Shown here: positions 1 through 64,000 of the stretch, one piece after another
Layout: every line of letters begins with the position of its first letter
How positions within the stretch are numbered: position 1 is the stretch's first letter
Origin: Asterella californica
Lineage: Eukaryota; Streptophyta; Marchantiopsida; Marchantiales; Aytoniaceae
Direction of reading: 5' to 3'
Length of the DNA stretch: 64,000 bases
Assembly: GCA_036924285.1 (NCBI GenBank)
Contig: JAYKYS010000011.1
Location: 9,300,001-9,364,000 of the forward strand
Program-made: the position numbers and the translations under genes
The notes under the pieces: generated by a model
The model's input: the letters and a program-made list of their open reading frames with translations, nothing else
The model's database searches: none
Told to the model about the DNA's origin: nothing

Positions 1-2004
1 TTGTGAATCACTGAACTTCTATTTGCTGTGGGTCTTCTTCAGCATTCCTAGTGAGTATCTTCAACACTTGACAGATCCGAAAAGTTATCAAGTCGGGAGC
101 CAACACTGCAAGCAATGAACCATCTCCTAACAATAACCAATTCTCGCTTGACTATCTTCTGCTTCTGGTCCTCCACGTGGTCATCTAGCACCTGTGTAAA
201 TAGATATGTGTTCTTCAAATACCACGGTTTTGTGCTCGTAATCGAAGCAGATTCTCTCAATCTCTTGTGTGCAACGTTGAAGAGGAACAGGCCAGAACCA
301 AGGCTGAACTAGAGGTCTTTGATTGTCCTTTGAGATAGTATGAACGATATCCTCTTGTTCATAAAATAAATGATTTCATTAATCTTTTTCTTCTTCTGAG
401 AAATTAGCGTAACATATTGAGATAATATTTTTTTTATTGTCTGAATATGACGTATTGGATCATTATCTATAAGAGAGCCTCGACTCAGTTGTTGCATCTC
501 GTCTTTTGTTTTGTCGTTTGATCTCTGAATATCATTTCAGAGGAATTAAGATAGATGTGCACATCTCGTGATCATGAGAGAAGAAAATGAGCTGTTTGAT
601 GCTTTTCACCGGCTGCTAATATTGATCCGTCAAGAAATGTTTACACCAGACTCGACAATCCAAACTCACGAACGTAGATTTGTATTGTTAACTGAATGTG
701 ATATCACAGAGAGGATGATACGGTTTTGGTTCATTTTTTATAAACTTCTTGAAGTTCCACGTTTCTGTTAGCACTGTCATCTTTGGGATCGTAACTAGAT
801 TCCAGAACACTGATCAGTATGGAAGATGTGAAAGCATTTTGAGGAGACAACGCTTTAGAAAACTTATTGAACATCTGGTAGACAAAATCATGGGTGTGTC
901 CAACCATGAAAAATCCTAGCTTGAAGTTTTTTAAACTCATTGGTTCACCAACATCGCCAAGTAAGCAAACAATATATTGTTTTATTTTCATGAACCTTAC
1001 TGTCAAGTTGCAAATACAAGACTGATGGTAAATCGCCTTCCCAGTAAGGCAAGATACGATGTAGGATAAGGATAAGAGGAAAAATATAACTTTTCATTTG
1101 TTTTGAGACGGAAATAGGAGTAAGGGTTATCTTTTGCCGCAATTCAATGCTTTAATTCTTAGTATATCTTAGCATATGTTAATTTCTATACAGGTTAATT
1201 ATTTTCATATCTGAAAAGAGCTCTAGAAGTTTATCTGGAATTTTTTAATGGATAATGTTAGAAACATTTATCCGAGTTTTCATGAATTTTCTAAAATTTT
1301 AATCCATGAAGTCACGCTTGTGTAAGTTTTGCTAGTTTACACAACAAACTTTGCTTCTAAGATTACATGAGAGTGCTCCTGGACCACCCATACTTCTGTC
1401 CAACCCCAGTTTTTCATTCTAACGGATCAACTTTCACATCCCTTATGATCATGGATAAATTCCAATTAAATATGACATTTTAGTTGCTCGATCCCTCTAG
1501 ATGGTGGTAACAAACGGCCAGCTGTAGAAACGTTCAGACGGAAGGTCACCTGTAATACATAAGAAGTTCAGATCAAAATTCTATTCAACTCACACGCACC
1601 TTACTCACAGTCCAATTTCATTGTATATTTCATTTGAACATGTTCGGTTCTGGTTGTGAGTTTGACTCAAATTATATGCCATGAGTGGAGAGTGTATTCG
1701 TGTTACGTTCCTGTTTCTTTCTGTATAAGGAACGGAATTGAACAATACAGACAGTACAGACCATTATCTAGATTTCAACATAAAATGGAAAGTCTCTCCA
1801 TGGATGAATAACAAATGTTTGTTGATAAAACTCTTACCCTTCAGAGGATAATGTAGCGTGAACCATGTATCTTCTTTTATTATCATGTATAGTTTTTTTG
1901 AAAGTAGGTCTGAGCCCTGGGTTTACTTAGTTTTGTTTTTTTTTGAATCGTCGAGTATCGATCCTCGTTTTAGTGTCTTTTTCGTTTAGTTAACATTTTC
2001 TCTT
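1..2004. other. AT-rich DNA without a recognisable gene
   Basis: No frame in this stretch shows a recognisable protein domain or conserved motif. The open frames are short (under 95 codons), overlap on both strands and lack a gene-like context. I see no tRNA, rRNA or complete element boundary. An exon of a host gene with long introns cannot be excluded by eye. Confidence 0.5.
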
Positions 2005-2250
2005 AACGAATCTACAAAGTGGCATATCAGTTTCTCGAAACTAAACAATGCACTGCTAACTTTTCAACAAAACCTAAACCAAACCTAGATAGTTGCATAT
2101 TTATTTTCTAAAGTTAAACCAAGCCTACAGAGTGGTTTATTAATTTTCTGAACCAGAATCGAACCTAAACAATGGCATATCACCATCAAAACCTAAGCCT
2201 AGCCAAACTGTGGTTTATCTGTTTCAGAGCCTAGACAATGGCGCATTAGG
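2005..2250. repeat. Degenerate tandem repeat, unit about 60 bp
   Basis: About four imperfect units recur, each with a 'cctaaac/agcctaga' core followed by 'aatggcatat' or 'gtggtttat'. Units differ by many substitutions and small indels, so this is an old minisatellite. No coding potential is seen across it. Confidence 0.55.
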
Positions 2251-4276
2251 AAATGATTGATAGTTTAGCCGATATAAGCTACTGGAAATTACAAAAGGAA
2301 AAAAAATAGTTTATGTGTAATGAAAGGCTCTGCCGTGAGTCCCTTCCTGGATGTAAGATGCTCCCCAGACGCGAGGAGCGTCCAACATGCACGGAAAGCA
2401 CTCACGGCCGTCGATATAAAAGAGCATGTGTTATTTGATTTCTCAAATTATTAAATCGAGCATATAGGTATGAATTATTTCAAATACAGAGTGACTACGT
2501 AGTAACTACGTAAGATCACTCACCAAGAAACCGTAAGGACACGATGCCTAATTAGAGGTGTCAAAGCTAAACCCATAAAATAAAAAACGAGAGTAGGGTT
2601 TGAGACCGTAAGTAAAAGGAATCCGAGATGGTAAAAGCGGGAAGAAGCTGGAGAGTACTCAGATTAGGAATTGAAAAGTTACAGGGAGAAAACAAGTAGC
2701 TATGCTTGCAATGGAATTGCGGGCTACATGTTAGAGACTTTCTGGATTTATTATTATTTTTTGGCTTTCACAACGACACGATCCAATTATTCTCACTATT
2801 ATTTTTCACGTTTGGTTTTACGTCACGAGATCAGTTCGTTTTTACTATTTCTTTTCACTTTTCAGTTTCAATCACGACTTCATCCTTCCGTTTCACTACA
2901 TGACAAAAAATTTCCATCTTCTTCGGTTTTCACAATTGGCTTATAGCTATGCTACTACATAGCAATAACCGGATGGCATCCACCATCACGAGTATTCTCG
3001 TGAGAAGCGAACCGGGTACCTCAAGAAGTTCTCTGTTTCTTATCCGGAAAACTTCTCATAAAATTGTTTACGTTGCATCGGAAAACTTCTACGGGTGACC
3101 TTTGATCGCACTAAAAGTTTTGGAAATTAAGAAACCACACTTTACTATACAATAATGTTCTTATAAGGTAAGAATACTTTATTTAATATAAATTTTTCCT
3201 TTTATATTCTCACTAGTAGATGAGCGAACTTGCTCTGATTCGCGGTGATCCACGCTTGACTCAGCAGTGCTTGAGGTTAACCTGTATTCTTTGTATTCTC
3301 AACCGGTTGGAATTCTGAAAACTCGACTTAAAGTTGTACATACCAGGATCTTTTACAGGCAAAAATGATACATGGCAACAAATGATCTGCTATGAAACTG
3401 TAAATGATCGATATAAATATTTTCCTGAGATAATTTCCGGTTCAACAAAAGTTTTACCTCGAGCAATGTGCCCCAAGGTGTCTTTACAAACACTAAACCC
3501 GGAATTCACCGAGGCAAACACAATACTGAATGAAGTAATCGTTTCCATTATGATTTGTTTCAGAAGTAGTTTTCACACTCAATTACACCTCACTGAAGCA
3601 TGTCAATCTAGAAAGAGATTCTCAAAAGTTGACCCGTCCGAATCCCACCCCATGGAGATGGTAACCCGGACCTCATCCACATAAGCTCCAGCTCTGCACA
3701 CTGTAAGTTGTACAGCTGCTTATCAAAATACAGGACTTTCAAGGAGTTTTGCATGGGATTTCATATTTCTAATCGAGAGCCGCTGTAGATTTAGTTCTTC
3801 GATCGCATATGGGACTTGAGAACAACACCCTAGGCGTTTAACATGCAATCCTCGTGGCCAGCGGAGTGAATGATGCTGCGTTCATGTCGACGAGTTCTCC
3901 GTCCCCACACCTCCGTTACACTTTCCGGAGTGCTCCGTAATGGAGAATGTCCTCTCAGTAAATTTCCGTTCCTGACGGAGCAATGATTCATCCGTAGATG
4001 CTCGCCTCGTTGCCCGCGGGCACGTAAAATCCATAAGGGAATATAAAACTTTAATTTCATTTCATTTATGTCCGGAAGGGCTGATCCGTTATGACTATTG
4101 GAACACGGTTCTCATTGAATCCACAACCCGCTCCGAGGTTCTGAGGAATATCTGAAAAGCACCCTTTATCGGAATAATCGGATGGTCACTGTGCCTCACT
4201 TTACCATGTCAGTTTCCTCACGAGGAAGCCTATGCTTCATGTACCACGTCACTCTGGTCGCTTCTTTACCTTCACA
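2251..4276. other. Unassigned intergenic DNA
   Basis: Only short frames without similarity to known domains are seen. Around 3890-3990 several short palindromic words built on 'ctccg/cggag' occur close together. A 116-codon plus-strand frame at 3334-3684 has no recognisable motif and I do not call it a gene. Confidence 0.45.
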
Positions 4277-4426
4277 TGCGTTTCTAGGTTAGCGGGGCTT
4301 AGCCCCGATGTTCTTCCCTTCGGGGTGGTTGTTGCTTGGCCCTTCGGGTCCTTCATTCCCTTGTGAGGCTTGATGGGGTCTTCCCATCCGTTTGCTATTC
4401 ATTGGGTGCGTTTTCTAGGTTAGCGG
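4277..4426 (+). repeat. GC-rich hairpin cluster between direct repeats
   Basis: A GC-rich island in AT-rich DNA. It contains a 6-bp-stem hairpin (cggggc-tta-gccccg, 4293-4307) and two short 'ccc-ttc-ggg' hairpins (near 4316-4325 and 4340-4350). The block is flanked by direct copies of tgcgttt(t)ctaggttagcgg at 4277-4295 and 4407-4426. It could be a small mobile or organelle-derived repeat; function is unknown. Confidence 0.6.
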
Positions 4427-6715
4427 CACCATTGGACTACACTACTCGTTTACCACACATGCGACTGTGAATGGCCCGGAATCATCGGCTCCGTTGACGT
4501 TGGGAAATGAGAACGTCAATGTTGTCAGGCAACTGTAAACTACCCCATGAGACAACCTCCGAGACTACGGTAAGGGTTTGCGTCCTTTCTTTTCATCTCA
4601 CGAAAATTTAGAAATTTCATTCATTAGTTACGGGTAGTGCACACTTTCACTGTTACATGTAAGTTCTCTTACAAGTAAACAAGGTGCTACGCTTGCAATA
4701 ACATTTTCAGTATATGTTTTGCTTTAGAACCATGGTATAGAATCAAATAACCTCTCGTTCGTGGAAGAAAGAAAAAATTTCATCGTATTTTTTAACTTTT
4801 ATCTTGTTTCTTGAATTATACAAAATCGACGGTTAGCTATGCTGATGGATGGCAATAAAAAGATCTACAAAAAATCTCATTCAAGCGTGCAGGAAATGAC
4901 ATGCTAGTAATGGAAATCTATTGCAGTCTGCAATAAATATAAATAAATAAATAAATATATACTTACTCATAAAAGACAGTTTGATTCCCTTTGAAAGGAT
5001 AAAAATGAACATGATAAAAACTTTACCCCTTTACTTTTACACGCAGTATTAATCTTTAGTTGGGAGAATGACCCACGATAAAAGGAATTATGAGACCATA
5101 TCACAATGACAATGTCGAAAAGCTTCTTCTCTTGAGCGTAATTAAATTACGGGTGAAACCTATCTACAGTATCCTTTAGCGATCCCCGTGATTAGTACTT
5201 TTGCATGTGTACTTTATTCTTCACGCTCGTATCACTCCGATAAATCTGTAATTTGAAAAGTAGTTCCATGCCATTTCCCTAGTACAGTAATTCAAGCAAA
5301 AGTTGAGATTTGCAAGTACACACACAGTCTGGCCATGTGCAATCATTTGATTATGGTACGATACTACTCCAGCCAAGGAGAAACGGAAAATATATCCACA
5401 CACTGCTCTGCATTAACTTGAGAATAATCAGGACAATCGGGCCAGAAGGTACTTCCTCATGCGGTCTACAGTTCTGAGACTGAGTTTCTCTTCCCCTGTT
5501 CATATCAAAAGGACTTTACTTGCCAAGCCGGTCAGTCTCACAGGCTGAGTGGGTCATTTATCGGCTTGTTACTCTAATAGCATCTCCACCGGAGCACTGT
5601 AACTGCCTCGGCACGGTAAACAATCTCGGTACCCAGTCGCTTTCTTGGTTCTTGGCATGGTTAGTGAGAGAAAATGATAAACGGCAATTTTCCACTGTAT
5701 ATTATATTCATCTCGTGTATCATCCCGGTAAACGTCTATGCTAAAGCTGAAAAGAATGAGGAAACAACGCGTGGCATGAGTTTTGTTTTGAAGAGACTGG
5801 GAACTGGATCTTCCTGGGTTGTTTTCAAGGCTTACTCTCATCGCACGCTTATTCGTTTAACGTTTTTCGGTTTAGTACATTTTGGTATTCGCTTCTTAAC
5901 ATATTTTCGTTTCTCGGCAACAACTATTACCGATTATCGTCCGTATGGAGCTATGTGTGAAACGGACGTTAGCAAGTAACCATCTAGGTTTCTCAGAGAT
6001 AAGATAGAATCATGAAATCACGTGACCATTTAGATTTCTTGGTGATAAGATATAATCAGGGAGTTTAAAGCTACTTAGTGTCACGATAGAATCAGAGAGT
6101 TTAAGACGTCTCGCGTCTAGTCTCTTCCCGCCTTGAGACAGTGAGACTTCATCTCCCTCTCCCTCATTATCACCTTCAAACTCGGACGAACCATGTTTGT
6201 ATTACTAAACGTGTAAAAGCGAACTATTTTATGTGAACATCCGGTTCATTCAGGTCGAAAGTACGTTTTAACGTGAAAGATGTTCGGCTAGTATTTTGTA
6301 ACTTTGGCTACCGAAAAAGTTTTCTCAACTACGAAAAGGAACGGAGGTCGCCGGGATCATAGACGTAACTGGCCGAACAACGAGAAATAGTGCCGATGGG
6401 AGTAGCCCTTCAGTGTTGGGGTGGTGATGATCTAAGGTGAGCTAATTTGCCGTCCTTGTGTTTGGCACGGAGGGCACATTGCACAGATGTGCTAACCTTC
6501 ATGTCACCAAATGTTCTAACGACGACGGTTTCAGGACAAGTGGAGAACACGACAAAATGGATACGAAAAGGATGGGAAGACCTTACCACGCCGAACATAG
6601 GGGAAAAGGAGATAAGAAGGGCCAAGCAACCAACGCCTCGAAGGAGAAAAGATAATCAATGCTAAGTCTAAAAGATAATCAGTGCTAAGTCTCGCAGTCT
6701 ATAATGCAGACTTCC
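4427..6715. other. Unassigned intergenic DNA
   Basis: No recognisable gene. An (AAAT)n-type microsatellite lies near 4935-4962. Plus-strand frames at 5674-5979 (101 codons) and 6447-6665 (72 codons) have no motif or homologue I recognise and overlap equally long antisense frames, so they are not called. Confidence 0.45.
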
Positions 6716-6818
6716 TTGCATTATCACTGCTTCTAAGTTCGGAAGCAGTGATAATGCAATGACAGTTTAATTTAATACCTAACCCTTCCGGCAGGAAGGG
6801 TTAGGTATTAAATTAAAC
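6716..6818 (+). repeat. Twin perfect-hairpin repeat, copy 1
   Basis: Two perfect inverted repeats lie back to back. Hairpin 1 has 18-bp arms at 6716-6733 and 6742-6759 with an 8-nt loop. Hairpin 2 has 25-bp arms at 6765-6789 and 6794-6818 with loop GGCA. The related copy at 63056-63193 keeps the core of hairpin 2 and its loop but has different, still perfectly paired, outer arm bases. The following 100 bp ('tatgggtt', 'ccccgtgtttc') is also shared, so the repeat probably extends to about 6930. It may be a foldback or MITE-like element or a structured RNA locus. Confidence 0.75.
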
Positions 6819-8151
6819 TAAGTATATTTTAGTGTACTAACGAGTGTACATTCCCGGTCTTATATGTTTTGAAGCGCAGCACTCTGGCCAAGCTTTATGG
6901 GTTATTTCCTACTTTCCCCGTGTTTCTAAGCGTTTCCAAAAATAGAAATTAAATAATAAATATTATATTATATATATAAAAATAATATTTTAATATATAT
7001 TCTATATCTGGTGCGTCTGGTACTATTTTCTGTTTGACATGCTCCCGAATGAAATTTTTTTTTGTTTGCATGCAAAGAAGTGAACAATCTGTTAATAAAA
7101 CAGTGCAGTGGACAAAGCTGGCGTTGCAGTCTGGAATGAGAGAGAGAAAAAAATAAATTTTATACGTTTGTCTTTTTCCTCCGCTTTCCTGTTTGTGCAC
7201 TTTGGATGCATATTCTCGCATTCTCTAGTTTTGAATTCGTCTATAGTCTTTAAAATATCAAACATCAATAAATCAAAAATTTATTTACAGTTGATGCACA
7301 AGAGGTGACATTGTTTACTGCAATTATTCTCAACTTTGAAGAACGCGATTTTAGATATAACTTCGAGATGAATTAAAAAATATCAAAATATAAATAGACG
7401 GGAAAGTTTTCCCTCCTCTAAGTTTGAAAGGCAACAAGAAGAATCTTCACGAGAATCTCCCGTGAATTTCAATGCGGCTGCCCTGAAGTTTGGATTTATT
7501 ATTATATTTACTACAATTTACATTAAATATATATAGTTTTAATGCGACGCAGAAAACGGTTTCTTGACTTGGTGCTTTTAACACGCCGTTCTTTGTGCCG
7601 AAATTACTTCACGTGAAAACTTCCAGGGCAGAATACTGATATCCGATCTTGACACCCCCTAATATTATAGCGCGTCGAAATTCTCCATCTTTATCCCCGT
7701 CTGATATGTTGTCGACAATTTGTAATGTTACCAGGTGAAGATTCGACCACTCTACTCCAGAGTCTTATCGGTCAATATCTGTTTCCCGGTTTGCGCCATC
7801 AGGTCTGTTTCCGACTGATACTGATTTTAAATTCCGGTAACGTTTTCCTTTTGTTTACGCTTTTCTCCAGGAGGTTTTTATGGCGATGATCTGCTGCAGA
7901 TCCAGGAAACGAGAGTTACAGTTACTTTTACGGTTGGAAAAGTAAAAGAACCGGTCCAGGGACGAAGGTCGAGAAAGGTGTTGGTCGGTTGAGATCCGTC
8001 ATCCACTGAACCCCCAACCTTTGTTTTGTGTCCCTCGTGTTAGATGTCCCAGAGGCTCAGAGCGTTGCTCTTTCCCGCAAATAAACCAATATATGAATTA
8101 ATTAATATAGAAAAGCCAGGCCGAGGCGCGGATCGTTCGAAAGAGAGTGCT
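6819..8151. other. AT-rich DNA between hairpin repeat and copia element
   Basis: Very AT-rich near 6945-7010. No protein domain is recognised. The segment ends at the 5-bp target-site duplication ggctg (8152-8156) of the copia element. Confidence 0.45.
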
Positions 8152-8156
8152 GGCTG

Positions 8157-8389
8157 TGTTCACCAAACGAAATGAATAGTCCCTTCTGTTGAAGAGATAT
8201 CAGTAAAGGAATAAGTAGACTCATCATCTCCCAAGAGGGGTTGTTATATACTCTAACCTATGGACAAGAAGTTAGTCACTAGTCAGTCATTAGTCATAGA
8301 TCTGTGCTGTAGATGTGTCTATAAAGATGACTATAGATGTGACTAAAGAGGGACTATAGAGATTAATATACTAGACATTATTTTTAACA
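8157..8389 (-). repeat. 3' LTR of copia-1
   Basis: On the minus strand it runs from TGTTAAAA to GTGAACA and matches the 5' LTR at 13016-13255. The left flank is the ggctg duplication. The purine-rich 'aagagatgg' lies immediately upstream in element orientation. Confidence 0.92.
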
Positions 8390-8399
8390 CCATCTCTTA

Positions 8400-8980
8400 A
8401 TGTCAGTGGTACTAAATATACACCAAGTTAAAGTCTCAATTTTTAAAACTTGTATGAAGACAAAGACGTGGTGAATATATCAGCAGTTTGGTCATCAGTT
8501 GTTACCTACTGAGTAACAACCTCTCCTGAAATTATTTTCTCTCTGATGAAGTGGACTTGCACTTCAATGTGTTTTGTTCTAGCATGGTGCATTGGGTTTT
8601 TCGTCAATGCTATTGCACTCATGCTATCCGTCCATATTACTGTTGGAGTGTCTTGGTTGACACCTACATCCTCCAACATCCATCTTAGCCAAATGACATC
8701 TCGTGCTGCATTACACAGGTTACTATATTCTGCTTCAGAGGAGGATAAAGCAATAGTTGGCTGTTTTTACACTGCCAAGTGATGGCATCTCCTCCTAGAA
8801 AATCCGGACATTGATTTACGATCTGTAGAATCGGCTGTCCAATCAGCATCTATAAACCCAACAAGTCCAAGTGACTTATCTGAGCTATATTTGAACCCAT
8901 AGCTGGTAGTTCTCCTGAGGTAGCGCAAAATTCTCTTTGCTGCCCTCATATGCATTATTGTGAGAGACTCCATATTCTGA
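8400..8980 (-). pseudogene. copia-1 RNase H domain
   Basis: This is the C-terminal RNase H of the copia polyprotein, which removes RNA from the RNA:DNA hybrid. On the minus strand one sees the DADW motif (8973-8767 frame), then a frame with SSSEAEY, a WTDS motif and the usual HARTKHIEV segment down to about 8500. These supply the expected acidic residues. The reading frame changes near 8770 and is followed by stops before the 3' LTR, so the domain is not expressed intact. The open plus-strand frame at 8546-8782 is a shadow. Confidence 0.88.
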
Positions 8981-9102
8981 CTGAGTTTGCTGACTGCATA
9001 TGAAATATCTGGTCTTGTAGGGGCAGCTAAGTAAATTAACTTCCCGATCAGCTTCCTGAACTCTGTTGCATCTGCACGCTCATTAGCAACAGAAGAACTT
9101 TG

Positions 9103-9801
9103 TCACTCCTTCGAGATAATCATAGGAGTAGGCGCAGGCTTGCACTTCTCCATCTGAAAATCCTGAAGTATACTTTCTCTGTATCTTGCTTGAGTGAGGT
9201 ATAACATTTCGTTGTCTTCCAGAAACTGAACTCCAAGACAAAAGTTGAGGAGTCCTAAATCCTTCATATCAAACTCTTGCTGTAAAGCTTGCTGAATCTT
9301 CTGTACTCTTCCTTGATTACTTCCGGATATTATCATGTCATCCACGTGCAGTAACAGTAACACAATACCTTGAGAAGTAATCAAAACATAGAAGTTTGGA
9401 TCACCTCTAGTAGGAGAGAAACCTTGCTGTTTCAAGAAGGTGTCGATTCTTGTGTACCAAGCTCTTGGAGCTTGTTTGAGACCATACAATGCTTTATGCA
9501 GCTTGCATACTAATTGTTCACCTCCTTTACGAACAAATCCAGGTGGTTGCTGCAAGTAGATATCTTCTTGAAGAATCTCATTAAGAAATGCATTCTTAAC
9601 ATCCATTTGTAGACATTTCGAACCATGTAGTTTTGCAAGAGCACAATGAACTCGAATGGAGTTAAGTTTTACCACAAGTGTGAAGGTCTCTTGAAAATCT
9701 TCTCCTGCAGTCTGCAAGTAACCTTTTGCAACAAGGCGAGCCTTGTATCTCTCAATAAATCCATCCGCATGTCTCGATCTTATAAACCCACTTACAGCCA
9801 A
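9103..9801 (-). pseudogene. copia-1 reverse transcriptase
   Basis: A 232-codon minus-strand frame carries copia-type reverse transcriptase motifs in order: RLVAKGY, QMDVKNAFLNE, QPPGF, LYGLKQAPRAWY, and the active-site box, which reads HVDD where YVDD is usual, followed by LGVQFL. Both catalytic aspartates remain, but the Tyr-to-His change and the frame breaks on both sides mark it as non-functional. It copies element RNA into cDNA in virus-like particles in intact relatives. The start is an internal Met, not a true gene start. Confidence 0.93.
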
Positions 9802-9835
9802 GTGCTTTCCTGTTTGATGGAAGAGGTACTAGGGT

Positions 9836-11040
9836 CTAGATTGCATTTTTGAGTAATGCATCATATTCTTCCTTCATTGCACGTCTCCATTGATCTTTGC
9901 TGAAAACCTCCTGGAATGAAATAGTTTCTCCATCACCTTGAGCTTCAGCCATGAGAATATAATCCTCTAGCCTTGCAAGAACCTTCCTTGTTCTGATATG
10001 TCTCCTTGGTTGAGCAGCAAGATTCGAATCTGGAGTAGTCTGGTGTATGAGAGGCGAATCTGCTGTAGTTGGACCTGATTCATTAAGTTCAACTTGTGTA
10101 GGTGGCGGTTCTAGCTGAGCTTCTTCTTCTTCTTCATTATCTGAAGTAGATGTGTGGACAGAGAGGTGTGGCAGGTCAGAAAGATGGTGCTGTGAATTTT
10201 GAGACGGAGGGACCTCTAAAAACACTACATCTCGACTGATGATAATCTTTCTTGCAGCACTCAAGAGCCTATATCCTTTTTCTCTTGCTGGATATCCTAT
10301 GAATGTACAGATCTGAGATCTATCATCTAACTTTTGGAGTAATTGTTGAGGAGTTCTAGCATATGCTTTACATCCAAAAATTTGTAGGCTAGAGAGGTCT
10401 GGTTTCTTCCCTGTGAAAGCTTCGAATGGAGTTTTGTTGTTCACAACATTTGTTGGACTTCTGTTAAGAAGGTAAACCGCAGTATTCACAGCTTCAGCCC
10501 AAAGGTCTTTTGGAATATCTTGCTCAAGGAGAAGACTTCTTGTCATCTCCATGACAGTTCTGTTCTTCCGTTCAACTACTCCATTTTGCTGAGGTGTGTA
10601 AGTCGTAGTCAACTGCCGTAGGATCTCCTTCTCAACAAAAAAATTATCAGCAGCCTTGGAAGTGAACTCTCCTCCTCTATCACTTCACAGACTCTTCACT
10701 AGCTGTCCAGTTTGTCTTTCCATCATGTTAACAAACTGTTGAAGATGCGAGAGTACTTCAGACTTTCTTAACAAGAAGAAAACCCAAATACATCTCGAGA
10801 AGTCATCAACAACTAGCATGAAGTACTTAGAACCTCCAAGTGAAATTGTCTCAGTAGGTCCACAGAGATCTGTATCTAACAGCTGAAGGATCTCTGTTGC
10901 TCATGTTGCAGTAGATTTGAAGAACTTCCTTCGAGCCTGCTTAGACTTGAGATAAAATTCACACAGAGTATTAACAGAGACTATTTGGAAACACCAAAGG
11001 CCAAATCCTCATGAAACAACTTATGCATTTTCTTATAGTG
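9836..11040 (-). pseudogene. copia-1 integrase (catalytic core and C-terminal part)
   Basis: Integrase inserts the cDNA into the genome. On the minus strand a DRGGEF motif (second catalytic Asp, near 10670) is followed by PQQNGVVERKNRT (catalytic Glu, near 10590), then the copia C-terminal segment ending before RT. A stop lies a few codons before the DRGGEF motif and other breaks occur upstream. Acid-rich low-complexity sequence near 10110-10140 is the usual linker between integrase and RT. Confidence 0.9.
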
Positions 11041-11088
11041 TAAGTGTCCAAGTCAAAGATGCCATAATTGACTCGTATTTGTTACAGC

Positions 11089-11300
11089 CAGTGTTCAGGA
11101 AGGTTTTTATCAAAAATCAGTACATTTCCGGTGGATGGAAGAGAAATTTCAGAAATCTTACATTTTCACCGGAAATTTTGTCTAGTTTCCACTAAAATCT
11201 CAATTTTTCTTCCCAGAAATTTTCCGGCAGATTTGGGTCAAGACCGGTAATGTCGATTTTGAACCGGAAATGACACAACGTAACGCCGGCACTCCCCGAA
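11089..11300. mobile_element. 212-bp insertion inside copia-1
   Basis: Copia coding similarity breaks after an AAVTN peptide and resumes at another AVTN about 220 bp further in element orientation. The break is flanked by a 13-bp direct repeat tatt(t/g)gttacagc at 11076-11088 and 11301-11313, one mismatch. The insert is rich in 'ttttccgg/ccggaaat' words in both orientations. It has no coding capacity. A SINE or MITE-type non-autonomous element is likely; the family is not recognised. Confidence 0.8.
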
Positions 11301-11313
11301 TATTGGTTACAGC

Positions 11314-11700
11314 AGCTAGAACTGAATCAACCAAAGATAAGGCTTGTAACTCATACAAGTGGTCAACCTTCAGCCCTGTAGCTACCACAGATCCTTGGTC
11401 GAGAACGAAACATCTTTGTGCATCAAAAGATAATTGAAATCCATTTGCAGCAAGTTTACCAACACTCAAAAGATTGTGCACCACACCAGGTACAAACCAA
11501 ACACCTCCAATGGTTCTGATCTGAAGTTAGTTTAATACGGATGTTACCTTCCCCTTGGACTTGATATCCCTTATCATCGCCCAGTCGTATCTCAGATCCA
11601 TTCAAAGGATGAAAATCTTGAAACCACTCTTTCTTTGATGTGATATGAATCGATGCTCCAGAATCAATCCACCATTGTTGGTCATGAGCATCTGTTTACA
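11314..11700 (-). pseudogene. copia-1 aspartic protease and GAG-pre-integrase segment
   Basis: The protease active-site triplet appears as WWIDSGAS on the minus strand near 11650-11680, followed by EWF and further plant-copia landmarks, and then by the VHNLLSVGKL and FVLD segment typical of the end of protease and start of GAG-pre-integrase. Frames change between these parts. In intact relatives the protease cuts the polyprotein. Confidence 0.85.
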
Positions 11701-12579
11701 TGACAGTGAAGAATAACTTCTCTTCATGATCAGATGTCTGTATGAAGTTACCTCTGTTAGTGTGTGAACGTTGATCAAATGCCTTCTTTCGACACTCATA
11801 AGTGAAGTGACTCCGTTTCTTAAAGTAGTTGCAGTTCCCAGGTTTTGGTTTGTTGGAGCTGCCCTCCGAGTCTCGTTTGTTGAACTTGTCTCGCTTGTTG
11901 TCCCAATGCTCCTTCTGTTTTGATTGTGAGTCTTGAGGTCTACCACGTTTATGATCTCTCCTATTGGAGAAGAAAGCAGCATCAGTGGCAGCTGCTTGAG
12001 TAGACTTAGTCTCGATGTTCATAGCTTCTTGCAAAGCTAGTGTTTGCAGTTCTTCGAATGTGATAGGCTCCTTGCATACATCCACAGCTTTTACAAAGTG
12101 CTCGTATGGTTCTAGTAAGCCCTGGAGCACTATCAGCACCAAGTCGTCCTTGTCTATGTCTCCATCCATATTCTTCAGTTGTTGTACCAACCCTTTAATT
12201 GTATTGAAGTGCTCTTCGAGTGAGATGCCTGCAGGCATTTGTAAAGTATTCAACTTTCTGCGTAGCATTTCATCCTCCCTCGAGCTTCGTGCTTCTTGGT
12301 GAATGTATCCCAAGCATCTTTTGAAGTTTTCGCCTCCAAGATATCTAAGACTTCCGAGTCTTTGATTGTCATCTTGATGATGACAAGTGCTTGTTGATCT
12401 CTTTTGTTCCAAGCTTTGACAGCTGCTGGTGATTCATAAGATCTTTCTTCATCACCTAGCACCATGTCCCACAAGTCGTAGTTCTGGAAAATGGCTTGAA
12501 CCTTGAAACACCATATTGGATAGTTTATGCTATCCAACTTATGATGATCATGATGCAAGTTATCACTAACGTTAGCCAT
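11696..12579 (-). pseudogene. copia-1 Gag
   Basis: The probable start is the Met codon at 12579 (MANVSDNL), because the sequence after it matches the conserved copia Gag N-terminus (INYPIWCFKVQAIF, then LWDMVLG). Further motifs are the KDAWDTF segment, LQMPAGISLEEH, and LQGLLEPYEHFVKAV. Near 11820-11780 there is a zinc-knuckle remnant CNYF-KKRSHFTYEC in which the second Cys is Phe. A frameshift lies near 12290-12300. Gag forms the particle and binds the RNA in intact relatives. Confidence 0.9.
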
Positions 12580-13003
12580 CGATAAAAAGTAAAGTAGCTG
12601 AGAAAATCCAGAACTCCCCAAAGTGGTTGTGAAGGTGGAAGTAGAGTCTATATTGTATTCCTCTGTAATCTCGTCCAACAAAGTAAAAATCTCAGAAACA
12701 TCAAAATTGATCGTTAAGGCTTTCAAAAACGCAGTCAAAGTTCCGTTGACCAAGGGTTCCTCAATGTGAAACTTCCTTATACGAGGTCCGTTTTGATCGA
12801 AAGTTGAACCGTTGGAAATCTCTTTGGGCTCAAACTCTCAGATTTGTCTAATTCGATCTCCTTCCTCTCCAAAAATACAATCAAAGGTGGTTTCACCAGA
12901 AATTTTAATCTTCTTTCTCACTTTTCAGTTGAAGGTGGTGTGCTCACTCTATGTCTTTTTCACTCTGTGGTTCCTCAATCTCTTTGCTAATGCTCGTACC
13001 TTA

Positions 13004-13015
13004 GCTCTGATACCA
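13004..13015 (-). other. Primer-binding site of copia-1
   Basis: The minus strand reads TGGTATCAGAGC directly after the 5' LTR. This is the standard plant retrotransposon site complementary to the 3' end of initiator methionine tRNA. Confidence 0.95.
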
Positions 13016-13255
13016 TGTTAGAGAACCAAACGAAGTGAATAGTCTCTTCTGTTGAAGAGATATCAAACGAAGTGAATAGTCTCTTCTGTTGAAGAGATAT
13101 CAGTAAAAGAATCAGTAGACTCATCACTCCCAAGAGGGGGTTGTTATATAGTCTAACCTATGGACAAGAAGTTAGTCACTAGTCAGTCATTAGTCATGGA
13201 TATGTGACTATAGAAGTGACTATAGAGGTTAATATACTAGACATTATCTTTATCA
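13016..13255 (-). repeat. 5' LTR of copia-1 with internal duplication
   Basis: A 240-bp LTR, TG...CA in minus orientation, with the target duplication ggctg at its outer edge (13256-13260). A segment of about 40 bp around 'aagtgaatagtctcttctg' is present twice in tandem here and once in the 3' LTR. Confidence 0.92.
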
Positions 13256-13276
13256 GGCTGTGATTCAGAGAAGTCA

Positions 13277-13600
13277 GTGAGAATCTTTCTGAATGCGCGT
13301 CATTCTTTCCACCTTTTCACGTGCTTTTTGCTTGGGATGGTTAGTAATGATGATATGATCGTCAACAAACTTGACACTGATGCTCTGACTAAAGCTGAAG
13401 CTCATCTAGCACTATTCAGTTCATTCTCTTCGCTCTGTTGCGGATCAAGCGTGTATCCTGTAAGAAACACGCTGACGAGTTCAGACTCCCACAATCAGTC
13501 TCCCATCAACTGCACTGCTTTAGTCCCAATCATTGGACACTTTCTTGCAAGCGTTCAAGCTTGAGATCACCTATTGCAGATCCACTATCCTGGTGTAACA
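13277..13600. other. Conserved block C, copy 1 (gene-family fragment)
   Basis: The sequence at about 13420-13600 aligns with 61495-61700 in the same orientation, including 'cattctcttcgc', 'gcggatcaagcg', 'aacgctgacga' and 'tgcagatccac'. Both strands are open in places, so I cannot assign the coding strand from two copies. It is likely an exon or exon remnant of a dispersed host gene family whose other blocks are at 14520 and 15224. Confidence 0.6.
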
Positions 13601-14519
13601 AGTCATGCGAGAAGAGGGAGCCGGGGGAAGCCTTGTTGTTCGGGTTCTCAGATATCCCTACACATCAGTCAATGGAACAGGTTGTCTTCCTCTTGCATCA
13701 CACTCGTGCTTCGTTTTCGAAAGCATCGATCTAGTAAGTAGCCTCCCAATAAGTAGTACAAGTTCTCTTCCTCGTGCATCACAATCGTGCTTCTTCGGCA
13801 GCATCGACCAAGTAAGTAGTTCACGATTTTACTTCGTTATCCTTGATATTCATCTTTATCATCATCAGTGCTTGGTTTTAGTTTGTGATTCTCGGAATGA
13901 GTATTTTTCATAACCGGCGATCGACACATCGGCGGTTAATCATCTGATCGGCATTCTCTGTCCTCGGATTCTTACGTCCTGCCACACATAACAAAAGCAC
14001 AAGAGAAGTGCTGCGAGAAACAACGCACAAAAGAACCAGTGCGGCAAGAACAAAACTTCCCTAAGTCTGGATCAAAAAGGACATTGATCGTATCTCATAT
14101 AATTCCTGTACTGTCAGTATTGATGCAAGAGTGAGGAAGGCAGAAAATATAACTTCGTACCAAGAACGAATCACTCACTCACATATTCTGGAAAGTTCTC
14201 GACTCTCATGAATCAGGACGACTGTGCGAGCTTGCTCAACGGACGAAAGCTCATCCAAGAAGTACACACATGGGTACCAAAGAAAGTAGTACACAAAGTC
14301 AAGGAAGACAGAGTCTAAGATGCCTACTGTCCAGTGAGTAGTGACGTCTTTGTACACTGGATTGCATGAGCAAGTGCCGGTAAGCAGCGAGGTGCGTCCC
14401 GAGGCTGTCATGAGTAACCCTCCAACAAATGGGTTATCATGACAGGGTAGAAGCTCGTTGACGACGACTGCATCTCATTTTTTTTACCGCGCAACAGGCA
14501 GCTGCTTCTACGATTAACT
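13601..14519. other. Unassigned DNA between gene-family blocks
   Basis: A minus-strand frame at 14175-14411 (78 codons) contains a hydrophobic segment that could span a membrane, but I have no homology evidence. Two near repeats of 'ctcgtgcatcac' with 'gcatcga' at about 13690-13735 and 13770-13810 suggest a local duplication. Confidence 0.35.
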
Positions 14520-14775
14520 TCATGTAGTCCTGAGCTTCAAGTTCTGAAGTTTATCGACCAAGTACGACGTTGTAGTCGAAGTGGATCAGCAGTATGTGGA
14601 AGACAATATAGCTGAGGTACGACAGGACATTTACAAGCGACATTTTCAGAAAGCGAGTCAAAATGCAGGCGGCGAAGAACATGGCCAGGATGATTAAGCA
14701 CAAAATGGAAGTTGTGGCAGCCACCGTCTGGGAAAGAAGGGCAGCGACCGTTGAGGAGAGATGCCATTCTTTGTG
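14520..14775 (+). pseudogene. Conserved block A, copy 1 (coiled-coil-like exon remnant)
   Basis: This segment aligns with the reverse complement of 62580-62985: both contain 'cctgagcttca(a/g)gttctgaag', 'acgacgttgt', and a stretch translating as VKMQAAKNMA-MIKHK. Relative to the other copy there is a one-base difference near 14565 that shifts the frame, and later indels. The later part encodes a charged, helix-prone peptide. The function is not recognised. It probably belonged to one gene with block B at 15224. Confidence 0.55.
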
Positions 14776-15223
14776 ACAGTAAATTTTTCCTCTAGAAGAT
14801 GCACCACTTTCTGAGAGTGGTCTTGCCCGGGAAATTCTGGATGGTGTAGTTGGTTGCAGTTGTAGATCTCCTTCGGGTCAGAAGGTTTCGGTTGTAACTG
14901 TGCACGGTATCTGAGAGAACGCTGTAGGGGGAGGCGAACTTGCTTCTGACAATGGACTTACAGGAGACGTGGTTTGCAGTGTTCCGTATACATTGAATCT
15001 TGAACACTCGAGATCTTCTACATTTCTCAAACTTTCATGGGTAACCGTTCCCTTTAGCTGAAATCCTCCAGTCATTGTGCCAATGGTATGATATACTGGA
15101 GCAAAAATTATGTGATTCTTGGTTACATTAGTAGACCGGTTGCGAAGCCAGGCAGATGAAGTTCAAGGATTACAACTGCTTCCAGATGAACTACCGGCTG
15201 ACAGTGACACAACCTAGCTAACA
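14776..15223 (+). other. Spacer between blocks A and B
   Basis: A plus-strand reading through 14820-15060 is mostly open with one stop (LAREILDGVVG, then further residues) and may be an additional exon. There is no second copy to test it. Confidence 0.3.
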
Positions 15224-15607
15224 TTGGGAACCCTTGAGATCGCAGGTGAAGAGATGCAAGCAACAAAACAAACGCTGAAAACAAATGACGAGGCGAGCAA
15301 AGTTCAGCTTTTTTACATGGTCAGGAGGCTGCAAGGGAAAAGAAAAGCAGAAAATGCATCACGAAATCCGATGGCGATTGGCGACTGTCCAACTCCTGCG
15401 GCCGCGGATCTGGACATGAATTCGGAAACGAGCGCGACAGACTACTGCAGCTCCAGCCGTACCTCTCACAAGCGAACCCTTGACACGCCAATAGTTCCGC
15501 CAAACTTCCTCATGGTGACCTTTACCGGCAAGGAGAACGCATACCACTTCTGGGAAGATTGCTGTCAAATGACAAGACTTGAACATCAAGGAATTTCCTC
15601 AGCTTGA
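15224..15607 (+). CDS. Conserved block B, copy 1: unknown protein (partial)
   Basis: A 127-codon plus-strand frame. Residues near 25-70 match the minus-strand frame at 62048-61779: both contain N-D-(E/D)-A-S-K followed by a charged segment and IGDCPTPA--DLDM. At DNA level the two copies are nearly identical over 'ggcgactgtccaactcctgcgg' and differ by indels of 3 and 6 bp, which keeps the frame and argues for past coding selection. The Met at 15224 may not be the true start, since the other copy suggests an exon border ('ttgcgatggcag') upstream. The family is unknown to me. The first part is charged and helix-prone. Confidence 0.5.
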   Translation: MGTLEIAGEEMQATKQTLKTNDEASKVQLFYMVRRLQGKRKAENASRNPMAIGDCPTPAAADLDMNSETSATDYCSSSRTSHKRTLDTPIVPPNFLMVTFTGKENAYHFWEDCCQMTRLEHQGISSA

Positions 15608-18093
15608 GCTCAATCGATGGTATTAAATTAGCGATTGAATTTGAATATTACTAACCTGATGGGACGGCTGCAGCTTTGGAACTTTATTACATATTCTTCA
15701 CATACAGATCTTTTGATGTTGCGTTCACCATCTGATTTACATTTTTTACTTGGATTCTGTTGGATCATAATGTTTCATACGGTAAGGAGTTCACTACATT
15801 GGCTACATGTTCCTGATCACAGCAAAGAGAATAAGCGCGTTCACGGAAGTAAGATGTTCGTGTTCTTGCAAGTTCAGATAAGGTTTGAACTTATAACAGT
15901 TCATTTTCACCCTAGGGCTTTACGTGTAAGGCACTTGAAAATTCCTAAACAGAGGTACTTCTTTTCACCAAGAAAAGAAGTACTTAAAAAACCATCAGGG
16001 TTTTATGAAAACGAGAAGTTACGTGTACAATTGAATTTCAGAGCTATCCGGATCTAAACTCCATTTTTTTTTCCTTTAAAGATTTTACAGCAACTCTGTC
16101 TATTCTTTCTCTTTCTATACGGTTGATAACCGGAGGTTGCAAACTAAGGAAGTAACAATAGACGTAGGGTAATTTTGCACACCTACCGCTTTGTTGTGTC
16201 AGTAGAAGCTTTTGCTCAATAGGTCACGAAACTTACAATGCTAACCTGCGGATCACAATCACACGTTAGCGTTCTTGCACCACTTATATTTATCCAGACC
16301 GGAGTTCGACCATCTTCTTAACTCTTAAGTTCACCATTTCTCTAAGTTCCGACCTAGACCCTGCTAGGTCGATCTCAAAATATGAGCAAGACACAATGTG
16401 ACTTGGGGTGGACTTCTCATAAATTTCGGGGTCTTAAATGGTACCTCCAACATACCTAGCGGTCCAACCATCCGTGATTTCCGTCTGGATCCAAGCTCCA
16501 AAAACGGTGGTCTAACTCGTCATCTCTCCCTAGTCTTGCCCCAGCCCTTAGGTCGTTCTCAAGTCCAGACGTCCAAGTCTAGAACGGGACGTGCCTTGGA
16601 ATTGACCTAGCCATCACCTCATGCCCCCAAAGTCCGCCCGTTGAACTCTGGGGTCGGATGACTCGTCTTGGCTCACCTAGGCATCGAGTCTCTCTCATAT
16701 ATACTTCCGAGGATCGACGGTCCCGTCCTCCTCTTTGGTCCATGAAAATTATATCACAATCCGATCACGATCAATTATAATTCTCAACTCCAATGTCAAC
16801 TCTAGGAGTTCTTGATATCATTGGAAAGACCTCAGTGATACTTTATTCCTCTCTAGATCTTATGTGGAGCTCTGTCCACGATCCAAAACGTTGCTAGAGC
16901 TCCAACACTGAGTGTTTTTTTGAAGAATTGCGGTCCAATGTCACATTGGATCCTATGGTTCGGACTAACGTCCAACTAGCATCCGTCTGCAACAGATCCA
17001 CATCTCGGTCTGCGTAGACGCACGTCTCATATCTACCTCTCCGACCTACATCTCATACTTGCATTTTGATCCGTTTCTAAACTTGCCCCCTTAGGTCAAC
17101 GTACGTATGAGATCCCTTTGGGAGAGGCCCTTACGTCCTAACCCAATGTTCCAACTTTGGTTCAAAGAACCACTTAGGGTTCATCTGTTCCGGACTTGTT
17201 GGTCAAGCCGTTATGTCCTACTCTCAACCTTCATAACCTAACGCAAGTCTGTTGTTCACGTTTACGTCCGATCTTGAGACTGAAGGTCACGAAATTTTCT
17301 TTCACAAACTTAAAGTTGTCTAGATAGTGATGTCTTAAATAGAATATCCAATAGAAAGTCTAGAGTTGAATTAATCAAGAGAATCAATTCACATACATCA
17401 AAGATATGACTAGATGTAATATAAGATTTTGATTTCAGTGACAATGACAATTTTAAACTATCTTTCTCGACTCAAAATAGTATGGTTCTTCTTGAGATAC
17501 TCCACTTTGCAAAGAGAACTCCGTAAGATGAAACTATGTAGTGGAGCCATTTTTCAACAGATCTCTCTAATTTGACATCCCTAATATGATAAAATACACT
17601 ACATAACAAAAACTTTCCCCTTACTTCTCGGCTATCTACGTACATACAACTATTCTAACGCATAGCGATGGTATTTCACAACTTTTACTATCAAACAAAG
17701 TTCTCGGATAACCACTGAAGTGAGAAAGGAGAAAAAGAAAACAATGTTAGCGATGCAAAGCTCAACATTATCACTATTGAAAACAAAAAATCAAATAAAT
17801 GAAGAAGAAATATTTGTCGATGATTTGTTATTTGTTATTTAATATAACATATTCTCGTGTAATTCTTACAATAGTCTATGGCATAGATCAACAGTGATCA
17901 TTCATCCATCACACAAAGATCACGGTTGATTATCATACAGAATTAAAATTAAAATTCTTTAGTTTTAAGTTACTCAATATATCAAATCTACTCGGTTGTA
18001 GAATCTACTCAGTTTACCTGGTTGATGTCTGATTTGATTGATAGGTAGATCAACATAAATTTCAACACAGGGTTTTATAAGTGACACTGGACA
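15608..18093. other. Unassigned DNA, possibly decayed retroelement
   Basis: A 140-codon plus-strand frame at 15635-16057 has no motif I recognise. Between about 16320 and 17290 the base composition is more even and short words such as 'aggtcg/cgacct' recur, which suggests an old LTR or UTR, but no boundaries or domains are visible. Confidence 0.35.
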
Positions 18094-18114
18094 ATATATA
18101 TATATATATATATA
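18094..18114. repeat. (TA)n microsatellite
   Basis: An uninterrupted TA dinucleotide run of about 20 bp. Confidence 0.9.
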
Positions 18115-19190
18115 GAAAATCAATAAATAAAAATAGTGAAAATCAGGAGAGGAGAAGGTCTACGTCCAAGTGAGTAATAAAGTTATAGAATGAGGAAGTG
18201 AGATCAGTTTATAATATTTAAAGTCAGTGTCAATAAAAATGAAAATATTTTAAATGATATTTTGAATTACTAGACTTGGAGAGAAGAACAAATGTGAAAG
18301 TTGTCTAGGAATACGTGAGAAATATGACTGTAGAGATATCGTGTACAAGAACAAGGCAAGAGAGAGAAACACATAGTCACGAGAACAATCTCTTCAGATA
18401 GCCAACCTCACTTTATGTACTCTTCCGTAGCATCTTACAAAATTGAAGAACAGACACAAGTCGTATGTAAACTGCACCCCAAATCCTTAATCTAGCCTTT
18501 GAACCCAAACCCTTGAATACTCTATGTATCCACAACAACCGCAATATCATCGTCGTATCGACACTGCCGCGCAGTACATCACTAGCTCAAATGGTCAAAT
18601 CATCTTAATCCAAATGAAGATCGTGAGTGCAACTCACGTACCTAACGATATAAAGAACGCAACTCGATGTCAAAATAAAAATCACACCTCTGTCATCGCT
18701 CAGTATACGACTAGCATGACGATCAAATCACCCTAACTCAAATCAAGGTAGTGAGTGTAGCCCACATAGCTAACGAAATGTATCCAAAACTTGAAGTAGA
18801 CACCAAACCTGTAGCGAAGAATCCAAAAAGACCAATCCAGAATAGTCTGAAAGGTCCAACTCTTCTTCGCAGACAACTAAAAACTTCTAATCCTCTCACC
18901 ATGCATCTTAATTTCACCCAAAAAACATAGCACTATCCACCTCTACTCAGACCGTCTTATCCTCTATATAGCTAAGACAAATCCAATCCCAACGACGCAT
19001 TATGCGCATGCATTCGATCTCCCAATCTCTTGATACATCCATCGACAAGTCATAGATACAAGCTGATCCTGTAAGCATCCCTCTTATGTCAGTACACAGT
19101 ATGCTAAAAGTCTAAAATATACCCAGCAATTCTTTCTTTTGGACATATAATTTACTTTCACCAAATAACAATAAGATGATATTATCCATA
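18115..19190. other. Unassigned AT-rich DNA
   Basis: No recognisable gene, RNA or element end. A short local repeat of 'agtgagtg(c/t)a(a/g)(c/t)(t/c)ca' with 'aacga' is seen at about 18625-18650 and 18745-18775. Confidence 0.4.
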
Positions 19191-19595
19191 TAAATAACAA
19201 CTTCTTACTATTTTCAGTTCTTCGACGACGATCCGTGTGCCAGCGGTACACCGTAAACAACAACATAATATTATCTAACATACACCGCTGGAGATCCGTT
19301 GCGAGGCGACATTATATAATAACAACTTTTTGTTATTTATAGAACTTTTTGTTATAATCGTTTTCCACAACAGTCGATTGTCCACCTTAAATAACAACTT
19401 ATTGTTGTTTGTCATCTGTTTGCCTGCAGTCCACTTCGATGATCTTCTGTAAATAACAACTTTTTGTTGTTTATCACTAGTGGTCCTTTCACCGACGTCC
19501 TCTATAAATAATAACTTGTTGTGAATTGTCATGCACCACTTGTTGCGGTCCGCTAATCGTGATCCATAAATAACAAGTCATTGTTATTTATCATG
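19191..19595 (+). repeat. Array of palindrome-bearing repeats, period about 62 bp
   Basis: Seven units begin near 19191, 19253, 19314, 19387, 19449, 19504 and 19565. Each has an AT-rich core of about 28 bp, roughly taaataacaact-ttgttgtttat, which is an imperfect inverted repeat. The intervening 26-45 bp are GC-richer and much less conserved, though they share traces such as 'gtcca/gtccg' and 'cgatgatc'. The array is better read as a diverged minisatellite than as a CRISPR, because the spacers are related and the context is eukaryotic. Confidence 0.75.
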
Positions 19596-20287
19596 CTCCA
19601 CCGGTGCTTCGTCAGTCCACCATCCTCTCGAAATTAGTAAAGATAAAAATCATCGTAACTTCTTTGTCTCTGTTTCATTTACGATGATTTAAAACCCAAT
19701 TTTGATCTCTTAGACGAGATCTATTCGATGTTGTCTGTCAATGGATCATCAACTCTTACAAGACTTTCCGTTGTCGCACAAGCCCAATGACTATGGTTGT
19801 AGTTACTAGAGCTCTACTTTGCAACATCATCATCATCTTCAAAATACATCCTTCGACTTTGGTCTTTATCCTCCTCCGTCGATTGTGCATTGCCACTTCA
19901 CAATCTATCTCTCCTCATCAGAAGATACTCTTGTGTCAAGAGCATGTGAGAGCACTGCCTCTCCGGTTATCTTCCTCTTGCATTTTATGATGTCTATGAT
20001 GATATCATGATATTCTCGTCTCGCAATCTCGAGAGCCTCCCTCAAGATAAATTCTACCTTGGCATTTAAGATTCTCTCCTCGAGAACTTTTTTTACATCC
20101 GTAGCAGCCTCGATGTAGACTGTAACTTGTATGCAATCGATTTATCTTTCTCTCTTGGTTGCTCTTTCTCTTTCTCCTTTGACGATGAAGCAACATCCTG
20201 CATGATAACGCTTGACTACTAGTCTTTTGACTTCTCTCCTTGAGTCTATCTCTTGGAGGAAGTCCGTTCCCTTGCGTCTTCCGTCTC
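19596..20287. other. Unassigned DNA upstream of perfect hairpin
   Basis: Short open frames overlap on both strands without motifs. No gene called. Confidence 0.4.
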
Positions 20288-20345
20288 AAAAAGTCAACGG
20301 AAGAAGAGAAACGGAGATCTGTTTCTCTTCTTCCGTTGACTTTTT
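20288..20345 (+). repeat. Perfect 25-bp inverted repeat
   Basis: Arms at 20288-20312 and 20321-20345 are exact reverse complements around the 8-nt loop ggagatct. Such an arm length without mismatch in otherwise decayed DNA points to recent formation or turnover by gene conversion. It could form a hairpin RNA if transcribed. Confidence 0.85.
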
Positions 20346-22603
20346 GTGATATGCGCATGTACTGATAATGATTCGAATAGATCTTGTCATCCCGTGGTAT
20401 CTCGAATGATAGTTGTCATTCTCAGTAATGTCTTTCTCGACATCTTCTCTTTATGTTGTGTAGAGATAGCAGATGACCAGAGTCTGTTTGTCTCTACATG
20501 CTCGTCAAAATCCATCCTCTGATCATCAACGCTCATGGCATAAGTCGGACCATCGATCATTGCAACAACGTGCATAGTTAGGTACGTAACTACATATATA
20601 TCATCTGTAATTCATCTTTGTTTGAAATGACAATAAATGTTTAATTGTGAGAAAGAAAGTTATATTCTAATTTTCTGTGTGAATCATGCACCTTGAAGTT
20701 AGTTTTTAGACTATATTGCACAGATCCCAAATAGTTTTATTTTCTCATGATGTCGTGTTGTGACACGGCTCACATGTGAATTTAACGTAGTATTGTGTTG
20801 ATTTCTATGTTTCATGAACTTTTCATGTAACTCACCTGACGGTGTATTAGATGTCACATTCACGGTTATCTGGGATATGAGATCATACGATAATGAGATG
20901 TGTAAGCTCTGCGATTCATGGACATTTGCGTGAGTGGCTCTTGTCATCAAATTTGGATTTAAGATAGAGAGTCGAGGATTCGTGGGGGCATTCTTCCTTA
21001 CGTGGTATTTGTGAGTGTTTCTTGGTGTCTTACCTGAAGGGTGAAGAGTAGCGAGAGTTATATTTATGGATGGAGGATTGATCCGATTTGATGGAGAGTT
21101 CATGGAGAGAGTGATGGACTTGCCTACTTCGGTGATCTTGTCGATTGTCACGTACGAGAAGAATTTGGACATGACAATGTACATCTTACTTTGATGGGTG
21201 AATGGATCTGAACTTTCTAGCCAACGTCCCTTTCAACATCTGGTGGTTGATATTTGATGTCACTACCGGCGGAAGATCAATCATCGTGCATGGATCACGA
21301 GGAACTTTGGTGAGGAATATTGTAATCAAGTGATGGCTTACTCATTTTTTTTTGTCGTACGTTTCATCATAGATCGATTCAAGATCATTATCTTGACTTT
21401 CTATTGAATCTCGTATATTTTTTATCTCGTACATCTTTCGCTAGGCGAGAGTGATTATCCTATGTTAAGTTTAAGGTTCGAAGTATTTTGGTTCAAGCCT
21501 TGAATGTGTGAGAGTGTTTTAGAGTTACAACTCGATCTATAATGTCAAGTAGGTGATAAAATGATCTCCAATCTTCTTTCTCATTGGTTCATTTTTTATC
21601 AATCAAGTTCATCTAAGTTCCAAGAACAGTTTTGGGGTTTTAGAGATCTTTTTGGAGATCATTTGTGAAGTGTAAGGTCTCCTTGGAAAGCTCTTGGACT
21701 GGATTACAATCCAGAGTGGAAGATAGATCAATTTGGAGCTCAGAGCGGGATGTTATGATCGTTCAAAGTCAAGGGGTCAAAATGATATTCGAGTCATGTT
21801 TCCCAGTGTCTCGAGAGTTTGAGAGATGATCTTTTGGTATTATCAAGAGGTTTGAATAGTTGACCTCGTGTTAGTTGCGTTGATGTATGATAGTCCTACA
21901 TTTGGATTGAAATGATAGATTGAAGTTGGCTGTAACAGTTGAGAGGCAGAAGTAAAAATGTTTTGCTTAGATTCAAGGGTTGAGTTGTTTCATGAAAATG
22001 AGGTCGAATCTTTGAGGGAAAATTTCTAAGATTGGAGTGTGCATTATCAGCTTATTACTTGTGAAATTTCAGCTCATTTGGTTTAGAGAAGATGTTGGGG
22101 TCGTGGACTTTTACCACGTGGATCTGTAAAGCTCATAAGTTAGCATAGACAAAAGACTTGATCCATTTCGCGCAATTAGTTTCGGGTTTGAAACTGAAAT
22201 CTCATAGAGTAGTAGTGAGGGGTCAGAGGGAATTTCTTGTGAAGTTTGAGCCCAGTTAGAAGTTCAAGTTAGGAGCAATAGGTTACTGAAGTTTAGATTA
22301 TAGCAAGACGAGTTTTTGAAGGAGAAGCGTGATTTCACTTACATCTCTTGGTTGGCTTTGAACAAACGACTTGGGGATTGGAAGTGGAACTTCATGGAGG
22401 TCCTGCAAGTGAGTCAAGGGAGCTATGTTGTGAATTTGGCATAGAGATCATAATAAGAAAACAAGTTACACTATATCGGAGTTGCTGACTGAAAATCTTT
22501 AACTGTGAGGTACCGTAGTCTTCAAAATCACAGCTTCCAAAGTTACCTTGATTTCCAAATTGTTGTCGTAATCTCTTTGACCTCCTCCTCCACCTTTGTT
22601 CCT
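20346..22603. other. Retroelement LTR/UTR-like DNA
   Basis: The segment about 21060-21400 (+) resembles the reverse complement of about 32150-32500: shared features are 'attgtca(c/t)gtacga', 'ttgatg', 'atggatctgaactttc', a 'tttcaacatctggtgg' counterpart and 'gaggaat(a/t)tt'. Both copies therefore come from one repeat family. No intact gene is seen; the 157-codon minus-strand frame at 20711-21184 lies antisense to the shared block and is not called. Confidence 0.5.
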
Positions 22604-24095
22604 CTATTCTCGTAACTGCACCGCATTTATCTTGAGATCCGCAAGAGTGTCGGTGATGCTCTTCAGCTCGGCATGAAAATCAGAGGTGGCAGTAGACATC
22701 GTTGTAGGGACAAACGGTCTTGGCACCACCGTTGGAGTAGGAGCTGACGTTGAAGCAATCACCAATTCTGATGATGCAGATGCTATCGTTGTGATTACAT
22801 CAAGAGTCAGAGTCGACTCCAGAACGACATGATGAGGTTGGATGATATCCCCCTCATCCAAACTCTCTTCCATATTTGTCGTGATCTTGATGGCCTCCGC
22901 TTTGGTTGCTGGCTTCTCGTACCTCACTTGGGTTTGAATTGAATGTCTCAACCCTTCCACCAAGTTCTTGATCAACACTGCTCCAATCCCGTCATCGTTA
23001 GCTCCATATTGTTTCTACTCTTCTGTAGGACCGTCCGAAACCATTGCTCCAACTTATCCACCCTTTTGGCATACTGTCAAACTTTCTCGTCATCCCGTTG
23101 CTTCAAATGAGTAAGCTCCACCATGAGCTTCTCATAACTCTCTTCTGGAAGAAACTCTCCGATGAGTGCGTTACTCAACGTCTCTCATATGTCCTCAACT
23201 GCACCAGATGTCTTGTTCTTCACTCGATCTTCATATCATGTAAAAGCAAAATCTTCTAAAAACTCTGGCAGTAACAACACCCATTCTTCTTTCCTTCTCA
23301 CGTTATTTTTGATGCAACCACTTTTGAAGTCTCGTACAAATGGTTCTACATCTTCATTGTCCTTTTCATGAAACACTACTAACTTCCCCATCTTGTAACT
23401 ACTCTTTCTACTCTTTTAATTTTCGTGCAATAACTACTCGCTAAAAGAGTACGAACATCATCAATTCCATTGGAGAGTAATCTATCATAGATAAAATGAA
23501 AAGAAATGGTTATAACAACACCTCTTGTGTCATTTCTTCTCCCAAGGTAATCATGAGCCTGAGTCGCATCATCGCCTTCTCCATCATCTGAATGACGATC
23601 TCCATCATAACTCAGCCGAGTCCTCTTTGAAGTCGACAACTTCTTTGTCTCAGCTCTTTGAATCTCGTCCAACTTCTCGACTACTGACTTAAGTAGAGCG
23701 ACCACATCGACGCACTTGTCTCCTCTTGATAGATCACTCACTCCACAACTTGGACAAGGATCCTCTCCTAGAAGATGAATCGGCGGTGATGATGATGGAT
23801 CCACTCGAAGACTTAAATCAGTAAACTCTTGCTTTCTTTTGACTCTCTCGGTTCTGATTCTAGTTGGACAATTCACTACTTTATGTCCCAACTCTCTACA
23901 AAAATAACACCACAAGTTGATTTCTACTCTTCTCCTCGGAGATTCTACTTGAGATTTTGTACTAGTGTTCTCAAACTCAATGATAATCTCTCTCGAGCTC
24001 TCTCTGACACTTACTATGACATCTAAACCTTGAGGAAGGTTTCTAAGTCTAACTTTCCAATCTTTTGCACTTCCACTCATGTTGCGCCTTCTCAA
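22604..24095 (-). pseudogene. Gag-like polyprotein of a decayed LTR element ('element K')
   Basis: The minus-strand frame 24095-23379 contains a CCHC zinc knuckle (CYFCRELGHKVVNC, near 23920-23870) preceded by a WKVRLRNLPQG segment and followed by a charged coiled-coil-like region. After a frame break, 23370-22978 reads as a retrotransposon Gag domain (WYEDRVKNKT, IWETL-like, PEESYEKLMVELTHL, QYAKRVDKLEQWF) with stops. 22978-22604 continues with LVEGLRHSIQTQV and a Pro/Thr/Ser-rich tail. Having the knuckle N-terminal to the Gag domain is unusual. No protease or RT is seen downstream, so this may be a non-autonomous element or a rearranged copy. Confidence 0.65.
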
Positions 24096-24217
24096 CTATT
24101 AGGTGGACAAAATACCTTTGAGGAAAATAATTCTATTTCACTTTCTTACTCTTTCGAGCTTTATACTAAAAATCGTGTATTATATATGCTATACACAAAA
24201 TAAAATCCAATCTAAAA

Positions 24218-24548
24218 TTAAGAGTCTAAGATAATATCATCATGATCATCGTCTGTATTGATCCTAGCAGACATCTTAAAGTCAATCTTGTAAAGATCAC
24301 ACTCTATTTTACCAGGAGCATTCGTGGCCTCTCCAGTTAATGATGCTTTGAACTCAATTTTCTTCACATCTGCGTCGATGCTCGCAGAAGCTTCTTGATA
24401 TAGAGCAAAAAGGGCACTCCAACTGCAATAGATGCTTGTTCGAAACTCCTCTATACTTAACTTTGGCTTCTCCGTCTCCGTTTGAACTCCCAAACGTCTC
24501 TTCTTCAACCTCGGCACTAGAATTGGATTCCTCATGAAGTATCTTCAA
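24218..24548 (-). other. Possible upstream coding segment of element K
   Basis: A 105-codon minus-strand frame (24535-24218) begins MRNPILVPRLKKRRLG and is charged. It lies about 120 bp upstream of the Gag-like frame on the same strand and could be its N-terminal part. No domain is recognised. Confidence 0.3.
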
Positions 24549-24714
24549 GACCTCCTTGTATGCCGCAACATATATCTCTTAGTCGGTGAGAGATCTCTCC
24601 AAGATTTTTGTGGTCTCCAGTAGCTCAACCTCCAAGCTACTAACTCATGAAGTTTCAACATAAACTTCTCTAATCAGAAGAGATGGTGCTGACTACACAA
24701 ATTTTCAGAGAACT

Positions 24715-25310
24715 AAAATTTGTATATTTTCACTTCCCTCATGGTTGTCAATCCCTCCACTTTGAAAAATTCTATCTCCCTCTCCAGGCATCACCTTCTC
24801 ATGATTTTTGTTTCCTCTAATAGCTTATCAGACAAGCTACAATCTTGTAAATTTTAACAGGAAAAAATTTCACAGAAAATTTGACAATGACTGTATAAAG
24901 TTTCCAGAGATCAAAATTTCTAAACTCTTGTGAATAAACTCCCTCAACTTTGAAAATTCATAACTCACTCTCCAGATGACATTTTCCATGATTTCTGTTG
25001 TCCTAGATAGCTTAATAGCCAATCTAAAACACTAGAAAGTTTCACAAGAAAATCAAAATCATAGAAATTCTGACAACGACTGTATAAATTTTCTAAAGAC
25101 CAGAATTTCTAAACTCTCTTGAATAAACCCCCTCAACTTTGAAAATTCATAGCTCTCTCTTCAGATCACATTTTCTCATGATTTCTGTTGTCCTAGATAG
25201 CTTATCAGCCAATCTAAAACACTGGAAAGTTCACAGGAAAATAAGAAACACAAAAAATCTGACAGCGATTGTACAAATTTTCCAGAAAGTAGAATTTCTA
25301 AACTTATAAA
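24715..25310. repeat. Tandem repeat, three units of about 180-185 bp
   Basis: Three units carry the landmarks 'catgatttctgttgtcctagatagctta', 'aatctaaaacact(a/g)gaaagtt', 'gacaacgactgta' and 'aactttgaaaattcat' in the same order. Units 2 and 3 are close, unit 1 is more diverged. The position upstream of the element K frames suggests 5' LTR or UTR repeats. The layout resembles the three 177-bp units at 30849-31379. Confidence 0.8.
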
Positions 25311-26440
25311 TTTTTCTCCTGTAATAACTTATCTCTCCTCTTTTCTCTACAACTCTTGTTGCATCCACTTCAACTCTCCTCAAATCCTTTTTAAGTGAAC
25401 AACCTAACATCCTCTCAACGTTCTCTCCATGTGTTCTCTCATGATCTCTTTTTGTCGAATGTAGAATTGAACTCTAAACATCTTTCAACGATCCCTTCAA
25501 GTGAAGTCTAGACAACGGAACCAATAATGTAAACCCTCCGTGGTCCTATCGATCAACTATCTCCCAATCTCTCAACCTCCACGATAGTCATCGATGAATC
25601 TACAACATGTTCGAACTGTCTCTCACTCAAGGGTCACCTCTGATGGCTTTGAGCGAAGCACACCATGAACTTGAAGAGAAAAATGCTAAGTTCAATCATT
25701 CACTCACCTATAAACTCATCAACTAAAAATTCTCCATAAACTCATCAACTAAAATCCTCCATTCTAACAACGTCTCTCAAGTTCTCACATGCTAAAATAT
25801 CACACACTCTCTATATTACTCAAGTTGTCATTACGACGATGTGAAAACAAAGATGAGGAGCTCTTCTCTACTCCTCTATTTATACATTATAGGTTTTTAC
25901 CTTGGTATCCTCCGGTAACTCAACCGTAACTAATTTTATCCGGTTTTATTAAGATATTACTTAAGATAAAAGCATTAATCACATGGGCTTCTTACCTTTT
26001 CACATGAGCTTATTCCTTCAAAATCAACAACTTCTAGAAAGATTCTAGAATATTCTCAAAGAATCTCAAATTTTCACCCCCTTTTTACACTAGGATCCAC
26101 TAAAAAAGAAACATGTGAAATCTCTTCTTGTTTTTAATGTCCAAAAAGTCCACAACTTTAATCCCACCACTAATATCAAGTCAAAAAGAAGATAAAGGAT
26201 ACTTTCCACCTCCTTTCTACCTTTTAGACAAGATGACAAGATAGTAGTGTTGACTCTTTAAGAAATATCTGAATTCTGTCAAAAGTATAGCTAAGTTTAA
26301 CCATAACTAACTTTAGCTAGTCATGACTAACTTGATATCTCTTTAAAGTACTTGGGTAGCAAATAAACATTATCCACACTTAGTAATAACTAAACACCTT
26401 ATTAATAGACAACTTCCTATGTGTAACATAAGTCGTTATA
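25311..26440. other. Element K upstream region, unassigned
   Basis: A/T- and C-rich DNA without a gene. A direct repeat of 'ataaactcatcaactaaaa' occurs at about 25710-25755, and 'taacc/agctagtcatgac' words recur at 26290-26340. The right edge abuts the end of the G1 LTR. Confidence 0.4.
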
Positions 26441-27012
26441 GTACTTGCCATCACCACAGAGAGCCTCTCACGATCTGTTGGTCGTCAATCCAATTGCACC
26501 ATGAGAGAATCAAAGGTAGTCTGACTGATCCGCAACTCCAACATCACTATCGATAGCACATTGGAGTGAACTCACTCCGGAAGTCAAGCGCCAACACAAG
26601 CAGACACGGCGCACAAACATGAAGTAGAATATGGAGGGGTTCCAACCACAAGAAGTTCAAACGATAACACTCCACACTCAAACATTCACATAAAGAGAAA
26701 TCCAGTCCCACCCGGACTGATGCCTCCTATTCGGTGACCACATGCACAATATATGATCATCAACTGTCGTAACTGGTACTTAAGGTCACTTACTAGATGT
26801 CCACACCTCTAGTAGCTCCAAAAATATCTACGTGGTAGCTCTACTAGCTCATCCAAGATAATTACCACCAATTATTTCCATACGCGTCTCTCAAAAATAT
26901 CTACGTGGTAGCTCTATTAGCTCACCCAAGACAATTACCACCAATTGTCTCCATACGCGTCTCTACAATATAGACAAACATTACCACAACAACAGCTTCC
27001 CCCTAGTACTAT

Positions 27013-27424
27013 CTCAGTTCTTCAAGTTGAGCCTTCAAGCTCCTGGCTATGGTTGGTAGTCTTGTGAGTGAGATCTGGATTCTCTGCGAGCACATAGTGG
27101 ATTTGACTCGACTGTAGTGATTGTCTAGTGCTTGTTGGCATGATGGAGTGAATACATATCTTGTTATCATTGTGGTACACTTGTGTATGTGTATGACATC
27201 GTCCATGTGTTTTGTGTGTGTGTGTGATGTATCTCTGACAGCGATGTATGTTGTGTAGCGATGTGTATGCGCACGACACACGATACAACACTAGAAAACA
27301 TGCTACTAAATCAATTCATGTTCCTTCTTCCTGCTAGACTCTCTCTCCTCCTTGATCTCTCTTCCTTGACGCTTTATGCGTTTGGGAAGCTCCTATCTTT
27401 GATCATCTCGATCAAAGATAGGAG
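27013..27424 (+). mobile_element. Short deletion derivative of the G family inside the G1 LTR
   Basis: Compared with the G2 and G3 LTRs, extra DNA lies between '...ccctagtactat' and 'taccactcctctagg'. The insert holds, in plus orientation, an LTR start-region fragment ('cagttcttcaagttgagcc' to 'gtgaatacatatc') joined directly to the GT-rich end module (27171-27278), then 130 bp of unknown sequence ending in a perfect hairpin. The same fragment-plus-module junction occurs at 48464-48830 on the minus strand, so it is a recurrent structure and not a one-off break. Confidence 0.6.
27171..27278 (+). repeat. GT-rich end module of the G family, copy 1
   Basis: About 108 bp starting TGTGGTACACTTG and ending GCGCACGACA. 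Other copies lie at 28757-28864, 48464-48566, 48831-48932 and 58839-58942. The right edge is the same in most copies although the flanking DNA differs. Confidence 0.8.
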
Positions 27425-27426
27425 CT
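27388..27426 (+). repeat. Perfect 17-bp inverted repeat
   Basis: Arms 27388-27404 and 27410-27426 are exact reverse complements with the 5-nt spacer atctc. It sits exactly at the right junction of the insertion in the G1 LTR and may have arisen during that insertion. Confidence 0.85.
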
Positions 27427-28756
27427 ACCACTCCTCTAGGAACGTGCGAGAAGGTGTCCTACTACCTTAAACAAGTCCATAAGTACTTGCACACATCCTT
27501 AGAAGACACCAAGACTAGTGGTAAAGCCAAAGCTAAGACTAAAGAGTTAAGTGTGCAAGTCCAGGAATAGTGTTGAGATGGGTGACCTACTGGTTTTACA
27601 CTTCTCACACAACTGAAACTTGCATACCTCTCTCACGCACGTCAGCAAGCTGGCTTGCGACGGGCTCGTCTCCGCCTCCGCACTCACGCACCTCTGCTCG
27701 TCGAAGCCTCAACACGCACTCCAGCTCACTCTCCGCTCCGCTCCGATTGGAGTAGAGTAGAAATTAGAGCCAAACACCACAAGAAGGACGCGTATGAAGA
27801 GAACACACTCAAAAAAGCACCTTTGAGGTCAAAAACACACTCCAAAAGGTCGAAATCTGTCAAATTAGCACTCGTAGGCGAGTTTACGTCAGATTTTGGA
27901 TCACACGTGACCTTCTTCGGCTTGTAACTCCTTTGATCCTTCTCCAAATCGAATGATTTTTGATGTGTTAGAATCGTCTTCCCAACGCGCACCTACTGCA
28001 CTCTTCAGCACCAGAAATTGCCAATCCATGCCAACTCGACATCCACCGATGCATTTCTACCGATCTCAAATTGACCATAAAAATTTGTCATAGGAAATTC
28101 CAGCAGCGTTTCCACACTACCTCACCACCAATTCGACCAAGAATAGGTTCAAACAATAGCAATCCACAAAGCGATTCGATCATCCAACCAAAAAGAACCA
28201 CTCCGTGTACGCGCGCACCCGCAAATCAAAGATATCAACGATTTGTCCACTCCAGAGATAACACCGGCTGAAATCCGTGACCTGAAATCTCTCAATCAGA
28301 CCTCGCAATCTGAGTCCTTCAAGTGATAAAGGATATGTACTCACTCCACCATGCCAACTAGCACTAAACAATCACTAAAGTCGAACCAATTCCACTCTGT
28401 ACTCGCAGAGACTTCAAATTGCACTCACCAAGACTATCCACCATAGCTAGGAAGTTGAAGGCTCAACTTGAAGAACTAAGGCCTCCAAGCCCTACCTGCG
28501 AAGTATACCCCTAGTGGGTCATCTCAAGAACTCGCCCTAACGGCACTAACGGCTCTATCGGGATTAGCTACTCTGCATTCGATCAACCTAGCCGAGGTGC
28601 TGAACTGACCTGACACCTTAGCTCTAAGCCCTACCTACGAAGTATACCCCTTGTGGGCATTCTCACCAACTTGCCCTAACTGGACTAACGGCCTTACCGG
28701 GATTCTCCACTTCGCACTCGGTCAACCTAGTTGAGTAGCCAAACTGACGTGACAGC

Positions 28757-28864
28757 TGTCGTACGCATACACATCGCTACACAACATACATCGCTGCCAG
28801 AGATACATCACACACACACACAAAACACATGGACGATGTCATACACATACACAAGTGTACCACA
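28757..28864 (-). repeat. GT-rich end module of the G family, copy 2 (G1)
   Basis: In element orientation it follows a purine-rich 'aggggggcgat' and ends 2 bp before the TGTCACGTCAG start of the LTR. The purine tract lies before this module and not directly before the LTR, which is unusual for a polypurine tract. Confidence 0.8.
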
Positions 28865-29037
28865 ATCGCCCCCCTAACTAGCGATTAGGTCCCTCTAACT
28901 CCAGATAGCTCCATATCCCAACTACGCAATATACACCTTCATGAGTGCAAGGATCAGGAGGCCAGGTGCTACATTGCCTTATCGTTAGTCACATGTCTGC
29001 AATCCATACCACGCAAAGATCTAATCGACTATCCCTA

Positions 29038-29262
29038 CTATATACATTGAGGACAAACCCACCGTCCTATAGGAATGACAGTGAGAGGTGGAGTCAAACA
29101 TGACATGTGCCAACCTCTCAAACAACCATCACACATCAACATACGGGCTGCTCCACCAGCAGACCCACACAACATACACCACAAGCCCGCACGTACAACT
29201 GCCAAGCTTGGATCAACGGTACCATCAATGTTGGGAAGATGACATGGCGCGCAATTACGCAC
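29038..29262 (-). CDS. PHD finger at the C-terminus of the G1 polyprotein
   Basis: The minus-strand frame carries a complete C4HC3 zinc-binding signature: CMLC, then MCDGC after 11 residues, GWHMSC, and finally WVCPQC. All eight ligands are present, as are the usual Trp before the last Cys pair and the G-W-H segment. The spacing matches classic PHD fingers, which bind histone H3 tails. It follows the integrase tail in the same frame as the GPY/F-like segment (29583-29332), with one stop or break between. A decayed copy sits at the same place in G3 (58500-58645). In an intact element it could steer integration or bind host chromatin; this is inference. It ends at a stop codon close to position 29038, so it is the end of the polyprotein. 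Confidence 0.88.
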   Translation of the reverse strand: MRNCAPCHLPNIDGTVDPSLAVVRAGLWCMLCGSAGGAARMLMCDGCLRGWHMSCLTPPLTVIPIGRWVCPQCI

Positions 29263-29331
29263 ATGGTCCTTTCAAACAACACCATCACGGTCCTCTAACA
29301 TGAGTACTCCAGAAGATAACACCTCACGCAC

Positions 29332-29583
29332 TCATAAAATAGTACGTCCTGCGGTCACATCCAACGTCGTCGATGCAGTCTGCTGCAGATAGATATAATC
29401 GCCAGGATGAAACCTGCGAATCAATGGCCGATAACCTCCTCCTCGGATAGTTGCATATCTCAACGTGTCTCTATGCTGAGCAATCGCTAGATTCTCAAAA
29501 GCCATGGGCATAACTCTCCGAAATGTCTCTGCTCGTTGAGAACATGCTCTCACCCACATATCCGGGTCATCAAGATTCAGCAC
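29332..29583 (-). pseudogene. GPY/F-like integrase tail of G1
   Basis: The segment from MLNLDDPDMWV through RRFHPGDYIYLQQ to the region ending VTAGRTIL, with the following LRVREVLSSGVLMLEG, is the SH3-like module that follows the catalytic core in many gypsy integrases (pattern F-x-x-G-D-x-V/I, hydrophobic strands, then a leucine-glycine-containing strand). It is in a different frame from the core in G1 but in the same frame in G3, so G1 has a frameshift near 29580. Confidence 0.75.
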
Positions 29584-30161
29584 CTCACACGACGAATGGC
29601 CGAAGGTAGATCTGGATCTCGACCGTATAATAGAAAAAACGGTGAGAAGGAAGCCAAAGACGCTTGTCGACTAAAACGATAGCCCATAGCCAACCATGGT
29701 AACTGCACATCCCAGTCTCCCAAGTGGCCCTTCTGCAAGCCATACTTGCACAATCCTCTCTTCACCGTCTGAACTACCCTCTCCACCAAACCATCCGCCT
29801 CAAGATGATCTCGAGATGTAGTTCGATGATCAATCAGTGCTTGATCACACAAGGCCTGAAACTCACCAACGAACTCTGTACCTTGGTCTGTCAGCACTTC
29901 AGCTGGTGCTCCAAATCGACTCAACACTTGATCTAAGAACGCATACGCCGTCCCTTCACTCGCCTTGTCTGGTAATGCCACCAACTCAATCCACTTGGAG
30001 AAGTGCTCCACCATCACCAACACATACCGATGATGACGTACCGTCAACGGTAAAGGTCCCGCAAAATCCAAACTCCAACGGTAATCCAACCCCATAATCG
30101 GTAAGGGGTGTAGTTGTGGGGTATGAGCATTAAACGATGCTCGTACTCGATCACAAAACAC
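29577..30161 (-). CDS. Integrase catalytic core of G1 (partial)
   Basis: A 194-codon frame with the retroviral-type DDE core: first Asp in WSLDFAGPLP, second Asp in LTDQGTEF, and Glu in the LEADGLVERVVQTVK segment. Further family marks are FSKWIELVALPDK, and FLLYGRDPDLP near the end. The N-terminal HHCC zinc domain is missing because the copy is truncated at 30165; that part can be seen in G2 (38168-38398). The catalytic triad is intact. The enzyme would join element cDNA to target DNA. Confidence 0.92.
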   Translation of the reverse strand: MFCDRVRASFNAHTPQLHPLPIMGLDYRWSLDFAGPLPLTVRHHRYVLVMVEHFSKWIELVALPDKASEGTAYAFLDQVLSRFGAPAEVLTDQGTEFVGEFQALCDQALIDHRTTSRDHLEADGLVERVVQTVKRGLCKYGLQKGHLGDWDVQLPWLAMGYRFSRQASLASFSPFFLLYGRDPDLPSAIRRVRC

Positions 30162-30848
30162 ACATCGTTGTCGTGTGACGTGCTTTTTTTATCTAGGAAT
30201 ATACCGAGTATCTAGCTATAGAGAGTACGTGTCGCACTCCGTGACTCAGAACCAGCGATCACCCAAACCACTCTCTGACCTCCAAGTACACTCTAAACCT
30301 ATCCCGCTACGATATCCTCACGTCCTCTCGGCAAATCTCTCTCTTACTCGACTAGGACTAGAACCGGGGTAACAAGCACGGGTAACATGTTCTTGCCATC
30401 ACCGCAAGCATTCTTGGGTCTGCTAGTCATCACTCCAGCCTCACCACAAGAGAAATACAAGCACTCCTAATAGAAAAGAAACCTAAGCGCAAAGCCCGCA
30501 CACAAATCCAATCAACCAACTGGGCGTACAAACAGGCATGCGAGTATGGAAAGGATCCATACACAAGAAATACTGTCAACAACTCTCCATACCCATAATC
30601 AAGTGTTCTGAAGCACTAGCAAAACCTCCAGGTCGATCTGTTCTTCAAAAGAATCTTAACTCTTGCGTCTTTCAGAGCAAGAACCTTTCAACTTTACCTC
30701 GTTGTCACTTTTGAACCACAGCTCAGAATGAGATGAAACCAAGGCCAACAAATAGCCTGTAGAATAATCTCTCTATTTAGGTATTACATGCAGAGAGATC
30801 ATCTCTGAGTTGGCATCTATGTCTTTCCAAAGTTCACTATTTTTACAA

Positions 30849-31379
30849 CATGATACTATTTCGACAGAACTTTGCTGTTCGATTCTTCACAAAACACTCG
30901 ACCAAAATGGCTCAAACTTCTCAGGAAGCTAATGTGTCACCATCACTACCACTCTGTAAACTTTCACCAGCAGATCTTCAACCAAACTCTCGGAATGATC
31001 CAAGCCCTTATCGCTATTTTTATAACATGATACTATTTCGACAAAACTTTGCTGTTTGATTCCTCACAAACCACTCGACCAAAACGGCTCAAACTTCTCA
31101 GGAAGCTAATGTGTCACCATCACTACCACTCTGCAAAATTTCACCAGCAGATCTTTAACCAAACTCTCGGAATGATCCAAGCCCTTATCGCTGTTTTTAT
31201 AACATGATACTATTTCGACAAAACTTTGCTGTTCGATTCCTCACAAACCACTTGACCAAAACGGCTCAAACTTCTCAGGAAACTAATGTGTCACCATCAC
31301 TACCACTCTGTAAAATTCCACCAGCAGTTCTTTAACCAAACTCTCGGAATGATCCAAGCCCTTACTGTCAATGACACAA
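30849..31379. repeat. Three tandem 177-bp units
   Basis: The landmark 'catgatactatttcga' occurs at 30849, 31026 and 31203, giving an exact 177-bp period twice. Units share 'ggctcaaacttctcaggaa', 'gtgtcaccatcactaccac' and 'cggaatgatccaagccctta', with only scattered substitutions, so amplification is fairly recent. Confidence 0.92.
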
Positions 31380-31652
31380 GACGATATGCAGACCCTTGTG
31401 CACAAAAACAGTGATACCCTTATACCTAATAATCCAAATGGTCTGAAATTTCACAAGTAGGTAGCTGATTGTACCTTCTCAGACCTTAGAAGGTTTCATA
31501 GCGAAATTCGACCTCAAACTCTCCATATCTCTCTCAATGTCTCCAATTTACAGTCGCCTACTATCATAGCTTCTGATTTGAGACACCCAACTTCAGCCGG
31601 CCATAATTTTTTCACTCCTGCTGGAATCGATTGATCTCGGAGTCCATCAGCA
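31337..31652. repeat. Direct repeat, left copy
   Basis: Nearly identical to 32565-32890 over more than 300 bp, from 'ccaaactctcggaatg' to 'gtccatcagcaagcccat'. The right copy ends exactly where gypsy G2 integrase sequence starts. Confidence 0.88.
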
Positions 31653-32564
31653 AGCCCATCTCAAGAGCTTTCCAGCAACATGCAGTTTATCTCCAGCAAC
31701 CTCACAAAACTCCCAGAAAGTGAGAAAGACCTCACGGAAACAAAATTGAGCACGAATTTGACCCCCTCAGCTTCAACTGATCGAAACTTTCTCATCCGTG
31801 ATTCAAATCGAACAACCATTGAGTCCTCGGGTATCCTCGTCTCCCAAGCTTTCCAACCATATCTCACACTCTGCGAATGGACCACGGGAAGTGCCTCAAA
31901 CCTCTAAAAACGTGAAAAGAACTTGGTAGAAGGTGATTGGTTAAACTTTCGATCAATAAGAAACAAGTTGACAAAAAGAGTTTTGTCTTCACTCACATGA
32001 CAAACACACAATGAACGAATTTTTATCCAAGAGTACCATTTAGGCCTCAAAGCTTATATTGAACAAACTACAAACACATGCCGTTGACGATACTGTTCGT
32101 CAAGAAGCACGTAGACATGAAGGACAAACTACGCTTAATAAACAGTCAGAATCCCGACTCTAAAATGGTTGACAATAAACGGAACTACAAAAAGAACGGA
32201 TGAAGCTATTATCTGGTTATAATAATCCTCTCCGAAATTCCTCATGACAAACTCTCGATGCGCCACCTTTGGTCGACTGTAACAACGTATTTCGACCCAG
32301 GTGTTGAATGGAACCCTCGCTGGAAAGTTCAGATCCAATGGAGGATCCATACCACATCAAAGCAAGATATAGACAGTAAGATCCAAAACAGCGTCGTACA
32401 TGACAATGGAAAGAATGATAGGATCCTGAATAGCCATCATCGCAACCATAAACGACTCTCCCCAATGAGCTACCATAAATACTCGAAAGTGATCCCACGG
32501 CAGACAATGGATCTTAATGACGAATGGATGCACAAGTGGAAGATCTTTCATCAGCAAATCTTCA

Positions 32565-32890
32565 ACCAAACTCTCGGAATGATCCAAGCCCTTACTGTCA
32601 ATGACACAAGACGATATGCAGACCCTTGTGCACAAAAACAGTGATACCCTTATACCTAATAATCCAAATGGTCTGAAATTTCACAAGTAGGTAGCTGATT
32701 GTACCTTCTCAGACCTTAGAAGGTTTCATAGCGAAATTCGACCTCAAACTCTCCATATCTCTCTCAATGTCTCCAATTTACAGTCGCCTACTATCATAAT
32801 TTCCGATTTGAGACACCCAACTTCAGCCGGCCATAATTTTTTCACTCTTGCTTGGAATCGATTGATCTCGGAGTCCATCAGCAAGCCCAT
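32565..32890. repeat. Direct repeat, right copy
   Basis: Right partner of 31337-31652. The pair could be LTRs of a small element, or a segmental duplication. The DNA between them (31653-32564) has no recognisable gene. Confidence 0.85.
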
Positions 32891-32918
32891 CACCATCACC
32901 AACACATACCGATGATGA

Positions 32919-32923
32919 CGTAC
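32919..32923. other. Target-site duplication of copia-2 (left)
   Basis: cgtac directly precedes the 5' LTR; the same pentamer follows the 3' LTR at 37947-37951. Removing the element rejoins the gypsy integrase sequence 'gatgatgacgtac-cgtcaa', which matches 30030-30050 in G1. Confidence 0.95.
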
Positions 32924-33152
32924 TGTTGATATAGTCCCAAGCTCTAGTAGATCGACGGCTACCATTAGCCGGAGTGGTTAGGGTTGTTAGAGTTAGTTAG
33001 AGGGCTAACCCACCATTAGGGTTTCCCTTGTACTCACCTCCACTATATATACAGAGAGAGGCAAAGCCTCTCTCATCTCATTCTTATTTTACTTCTTTGT
33101 CTACTCGCTCTCTCTCTTCTTGGAGTGTCCTCGAAGTATCGATCTTTCTACA
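32924..33152 (+). repeat. 5' LTR of copia-2
   Basis: TGTTGATATAG to TTTCTACA. A TATA-like 'ctatatatacagag' at about 33043-33056 is a plausible promoter box for the element transcript. The inverted words 'gaggcaaagcctc' follow it closely. Confidence 0.95.
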
Positions 33153-33164
33153 TGGTATCATAGC
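33153..33164 (+). other. Primer-binding site of copia-2
   Basis: TGGTATCATAGC starts directly after the 5' LTR and matches the initiator-Met-tRNA site with one change from the usual GAGC. Confidence 0.92.
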
Positions 33165-33777
33165 TGGTGAGAGTGTGTGTCCCTTGTTGATGAGCAAGAT
33201 GGAGATTGGAGTACAGGAGAGAACAGCTGGAGTTGTGCCTGATGTCAAGCACTATCCTGCTGATGCGTTCGGGTGAGGCGAACCGTTTCTTTCGCCACCA
33301 GAAACCTTTGAACGCGATTTCGGAGGCCTAGACGATATTTTTTCTCGCTGAAATCTGTCGATCAGTCCTTTAGGGCTGTCTTATTCAGAAGGTGCGAATT
33401 GTGTACTGGGCCAAGTTTCAGTCGATTTGGAGGTTTCCAGCGACAGATTTTCAATCGGATCTTTTTCAACCAAAACGAAAGTTTTAGGACTTGAGTCTAA
33501 TTTCTGAAAATTTCAAGGGGTCGCACGCCCATTTTCGACCTCATTTGGTCTAGTTTCGACCTTTCTTGGTGTGTTCTTTCGACGTTTCCGTCGTGTTTTT
33601 GTACACCTATAGTTCGCGCACAGGTTCTTTTCTCGTTTTCGCTGCAGGAGGAGTTCGCGGAGTCACCTCGTTGTGACTTGTGACAACTCTTGATCGCGCG
33701 GTGGGGAGAGACGAGTTTCGTGAAGGTTCTGAGAGGTTTTTCCGCGTACAGAACAGCTAAATTTCGACATTGCAGCT

Positions 33778-34420
33778 ATGGCGGAGTCCGTGTCTTTGAT
33801 CATTGGAGAGAAGCTCGACAAGAACAACTACCAAGTGTGGAAGTTCCGGATGAAGACTTTCCTGCAAGGACAAGATCTATGGGATCTTATCACTGAGGAG
33901 GAGAAAGCGCCTGAAGTGCCAATTTCTGACCCGAAATTCAAGGAGTGGAAGAAGCGCTCATATCAAGCTATTCACTACATCGCGCTGACAGTCTCAGCAT
34001 CGATGATCGGTCACATTCAGGATGCGATACGCCCAAGAAAGCTTGGGATGCACTCGCGCGTCTATTTCAATCCAGAACAGAGGCGCGGAAGCTGCAATTG
34101 CTGCAGCAGTTCAACACCGTGAAGAAGGGGTCGATGTGCATCAACGACTATGTGAACCACGTCAAGCAGCTCGTGGATCAGTTATCTTCTGTCAAAGTCG
34201 AGATTGATACCACTGTCTTGATCGGAGCCACATTGCAGGGACTGCCTGCAGAGTACAAACAGTTCATAACATCGATTTCGACCAGAGAACCTCTTCCACA
34301 GTTTGATGAGCTTGTTCCTATGATGTTAGGAAAGGAGGTGCGACTATTTGGGAGTTCTACTTCGACGGATCAGCAAGAATCTGTCTATTCGGAGCAGTTG
34401 CTGATTACTACGCATCAGAG
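33778..34420 (+). pseudogene. copia-2 Gag
   Basis: The start Met at 33778 opens MAESVSLIIGEKL, followed by NYQVWKFRMKTFLQG, the standard copia Gag N-terminus. A one-base frameshift near 34025-34030 moves the frame; after it come KKAWDALARLFQSRTEA, LQLLQQFNTVK and LQGLPAEYKQF. The Gag domain runs straight into protease through a short Ser/Thr-rich linker, and no CCHC zinc knuckle is visible where one is normally found. Confidence 0.9.
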
Positions 34421-34880
34421 TTATGCGGCTTTCGAGCCACAGACTGACTGGGTGATCGACTCCGGCGCCACCAGTCACATGACTCTTCATCGGGAGTGGT
34501 TTAGTTCACTCGAGCCTGTGGAGACTCCACAATTTATGGTGACAGGAGATGACACCAAGCACAAGATCCAGCACAAGGGTAACATTCCACTTGACATTCC
34601 TGCTTCAACGTTTACTGGTATTCGGAATGTCTTACATGTACCCACGTTGACTAGAAACCTGCTATCTGTAGGACAGTTGATAGAGCAGGGTCTGCAAGTG
34701 CGCTTCAATAAAGATGGATGCTTTATTGAAGATTCGAATGGCACTGTCATAGCTCGAGGTATCAAGAGTGGTAGGCTGTTTAAACTAGATGCATCTACGC
34801 CTAAGTTACAGGTTGCCATGTATGGACAGAGTGGTCCAGTAGTGTCTGACATTGACATCTGACACAAGCGAATTGGGCAC
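34421..34880 (+). pseudogene. copia-2 aspartic protease
   Basis: The active-site sequence DWVIDSGATSHMT is at about 34446-34485, followed by VLHVPTLTRNLLSVGQL and the GAG-pre-integrase start. A nonsense codon at 34860-34862 lies just before HKRIGHMNF; the position is a conserved Trp in related elements, so a G-to-A change is the likely cause. Confidence 0.92.
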
Positions 34881-35726
34881 ATGAACTTTCAGAGGCTGAA
34901 AAGCCTTCCGAGTTCTGACCTGGTTACAGGTCTGCCCAAATTCGAATCCAGTGAGCCCACTGGAGTCTGTGCAGCATGTCAATTCGGCAAGCAAGCTAGA
35001 CAGCCCTTTAAGGGATCATGCAGTAGAGCGAACAAGCTTCTGGAGCTTGTTCACACTGATGTATGGACTGCTTCTCAGCCAAGTATGACCGGTTTTCAGT
35101 ACTTCATGTCGTTCATTGATGATCATTCGCGTTATACTTGGATCTATTTGTTGAGAAACAAGTCCTCTGCCGAAGTTCTGTCAGCATTCCAGACTTTCCG
35201 CAAGTTGGTGGAGAAACAATCTGGAGCACCTATCCTCTGCTTGAGATCTGATGGAGGAGGTGAGTTTCTTTCTGGAGAGTTTGATGCATACCTGCGTGAG
35301 CATGGTATTCGACGCCAGAAGACCTGCAGTTACAGTCCGCAGCAGAACGGGGTTGCGGAGCGCAAGAATCGTCACATAGCAGAAGCTGCTCGTGCGATGT
35401 TGAATGAGAAGACCATGCCTAGACCTTACTGGGCAGAAGCTGTTTCATGTGCGGTGTATCTGATGAATCGGACGCCTACAGCGGCAGTCCACAGCAAGAC
35501 ACCGATGGAGGTCTTCACAGGCAGTAAGCCTGATTACTCTTTCCTTAAAGTTTTCGGATGTATCTGTTATGTGCACATACCTGATGAAAGACGTAAGAAA
35601 CTAGATCCGAAAGCAGATAGATGTATCTTCCTTGGTTATGCTTCTGATACGAAAGGATATAGGTGCTACAATCCTTCGTCCAAGCAGTTCTATATCAGTA
35701 GAGATGTCGTTTTTGATGAGCTATAG
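34881..35726 (+). pseudogene. copia-2 integrase
   Basis: A 281-codon open segment with the zinc-binding H-x-x-H/C-x-x-C region (GHMNF, then CAACQFGK), the first catalytic Asp in HTDVWTA, the second in RSDGGGEF, and Glu in PQQNGVAERKNRH. The C-terminal KVFGCICYVH and GYRCYNPSSKQF segments are typical. It ends at a TAG stop (35724-35726) which precedes a Ser-Trp pair; the element frame continues after it. The Met at 34881 is an internal codon and not a true start. Confidence 0.94.
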
Positions 35727-35816
35727 TCTTGGTTTGCACCTGCGCCTGTCGTAGCCATCCGTGTACCTACTGTAGAACCAAGGAGTCAGTCCACTGTAAT
35801 ACCTCAGAGTAGTACG

Positions 35817-37775
35817 TTGAGTGGAGGATCTGGAGAAATCACTGATTCCAGATCAGAATCTGTTGCACATAGAGCTGTTGTTAACGCTGGAGTCCACGTA
35901 ACACAGCCTAGTGGAACTAGTGTAGTTTCTACACAGGATGAGCGAGTGCTATTGCAACGTATGTTTGACTCATCCATGTATGTGGATCTTCCACATCCAC
36001 TGGATACTTTGTCCCAGACCTTGGCGTCTACGTCAGATCAGTTGCAAGGGGAGGTGACTAGTGCACCGATTACCTCTCGCAGATCTGAGCGGGCAAAACA
36101 TCCAGTGAGTAGGTATATGCATGAAGGTTTTCTTGCTGCGCGCCATGCATATATGGCCAATGTTCTTCAGGAACAGGAACCGAGTTCGCTTGAGGAGGCG
36201 ATGCACAAGGCCCAATGGGTAAGTGCTATGGAAGCTGAACTTGCTACGCTTCATCACCAACAGACTTGGGAGTTGGTAGACTTACCTCAGGGTAAGAAAG
36301 TGATTGGTTGCAGATGGGTCTTCAAGGTCAAGCGCAACTCTGATGATATCGTGTGTCGGTACAAGACCAGATTGGCAGCTAAGGGCTACGCACAGCAACA
36401 TGGAGTGGATTTTGAGGAGACCTTTGCTCCTGTTGCGAAGATGGTGACTATTCGAACAGCAATTGCAGTTGCAACTCAGAAAGGTTGGAAGATGCACCAG
36501 ATGGACTTCAAGAACGCCTTCCTCAACGGCGATCTTGAGGAGGAGTTCTACATGCAGCAACCTCCTGGTTATGAGGATCCTATGTTTCCTTCCCGTGTAT
36601 GTAAGTTACGGAAGGCCCTATATGGTTTGAAACAAGCACCAAGAGCATGGTATGCAAAGATCAATTCTTACTTGCAGTCTCTTGGTTTCCATCTTTGTAG
36701 TTTAGACTCTACCTTGTATTCATTGAGAGTACGAGACCGGATTGTTATGATCACCATCTATGTTGATGATTTGATCATTATCGGTAACTTTGAGGAGCTT
36801 ATTTCCCAGATCAAGGATCACTTGAAATCCGAGTTCGAGATGATGGACTTAGGAGAACTCAAGTACTTCCTTGCTGTGAAGTTCATTAGAGATGGGAATG
36901 ATGTTTGGCTTGTACAGCGACAGTATGCTCTCAGTATGTTTGAGAGATTTGGTATGCTTGATTGCAAACCCATTGCTACACCATTAGAGCAAGGGGTAAA
37001 GCTAGGAGTAGAGGATGGTGAGTTCCTGGATGATCCACGCATGTACAGACAGATGGTTGGGAGTCTTATCTACTTGACCATCACCAGACCAGACTTGAGC
37101 TATGTTGTCGGTCTGATTAGTCAATTCATGCAGTCACCACGGAGACCACATTTTGAGGCTGTCAAGCGGATCCTCCGCTACGTAAAGTTCTCGATGCAGT
37201 ACGGACTTCACTATCGATACGGTGGACCAATGTTGTTACATGGCTACACAGATGCTGATTGGGCAGGAAGTGCCGACAGGAGATCCACGTCAGGTTACGC
37301 TTTTGGACTTGGAAGCGCCGCTATAAGCTGGGCTTCTAAGAAGCAACCCACAGTTGCTTTGTCGTCCACGGAAGTAGAGTACCGAGGAGCAACGAACGCA
37401 ACATGCGAATCGATTTGGCTTCGATGTCTGCTATCTGATATTGGTGTGGAGTGTACAGATCATGTTGTTGTATATGCAGACAACATTAGCAGCATGAAGT
37501 TAGCTAGTAATCATGTTTTCCATGCTAGGACGAAGCACATTGAGGTGCACTATCACTTTATTAGAGAGAAGGTCCTTGCAGGAGAGATTGAGCTCAGTTA
37601 TGTGAGCACAGGAGATCAGGTTGCCGATATCTTCACTAAGGCATTGCCTAGAGATAAGTTTGATGCTTTCAGACATTGTCTAGGAGTACAGGATGTAGAG
37701 ATGAGCTTGAAGGGGAGTGTTGATATAGTCCCAAGCTCTAGTAGATCGACGGCTATCATTAGCCGGAGTGGTTAG
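35817..37775 (+). pseudogene. copia-2 reverse transcriptase and RNase H
   Basis: A 652-codon open frame that is intact throughout RT and RNase H. RT motifs are RLAAKGYAQ, QMDFKNAFLNGDLEEE, LYGLKQAPRAWY, and the catalytic YVDDLIIIG. RNase H has YTDADWAGS, SSTEVEYRGA, YADNISS and HARTKHIEVHYH, giving all expected acidic residues. The last codons run into the 3' LTR and end at 37775. Catalytic residues are all present, so this half would be active if translated; upstream stops prevent full polyprotein synthesis. Confidence 0.96.
37704..37717 (+). other. Polypurine tract of copia-2
   Basis: The purine-rich 'gcttgaaggggag' lies directly before the 3' LTR and would prime plus-strand synthesis. Confidence 0.88.
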
Positions 37776-37946
37776 GGTTGTTAGAGTTAGTTAGAGGGCT
37801 AACCCACCATTAGGGTTTCCCTTGTACTCACCTCCACTATATATACAAAGAGAGGCAAAGCCTCTCTCATCTCATTCCTATTTTACTTCTTTATCTACTC
37901 GTTCTCTCTCTTCTTGGAGTGTCCTCGAAGTATCGATCTTTCTACA
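37718..37946 (+). repeat. 3' LTR of copia-2
   Basis: 229 bp, identical in length to the 5' LTR, five transitions different (about 2 percent). Followed by the target duplication cgtac. Confidence 0.95.
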
Positions 37947-37951
37947 CGTAC

Positions 37952-38700
37952 CGTCAATGATAAAGGTCCCGCAAAATCCAAACTCCAACGGTAACCCAAC
38001 CCCATAATCGGTAAGGGGTGTAGTTGTGGGGTAGGAGCATTAAACGACGTCGTACTCGATCACAAACCACACATCGTGCGATAAACTGTTGCACATCGAC
38101 GTGCATACCACGCCACCAATACTGTCCTTGGAGTAAGCTATGCGTATGTAAGCTATGCGTATGTAAGCTATACGTACGGGATAGGAGCATTAAACGATGC
38201 TCGTACTCGATCACAAACCACACATCGTGCGGCAAACTGTTGCACATCGACGTGCATACCACGCCACCAATACTGTCCTTGGAGTAAGCTATGCGTACGT
38301 TTCACTCCAAAATGTCTCAACTCCTCATGAGCATGTCGTACTAACTGTGCCCTCTGGGATGGATGTGGCACTATCCGTACTCTCTCATCATCCCACACTC
38401 GAAGTACATGTCATCCTTCTCGTCGAAATCTCTTCGCTCGTTGAAGGACACGATCTCGCTACTTGGCACTTATTGTGCCTACCACCACGCCAGTACGTAG
38501 ATACTCCATCACGATCTTATCGTCATGGATATCTCGCTGGTTAGAAACACCATCTCCATCTTCAGGATCTGGAGACTCGTCATCTACTCTCTCACTTGAG
38601 AAAGATACGACTTGGCCCTCCATACTAGAGTTCATGGCCAACACACAAAGAAATGCAGATGCATGTCACTTTGACACTATCTCCTCATCAACCTCGTCAT
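37952..38700 (-). pseudogene. G2 integrase, N-terminal part with local duplication
   Basis: Minus-strand frame 38398-38168 shows the integrase zinc domain (HAHEELRHFG, then YWWRGMHVDV and CVVCDRVRASFNA). About 115 bp of this region occurs twice (near 38030-38148 and 38182-38298), with 'gtaagctatgcgtat' repeated three times between, so the gene has suffered an internal tandem duplication. Further down (37952-38080) it reads into WSLDFAGP-type sequence and then meets copia-2. Confidence 0.85.
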
Positions 38701-38809
38701 GCCATCGAGCCCAAGTCTGATCCTGCTGACTCGTGCATGGGTTACGACTCAACCCATCAGCATATAGGTTTGCAACTCCCGGTCTATGCACTACCTGGAA
38801 GTCATACTC

Positions 38810-39166
38810 CTATAAGATCAGAGCCCATCGTGCAAGCTTCCTTGTAAACTTATCGGACTCCATCAACCACTTGAGCGGCTGGTGATCAGTGATGAGAGTA
38901 AAGGGGTTCCCAAACAAGTAACATCGGAAGTGTGCAACAGCCCACACTGCAGCTAAACACTCCCTCTCGTACGAACTGTACCTCACCTCCGTCAAATTGT
39001 TGGAGCGACTGGCATATGCCACCACAAACTCCTTTTTCTCATCATCATGTTGAGTCAACATTGCTCCAAGTCCCAACATACTCCAATCAGTGTGCAGTTG
39101 GAAAGGACGTCCCCTAACGGGTCTCTTCAAGATGGGAGCAGATGTCAACCTATCCTTGAGCTCCAC
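38810..39166 (-). CDS. G2 RNase H (partial frame)
   Basis: The frame contains PFQLHTDWSMLGLGAML, FVVAYASRSN, YSSYERECLAAVWAV and LITDHQPLKWLM, the standard order and acidic residues of gypsy RNase H. It is in the same frame as RT upstream, separated by a TGA in the DQE-QW context at about 39185-39190 that G3 shares. Confidence 0.92.
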   Translation of the reverse strand: MELKDRLTSAPILKRPVRGRPFQLHTDWSMLGLGAMLTQHDDEKKEFVVAYASRSNNLTEVRYSSYERECLAAVWAVAHFRCYLFGNPFTLITDHQPLKWLMESDKFTRKLARWALIL

Positions 39167-39196
39167 AAAAGCTCGCTCTTGCTCATCTCTCCACTG

Positions 39197-40180
39197 TCAC
39201 TCTTGGTCCACCTTCATCAGCTTGGTCAATGGCTTCGCAATTGCACTAGATCTTTTCACGTATCGACGATAAAAGTTCACCAAAATGCTCGAACTCGACT
39301 CACATCGGTGGGGCGTGGAATACGTACAATAGCCTCGACCTTCGTCTGTTGAACACCCAACCCACCTGGATAGATGGTGTGATCCAGATACTCTATCAAC
39401 TCTTGGAAGAACTTTGCACTTCCCAAGGTGTAACTTCAATCCATGAGCTCTCAACCGCTCGAACACATCTCGTAAGTGTCTCTTGTGCTCTTCCACTGTA
39501 GCACTATAGACTAAGATGTCATCAATATAGCATCTGACAAAATCCAATCCTGCTAGGATCCTATCCATCACTCTTTGGAATTCAGCAGGAGCGTTCTTCA
39601 ATCCAAATGGTAAGAACCGCCACCGATACAAACAATCCTTGCCGTGAGAGTCAATCCTCCAGAATGTTGTCTTGGGTTTATCTTTCTCTCTCACCGGCAA
39701 CTGATGATACCCTGCTCGAAGATCCAAAGTACTGAAGACCTTCACATGCCCCACTGCATCAAAGATCTCCTCAGGTGTCGGTATGGTATACTTATAGGAC
39801 TTCGTCTGCCGATTGATCGGACGGTAGTCTCCACACATACGTCTATCCGTATAGTTGCCATACATATCCTTCTTTGCTGGCATAACTATGGCAGATGCAT
39901 ACTCTCCATATGACATCTCCACCAACTCAACTTCCACTAAGTCTTGAGTCCTACTCTAGATCAAGGTTCTTTCCATGTCACTATACCTGTAAGGACGTCG
40001 AAAGATTGGCGTGTCATTAGCCAAGTCGATCCGTATACCCGGTCCCTTCAAGGTACCCAAATCCTTCATACTAAAGATAAAACAATTCTTGTAGCTCTTC
40101 ATGAATCTTTGAACTCTTCGTCTCTCCTCTTCTATAAGCTTGGGTCTAATCTCTGACTCCCAAGTATCCTCTGTCACCAT
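39197..40180 (-). pseudogene. G2 reverse transcriptase
   Basis: Motifs are MCGDYRPINRQT, PTPEEIFDAVG, FSTLDLRAGYHQL, RFLPFGLKNAPAEFQRVMD and the active site CYIDDILVYS near 39525-39540, with both catalytic Asp residues. The N-terminal extension 40180-39956 (IGPKL-like EEERRRVQRF, FIFSMKDLGTL) is joined through a TAG stop at about 39953-39955 that is present at the same place in G3 and G4b. A frame break near 39390 precedes the palm/thumb end. Confidence 0.94.
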
Positions 40181-40327
40181 GCTAGAGGTAGAAGACGAAG
40201 TCGTTGACTGCTATCTTGCAGCCTCTGGAGCAGTTTCCTTCTGCTCACCATCAACAACCTCCACCGCTACTGTGTGAAAAACTTCTGCAGTTCTAGCTGC
40301 AAGCTCCATACTCTCTCCTACAACATC

Positions 40328-41794
40328 TCATGATGTCCAAGGATGACGAACTCCACGTGCCTCGCCTCCAGCCTTTGTCTCCACCGCCTCGGTAGACAAA
40401 GAGCTCAGGAGCGTTCGAGCAGTAACATCCGTCAATCGCATCCGACGCTGCTCAGCCAATCCAAGGCTAACAATCCATGTCAAGCAGTTCAAGTCCATTG
40501 CTTGACCCAACACTTGACGACGTGAAGCCTCCGACATTGAAGCTACTGCCGTTGTACCCGTAGGAAAACCCATCGCTCTCTCTCTCTCGTCGGCATTGGG
40601 CTCCACCAACTGTTGTAACCGAGTATCCCACACAAGCCCAGGTCCTCCATATCTGTAAGCATGTGACGTTGGAAAGCTCACCAAAGTGAGTAACGCTGTC
40701 ATAAGTCGTCCCACTAGGTTCACAACTGCCATGGGTGACCTATCGACGACTCTCACTACTTGAGATCGTCGTCCTGCATCCAAGATGCCATCAACTGTGA
40801 GGTGCGCTGGTCGTCTCACTGCATCGTGTGCGCGCTTGAGCACTTCCCTCGATGACAAGTTCGTCCATCACAACCGTGTACGATGTGCACGAGATCCCAC
40901 TCTCGCTGCATCTAACAACACTACCGGTCCGACCCAGGACCGCACCTGGTGCACACTCGTTATCATATGTGCACGAACATCACCTAATAAAGGAACGTTC
41001 CCCAAGATGTACGTTGGAGAATCCACCTGATGCATCTGAAGATGTCGTAAGATCCGTAACATCTCCCAAAACATCTTAGATCGTGGGTCATGCAAACCAT
41101 GACCTCTCCCAGCACGGGTGTGACCTTGACATGACCACCCAGCTATCACCAAGTGAATGGTGCCAACAAACGTGAGATCTTGCGCCCCCAGCAGCAAAAT
41201 ATCTGACGGTAATGCTTGCTAGTATCCTCTAACGGCTGATATAGGCAACAACTCAGGATATCTTTGCGCCAAACGTGTCACGTGACGCAATGAGACGCGT
41301 CTTGCGACCTCATCTCTCTCCACATACAAGTATCGCTGTACTTGTATGTCTGCCTGCAATACCGCAGCCAAACCTGTGCTGATCCCTCCAAACAGCTCCA
41401 GCACACACACACCCTCCTCTGGATATTGCCATACAATGGGAGTCGTATCCAGCGGTGTTAAGTTCACATGGCCAGTAACAGGGACACCTTGATGTTCCTC
41501 TACTGACGGTACAAAGGCTTCACTCCAAACCTGCTGCACCAATCGATCAGCATACTGCTGCAACTCTCCGCTCGAACTCCAAAGTGGAACATCCAAGGCA
41601 GATGGTACTAACATAGACATGCTAGGCATGTCCTCCACCTCCTCAAAGACCGGAGTATTCTCCGCATGGACTTTGCCTTCTAACAATTCATCAGGCCAAG
41701 TGATGATCGAACTGAACCCTACAACGGATGCCATCGTCCCTGTAAGCTCCGTTGTCCAAATTCTAGCATTGAACCGCACTGGTAAGTGGCTCAC
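40328..41794 (-). pseudogene. DNMT3-like C5-cytosine methyltransferase domain in G2 pol
   Basis: Between protease and RT, and in the same frame as both, lies a C5-methyltransferase. Motif I is VLELFGGISTGLAA (41370-41415), followed by QRYLYVERDEVARR. Motif IV is VIAGWSCQGHTRAGRG with the nucleophile Cys codon at 41129-41131; the residue before it is Ser where Pro is usual. Then come HDPRSKMFWE and motif VI, which reads LGNV (ENV expected; codon 41000-41002 is GGG). Motif VIII is DAARVGSRAHRTRL, and near 40560 ERERAMGFPTGTT with a following RRQVLGQAMD is motif IX-X. The linear order I to X matches DNMT3 and excludes the permuted DRM order. Two in-frame stops (41219-41221; near 40863) and one at its end (near 40325) interrupt it. 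It would methylate cytosines, perhaps in element cDNA or at insertion sites; this is inference. Confidence 0.9.
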
Positions 41795-41845
41795 TCGTCT
41801 CTCACCGGACTGCCAACCTGGTCTGTAAGATGCTGTCTCTACTCA

Positions 41846-42331
41846 CTAGTCGATCACGAATCCCATAGGATACAATATAGCACCTCCAACCAATACATCA
41901 TAAGACTCCGCGGCCGTAACGATAGCCTTGGCCCTCACCATAGAACCATCCGTGGGATGATCTGGTCTAACTCTTACCGTCAGCAACTCGCTTGTCATGT
42001 TTAGAGTTGTACCTCCTGATCTCTCTAGAGATGTCTGTAGCTGGAATGGACATCTCTCCACTTCGGACTTCCTCAGACCCAAATCGATACACGCCGCCTT
42101 CCCCAACATCAACGGTTGGGCTCTAGAGTCTAGCAACACTTTCTGTGGTCGATACACCTTCTCTGAAGGTGCCACCAAACAAAAGATACCACTTTTGTTG
42201 TCTAACAACACCACACTTGGTGCCAATCCAGCACGATCAATTGCTGGTCTAGCTAGTAACTCATCTAGCCTTGCAGTCGCCGCTTGCCAAGTACCAGTAG
42301 TAGCTGTCCTGATCTTCGACTCTATAGACAC
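41846..42331 (-). pseudogene. G2 aspartic protease
   Basis: Retropepsin-like segment: KVLLDSRAQPLMLGKAA (active-site D-S-G with Gly changed to Arg), GIFCLVAP upstream, and SYDVLVGGAILYPMGFVID as the distal flap/psi-loop end. Upstream residues WQAATARLDELLARPAIDRAGLAP form the linker from Gag. The frame is the same as that of the methyltransferase domain. The Gly-to-Arg change should abolish activity. Confidence 0.82.
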
Positions 42332-42504
42332 ATCTACCGCCTATTGCTGAACCACTTCAGCGCTAGAGGTAACCACATCCTCGCTCTCACTGAGCGTGGC
42401 TGCCAACTGGAACACTGGAGCCAAGCTGACTCCCAATGCCTTCATATCCGTGGCTGAGAATAGTGGGGCTCGCAAAACTGCTGTAGTGCCCTCAACATCG
42501 AGTT

Positions 42505-44227
42505 CTATGTTGCATCTACAGACGTCGAAGGTTGACTTACATCACCTCTATTCCTGGATGTCGATGCCTCCAATTCCACTGCACCATCGGTAGGCCGTTT
42601 AGGAACCATAGACGTGGTCTTCAACGCCTCTGATAACGTGAATGATTGAGATGGCCTGGTCTGTCTACCAGCCTCCCCGCGTTGTGGATCCAACTCCACC
42701 GACGCACCTCGTGGCTCAAAGACACGTACTGCACTCCGAGTCACTGCCGCAGATGTCTCAATCTGTGCTACACCAGCCATGAAGTCGAAGTCACCTCCTT
42801 CTCCTCCATAAGATGTGGAAGCTTCCGTTCCACCATATCTCCGCTGAGCCATAGCCATACTAGTTATCTTCTGCTCCAGCTGCTCAATCCGAGTAGCCAT
42901 ACCGGCTTCTGACGTCGTAGCAAGCGATGGACCGATTGGTCCTCTCTCAAGTGCTGGACCTCTATCTCCAGCTCGACCACCACGGCCTCCTTGAGCTCCT
43001 CCGCCTCGTCCACGATCAGCCTTCCTTTACCGTAGCTCAGGATGGAGATCAAAACAACGGTCACTATTGTGAACTGGTCGCACGCAATGCTAACACTGCC
43101 TAGGCACCGCTTGAGACGTCCCAAATGTCTCATAACCACCTCTCCTTTGTGGACAATCCTTCTGCTGATGAGGACCATCACACGTCCAGCAAGGACCTGC
43201 TTGCTGCTGACTAGAGAAGGACGGCATTGGCTTCTGTCCACCAGATCCTTCAACACATCCATGGGATCGTGAGTGTTCAGCACGATCCTTACCACCACCA
43301 CCACCACGCTGTTGCGTAGCCTGTGATCCTCGAGAAGAAGAGGTCGTCCCATGTGATGCGTCCCTGTTGAACCCTGCTCTCCTCTACCATGTTGAGCTCT
43401 ATCCGCTCAATCAAACCAAAGACAACCGCCAATGTCGGAGCGGTGTCTCTAAGGAGAGTGGTATCCCTGACTCTCCTACCCAGCTCCCGGTCTAGTATCT
43501 CCTACCAGAATTGGACTGCCTGTGCTTCTGTCACCCCTTGGGTAACGCTGATCAACCGCCTCATGCGAGTAAACGCCTCGCGTAGGCTCTCTCCAGTCTT
43601 CCGCTGGAACTCTTGCAGACTCTTCAACTTGTCGGTCCGCACACCCTGATAATTCTTCCTCAAACAGTGGAAGAACTGAACCACATGGTTAAACTCTGGT
43701 GGTATCCCGCTCGCACTACCACCTGCTCCACTACTAGTGGATGCACCGCTGGTAGTAGGGACTCTGCCACCCGTGGATGTATCACTACTACTGGCACCTG
43801 ACCTCGTAGGTGCTACGCCTCCCGAAACTGCACCAGTAGTGATAGAAACATAGTTGGGAGACCAATGTTGTCTCCACAACTCAATCTCAACACCGTAGTC
43901 TCGCTTGAACTCGTGGTAATCGTCCATCGGTGGTCCCTCCAAGTGCTAAAACAAACCCTTCCACGTCATGAAAAGTGTGAACAATTGTGAGTTCCGCATC
44001 TGTTGCAGATCGCACCAACTGTCAAACTCCTGGATGAAGTCATCCAGCTCGATGATATCCACCGTACTCGAGTAACGTTGAGGCCCTTTCGTAGCCTCAT
44101 AGATCTTGTCCATGTCCCACCACAACGATGTGGCGACACTAGACTCACCACCAGAAAACGTACTGTCTGCGTCTGACTTGTCCTCTGGAACAACCAACGG
44201 CAATGGTGTAAGTCGTCGGTACCTCAC
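42505..44227 (-). pseudogene. G2 Gag with CCHC knuckles
   Basis: The likely start is Met at 44227. Frame 44227-43946 is acidic (DFIQEFDSWCD); after a stop, 43942-43502 contains DDYHEFKRDYGVE, a Gly/Ser/Thr-rich spacer, and PPEFNHVVQFF with LQEFQRKTGESLREAFTRMRR, the retrotransposon Gag core. Two zinc knuckles follow: CWTCDGPHQQKDC (43150-43191) and a second C-x2-C-x4-H-x4-C at 43054-43099 that has an in-frame stop. A coiled-coil-like segment IEQLEQKITSMAMAQ (42900-42840) and a Ser/Thr-rich tail lead to protease. Confidence 0.85.
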
Positions 44228-44422
44228 CCCACTCCGTGTATACCCATTATCCGAGAAGTCCCCACCAGAACCTCCCGAGAACTCCGTGGTGATAGAATCT
44301 CATAGACACACTCTCTAACCAGAATGTCGAAATCCTCGTCACCACCGTAACTACAACTCGCCTATCCTCGCTCCTATTGAGCTCACCTATCCCCTACTAG
44401 GACAGTCAAGATAAGGGCAACA

Positions 44423-45853
44423 TGTACCTGCCATGACCACAAGCAGCCTCTCACGGTTTGTTGGTCGTCACTCCAATTGCACCGTGAGAGAAACAAAGAT
44501 AGTCTGATTGCTCATCACTCCAACCTCACTACCGACAGCACACTAGAGTGAACTCACTCTGGAAATCAAGCGCCAACACAAGCAAACGCGGCGCACAAAC
44601 AGGAAGCAGAATATGGAGAGTTTCCAACCACAAGAAGTCCAAACGATAACCCTCCACACTCAAACATTCACATAAAGAGAAACCCAGTCTCACTCGGACT
44701 GAGCCGTCTTCTTCGGTGACCACATGCACAATATATGGTCACCGACTGTCATAACCTGCACCTAAGGTCACTAACTAGATGTCCACACCTCTAATAGCTC
44801 TAAAAATATCAACGTGGTAGCTCTACTAGCTCATCCAAGATAACTGCCACCAACTGCCTCCATACGCGTCTTTACGGTATAGACAAACACCACCACAATA
44901 GCAGCTTCCTCAGTACTATGGGGTCGCCCTACCACTCCTCTAGCAACGTGCGAGCAGGTCTCCTACTACCTTAAACCAGCCCCTAAGTACTTGCACGCAT
45001 CCCTGTAAGACACCAAGAGCTATTGGTCTAGTGGTACAACCAAAGCTAAGACTACAGAGTTAAGCGTCCAAGTCCAGAAATAGTGTTGGGATGGGTGACC
45101 TACTGGTTTTACACTTCCCACACAACTGAAACTTGGATACTTCTCTCACGCACGCCAGCAAGCTGGCTTGTGCGGGTTCAGGCTCGGCTCCGTCTCCGCA
45201 CTCTCGCACTCCGTTCTCACGCCTCCGCACTCACGCACCTCTGCTCCTCGAAGCCTCTAAACGCCTCCTAACACGGACTCCACACCTCGACACTCCCGCT
45301 CCCGAAAATAGGTCACTTTAACACATTCTGTCAAATTTCAAAAGCGCTTCCGTACTACCTCATCACCAAATCGACTGAGAACATGTTCAGACAACGCCCA
45401 TCCACACAGCGATCGATCACAACACCCAAAATGAACTACTCCACGCACGCGCGCACCCGCAGATCGAAGATATCAACAATTTGCGAACTCCGGAGATACC
45501 ACCGGCAGCAATCCGCGACCTGAAATCCCTCAACCAGGCCTCGCAATCTGAGTTCTTCAAGTGATAACAAGGTATTTACTCACTCCATCATGCCAACATG
45601 CACTAGACAATCACTACAGTCGAGCCAAATCCACTCTGTGCTCGCAGAGAATCCAGATCTCACTCACAAGACTACCCACCATAGCCAAGAACTTGAAGGC
45701 TCAACTTGAAGAACTGAAGTCTCCAAGCCCTACCTGCGAAGTATACCCTTTGCGGGCACTCTCACCAACTTGCCCTAACTGGACTAACGGCCTTACCAGG
45801 ATTCCCCACTTCGCACTCGATCAACCTAGTTGAGTAGCCAAACTGACGTGACA
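44423..45853 (-). repeat. 5' LTR of G2
   Basis: In element orientation it starts TGTCACGTCAG at 45853 and ends GGCAGGTACA at 44423. It matches the LTRs of G1 and G3. Unlike G1, no GT-rich module precedes its start, so the module is not part of this LTR. The inverted words 'ctctcacggt...ccgtgagag' lie near its 3' end (44450-44495). Confidence 0.75.
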
Positions 45854-46303
45854 CGTGCTTGAAGCACTAGAGAACTGAAAAACCTTGTGTTGTGTGAATT
45901 TTTAAGTCATCATTGTGTTTGTTGTTCCAAGTACAAATTTCTTTGGCATAGCCAGAAGGCTCATCATTTCTCAAGGTAGAGCTCATCTCTCATGACAACC
46001 GAGAACCTCTAGAACCATCCTCTCTTTAGTGTCCAGAAGAGAAAGTGAAACAAAGAGTAGGAGCATCGGATCCAATCTGAGATGTTTCTGTCAAGCGTCA
46101 TAATTCAGGATTACACCGAAAATTTGCAAGAGATGTGTCCGTCGATCCAATGGATAACACTTATGTCATCAAAATCTCCACAGTATAGTTAGCATTGTCC
46201 TCGGTCAAAAATCAATGTGAGGAGTACGCAAAGATGGTAAATTTTCTAAACACCTCAGAGATTCCGACATCCCAGAAATTCTCGTTGTCCTCATTTCGAT
46301 CAT
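45854..46303. other. DNA outside the G2 5' LTR
   Basis: Unrelated to the G family; no gene recognised. Confidence 0.45.
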
Positions 46304-47155
46304 ATGAACGATGGATCGGATTATCATTATCATGTCATTCGATTAGATGATGATGAACACATCGATGATTCTGAGTTTACTTATCGATCTTCTCATGATT
46401 CTGAGTTTATCCATCGACCTTTTGAGACATATCAACCGTCTGAAGTTCCATTCATCCATGCTGCATCACTGCATGAGTACCTGGGTCAAAAGAGAGAGAG
46501 ACAAACCAGTGGAACAAGACAACGAAGAGAGTATCATATCTGAGAAAGGTCTTGAAATCGACCTATTTCAGAATCTACTAGGAGTAGTAAAGCTCATAGT
46601 TCTAACTGTGAAGAACTTCGGTTCTCTCAGCTTACGAAGAGAGCTTGAAAGACAAATCTGAATAACAAAAAATTCTTTCTAGATTATAGACGAGCATCTT
46701 TAGATGAGAAGAGAAAGACTAGAGAATCTTCAGAAAAAAAAGAAGTGAAGAAATGAAAAATGATTCTTTATATTGAAATGACAAGAGCAAGAAGAGATAT
46801 AGAAGGAATCAAAAGTGCTTTTGATTTCATCTTTTCAGTGCAAAATATTTTCCTATCATGATAGAAGCAAATTGTTTCAAACTGATATATCTCTTAACTC
46901 ATTATCATTTGTATGTTTGAAGTTGATCCGAGTACAAGATTGATCATTTGTGTGTTACAGTAGCCATTTGTATTCAAGAATTCATACAAGACTTGAGAAT
47001 GTTAAGATTATCTGACATAGAAAGAATTTGATTTAAGCATTGTATTAAGTTTTCATCTACTCGAAAAGAATCGATGTGCATACATTGTTTGGATATGAGA
47101 GAAATATGGCACGAAGAGAAAAATCATACAACTTTTGCATATGAGAGCTTTGAAA

Positions 47156-47188
<33 letters not shown>

Positions 47189-47689
47189 AGAGAAGAGAGA
47201 TGGAAAAATAGAAAGAGCTTTGAAAGGAGAGAGAGAGAGAGAGTTTTGAAAAAAGAGAGAGGAGAGAGGAGATGGAAAGAGAGAAGTAGAGGAGATCCTT
47301 CGTACAAAGTAGAAGAGGAGTTTAGCTTGAGGTTGGAGGGTTTAAAAGAGAGAGATTTTGCAAGAGTGAGCCGCCAAGAGTCAGAGAGAGAGTGACCATC
47401 AGGAGAGAGTATTTTGTGTTTGTGGATTTTTGAATCGAACAGTTTCTTTATTGCGGTAGTATTTCTGAATGATTTTGAGATCAATGATCAAGCCGCTTGT
47501 CGAGAAGAAGACGATGAGAGAGGAGGAGGTGTGGTTAAAGGCTCAAGTGATGAGAGAGTACGAGGACGTGGAAGAAATCCAAGTAAATCATGAAGCGATT
47601 CATCTTGAATCGCTCTCAGATGTAAGACGCATCATCGTGATTCATCTTGCCGCAAGTGATTCAGACCTCGAATCGTTGTAACATTGAAC
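46304..47689 (+). other. Low-complexity and unassigned DNA
   Basis: Frames at 46304-46543 (acidic, with repeated DSEF) and 46347-46661 overlap in different frames and are probably chance. 47150-47300 is a GAGA-rich purine tract that gives long but meaningless frames on both strands. No gene is called. Confidence 0.5.
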
Positions 47690-48300
47690 CAAACAATTGT
47701 TTCACTTGACGATCATGCGAACCAATTGTTTCACTCGTTTCACAAATATAGTCAAGAGAAACACTAGTGTTCCACTTCGACTATCTCTGTTATCAAGCGA
47801 AACAAAACTATTTCACTCGTTCGTCAATCAAATGATTCTATTCCGCTTGTCGAATGACATAGTTTCTTTTCGCTCATCTAGTCGAGCGAAACAAGATTTT
47901 TTCACGCGTTGATACGAGAATGAGACAAAATAACATTGTTTCACTCGATCTTGTTGAGAAACGAGCAAAATAATCTTGTTTCGTCCAACTTAGAGCAAAA
48001 CACTGTTGTTTCACTCGTCTTTCTTTTCGACCAAAGGAAACAATGTTATTTCATGAAGTCTTGTTGAGAAACGAGTGAAATAGTCTTGTTTCGTCCAGCT
48101 TAGAGCGAAACATGATTGTTTCACTCATCTTTCTCTTTGATCGAGCGAAACAATCATGTTTCGTTCAGTCTTGTTGAAAAATGAGCATAACAAAATTATT
48201 TCATCCAGCTTAGAGCAAAACAACGGTGCTCACACAAGAGCACGCTATGTTTCGCTCAAGTATGAACGATACAACGCTGTTTTGATCCTATTCGAGCAAA
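47690..48300 (+). repeat. Array rich in GAAAC/GTTTC palindromes
   Basis: From 47940 to 48230 a unit of about 118 bp recurs two to three times ('cttgttgagaaacgag', 'tagagc(a/g)aaac', 'tgtttcactc(a/g)tctttct'). Throughout 47690-48300 the pair gaaaca-N-tgtttc forms short palindromes such as cgaaacaatcatgtttcg. No gene is present. Confidence 0.75.
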
Positions 48301-48463
48301 AATAATACTGCTATATAGTCTCAGTTTACTCTATTATGTTAACTCTCTCATTTATCTTGTTTACAGTTGGGACTGAGGAGCAAAATGAGAGAGGGACCAT
48401 CCATGTTCAAATTTAGTCATGAGAAAGATGAGACATATCATCTGAAACTGTGCTGGATTTGAT

Positions 48464-48566
48464 GTCGTGCAATACACATTGTTACACAACATACATCACT
48501 GTCAGAGATACACCACACATACACATAACATATGGACGATGTCATACACATACACAAGTGTCACAA
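48464..48566 (-). repeat. GT-rich end module of the G family, copy 3
   Basis: Ends at the usual GCACGAC; in element orientation it follows an LTR start-region fragment directly. Confidence 0.75.
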
Positions 48567-48830
48567 TAATAACGATCTGTACTCACTCTACCAGCACTAT
48601 ACAAACACTAAAGTCGAGCCACATCCACTCTGTGCATAAGAGAATCCAGATTGCGTTGACCAAGACTATCCATCATAGCCAGAAGCTTGAAGACTCAACT
48701 CGAAGAACTGAAGTCTACAAGACCTACCTATGAAGTATACCCCTAGTGGGACTAGCCCAAGAACTTGCCCTAACGGCACTAACGGTCCTATCGAGATTAG
48801 CCACTCCGTACTCAGTCAACCTAGCCGAGG

Positions 48831-48932
48831 TGCACATACACATTGCTACACAACATACATCGCTGTCAGAAGTACATCACACATACACATAACACATGGA
48901 TGATGTCATACACATACACAAGTATACTACAA
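48831..48932 (-). repeat. GT-rich end module of the G family, copy 4
   Basis: Joined at its 3' side directly to 'cacctcggctagg' of the LTR fragment, without the TGTCACGTCAG start. Confidence 0.75.
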
Positions 48933-49094
48933 TCGTCTCTCTCACTGATGGTTAGATCCCTCTAACTCCAGATAGCTCCATATCTCAACTACGTGATATA
49001 CACCTTCGTGGGTGTAAGGATCAAAAGGTCGGGTGCTACACCACTCTATCGTTAGTCAATCCATACCACGCAAAGAGCTAATAGACTATCGTTG

Positions 49095-50124
49095 ATATAT
49101 ACAACGCTGCTCACTTTGGTGAGCTTTCTAGCGTCATATGCTTACAAGATGGAGGACTGGGGCTTGTGTGGGATGCTCAATTACAGCAGTTAGTGGAGCT
49201 CAATGCCGATGAGAGAAAGCGAGCGATGGATTCCTCTATGATACGACTCTTCGATATCAGAGGCTTCACGTCGTTAGATGTTGGATCAAGCAATGGACTT
49301 GAACTGCTTGACGTGGATTGTTAACCTTAGATTGGTTGAGTAGCATCGGACGCGATCGACGGGTGTTACTGCTTGGACACTTCTGAACTCTTTGCTTATC
49401 GCGTCGGTGGAGGCAAAGGTTGAAGATGAGACGTGTGGAGTTCGTCATCCTTGGACATCATGAGATGTCTTAAGAGAGAATATGGAGCTTACAACTAGGA
49501 ATGCAGGATTTTTTTGCACATTGGAGGTGGAGGTTGTTGATGATGAGCAGAAGGAAACTGCTCCGGAGGTTGTAAGATAGCAGTCAACGACTTCGTCTTC
49601 TATCTCTAGCATGGTGATAGAGGATACTTGAGAGCCAAAGATTGGACCCAAGTTTATAAGAGAAGAGAGACGAAGAGTTCAGAGATTCTTGAAGAGCCAC
49701 AAGAATTGTTTTACCTTCAGTATGAAGGATTTGGGTACCTTGAAGGGACCATGTATACGAATCGACTTGATTAGTGATACGCCAATCTTTCGATGTCTTT
49801 CCAAATATAATAACATTGAGAGAGTCTTGATCTAGAGTAGGACTCAAGATTTGTTGGAGGTTGGTGGAGATGTCGCATGGAGAGTACATATTTGTCATAG
49901 TTATGACAGCAAAGAAAGATATGTATGACAACTGCTCGAATAGACGTATGTGTGGAGATTATCGTCTTACCAATCGGTAGACGAAGTCCGATAAGTATGC
50001 CATGTCGACACTTGAGGAGCGAGGGCATGTGAAGGTCTACAGTATTTTGGACCTTCGAGCAGGGTATCATCAGTTGCCAGTGAGAGAAGAAGATAAGTCT
50101 AAGACAACATTTTGAGGAATTGAC
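49095..50124 (+). pseudogene. Gypsy fragment G4b: methyltransferase end to RT start
   Basis: Plus-strand fragment beginning in the methyltransferase C-terminus (GLGLVWDAQLQQLVELNADER, 49150-49215) and ending in RT after the LRAGYHQLPVREED region (50045-50110). It carries several stops and deletions. It has the same TAG before RT (near 49831-49833, LI-stop-SRTQDLL) as G2 and G3. It is cut off by the 5' LTR of G3. Confidence 0.85.
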
Positions 50125-51386
50125 TATCACGTCGGTTTGGCACCTCGGCTAGGTTGGCCGAGTGCGGAGTGGCGAATCCGGTAGGGCCGTTAGTGCCGTT
50201 AGGACGAGTTGGTGGGATAGTCCACTAGGGATACACTTCGCAGGTAGGGCTTGGAGGTCTTAGTTCTTCGAGTTGAGCCTTCAAACTCCTGGCTATGATG
50301 GATAGTCTTGGTGAGTGCAATCTGGATTCTCTGCGAGCACAGAGTGGATTTGGCTCGACTTTAGTGATTTTTTAGTGTCCATTGGCATGGTGGAGTGAGT
50401 ACATATCGTATATCACTCAAAGAACTCGAACTGCAAGGTCTGATTGAGAGCTTTCAGGTTGCAGATTTTTGTCGGTGGTATCTCCGGAGTTGACAGATCG
50501 TTGGTATCTTCGATTTACGGATGCGCACGTGCGCACCCGCAAATGCACCTCGAGGAGCAGTGGTGCGTGAGTGCGGAGGCGTGAGAAGCGGAGTGCGGAG
50601 GTGGAGCGGAGCCTGAGCTCGAACCCGAGTCCGCCGCAAGCCAGCTTGTTGGCGTGCATGAGAGAGGTATGCAAGTTTCAGTTGTGTAGGAAGTGTAAAA
50701 TCAGTAGGTCACCAATCCCAACACTATTCTTGAACTTGCACACTTAACTCTGTAGTCTTAGCTTTGGCTTTATCACTAGACCAATAGCTATTGGTGTCTT
50801 CTAGGGATACGTGCAAGTACTTATGGATTTGTTTAAAGTAGTAGGAGATAGTAAGAGATCTTCTCGCACGTTCCTAGAGGAGTGGTAGGACAACCCCATA
50901 ATACTAAGGGGAAGCTGTTGTTGTGATAGTGTTTGTCTATATTGTAGAGACGCGTATGGAGGTAGTTGTCTTGGGTGAGCTAGTAGAGCTATCACGTAGA
51001 TATTTTTAGAGCTACTAGAGGATGGACATCTAGTTAGTGATCTTAAGTATCCGTCACGATAGTTGGTGATCATATATTGTGCATGTGGTCAACGAAGAGA
51101 AGACGTCAGTCCGAGTGAGACTAGATTTCTCGTTATGTGAATGTTTGAGTGTAGAAGGTTATAGTTTGGACTTCTTGTGGTTGGAACCCATACATATTTT
51201 ACTTCTTGTTTGTGCATCGCGTTTGCTTGTGTTGGTGCTTGATTTCTGGAGTGAATTCACTCTAATGTGCTGTCCATAGTGACGCTAGAGTTGCAGATCG
51301 GTCAGACTACTTTTGTTTCTCTCACGGTGCAGTTGGATTGAGGACCAATAGATCATGAGAGGTTGTCTGTGGTGATGGAAGGTACA
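50125..51386 (+). repeat. 5' LTR of G3
   Basis: Starts TATCACGTCGG (TG changed to TA) and ends GGAAGGTACA. The left flank is G4b RT sequence. No GT-rich module precedes it. Confidence 0.75.
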
Positions 51387-51579
51387 AGTTGTCCTCACCT
51401 TGACCGTCCTAGTAGGGGATAGGTGAGCTCAGTAGGAGCGGAGTTAGGCAAGTTATGGTTACGGTGGTGACGGAGATTTCGGCATTCTGGTTGGAGAGTG
51501 TTCACGAGGTTCTATTATCACGGAGTTCTCGGGAGGTTCTGGTGGAGACTTCTCGAATAGTGGATATACACGGAGTGAG

Positions 51580-53226
51580 GTGAGGTACCGACTACCTACA
51601 CCATTGTCATTGGTTGTTCAAGAAGACGAGTCAGATGCAGATAGTGCGTTTTCTAATGATGAGTCTAGTGTCGTCACACCGTTGTTGTGGGACATAGACG
51701 AGATCGATGAGACCATGAAGAGACCTCAACGTTACTCGGGTACGGTGGGTACGGTGGATATCATTAGCTGGATGACTTCATCTAGGAGTTCGATAGTCAG
51801 TGTCATCTGCAGCAGCAGATGCAGAACCCACAACTGTTTACATCCTTCATGGCATGGAAAGATTTGTTCCAACACTTGGAGGGACGCCCGATGGACGATT
51901 ATCATGAGTTCAGACGAGATTACAGTGTGGAGATTGAGTTGTGGAGACAACATTGATCTCTCAACTACGTTTCTATCACTATTGGTGCAGTTTCGAGTGA
52001 CGTAGCACATGCGATTTTGGGTGCCAGTAGCAGTGACACATCCACGGGGTGGCGGAGTACCTACTACCAACGGTGCGTCCATTAGTAGTGGAGCAAGTGG
52101 TAGTGTGAGTGGGATACCACCAGGGTTTAACCTTGTGGTTCAGTTCTTTCAATGTTTGAGGAAAAACTATTAGGGTGTGCGGACTGACAAGTTGAGGAGT
52201 CTGCAGGAGTTTCAACGAAAGACTGGAGAGAACCTACGCGAGGCATTTACTCGCATGAGACGGTTGATCAGTGTTACTCAAGGGGTGACGGAAGTACAGG
52301 CAGTTTAGTTCAGATATGAGATACTAGACCGAGAGCTGCGTAAGAGAGTCAGAGATGAGACTCTCCTTAGAGACACAGCTCCGACGCTGGCGGTTGTTTT
52401 TGGTTTGGCTGAGTGGATTGAGCTCAACATGGTGGAGGAGAGGGTGGTGGTTGCTGGGTTCAGCAAGGAGACACTACATGGAGCGACCAACTCTTCTCGA
52501 GGATCACAGACTGCGCAACAGCGTGATGGTGGTGGATAGTCACGATCACAAGGAGGTGTTGGAGGACCTGGAGGGCAGAAGCCCATGCCGTCTTTCTTGA
52601 CATAGCAGCAAGCGGGTCCTTGCTGGATGTCTCATCAACAAAAGATTGTCCATAGAGGAGAGGTGGTTATGAGACGTCCAAGGACGTCTCAAGTGGTGCC
52701 TAGGCAATGTGAGCATTGCGAGCGATGTTTTGATCTCCACCTCTGAGCTACGACAAGGAAAGACTGATCGTGGACGAGGCGGGGGAGCTCAAGGAGGCCG
52801 TGGTGGTCGAGCTGGAGGTAGAGACCCAACACCTAGGAGACCGGTCCATCGTCTGCTACGACGTCATATGCGAGTATGGCTGCTAAGATTGAGCAGTTAG
52901 AGCAGAGGATAGCTAGTATGGCTATGACTCAACGGAGATCTGGTTCAGGAACAGAGGCTTCCACGTCTTATAGAGGAGAAGGAGATGACTTCAACTTCGT
53001 GACTGGGGTGGCGCAGATTGAGACATCTGCGATAGTGACTCGAAGTGCAGTACGTGTCTCTAAGCCACAAGGTGCGTCGATGGAGTTGGATCCACAACGT
53101 GGGGAGACCAATAGACATGCCAAGCTTTCTCAGTCATTCACGTTATCGGAGGCGTTGAGGACCACGTCTATGGTTCTTAAAAGACATACCGATGATGCAG
53201 TGGAGTTTAGGCATCGATATCAATGA
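51580..53226 (+). pseudogene. G3 Gag
   Basis: The start MRYRLPTPLSLVV at 51580 matches the G2 start at 44227. The acidic N-terminus, the FKRDYG-equivalent and the LQEFQRKTGENLREAFTRMRR core (52200-52265) follow in shifting frames. The knuckle region near 52600-52750 is degenerate. 52876-53226 keeps IEQLEQRIASMAMTQ and the Ser/Thr-rich tail. Confidence 0.82.
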
Positions 53227-53446
53227 GCGGGGATGATGCGAGACAACCCTCAATGTCTATGGATGCGACGTCAAACTCGATGTTGGGGACGGCTATAGCA
53301 GTTTTGCGAGCTTCACTATTTTCAGCCACAAATATGAAGACATTGGGAGTAAGCTTGGCTCCAGTGTTCCAGTTGACAGCCACGCTCAATGAGAGCGAGG
53401 ATGTAGTTATCTCTAGTACTGAGGTGGTCAGCGAGAGACGATAGAT

Positions 53447-53930
53447 GTGTCCATGGAGTCGAAGATCAGGACAGCTATTAGTGGTACTTGGCAAGCGGCG
53501 GCTGCTAGGTTAGATGAGTTACCAGCTAGGCCGGCGATTGACCGTGCTGGTTTGGCACCAGGTGTGTTGTTGTTGGATAATAGAAGTGGTATCTTCTGTT
53601 TCATGGTATTCTCAAGGAAGGTGTATCGACTCCAAAAAGTCTTGTTGGACTTTGACGTCCAATCATTGATGTTGAGGAAGGCGGCGTGCATTAGTTTGAG
53701 TTAGAGGAAGTCCGAGGTGGAGAAATATTGATTCCAGCTACAGACATCTCTAAGAGGATCAAGAGATACAACTCTACACATGAGACGCGAGATGCTGACG
53801 GTGAGAGTTCGACCAGATCACCCCACGGGTGACTCTATGGTGAAGATCAAGGCCATTATTACGGTCGTGGAGTCGTATGATGTGTTGGTTGGAGATGTTG
53901 TGTTATATCTTATGAGGTTCGTGATCGACT
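53447..53930 (+). pseudogene. G3 aspartic protease
   Basis: Equivalent to 42331-41846 in G2. It keeps RPAIDRAGLAPGV and SYDVLVGDVVLYLM, but the active-site triplet reads D-F-D, so it is inactive. Confidence 0.78.
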
Positions 53931-54085
53931 ATTGGACGGAGACAACATCTTACAGACCAGGTTGGCAGTCAAGTGAGAGACGAACGAGCCGCTTACTAGT
54001 GCAGTTCAGTGCTAGAGTTGGGACAACGGAGCCTACACCAAGGACAATGACATCCGTCGCAGAGTTCAGTTTGGTCATCACTTGA

Positions 54086-55440
54086 CCGGACGAGTTGTTA
54101 GAAAACAATGCCCATGCGGAGGATACTCCGATCTTTGAGGAGGTGGGAGACATGCCTAGCATGACTACGGTAGTACCATCTGCCTTGGATGTCTCACTCT
54201 AGAGTTCGAGTTGAGAGTTGCAGCAGTATGCTGACCGATTGGTGCAGCAGGTTTGGAGTGAAGCCTTTGTACCGTCAGAAGAGGAACAAAGAGTTGTTCT
54301 TGCTACTGATCATGTGACCTTATCACCGTTGGATACGACTCTCATTGTGTGGCAGTATCCAGAGGAGGGTGTATGTGTGCTGGAGCTGTTTGGAGGGATC
54401 AATAAAAGTTTGGCTGCGGAATTGCAGACAAGCATACAAGTACAGTGATACTTGTATGTGAAGAGAGATGAGGTTGCAAGACGCATCTCATTGCGTCCTG
54501 TGACACGTTTGGTGTAGAGATATCTTGAGTTGTTGTCATCATATCAGCCGTTAGAGGATACCAGTAAACATTATCGTCAGATATTCCGTTGCTGGGGGCA
54601 CAGGATCTCACGTTTGTTGACACCATTCACTTGGTGATAGCCGGATGGTCATATCAAGGTCACACGTTTGTTGAGAGAGGTCAAGGTTTACATGATCCGT
54701 GATCTAGGATGTCCTGAGAGATGTTACGGATCTTGCGACATCTCCAAATGCATCAAGTGAATTCCCCAGCGGTACATCTTAAAGAATGTTTTTTTGTTGG
54801 GTGATGCTCGTACACAAATGATGACGAGTGTGCACCAAATGCGATCATGGGTCCTACTGACAATATTGTTAGATGCAACGAGAGTGGCATCTCATGCACA
54901 TATCCACGGTTGTGGTGGACGAACTTGTTACTGAGGGAGGTGCTCAAGCGCGCACACGATGCAGTGAGACGACCAACGCACCTCACGGTTGATGACTTCT
55001 TGGATGCAAGGTGACGATCTCAAGTAGTGAGAGTCGTCGATAAGTCATCTAGGACAATGGTGAACCTAGTGGGACGGCCCATGGTAGCGTTGTCTATTTT
55101 GATGAGCTTTTCAACGTCACATGCTTACAGAGATGGAGGACCTGGGCTTGTGTGGGCTGCTCGGTTACAATAGTTGGTGGAGCTCAATGTCAAAGAGAGA
55201 GAGCGAGTGATGTGTTTCGCTATGGGTACGACGGCGGTAGCTTTGGTGTTGGAGACTTTAGGTCGTCAGGTATTGGATCAAACAATGGACTTGAACTGCT
55301 TGACATGGATTGTTAGCCTTGGATTGGTTGAGCAACGTCGGATGCGATCGACAAGTGTTACTGCTTGGACTTTCTGAGCTTTGTCTACTAGGTCGGTGGA
55401 GGCAAAGGCTGGAGGTGAGGCGTGTGGAGTTCGTCGTCCT
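54086..55440 (+). pseudogene. G3 methyltransferase domain, catalytically dead copy
   Basis: Motif I remains as VLELFGGINKSLAA (54370-54415). Motif IV reads WSYQGHT: the catalytic Cys is Tyr (TAT at 54652-54654), a single G-to-A change from the G2 codon. Motif VI reads LKNV (AAG at 54782-54784). The C-terminal part keeps an ERERVM-FAMGTTA region (55195-55240) and RQVLDQTMDLNCLTWIVSLGL (55265-55330). Several frameshifts and stops break it. The order of motifs is as in G2. Confidence 0.85.
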
Positions 55441-55580
55441 TGGACATCATGAGATGTTATAGGAGAGAGTGTGGAGCTTGCAACTAGGACTGCAGAATTT
55501 TTCGCACAATGGTGGTGGAGGTTGTTGGTGGTGAGCAGAAAGAAACTGCTCTAGAGGCTGCAAGATAGCAGTCAAGGACT

Positions 55581-56573
55581 TTGTCTTCTATCTCTAGGAC
55601 TTGGAAGTCAGAGATTGGACCCAAGCTTATAGAAGAGGAGAGACGAAGAGTTCAGAGATTCCTGAAGAGCTACAGGAATTATTTTGCCTTTAGTATGAAA
55701 GATTTGGGTACCTTGAAGGGACCTGGTATACAGATTGACTTGGCTAATGACACGTCAATCTTTCGACGTCCTTATAGATACAATGACATGGAGAGAACCT
55801 TGATCTAGAGTAGGACTCAAGACTTGTTGGAGGTTAGGTTGGTGGAGATGTCGCATGGAGAGTACGCATCTGTCACAATAATGTCAGCAAAGAAGGATAT
55901 GTATGGCAACTACACGAATAGACTGATGTGTGGAGACTACTGTCTTATCAATTGGCAGATGAAGTCCGATAAGTATGTCATGCCGACACTTGAGGAGATC
56001 CTTGATGCAGTGGGACATGTGAAAGTCTTCAGTACTTTGGATCTTCGAGCAGGGTATCATCAGTTGCCAGTGAGAGAAGAAAATAAGTCCAAGACAACAT
56101 TCTGAGGAATTGACTCTCACGATAAGGATTATTTGTATCAGTGACGATTCTTACCATTTGGGTTGAAGAACGCCCCTGCTGAGTTCCAAAGGGTGATGGA
56201 CAGGATCCTAGCAGGATTGGATTTTGTCAGATGTTATATTAACGACATCTTAGTCTATAGTGCTATAATGGAGGAGCACGAAAGACACTTACGAGATGTG
56301 TTCGAGCGGTTGAGAGCTCATGAGTTGAAGTTACACCCTGGGAAGTGTAAGTTCTTCCATGAGTTGGTAGAGTATCTGGATCACACCATCTACCCATGTG
56401 GGTTGGATGTTCAACAGACGAAGGTTGAGGCTATTCAACGTATTCCACGCCCCACAGATGTGAGTCGAGTTCAGACATTTGTTGATTTGACGAATTTCTA
56501 TCATCGATACGTGAAAGAGTATAGTGCAATTGCAAAGTCATTGACCAAGCTGATGAAGGTGGATCAGGAGTGA
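55581..56573 (+). pseudogene. G3 reverse transcriptase
   Basis: Same layout as G2: EEERRRVQRFLKSYRNYF, a TAG at 55806-55808, then MCGDYCLINWQMKSDKY, FSTLDLRAGYHQL, a stop, NAPAEFQRVMD and the active site CYINDILVYS (56230-56257), where the first catalytic Asp is Asn. It ends with FYHRYVKEYSAIAKSLTKLMKVDQE before a TGA shared with G2. Confidence 0.92.
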
Positions 56574-56638
56574 CAATGGGAAGATGAGCAAGAGTGAGCT
56601 TTTGTAGAGCTCAAGGATAAGTTACATCTACTCCCATC

Positions 56639-57060
56639 TTGAGGAAACCCGTTAGGGGGCGTCCTTTCCAACTGCATACCGATTGGAGTATGTTGGGACT
56701 TGGAGCAGTGTTGACTCAACATGATGATGAGAAAAAGAAGTTTGTGGTAGCATATATCAGTCGCTCCAACAATTCGGCAGAGATGAGATATAGTTCGTAC
56801 GAGAGGGAGTATTTAGCTATATTATGAGTTGTTGCACACTTCTGATGTTATCTGTTTGAGAACCTCTTTACTCTGATCACTGATCACCAGTCGCTCAAGT
56901 GGTTGATGAAGTCCGACAAGCTTACAAAAAAGCTTGCACGGTGGGCTTTGGTTTTACAAGAGTATTACGTCCAAGTAGTGCATAGGCTCGGAGTTGCAAA
57001 CCTAGATGTCGATGGGTTGAATCGCAACTCATGCACGAGTCAAAAGGATCAAACAGAGGC
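56639..57060 (+). pseudogene. G3 RNase H
   Basis: PFQLHTDWSMLGLGAVLTQ, VVAYISRSNNS and YSSYEREYLAI are present, then after a stop LITDHQSLKWLM. Same order as G2. Confidence 0.88.
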
Positions 57061-57091
57061 TCGATGACATGACGAGGTTGATGAGGAGATA

Positions 57092-58330
57092 GTGCTAGGA
57101 TGGCATGCACCTGCCTTTGTTTGTGTGTTGGTCATGAACTCTAGTATGGAGGGCCAGGTCGTATCTTTCTCTGGTCAAAGAGTAGATGATGAGTCTCCAG
57201 ATCTTGAGGGTGGAGATGTTGTTCCAGACCAGCGAGATATCCACGACAGTGTGACTGTAATGGAGTATCTACGTACTGACGTGGTGGTAGACACAGTAAG
57301 TGCCAAAGAGCGAGATCGTGTCTTTCAACGAGCGAAGAGATTTTGACGAGAAGGACGACATGTACTTCGGGTGTGAGATGATGAGAGAGCACGGATAGTG
57401 TCACATCCATCCCAAAGGACACAGTTCGTATGACATGTCCATGAGGAGTTGAGACATTTTGGAGTGAAGCGTACGCATAGCTTACTCTAAGGATAGTATT
57501 GGTGGCGTGGTAAGCACATCGATGTTGCAGCAGTTTGTCGCACGATGTGTGATTTGTGATCGAGTACGAGCATTGTTTAATGCTCCTACTCCACAGTTAC
57601 ACCCCTTATCAATTATAGGGTTCGGTTACCGTTGGAGTTTGGATTTTGCTAGACCCTTATCGTTGATTGTACGTCATCATTGGTATGTGTTGATGATGGT
57701 GCAGCTCTTCTCCAAGTGGATTGAGTTGGTGGCACTACCAGATAAGACGAGTGAAGAGACGGCGTATGCGTTCTTAGATCGAGTGTTGAGTTGTTTTGGA
57801 GCACCACCAGTCGTACGGAGTTTCTTGGTGAGTTTCAGGTCTTGTGTGATCATGCGCTGATTAATCATCAGACTACATCTCGAGATCATCCTGAGGCGGA
57901 TGGTTTGACAGAGAGGGTAGTTCAGACGGTGAAGAGAGGATTGCACAAATATGGCTTGCAGAAGGACCACTTGAGAGAATAAGATGTGCAATTACCATGG
58001 TTGACTATGGGCTACCGTTTTAGCCGACAAGCGTCTTTGACTTCCTTCTCACTGTACTTTCTATTGTATGGCCGAGATCTAGATTTATCTTCAGTCATTC
58101 GTCGTGATTCTGCTGAGATGTTGAACCTTGATGACCCGGATATATGGGTGAGTGCATGTTCTCAATGAGCAAAGACATTTCTGAGAGTTATGCCTATGAC
58201 TTTTGAGAACCTAGCGATTGCTCAGCATAGAGACACGTTGCGATATGCGACTAGTCGAGGAGGAGGAGGTTATCGACCATCGATTTGTAAGTTTCATCCT
58301 GACGATTATATCTAGCTACAGCAGACTGCA
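57092..58330 (+). pseudogene. G3 integrase
   Basis: The zinc region (near 57430-57560) is followed by CVICDRVRALFNAPTP, WSLDFARPLS (first Asp) and FSKWIELVALPDKTSE. The second Asp region is lost in a deletion near 57800-57830. The catalytic Glu segment PEADGLTERVVQTVKRGL (57890-57945) and the tail through MLNLDDPDIWV and HPDDYI are kept. From 57986 on, the integrase tail and the PHD finger share one frame. Confidence 0.88.
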
Positions 58331-58333
58331 CCG

Positions 58334-58645
58334 ATGAGGTTAGATGTGACCGCAAGGCGCATTATTTTACGAGTGTGTGAGGTGTTGTCTTCTAGAGTAC
58401 TCATGTTAGAGAGGGGTGATGATGTTGTTTGGAAGGACCACGTGCGTAATTGCACGTCATGTCATCTTCCCAACATCGATGGTACCGTTGACCCAAGCTT
58501 AGCAGTTGTACGCACGGGCTTGAGGTGTATGTTGTGTGGGTCTGCTGGTGGAGCAGCCCTTATGTTGATATGTGGTCGTTGGTCGACAGGTTGGCACATG
58601 TCATGTTTGACTTCATCTCTCAATGTCGTTCTTAATGGACGATGA
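58334..58645 (+). pseudogene. G3 C-terminal tail with decayed PHD finger
   Basis: The same frame as integrase holds VRNCTSCHLPNIDG, CMLCGSAGG, ICGRW (the second Cys of this pair is lost), GWHMSC and, after a stop, VCPRC. The position and spacing match G1, which shows the PHD finger is a stable part of the family and not a chance fusion in one copy. Confidence 0.85.
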
Positions 58646-58838
58646 GTTTGTCCTCGATGTATATAGCAGGGATAGTCGATTAGATCTTTGTGTGGTATAG
58701 ACTACAGACATGCGACTAACGATCGGACGATGTAGCACCCGGCCTCCTGATCCTTGCACCCATGAAGGTGTATATCACGTAGTTGAGATACGAGACTATC
58801 TGGAGTTAGAGGGACCTAACGTCAATTAGGGAGAGGAT

Positions 58839-58942
58839 TGTGATACACTTGTGTATGTGTATGAGATCGTCCATGTGTTATGTGTATGTGGTGTATCTCT
58901 GACAGCGATGTATGTTGTGTAGCGATGTGTATGCGCACGACA
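58839..58942 (+). repeat. GT-rich end module of the G family, copy 5 (G3)
   Basis: Follows the purine-rich 'agggagaggat' and ends GCGCACGACA, where G-family sequence stops. Confidence 0.8.
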
Positions 58943-61460
58943 AATGAAACCTTTTGGTTAACAGAGTTTTGGACTTATAACTCCGGTAGCACGTCAGTCC
59001 GTGACTCACTTATGGGTTATATCCAGATTTGCTTGCAATTCTGAGATTGGTTAATATATGTTTGTTATAAATATATTTAATTTTTGATAGTAACTTACTA
59101 TAATACTTTTACATAACACTTACATATTTTCTCCTACGAACAAAATTCAATGTACAAAGCCATGGAAAAGAATATTGATTCCAGTATAGTGAAATTTTTT
59201 ATTATTCATCTCTTCCATCAGAAGATAAAAGAGGACTGCAAGCTTAATTTATTATCTAATCTTTTTGATTAGAAATATTAGATAATAAATTAGTGTATTT
59301 TTTTGGTTCAGTATGCTCCCGCGCGTTGTTTTGCATTCCACTTATAAGTTTTCATCGTTCCTGGAACGATTAATATTTTATTTTATTTTTTATTTAAATT
59401 TTTGTTAAAAATTAATCTAAAATATCTATATAGCACTTACAACCCTTTTGATACCATAAAGAGAGCAAAAGTATCGAAGTTGATCGAGCATGCTTATTGA
59501 GATTCATGAAACAAAGTAACTACACGTTATACGACTCTTGAAAAGTTCGATTTCTGAGTGCATGGAAAACCTCTATAAAAAGAAACAACAGCAAGTTTTC
59601 GTGCAGTGGTTTTCGGTACGTCTTGTATGATTTCAGAGACCACGTATCACGCCGGAATCAAGGAGCCAGCAAGTCATTCACGATTTAGCCTGGAAAGTTT
59701 TCTCTAAAGACCGGGAAAAGTTCATTTATGAACCGAAACCAGTCCTTCCCTTTCCGTACGTCAGATTTTCTAAGAATATCCATTGTTTTGCTTTTATACC
59801 GTTCTCTAGGGGAGAAGATCTTTAGTACTGAGAAGTAAAGTAACAACGACGATCGTGGCTTGTATAGCGTAAAAGAAGAAGAAAATGTAAAGACTGAAAG
59901 ATTTTGTATAGTGTCGAAGGGTGTAAATGTGTTTTAAGAATAATATTTTAAAATTATTATTTATTACAAATATATAAAGGTCATCGTTTATCAAATTCAA
60001 ACTTGGTTTATGAAGTGTATTGCATGCGGAGGATAGTGTAACGTACTCAAAAGCACTCTTAATTACAACCGAAGAGAGACTTTATATTTCTAAAAACTTT
60101 TACATGTAACGTAAAGCACTAAGAGAAAATAATTTCGTCCTTCTAAACCATTCTTCGAGGTGGAACTGAGAGGAGCGGTATGTTTAAGAAAATCATGATT
60201 ACTATAGTAAAGATAAAAAGAAGTATTAAATTTTGATCTTTTTATGAGGAAATATAATGGTTAAATTATATTTCTAGATATCGTTCCTTCTACTCTAACA
60301 ATACCTTGGAGGATTTTTTTATTGTTTCCAATAGTCATGATATGATGAAATCAAATTCTCCCTTCATGTCACTGAAAAAGGAATGCGCTTTTAATAATCA
60401 ATAGCGAATAATCATTGTTTTAATAATCAATTTCGCGAGTATTTGCTTTTGTGACCACCAGAATATTCTTTGCTGCATATGGTCTCTGCATCTCCGATAA
60501 CCGTTCCATTTATTCAATATTTGTGCTCTTACCGTTCCTTCTATACATAGTGAATATTTGAGTTTCTACATAATGTAATTCTCATATTTTCTTCGGCTGT
60601 ATTAACCGAGTACTAATCATACTTAGACTGAATAATAACCAAGCATATTGTTCACTTCTTTAATTCGAAGATGGGAGACAGGCAGCAAGCTTAATTCATT
60701 GTTTAATCTTCAGTCGGAAAAAGTAAAATAATACATTATTATATCCAATATTTATTTTGACGAGTAGCTTGTCGTACTTGTTCCAAAACCATACCAAGGA
60801 AAGTACAGAGAAAAGATACAATTTAGTTGAATGTGTAATTAATTGGGTGCACTAATTAACCGACGAGCAATTCGATGAACTGAGCAAAACCGTTTTGAGT
60901 TGAGACAAAGACCGTTATGACGGATTTGAGCCGTCGTTCGATGACCTCGACCTCGAGAAGAGATGTTAAAACTCATTTCTCAAGCTCATTTCAAACTCCA
61001 CATTCCAGTCTTGAGTGTCTTCTCGTCATAGTCACAGCCAGTCCTGCCTAAATCACTGAGGGGACTGCTCGTCTTGTCTATGTTCTTTCTCTTTCTCGTA
61101 GTTAATTCATGTTCTGTTTTCTACCGAGTAAATGTTGCGACACCAAGGACTAAATATTTACGGCTTAGGATAACATGTAACACTAATCCCTTTTCGTTCT
61201 TGAAGACTCTATATCTATAAGCTCTGACGAACTTTTCTTACGAGTGGACTAATGCTCTGACTGAAACTAAACCATAAACCTCGAGTTTGATAAGAGCTTT
61301 CACTTCCCAACATGGGAAGTGACTGGGATTTCTCTCTTGACTGGAAAAGAAGCTCTTATGGCAAGATGGGTTCAGTTATGCACACTGAGATAGACATTTC
61401 TCGCAGTGCGCACTGACCCAACAAAGGACAAATAAATTCTTCTGCCGAAAGTGAGTCACA
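58943..61460. other. AT-rich DNA right of the gypsy nest
   Basis: No gene recognised. 58985-59150 ('cttatgggtt', 'taacacttacatattttct') is related to 63270-63400, so it belongs to a dispersed repeat. A perfect 16-bp inverted repeat lies at 59245-59292, and a diverged partner of its surroundings ('gcaagcttaatt') lies near 60685. Confidence 0.5.
59245..59292 (+). repeat. Perfect 16-bp inverted repeat
   Basis: Arms 59245-59260 and 59277-59292 pair exactly around a 16-nt loop. It is AT-only in the stem, so chance is more likely here than for the GC-mixed hairpins. Confidence 0.7.
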
Positions 61461-61700
61461 TTAAAAGCTAATCCCAAGAAGAAAAGAGCCAAAAGCCGAA
61501 GCTTTCATTCTCTTCGCCCTGTCGCGGATCAAGCGGGTCTCGTGAAGAAAAACGCTGACGAAATACGTGGGCGAAGATTCATCGTTCCAACAACTGTGGT
61601 CCTTTCTTTCAAAAAACTGAACACTTTCCTGCAAGCCTTCCAAGCTTGAAGGGATAACGCCCATGCAGATCCACGATATCGACTGTAAGTTGAGGCCATT
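61461..61700. other. Conserved block C, copy 2
   Basis: Aligns in the same orientation with about 13420-13600. On the plus strand it reads PKKKRAKSRSFHSLRPVADQ and further to LNTFLQAFQA before a stop; on the minus strand a 67-codon frame is open too. Two copies cannot decide the coding strand. Confidence 0.55.
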
Positions 61701-61778
61701 CGCTGAAGTTGAGTCTAGTCATCTTGAGAGCACTCTTCTCGGAGGTTCGCCTTGTCTTTGAACATCGACCATTAATGT

Positions 61779-62048
61779 TCATGTGATAGGTGCGGACGGA
61801 CCCGCAATACTCTGTGGAAACAAGGTCGTACTCATTCCCGAATTCATAGAAGGCTGCGTCGGGTTTTCTACAGGCATGTCCAGATCCGCAGGAGTTGGAC
61901 AGTCGCCAATCGGATTTTGCCTCTCATGATGATGAGATTTCCGATCTTTGTTTTCCTCAGCGATCTTTTCTTTCTCGAACTTGTTCCTTGTGGCTTCTTC
62001 TTTGCTCGCATCGTCATTTGCTCTCAGTTTGTCCACCTGCCATCGCAA
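61779..62048 (-). CDS. Conserved block B, copy 2: unknown protein (partial)
   Basis: An 89-codon minus-strand frame with a charged start (RANDDASKEEATRNKFEKEK) and NPIGDCPTPADLDM, matching the plus-strand frame at 15224-15607. A splice-acceptor-like 'ttgcgatggcag' directly precedes the homologous part on the minus strand, so this is likely an exon. Function unknown; N-terminal half is helix-prone. Confidence 0.5.
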   Translation of the reverse strand: MRWQVDKLRANDDASKEEATRNKFEKEKIAEENKDRKSHHHERQNPIGDCPTPADLDMPVENPTQPSMNSGMSTTLFPQSIAGPSAPIT

Positions 62049-62579
62049 GAAAGTTACCTAAGTCAACATGGATGCATTTCATTCAGAAGAAAATGGATCT
62101 ACTCTGCCCATGGATCATATTTTCCGCTCCAGAGTCCAGTATATTGTCCGATTCACAGAAATGATGGGAAGACTTCAGCTAGAGAGAATTCATACAAGTT
62201 TTGAAAACTGTACACGAGAGCGTTCAAGAAAGAAAACCTAAGGAACACTGGAAACGACGCCTACAGTAAGTCTTTCACGCCCCGCCTCCTGGGAGAGCGG
62301 CCTTCTCTGCTTTCTTTCTGATAACGTGAAGCCAACTAACTGTAACTTCCTTGGACCTAGACTGATCATGTAGTAGAACACTGAATCCTACCAACTGAAG
62401 TGACCTACGCGTGGCTATCGTTGAACAATGTTCTTAGAATTCAAACGCATTACGGAAATCCTTACAGCCCGAAATGTGTCTACACTTCTAAGGATGCTGT
62501 ACTATGTAGAATTGCTCGGGCAGATCAGTCCTGAAAAGTGGTGGATTAATAAGGAACTTTTACGTTCACACAGAACTGT
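62049..62579. other. Spacer between blocks B and A, copy 2
   Basis: Probable intron or intergenic DNA of the gene-family copy; no motif seen. Confidence 0.35.
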
Positions 62580-63002
62580 ACCTTCTCTTCAACTTCGGCT
62601 TTGGCAACGTCCTTTTTCTCCTCGACGGTAGCTGCTGCATCTTCCACTTTGTGCTTAATCATCCCCGCCATGTTCTTCGCAGCTTGCATTTTGACACGCT
62701 GTTTGAAACTGTCGGTTGTTAAAGTATCCTATAGTATCCCCTTGACAAACACTCTTCCACCGTTCCACTACCTCCACAACAACGTCGTAATAGTGATCGA
62801 TCAACTTCAGAACCTGAAGCTCAGGACACTGCACGCATATAACATTGAACCTCCAGCTACCCCCCCAGTGAAGATATGCATATGCACAGTCATCATTGAG
62901 GTTTACAACGTGGCGTGGCAAGGATCTGTCGGCGCATTGCTCGTGGCTGCCCTCGGGACGACAACAACACAACACTTGTGATGCATGCGGTCCCGCAGAC
63001 AA
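62580..63002 (-). CDS. Conserved block A, copy 2: coiled-coil-like unknown protein (partial)
   Basis: The minus strand reads CPELQVLKLIDHYYDVVVEVVERWKSV (near 62850-62770) and, in another frame, VKMQAAKNMAGMIKHKVED with a following AATVEEKKDVAKAEVEEK (62700-62585). The change of frame between the two parts suggests an intron or a frameshift. It aligns with 14520-14775 (+). Blocks A, B and C lie in order on the minus strand here, consistent with one multi-exon gene. Confidence 0.5.
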
Positions 63003-63055
63003 CTGAAAGGCAGCATGCTAGACTATGGTAAATGGTAATACTATTCTGTGGAGGT

Positions 63056-63193
63056 CTCTGCATACCATGGTATTGTCCATGGTATGCAGAGATCTATGTA
63101 TTTTTCACCCTCTTCCGAGTTCGGAAGAGGGGGAATATACATCTAATTTAATACCTAACCCTTCCGGCAGGAAGGGTTAGGTATTAAATTAGA
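63056..63193 (+). repeat. Twin perfect-hairpin repeat, copy 2
   Basis: Three perfect inverted repeats: arms 63056-63070/63077-63091; 63108-63116/63123-63131 with loop gagttc; and 63142-63165/63170-63193 with loop GGCA. The last shares its inner arm with 6765-6818 and the loop 'agttc' of the second recurs in hairpin 1 of copy 1. Outer arm bases differ between copies but pair in both. Confidence 0.78.
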
Positions 63194-64000
63194 CGCCTCA
63201 TTATTTTATTAAATTCTTACTACAACTGTCCGCTCTTGTACATTCTGAAGCACGAGAGCAGACTCACCACTTATGGGTTTTCTCAGGCTCTCCCCGTGTT
63301 TCCAGGCACGAGGTAACAAATAACATTTATGAAATTTTTTAATGTTTATGTTTTCTTAGTATATATTTTTCATTTAACACTTATATATTTTCTACATAAC
63401 CATAAACGAGCAAAAATTCCCACAGTTCGTCGGGGATGTATATGTCCATGTGGGGCTCGTATCAGAAGTCTCGTTAGCAACGCATGCATTTCTAATCGTA
63501 TTCACAAAAGATTAAACTCACGATTTTTTTCTTAAACTCCCGCTCACCAAATAAAAAGAGACAGGGACTTTCTCACGGGCTGATCATTTGCCTTAGACGG
63601 TTCGGACAAGTGACAGAACTGTGCCGCGTCATGCTGCCCTGCCAGTCTATAGTTTTGCCATAGCTCCTCCCTGCCGTGCTCTTCTCCTCGCTGAGAGCTC
63701 CGTGCACTGAGAACCTGCCATGCTGCTTGCCTTGCTCGCATTCGCCGTGCTGCTTGTCCTACCGCACATTGAAAACTTGACGTGCTGTCTCTCTTCTGTC
63801 TCTCTCAGATTTTGGTTCGCAGTTGCCCTCTCACACATAACATCTTGATCGCTACATTTCTCGTCACAGACCGTGCACATCTTGCTCAATTTCTCGTTCG
63901 TAGCATGATCAATTTTTTTCTGTCACTAGTCATCGTTTTATGCTCGTTTGTAATCACAGGTGACTCATTTTCATTTTACATGTATTCGTGCTCGTTCTTT
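63194..64000. other. Unassigned DNA at the right edge
   Basis: 63230-63400 continues the dispersed repeat seen at 6850-6930 and 58985-59150. 63540-63900 has overlapping short minus-strand frames with repeated 'ccgtgct' words and no domain; no gene is called. Confidence 0.4.

What the first reader, a model, noticed from the sequence alone, without database searches (positions are those of the whole stretch)
40328..41794. Gypsy retrotransposon with an in-frame DNMT3-like cytosine methyltransferase between protease and RT
Seen: motifs I, IV (with Cys), VI (degenerate), VIII, IX and X in linear order, in the same frame as protease, RT, RNase H and integrase. Known: C5-methyltransferase motif order, with DNMT3 linear and DRM permuted; methyltransferase-bearing retrotransposons were reported from dinoflagellates and charophytes (de Mendoza et al. 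2018, from memory). Inference: the element may methylate its own DNA or its insertion site. The class is known, but the DNMT3-like type and the combination with a PHD finger deserve study.
Basis: partly seen in the sequence, partly recalled or inferred. Interest (0 to 1): 0.9.

Follow-up and report, generated by a model that had tools for sequence, protein, structure and literature searches.

The report
Plant retrotransposon carrying a DNA methyltransferase
A jumping gene in a plant-like genome carries its own DNA-methylating enzyme beside its coat protein, ahead of a stop signal of a leaky type, and near-identical copies across the genome suggest that it has been active recently.

Summary
Window 40328-41842 (minus strand) reads as a decayed, linear, DNMT3-like cytosine methyltransferase (MT) between protease and reverse transcriptase of a Gypsy element (A); a second copy (B) and a fragment (C) lie nearby. 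DNMT3A/B/C are the closest solved structures, by sequence and by a relative's predicted fold. The class is known (KnitGypsy-Dnmt3, 2018). The own genome adds more: 768 places match the MT-RT junction, 40 of 40 scored MT hits are 99-100% identical, and 16 of 123 scored hits keep a ~1370-aa frame. In these, ORF1 is Gag-protease-MT, then comes one in-frame UAG in the type I readthrough context (UAG CAG UCA), then ORF2, RT-RNase H-integrase-PHD finger. MT should thus be made at Gag level (inference). Ends are TG...CA with 4-bp target duplications in 5 of 6 copies, yet the repeats are split (A-coding-B-A-B), as reported for KnitGypsy. MT is under purifying selection (Ka/Ks 0.20). Relatives occur in liverworts, Sphagnum and Closterium, although a 2019 paper says that methylase transposons are absent from land plants. 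Likeliest role, untested: methylating the element's own cDNA. New variant of a known kind.

The parts
45616..45853 (-). Element A, 5' terminal repeat A1 (matches positions 1-240 of a 294-bp repeat; starts TGTCACGTC)
   Evidence: 83% identity to the A repeat of a young genomic copy; start read
44306..45302 (-). Element A, 5' untranslated region
   Evidence: 84% identity to the young copy
42398..44299 (-). Element A, Gag with zinc knuckles (decayed)
   Evidence: 89% nucleotide identity to the ORF1 gag part; Retrotrans_gag E=0.0085, below its cut-off; zinc knuckles by eye only
41846..42340 (-). Element A, protease region (VLLDS-AQPLMLG motif, by eye)
   Evidence: no Pfam hit here, Asp_protease_2 in 3 of 24 relatives
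40451..41455 (-). Element A, DNMT3-like methyltransferase core, motifs I-X linear, two decay stops
   Evidence: borders by distance from the UAG in open copies
41120..41140 (-). Motif IV with the catalytic cysteine
40211..40213 (-). In-frame UAG between ORF1 (Gag-PR-MT) and ORF2 (RT-RH-INT-PHD), followed by CAGTCA
   Evidence: TAG CAG TCA in 20 of 20 fetched copies and in window copies A, B and C; TAG in 96 of the 100 listed of 768 places
38182..40210 (-). Element A, ORF2 first part: RT, RNase H, start of integrase
   Evidence: RVT_1 3e-28, RNase H 1.2e-35, 92.5% identity to ORF2
37946..38146 (-). Element A, ORF2 continuation, overlapping a small duplication
   Evidence: 94% identity
32924..37946 (+). 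Copia element inserted into element A; 229-bp LTRs 98% alike, 5-bp target duplication CGTAC
29041..30168 (-). Element A, ORF2 last part: integrase core and C-terminal region
   Evidence: rve 3.8e-15; 93.8% identity
29044..29178 (-). PHD finger at the C-terminus of the integrase ORF
   Evidence: PF00628 1.7e-11; coordinates
28757..28866 (-). Element A, repeat B1
   Evidence: 92% identity
28380..28754 (-). Element A, repeat A2 directly after B1 (two adjacent matches, both starting at repeat position 1)
50127..50372 (+). Element B, repeat A1
   Evidence: 85% identity
51510..53381 (+). Element B, Gag
   Evidence: 83.5% identity
53382..55565 (+). Element B, protease and methyltransferase (decayed, many stops)
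55566..55568 (+). Element B, UAG before ORF2
55569..58663 (+). Element B, ORF2
   Evidence: 89% identity over its whole length
58837..58942 (+). Element B, repeat B1; no A2 match after it
49113..50131 (+). Fragment C: MT tail, UAG, start of RT

Best explanation
It is a retrotransposon with Ty3/Gypsy proteins that has taken up a DNMT3-like cytosine methyltransferase (MT). Shown: in open copies ORF1 encodes Gag, zinc knuckles, protease and MT; a single in-frame UAG in a type I readthrough context follows; ORF2 encodes RT, RNase H, integrase and a PHD finger; MT is kept by selection; copies are recent. Inferred: most ribosomes stop at the UAG, so the particle holds Gag-PR-MT in excess over the readthrough product that also carries RT, RNase H, integrase and PHD. 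MT, freed or still tethered to Gag, methylates the double-stranded cDNA as it is made in the particle. The DNA then reaches the nucleus already carrying 5-methylcytosine, which could shield it from sensing, nuclease or deaminase, or preset the chromatin at the new site. The PHD finger probably reads a histone H3 tail and steers the integrase.
For: Anatomy of 20 fetched copies: ORF1 1367-1381 aa in 16, ORF2 1038-1041 aa in 12. UAG CAG UCA in 20 of 20, TAG in 96 of the 100 listed of 768 places; UAG CARYYA is the published type I readthrough signal (PMC11166343, passages). Ka/Ks: MT 0.20 (0.15-0.26), PR 0.18, Gag 0.30, RT 0.09. Catalytic Cys in 109 of 113 relatives that cover it, motif VI Glu in 133 of 144; Cys codon in 99 of the 100 listed of 362 genomic places. 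AlphaFold2 model of the relative P0004, pLDDT 88.6; the 50 Foldseek PDB hits listed are all DNMT3 entries. MT, RT, RNase H and integrase in one 1217-aa protein of another source, P0173. Recent activity: A1 and A2 98.6-100% identical in 6 copies, 40 of 40 scored MT hits 99-100% identical. The PHD finger matches ordinary PHD fingers of CHD4, MLL3, DPF2, PHF12 and KDM5B best.
Against: No activity, expression or readthrough was measured. In the 2018 yeast test the K. nitens Gypsy MT gave no methylation, which its authors call inconclusive (PMC5890265). No clear CG-specific footprint: singleton C>T and G>A are 0.115 and 0.145 per site in CG, 0.124 and 0.108 elsewhere; CpG o/e is 0.72 (0.65-0.75) in the 20 copies against 0.76 in window 1-26000; A against B shows CG>TG/CA 145 of 638 against GC>GT/AC 170 of 708. 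The 20 copies were picked for long open frames, which favours few stops. In the window, MT differences between A and B fall evenly on codon positions (51, 45, 50), so those two show decay, not selection; only gag (44, 38, 68) and RT (20, 16, 31) lean to position 3. A Met codon lies 11 codons after the UAG, so another way to start ORF2 is not excluded.
Confidence: 0.5

Rival explanations
1. MT limits the element: it marks new copies for host maintenance methylation, so that each insertion is soon silenced and the host is spared, which keeps the family alive in the long run.
For: Many copies (768 exact junction places; 1,213 B1-A2 places within 2 mismatches) and a C>T bias in all contexts, as expected of heavily methylated plant elements. 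The 2018 authors name a restraint of this kind.
Against: Selection for self-restraint is weak in theory; host enzymes (a linear DNMT3 in L017, and a permuted DRM-like gene in L018) could do this alone.
Confidence: 0.2
2. MT works on RNA or as a nucleic-acid binding part of the Gag particle, not as a DNA methylase.
For: Fused to Gag-PR rather than to RT; only about 20% identical to DNMT3 in the fold alignments; the K. nitens relative was inactive on yeast DNA.
Against: Catalytic Cys and motif VI Glu are nearly invariant; the profile is nearest to DNMT3, not to the RNA enzyme DNMT2 (DNMT3A 1.2e-22 against 8.1e-7).
Confidence: 0.15
3. MT is inert baggage or a chance neighbour, for instance a host gene caught beside a dead element.
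For: In the window all three copies are broken.
Against: Fixed place in other copies (23 of 31 on C1), Ka/Ks 0.20, relatives in liverworts, Sphagnum, Closterium and metagenomes, several with RT or protease in the same protein.
Confidence: 0.03
4. The UAG is an ordinary stop: ORF2 is made by another route (re-initiation, a second mRNA), and the CARYYA context is coincidence.
For: A Met codon lies 11 codons after the UAG; chance of CARYYA after a given stop is 1 in 512 if bases are equally frequent (own arithmetic); no strong RNA structure at the site (z -2.0, 8 of 200 shuffles as good).
Against: Same frame on both sides in the copies with both ORFs open, and family-wide conservation.
Confidence: 0.15

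Closest known systems
KnitGypsy-Dnmt3 of Klebsormidium nitens (de Mendoza et al. 2018, PMC5890265; parts 1-4 of 7 read, that is abstract to discussion and the first methods; supplement not read)
   Same: Gypsy domains, intronless, DNMT3-related MT without rearrangement, purifying selection, repeats arranged as in DIRS elements.
   Different: The paper places MT in the Pol polyprotein ORF; here it ends the Gag-protease ORF ahead of a UAG. The main text has no word beginning with PHD or protease.
SymbioDIRS-Dnmt3 and SymbioLINE-Dnmt of Symbiodinium (same paper)
   Same: Retrotransposons with a cytosine methyltransferase; SymbioDIRS uses DNMT3 and methylated CG in yeast.
   Different: DIRS with tyrosine recombinase, and LINE; here a DDE integrase and 4-bp target duplications.
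Eukaryotic DNMT3 (human DNMT3A; host gene in L017)
   Same: Linear motif order, best sequence and fold match.
   Different: Motif IV reads GWPCQG; no ADD or PWWP match among the Pfam hits; in a tree the element MTs form their own branch beside DNMT3 plus DRM.
Chromodomain Gypsy elements (PMC6338049, passages, and search listings)
   Same: A chromatin reader on a Gypsy polyprotein (at the integrase C-terminus, recalled).
   Different: A PHD finger instead of a chromodomain.
Retroelements with a stop between gag and pol (Tca2, PMC2194720, search listing only; soybean SIRE1 recalled)
   Same: In-frame stop between two ORFs.
   Different: Here an accessory methyltransferase lies upstream of the stop.

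Membership tests
KnitGypsy-Dnmt3 kind | Gypsy domain content with DDE integrase and no tyrosine recombinase | tested here: met
   RVT_1, RNase H, H2C2, rve; 4-bp target duplication in 5 of 6 copies
KnitGypsy-Dnmt3 kind | In-frame DNMT3-like MT, not rearranged | tested here: met
KnitGypsy-Dnmt3 kind | DIRS-like repeat order A-coding-B-A-B | tested here: met
   six copies: A 294 bp and B about 108 bp, each twice; one copy has about 20 extra bp between A2 and B2
KnitGypsy-Dnmt3 kind | MT inside the Pol polyprotein ORF | tested here: not met
   MT ends ORF1 (Gag-PR-MT) before a UAG in the fetched copies; fused to RT without a stop in P0173 of another source
KnitGypsy-Dnmt3 kind | Sequence kinship to the K. 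nitens protein | not testable with these tools
   No K. nitens protein among the rows listed (92; 120 of 252; 35); proteins above about 1369 aa were outside the last search
DNMT3 | Linear motifs I-X (DRM is permuted) | tested here: met
   host gene in L018 is permuted, host DNMT3 in L017 is linear
DNMT3 | Branches inside the DNMT3 clade | tested here: inconclusive
   Elements are one branch (90/97) beside DNMT3 plus DRM, apart from six viral-contig enzymes (93/91); only two DNMT3 rows; AU test of elements+DNMT3 without DRM p=0.107
DNMT3 | De novo DNA methylation | not testable with these tools
   no assay
DIRS | Tyrosine recombinase | tested here: not met
   rve and H2C2 integrase instead; no recombinase among the Pfam hits
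DIRS | No target-site duplication (recalled) | tested here: not met
   4-bp duplications in 5 of 6 copies
Ty3/Gypsy (Metaviridae) | Order RT-RNase H-integrase, TG...CA ends, short target duplication | tested here: met
Ty3/Gypsy (Metaviridae) | Two like, full LTRs | tested here: not met
   5' end has A only, 3' end B-A-B: Gypsy by its proteins, not by its ends
Ty3/Gypsy (Metaviridae) | tRNA primer site next to the 5' LTR | tested here: inconclusive
   two initiator-Met patterns absent near A1 in one copy; no other tRNA tried

The most novel reading that the evidence does not exclude
A hybrid replication system: an integrase element whose DNA ends are templated, DIRS-like, from an internal B-A joint (which reads ...CA-GC-TG..., like two joined element ends), and which packs a DNMT3-type methyltransferase at Gag level through a leaky UAG, so that its cDNA is methylated in the particle before integration. 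One such lineage would be ancient in streptophytes and still active in land plants.
Probability: 0.3. Interest if true: 0.82.

Novelty: new variant of a known kind. Interest (0 to 1): 0.63.

Why it matters
Why a transposon would carry the kind of enzyme that hosts use to silence transposons has been open since 2018. A family with hundreds of copies, at least 40 of them 99-100% identical in MT, in what is probably a land plant, with MT under selection and encoded with the coat protein, would be a good test case. It also questions a stated limit: a 2019 paper says that methylase-bearing transposons are not present in land plants such as tracheophytes (PMC6338049, passages), whereas relatives here come from Marchantia, Riccia, Calypogeia and Sphagnum.

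Tried and rejected
Tried without result: Pfam on the stop-free MT pieces; selection from A against B (no codon-position signal in MT); a CG mutational footprint; RNA structure at the UAG (z -2.0); viral contigs (16 loci with distant methyltransferases; six used as outgroups, the label 'phage' in the tree script is mine); a primer-binding site; genome counts of an RT pattern, a second MT pattern, A2-B2 and A1-internal (not completed). Papers on liverwort genomes checked for transposon methyltransferases: the word 'methyltransferase' is absent from PMC9985172 and PMC12885004; nothing on this in the passages seen of PMC9033089, PMC6453930 and PMC10952607.

Considered and rejected: DRM origin (permuted), a DIRS element (integrase, target duplications), a host gene beside the element (fixed place), the PHD finger as the ADD domain of DNMT3 (ordinary PHD fingers match; no DNMT3 chain among the 60 shown of 75).

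No print report of these elements in bryophytes was seen in the listings of nine full-text searches (a tenth was on readthrough). Subscription papers and preprints are not in that library, so this is no proof of absence.

Full report
WHAT THE SEQUENCE SHOWS. On the minus strand of 28.4-45.9 kb lies a decayed Gypsy element (A), on the plus strand of 50.1-58.9 kb a second (B), about 84% identical over 7.1 kb, and between them a fragment C. Between the protease region (41846-42340) and the RT (39197-39955) of A the same frame, broken by several decay stops, reads as a C5-cytosine methyltransferase (MT) with two of those stops inside. Read through with X at the stops it hits Pfam DNA_methylase at 6.6e-5, just above the cut-off, and DNMT3A of the PDB at 1e-8, ahead of DRM2 (8.1e-4) and the bacterial HaeIII enzyme (0.026). 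The motif order is I, IV, VI, VIII, IX, X, linear. The stop-free pieces alone gave no hit.

RELATIVES. A search of 5.8 billion proteins gave 92 matches at E<=1e-3 among 7995 scored candidates: Calypogeia fissa, Marchantia polymorpha, Riccia sorocarpa, Sphagnum species, Closterium and many metagenome proteins; one bacterial label in a later search (P0093, a MAG) is probably a binning error. A profile of eight MT domains (A2) ranks, in the PDB, DNMT3A at 1.2e-22, 4onj (named only 'DNA methyltransferase'; a DRM by recall) at 1.4e-11, HaeIII at 3.5e-9, HhaI at 1.9e-8, DRM2 at 1e-7 and DNMT2-type at 8.1e-7; no chain named DNMT1 or CMT is among the 57 listed. Of the 176 family proteins, 109 of the 113 that cover it keep the catalytic Cys, 133 of 144 the motif VI Glu. 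AlphaFold2 of the relative P0004 with 24 rows gave pLDDT 88.6 and pTM 0.88; the 50 Foldseek PDB matches listed (of 166 at E<=0.001) are all DNMT3 entries, E 1.7e-18 to 8.4e-16, identity 19-23%. P0173, 1217 aa, holds MT, RT, RNase H and integrase in one frame; Marchantia gene models P0162 and P0167 hold MT, RT and RNase H.

TREES. In a tree of 63 rows the window copy falls in a branch of 25 rows (100/99) with the 11 Marchantia rows (one clade, 100/100) and the two Calypogeia rows; the tool warns of several long end branches. In a second tree of 28 rows the 19 element rows form one branch (90/97), beside human DNMT3A, the host's linear DNMT3 (L017) and its permuted DRM-like gene (L018, named by motif order), and apart from six enzymes of viral contigs (93/91). 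The data do not reject elements plus DNMT3 as one clade without DRM (p-AU 0.107), nor show it. So a DNMT3-side origin is supported; capture from a particular host gene is not.

THE OWN GENOME. A linear DNMT3 (1.7e-29 to DNMT3A) together with a DRM-type gene, a streptophyte enzyme according to PMC12344493 (passages), suggests a streptophyte host; with the nearest relatives it is probably a bryophyte, which is inference. PF00145 gave 123 scored matches of 1250 candidates; 16 have an open frame of 1367-1381 aa. A 901-bp MT probe gave 40 scored hits, all 99-100% identical, of 2456 candidates.

ANATOMY OF OPEN COPIES. I fetched 20 copies picked for long frames. ORF1 has 1367-1381 aa in 16 and 1243-1281 in 4; ORF2 1038-1041 aa in 12. 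ORF1 is Gag, zinc knuckles (by eye), protease, MT; ORF2 is RT, RNase H, integrase and, at its very end, a PHD finger. In copies with both ORFs open they share one frame and are parted by a single TAG. TAG CAG TCA is in 20 of 20 and in window copies A, B and C. With the stop codon left free, 768 exact places exist (0 in the reversed control), and of the 100 listed 96 have TAG, 3 TAA, 1 AAG; this pattern fixes the bases after the stop, so it tests the stop only. UAG followed by CARYYA is the type I readthrough signal (PMC11166343). A Met codon 11 codons after the UAG leaves re-initiation possible. The MT Cys pattern has 362 places, 99 of the 100 listed with a Cys codon. On contig C1, 23 of 31 MT places have the junction 880-940 nt downstream and 22 of 31 a B1-A2 joint 4.2-12 kb downstream; of 58 B1-A2 places, 41 have the junction 3.3-12 kb upstream. 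The misses may be decay, insertions or truncated copies; this was not followed.

ENDS. In six copies fetched to the 3' end the order is A1-coding-B1-A2-B2, with A 294 bp and B about 108 bp; one has about 20 extra bp between A2 and B2. A1 and A2 are 98.6-100% identical. The element starts TG and ends CA, and 5 of 6 copies have a perfect 4-bp target duplication, the sixth differs by one base. The B1-A2 joint occurs 1,213 times within two mismatches, 0 in the control. The same repeat order was reported for KnitGypsy-Dnmt3. B1-A2 reads CA-GC-TG, like two joined element ends; I infer that it may template the ends, as in DIRS elements, while an integrase inserts a linear DNA.

SELECTION. Over the 20 copies Ka/Ks is 0.20 (resampled 0.15-0.26) for MT, 0.18 for protease, 0.30 for Gag, 0.09 for RT. 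Values for RNase H to PHD in that call (0.36-0.62) are inflated by copies with broken ORF2 and are not used. The 79 codons between MT and the UAG give 1.67 on a very low Ks (0.0135). MT: no stop in 19 copies, one stop in one; small gaps in two; motif IV GWPCQG in 19, GWPCQD in one; ENV in 20 of 20. The copies were chosen for open frames, which biases against stops rather than amino-acid change. A against B in the window shows no codon bias in MT (51, 45, 50), so those two have decayed freely.

MECHANISM. Best inference: MT is made with Gag, packed, and methylates the cDNA. For: position, selection, catalytic residues, fold. Against: no activity shown; the K. nitens MT was silent in yeast, inconclusively; no CG-specific mutational trace. 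Singleton C>T and G>A run at 0.108-0.145 per site in every context against 0.033-0.037 for A>G and T>C, as expected if host or element methylates all contexts.

AGAINST WHAT IS KNOWN. The kind is known since 2018. Not in the parts of that paper that I read: MT in the Gag-protease ORF ahead of a leaky-type UAG; the PHD finger; integrase-type target duplications on split repeats; a land-plant range. PMC6338049 states that methylase transposons are not present in land plants such as tracheophytes; PMC12344493 speaks of streptophytes and dinoflagellates and of LTR Copia and DIRS elements. By its proteins the element is Gypsy; by its ends it is not an ordinary LTR element.

Noticed in passing
L025-L044, last 40 codons of ORF1: Only 1 synonymous against 14 non-synonymous steps before the UAG (Ks 0.0135 in the last 79 codons, 0.068 in MT): a hint of a constrained RNA signal, or chance among 22 windows.
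   Followed up: partly
P0176 (1224 aa, metagenome): MT, H2C2 integrase and PHD finger in one protein with no RT match, and a long further C-terminal region.
   Followed up: no
32924-37946: Copia element with 98% alike LTRs and a CGTAC duplication, inserted in element A; its frame appears broken by single stops.
   Followed up: partly
30834-31364 and 31316-32845: A 177-bp unit three times in tandem and a 300-bp direct repeat at 1230-bp spacing, lying within the span of element A.
   Followed up: no
9103-12837: A second, decayed Copia-like element on the minus strand, by eye from the ORF list.
   Followed up: no
26441-27762: Further fragments of the same family: 5' UTR on the minus strand, A and B repeats on the plus strand.
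   Followed up: no
L017 and L018: The host has both a linear DNMT3 gene and a permuted DRM-like gene.
   Followed up: partly
P0093: A protein of this family labelled as from a Candidatus Obscuribacterales MAG, probably a binning error.
   Followed up: no
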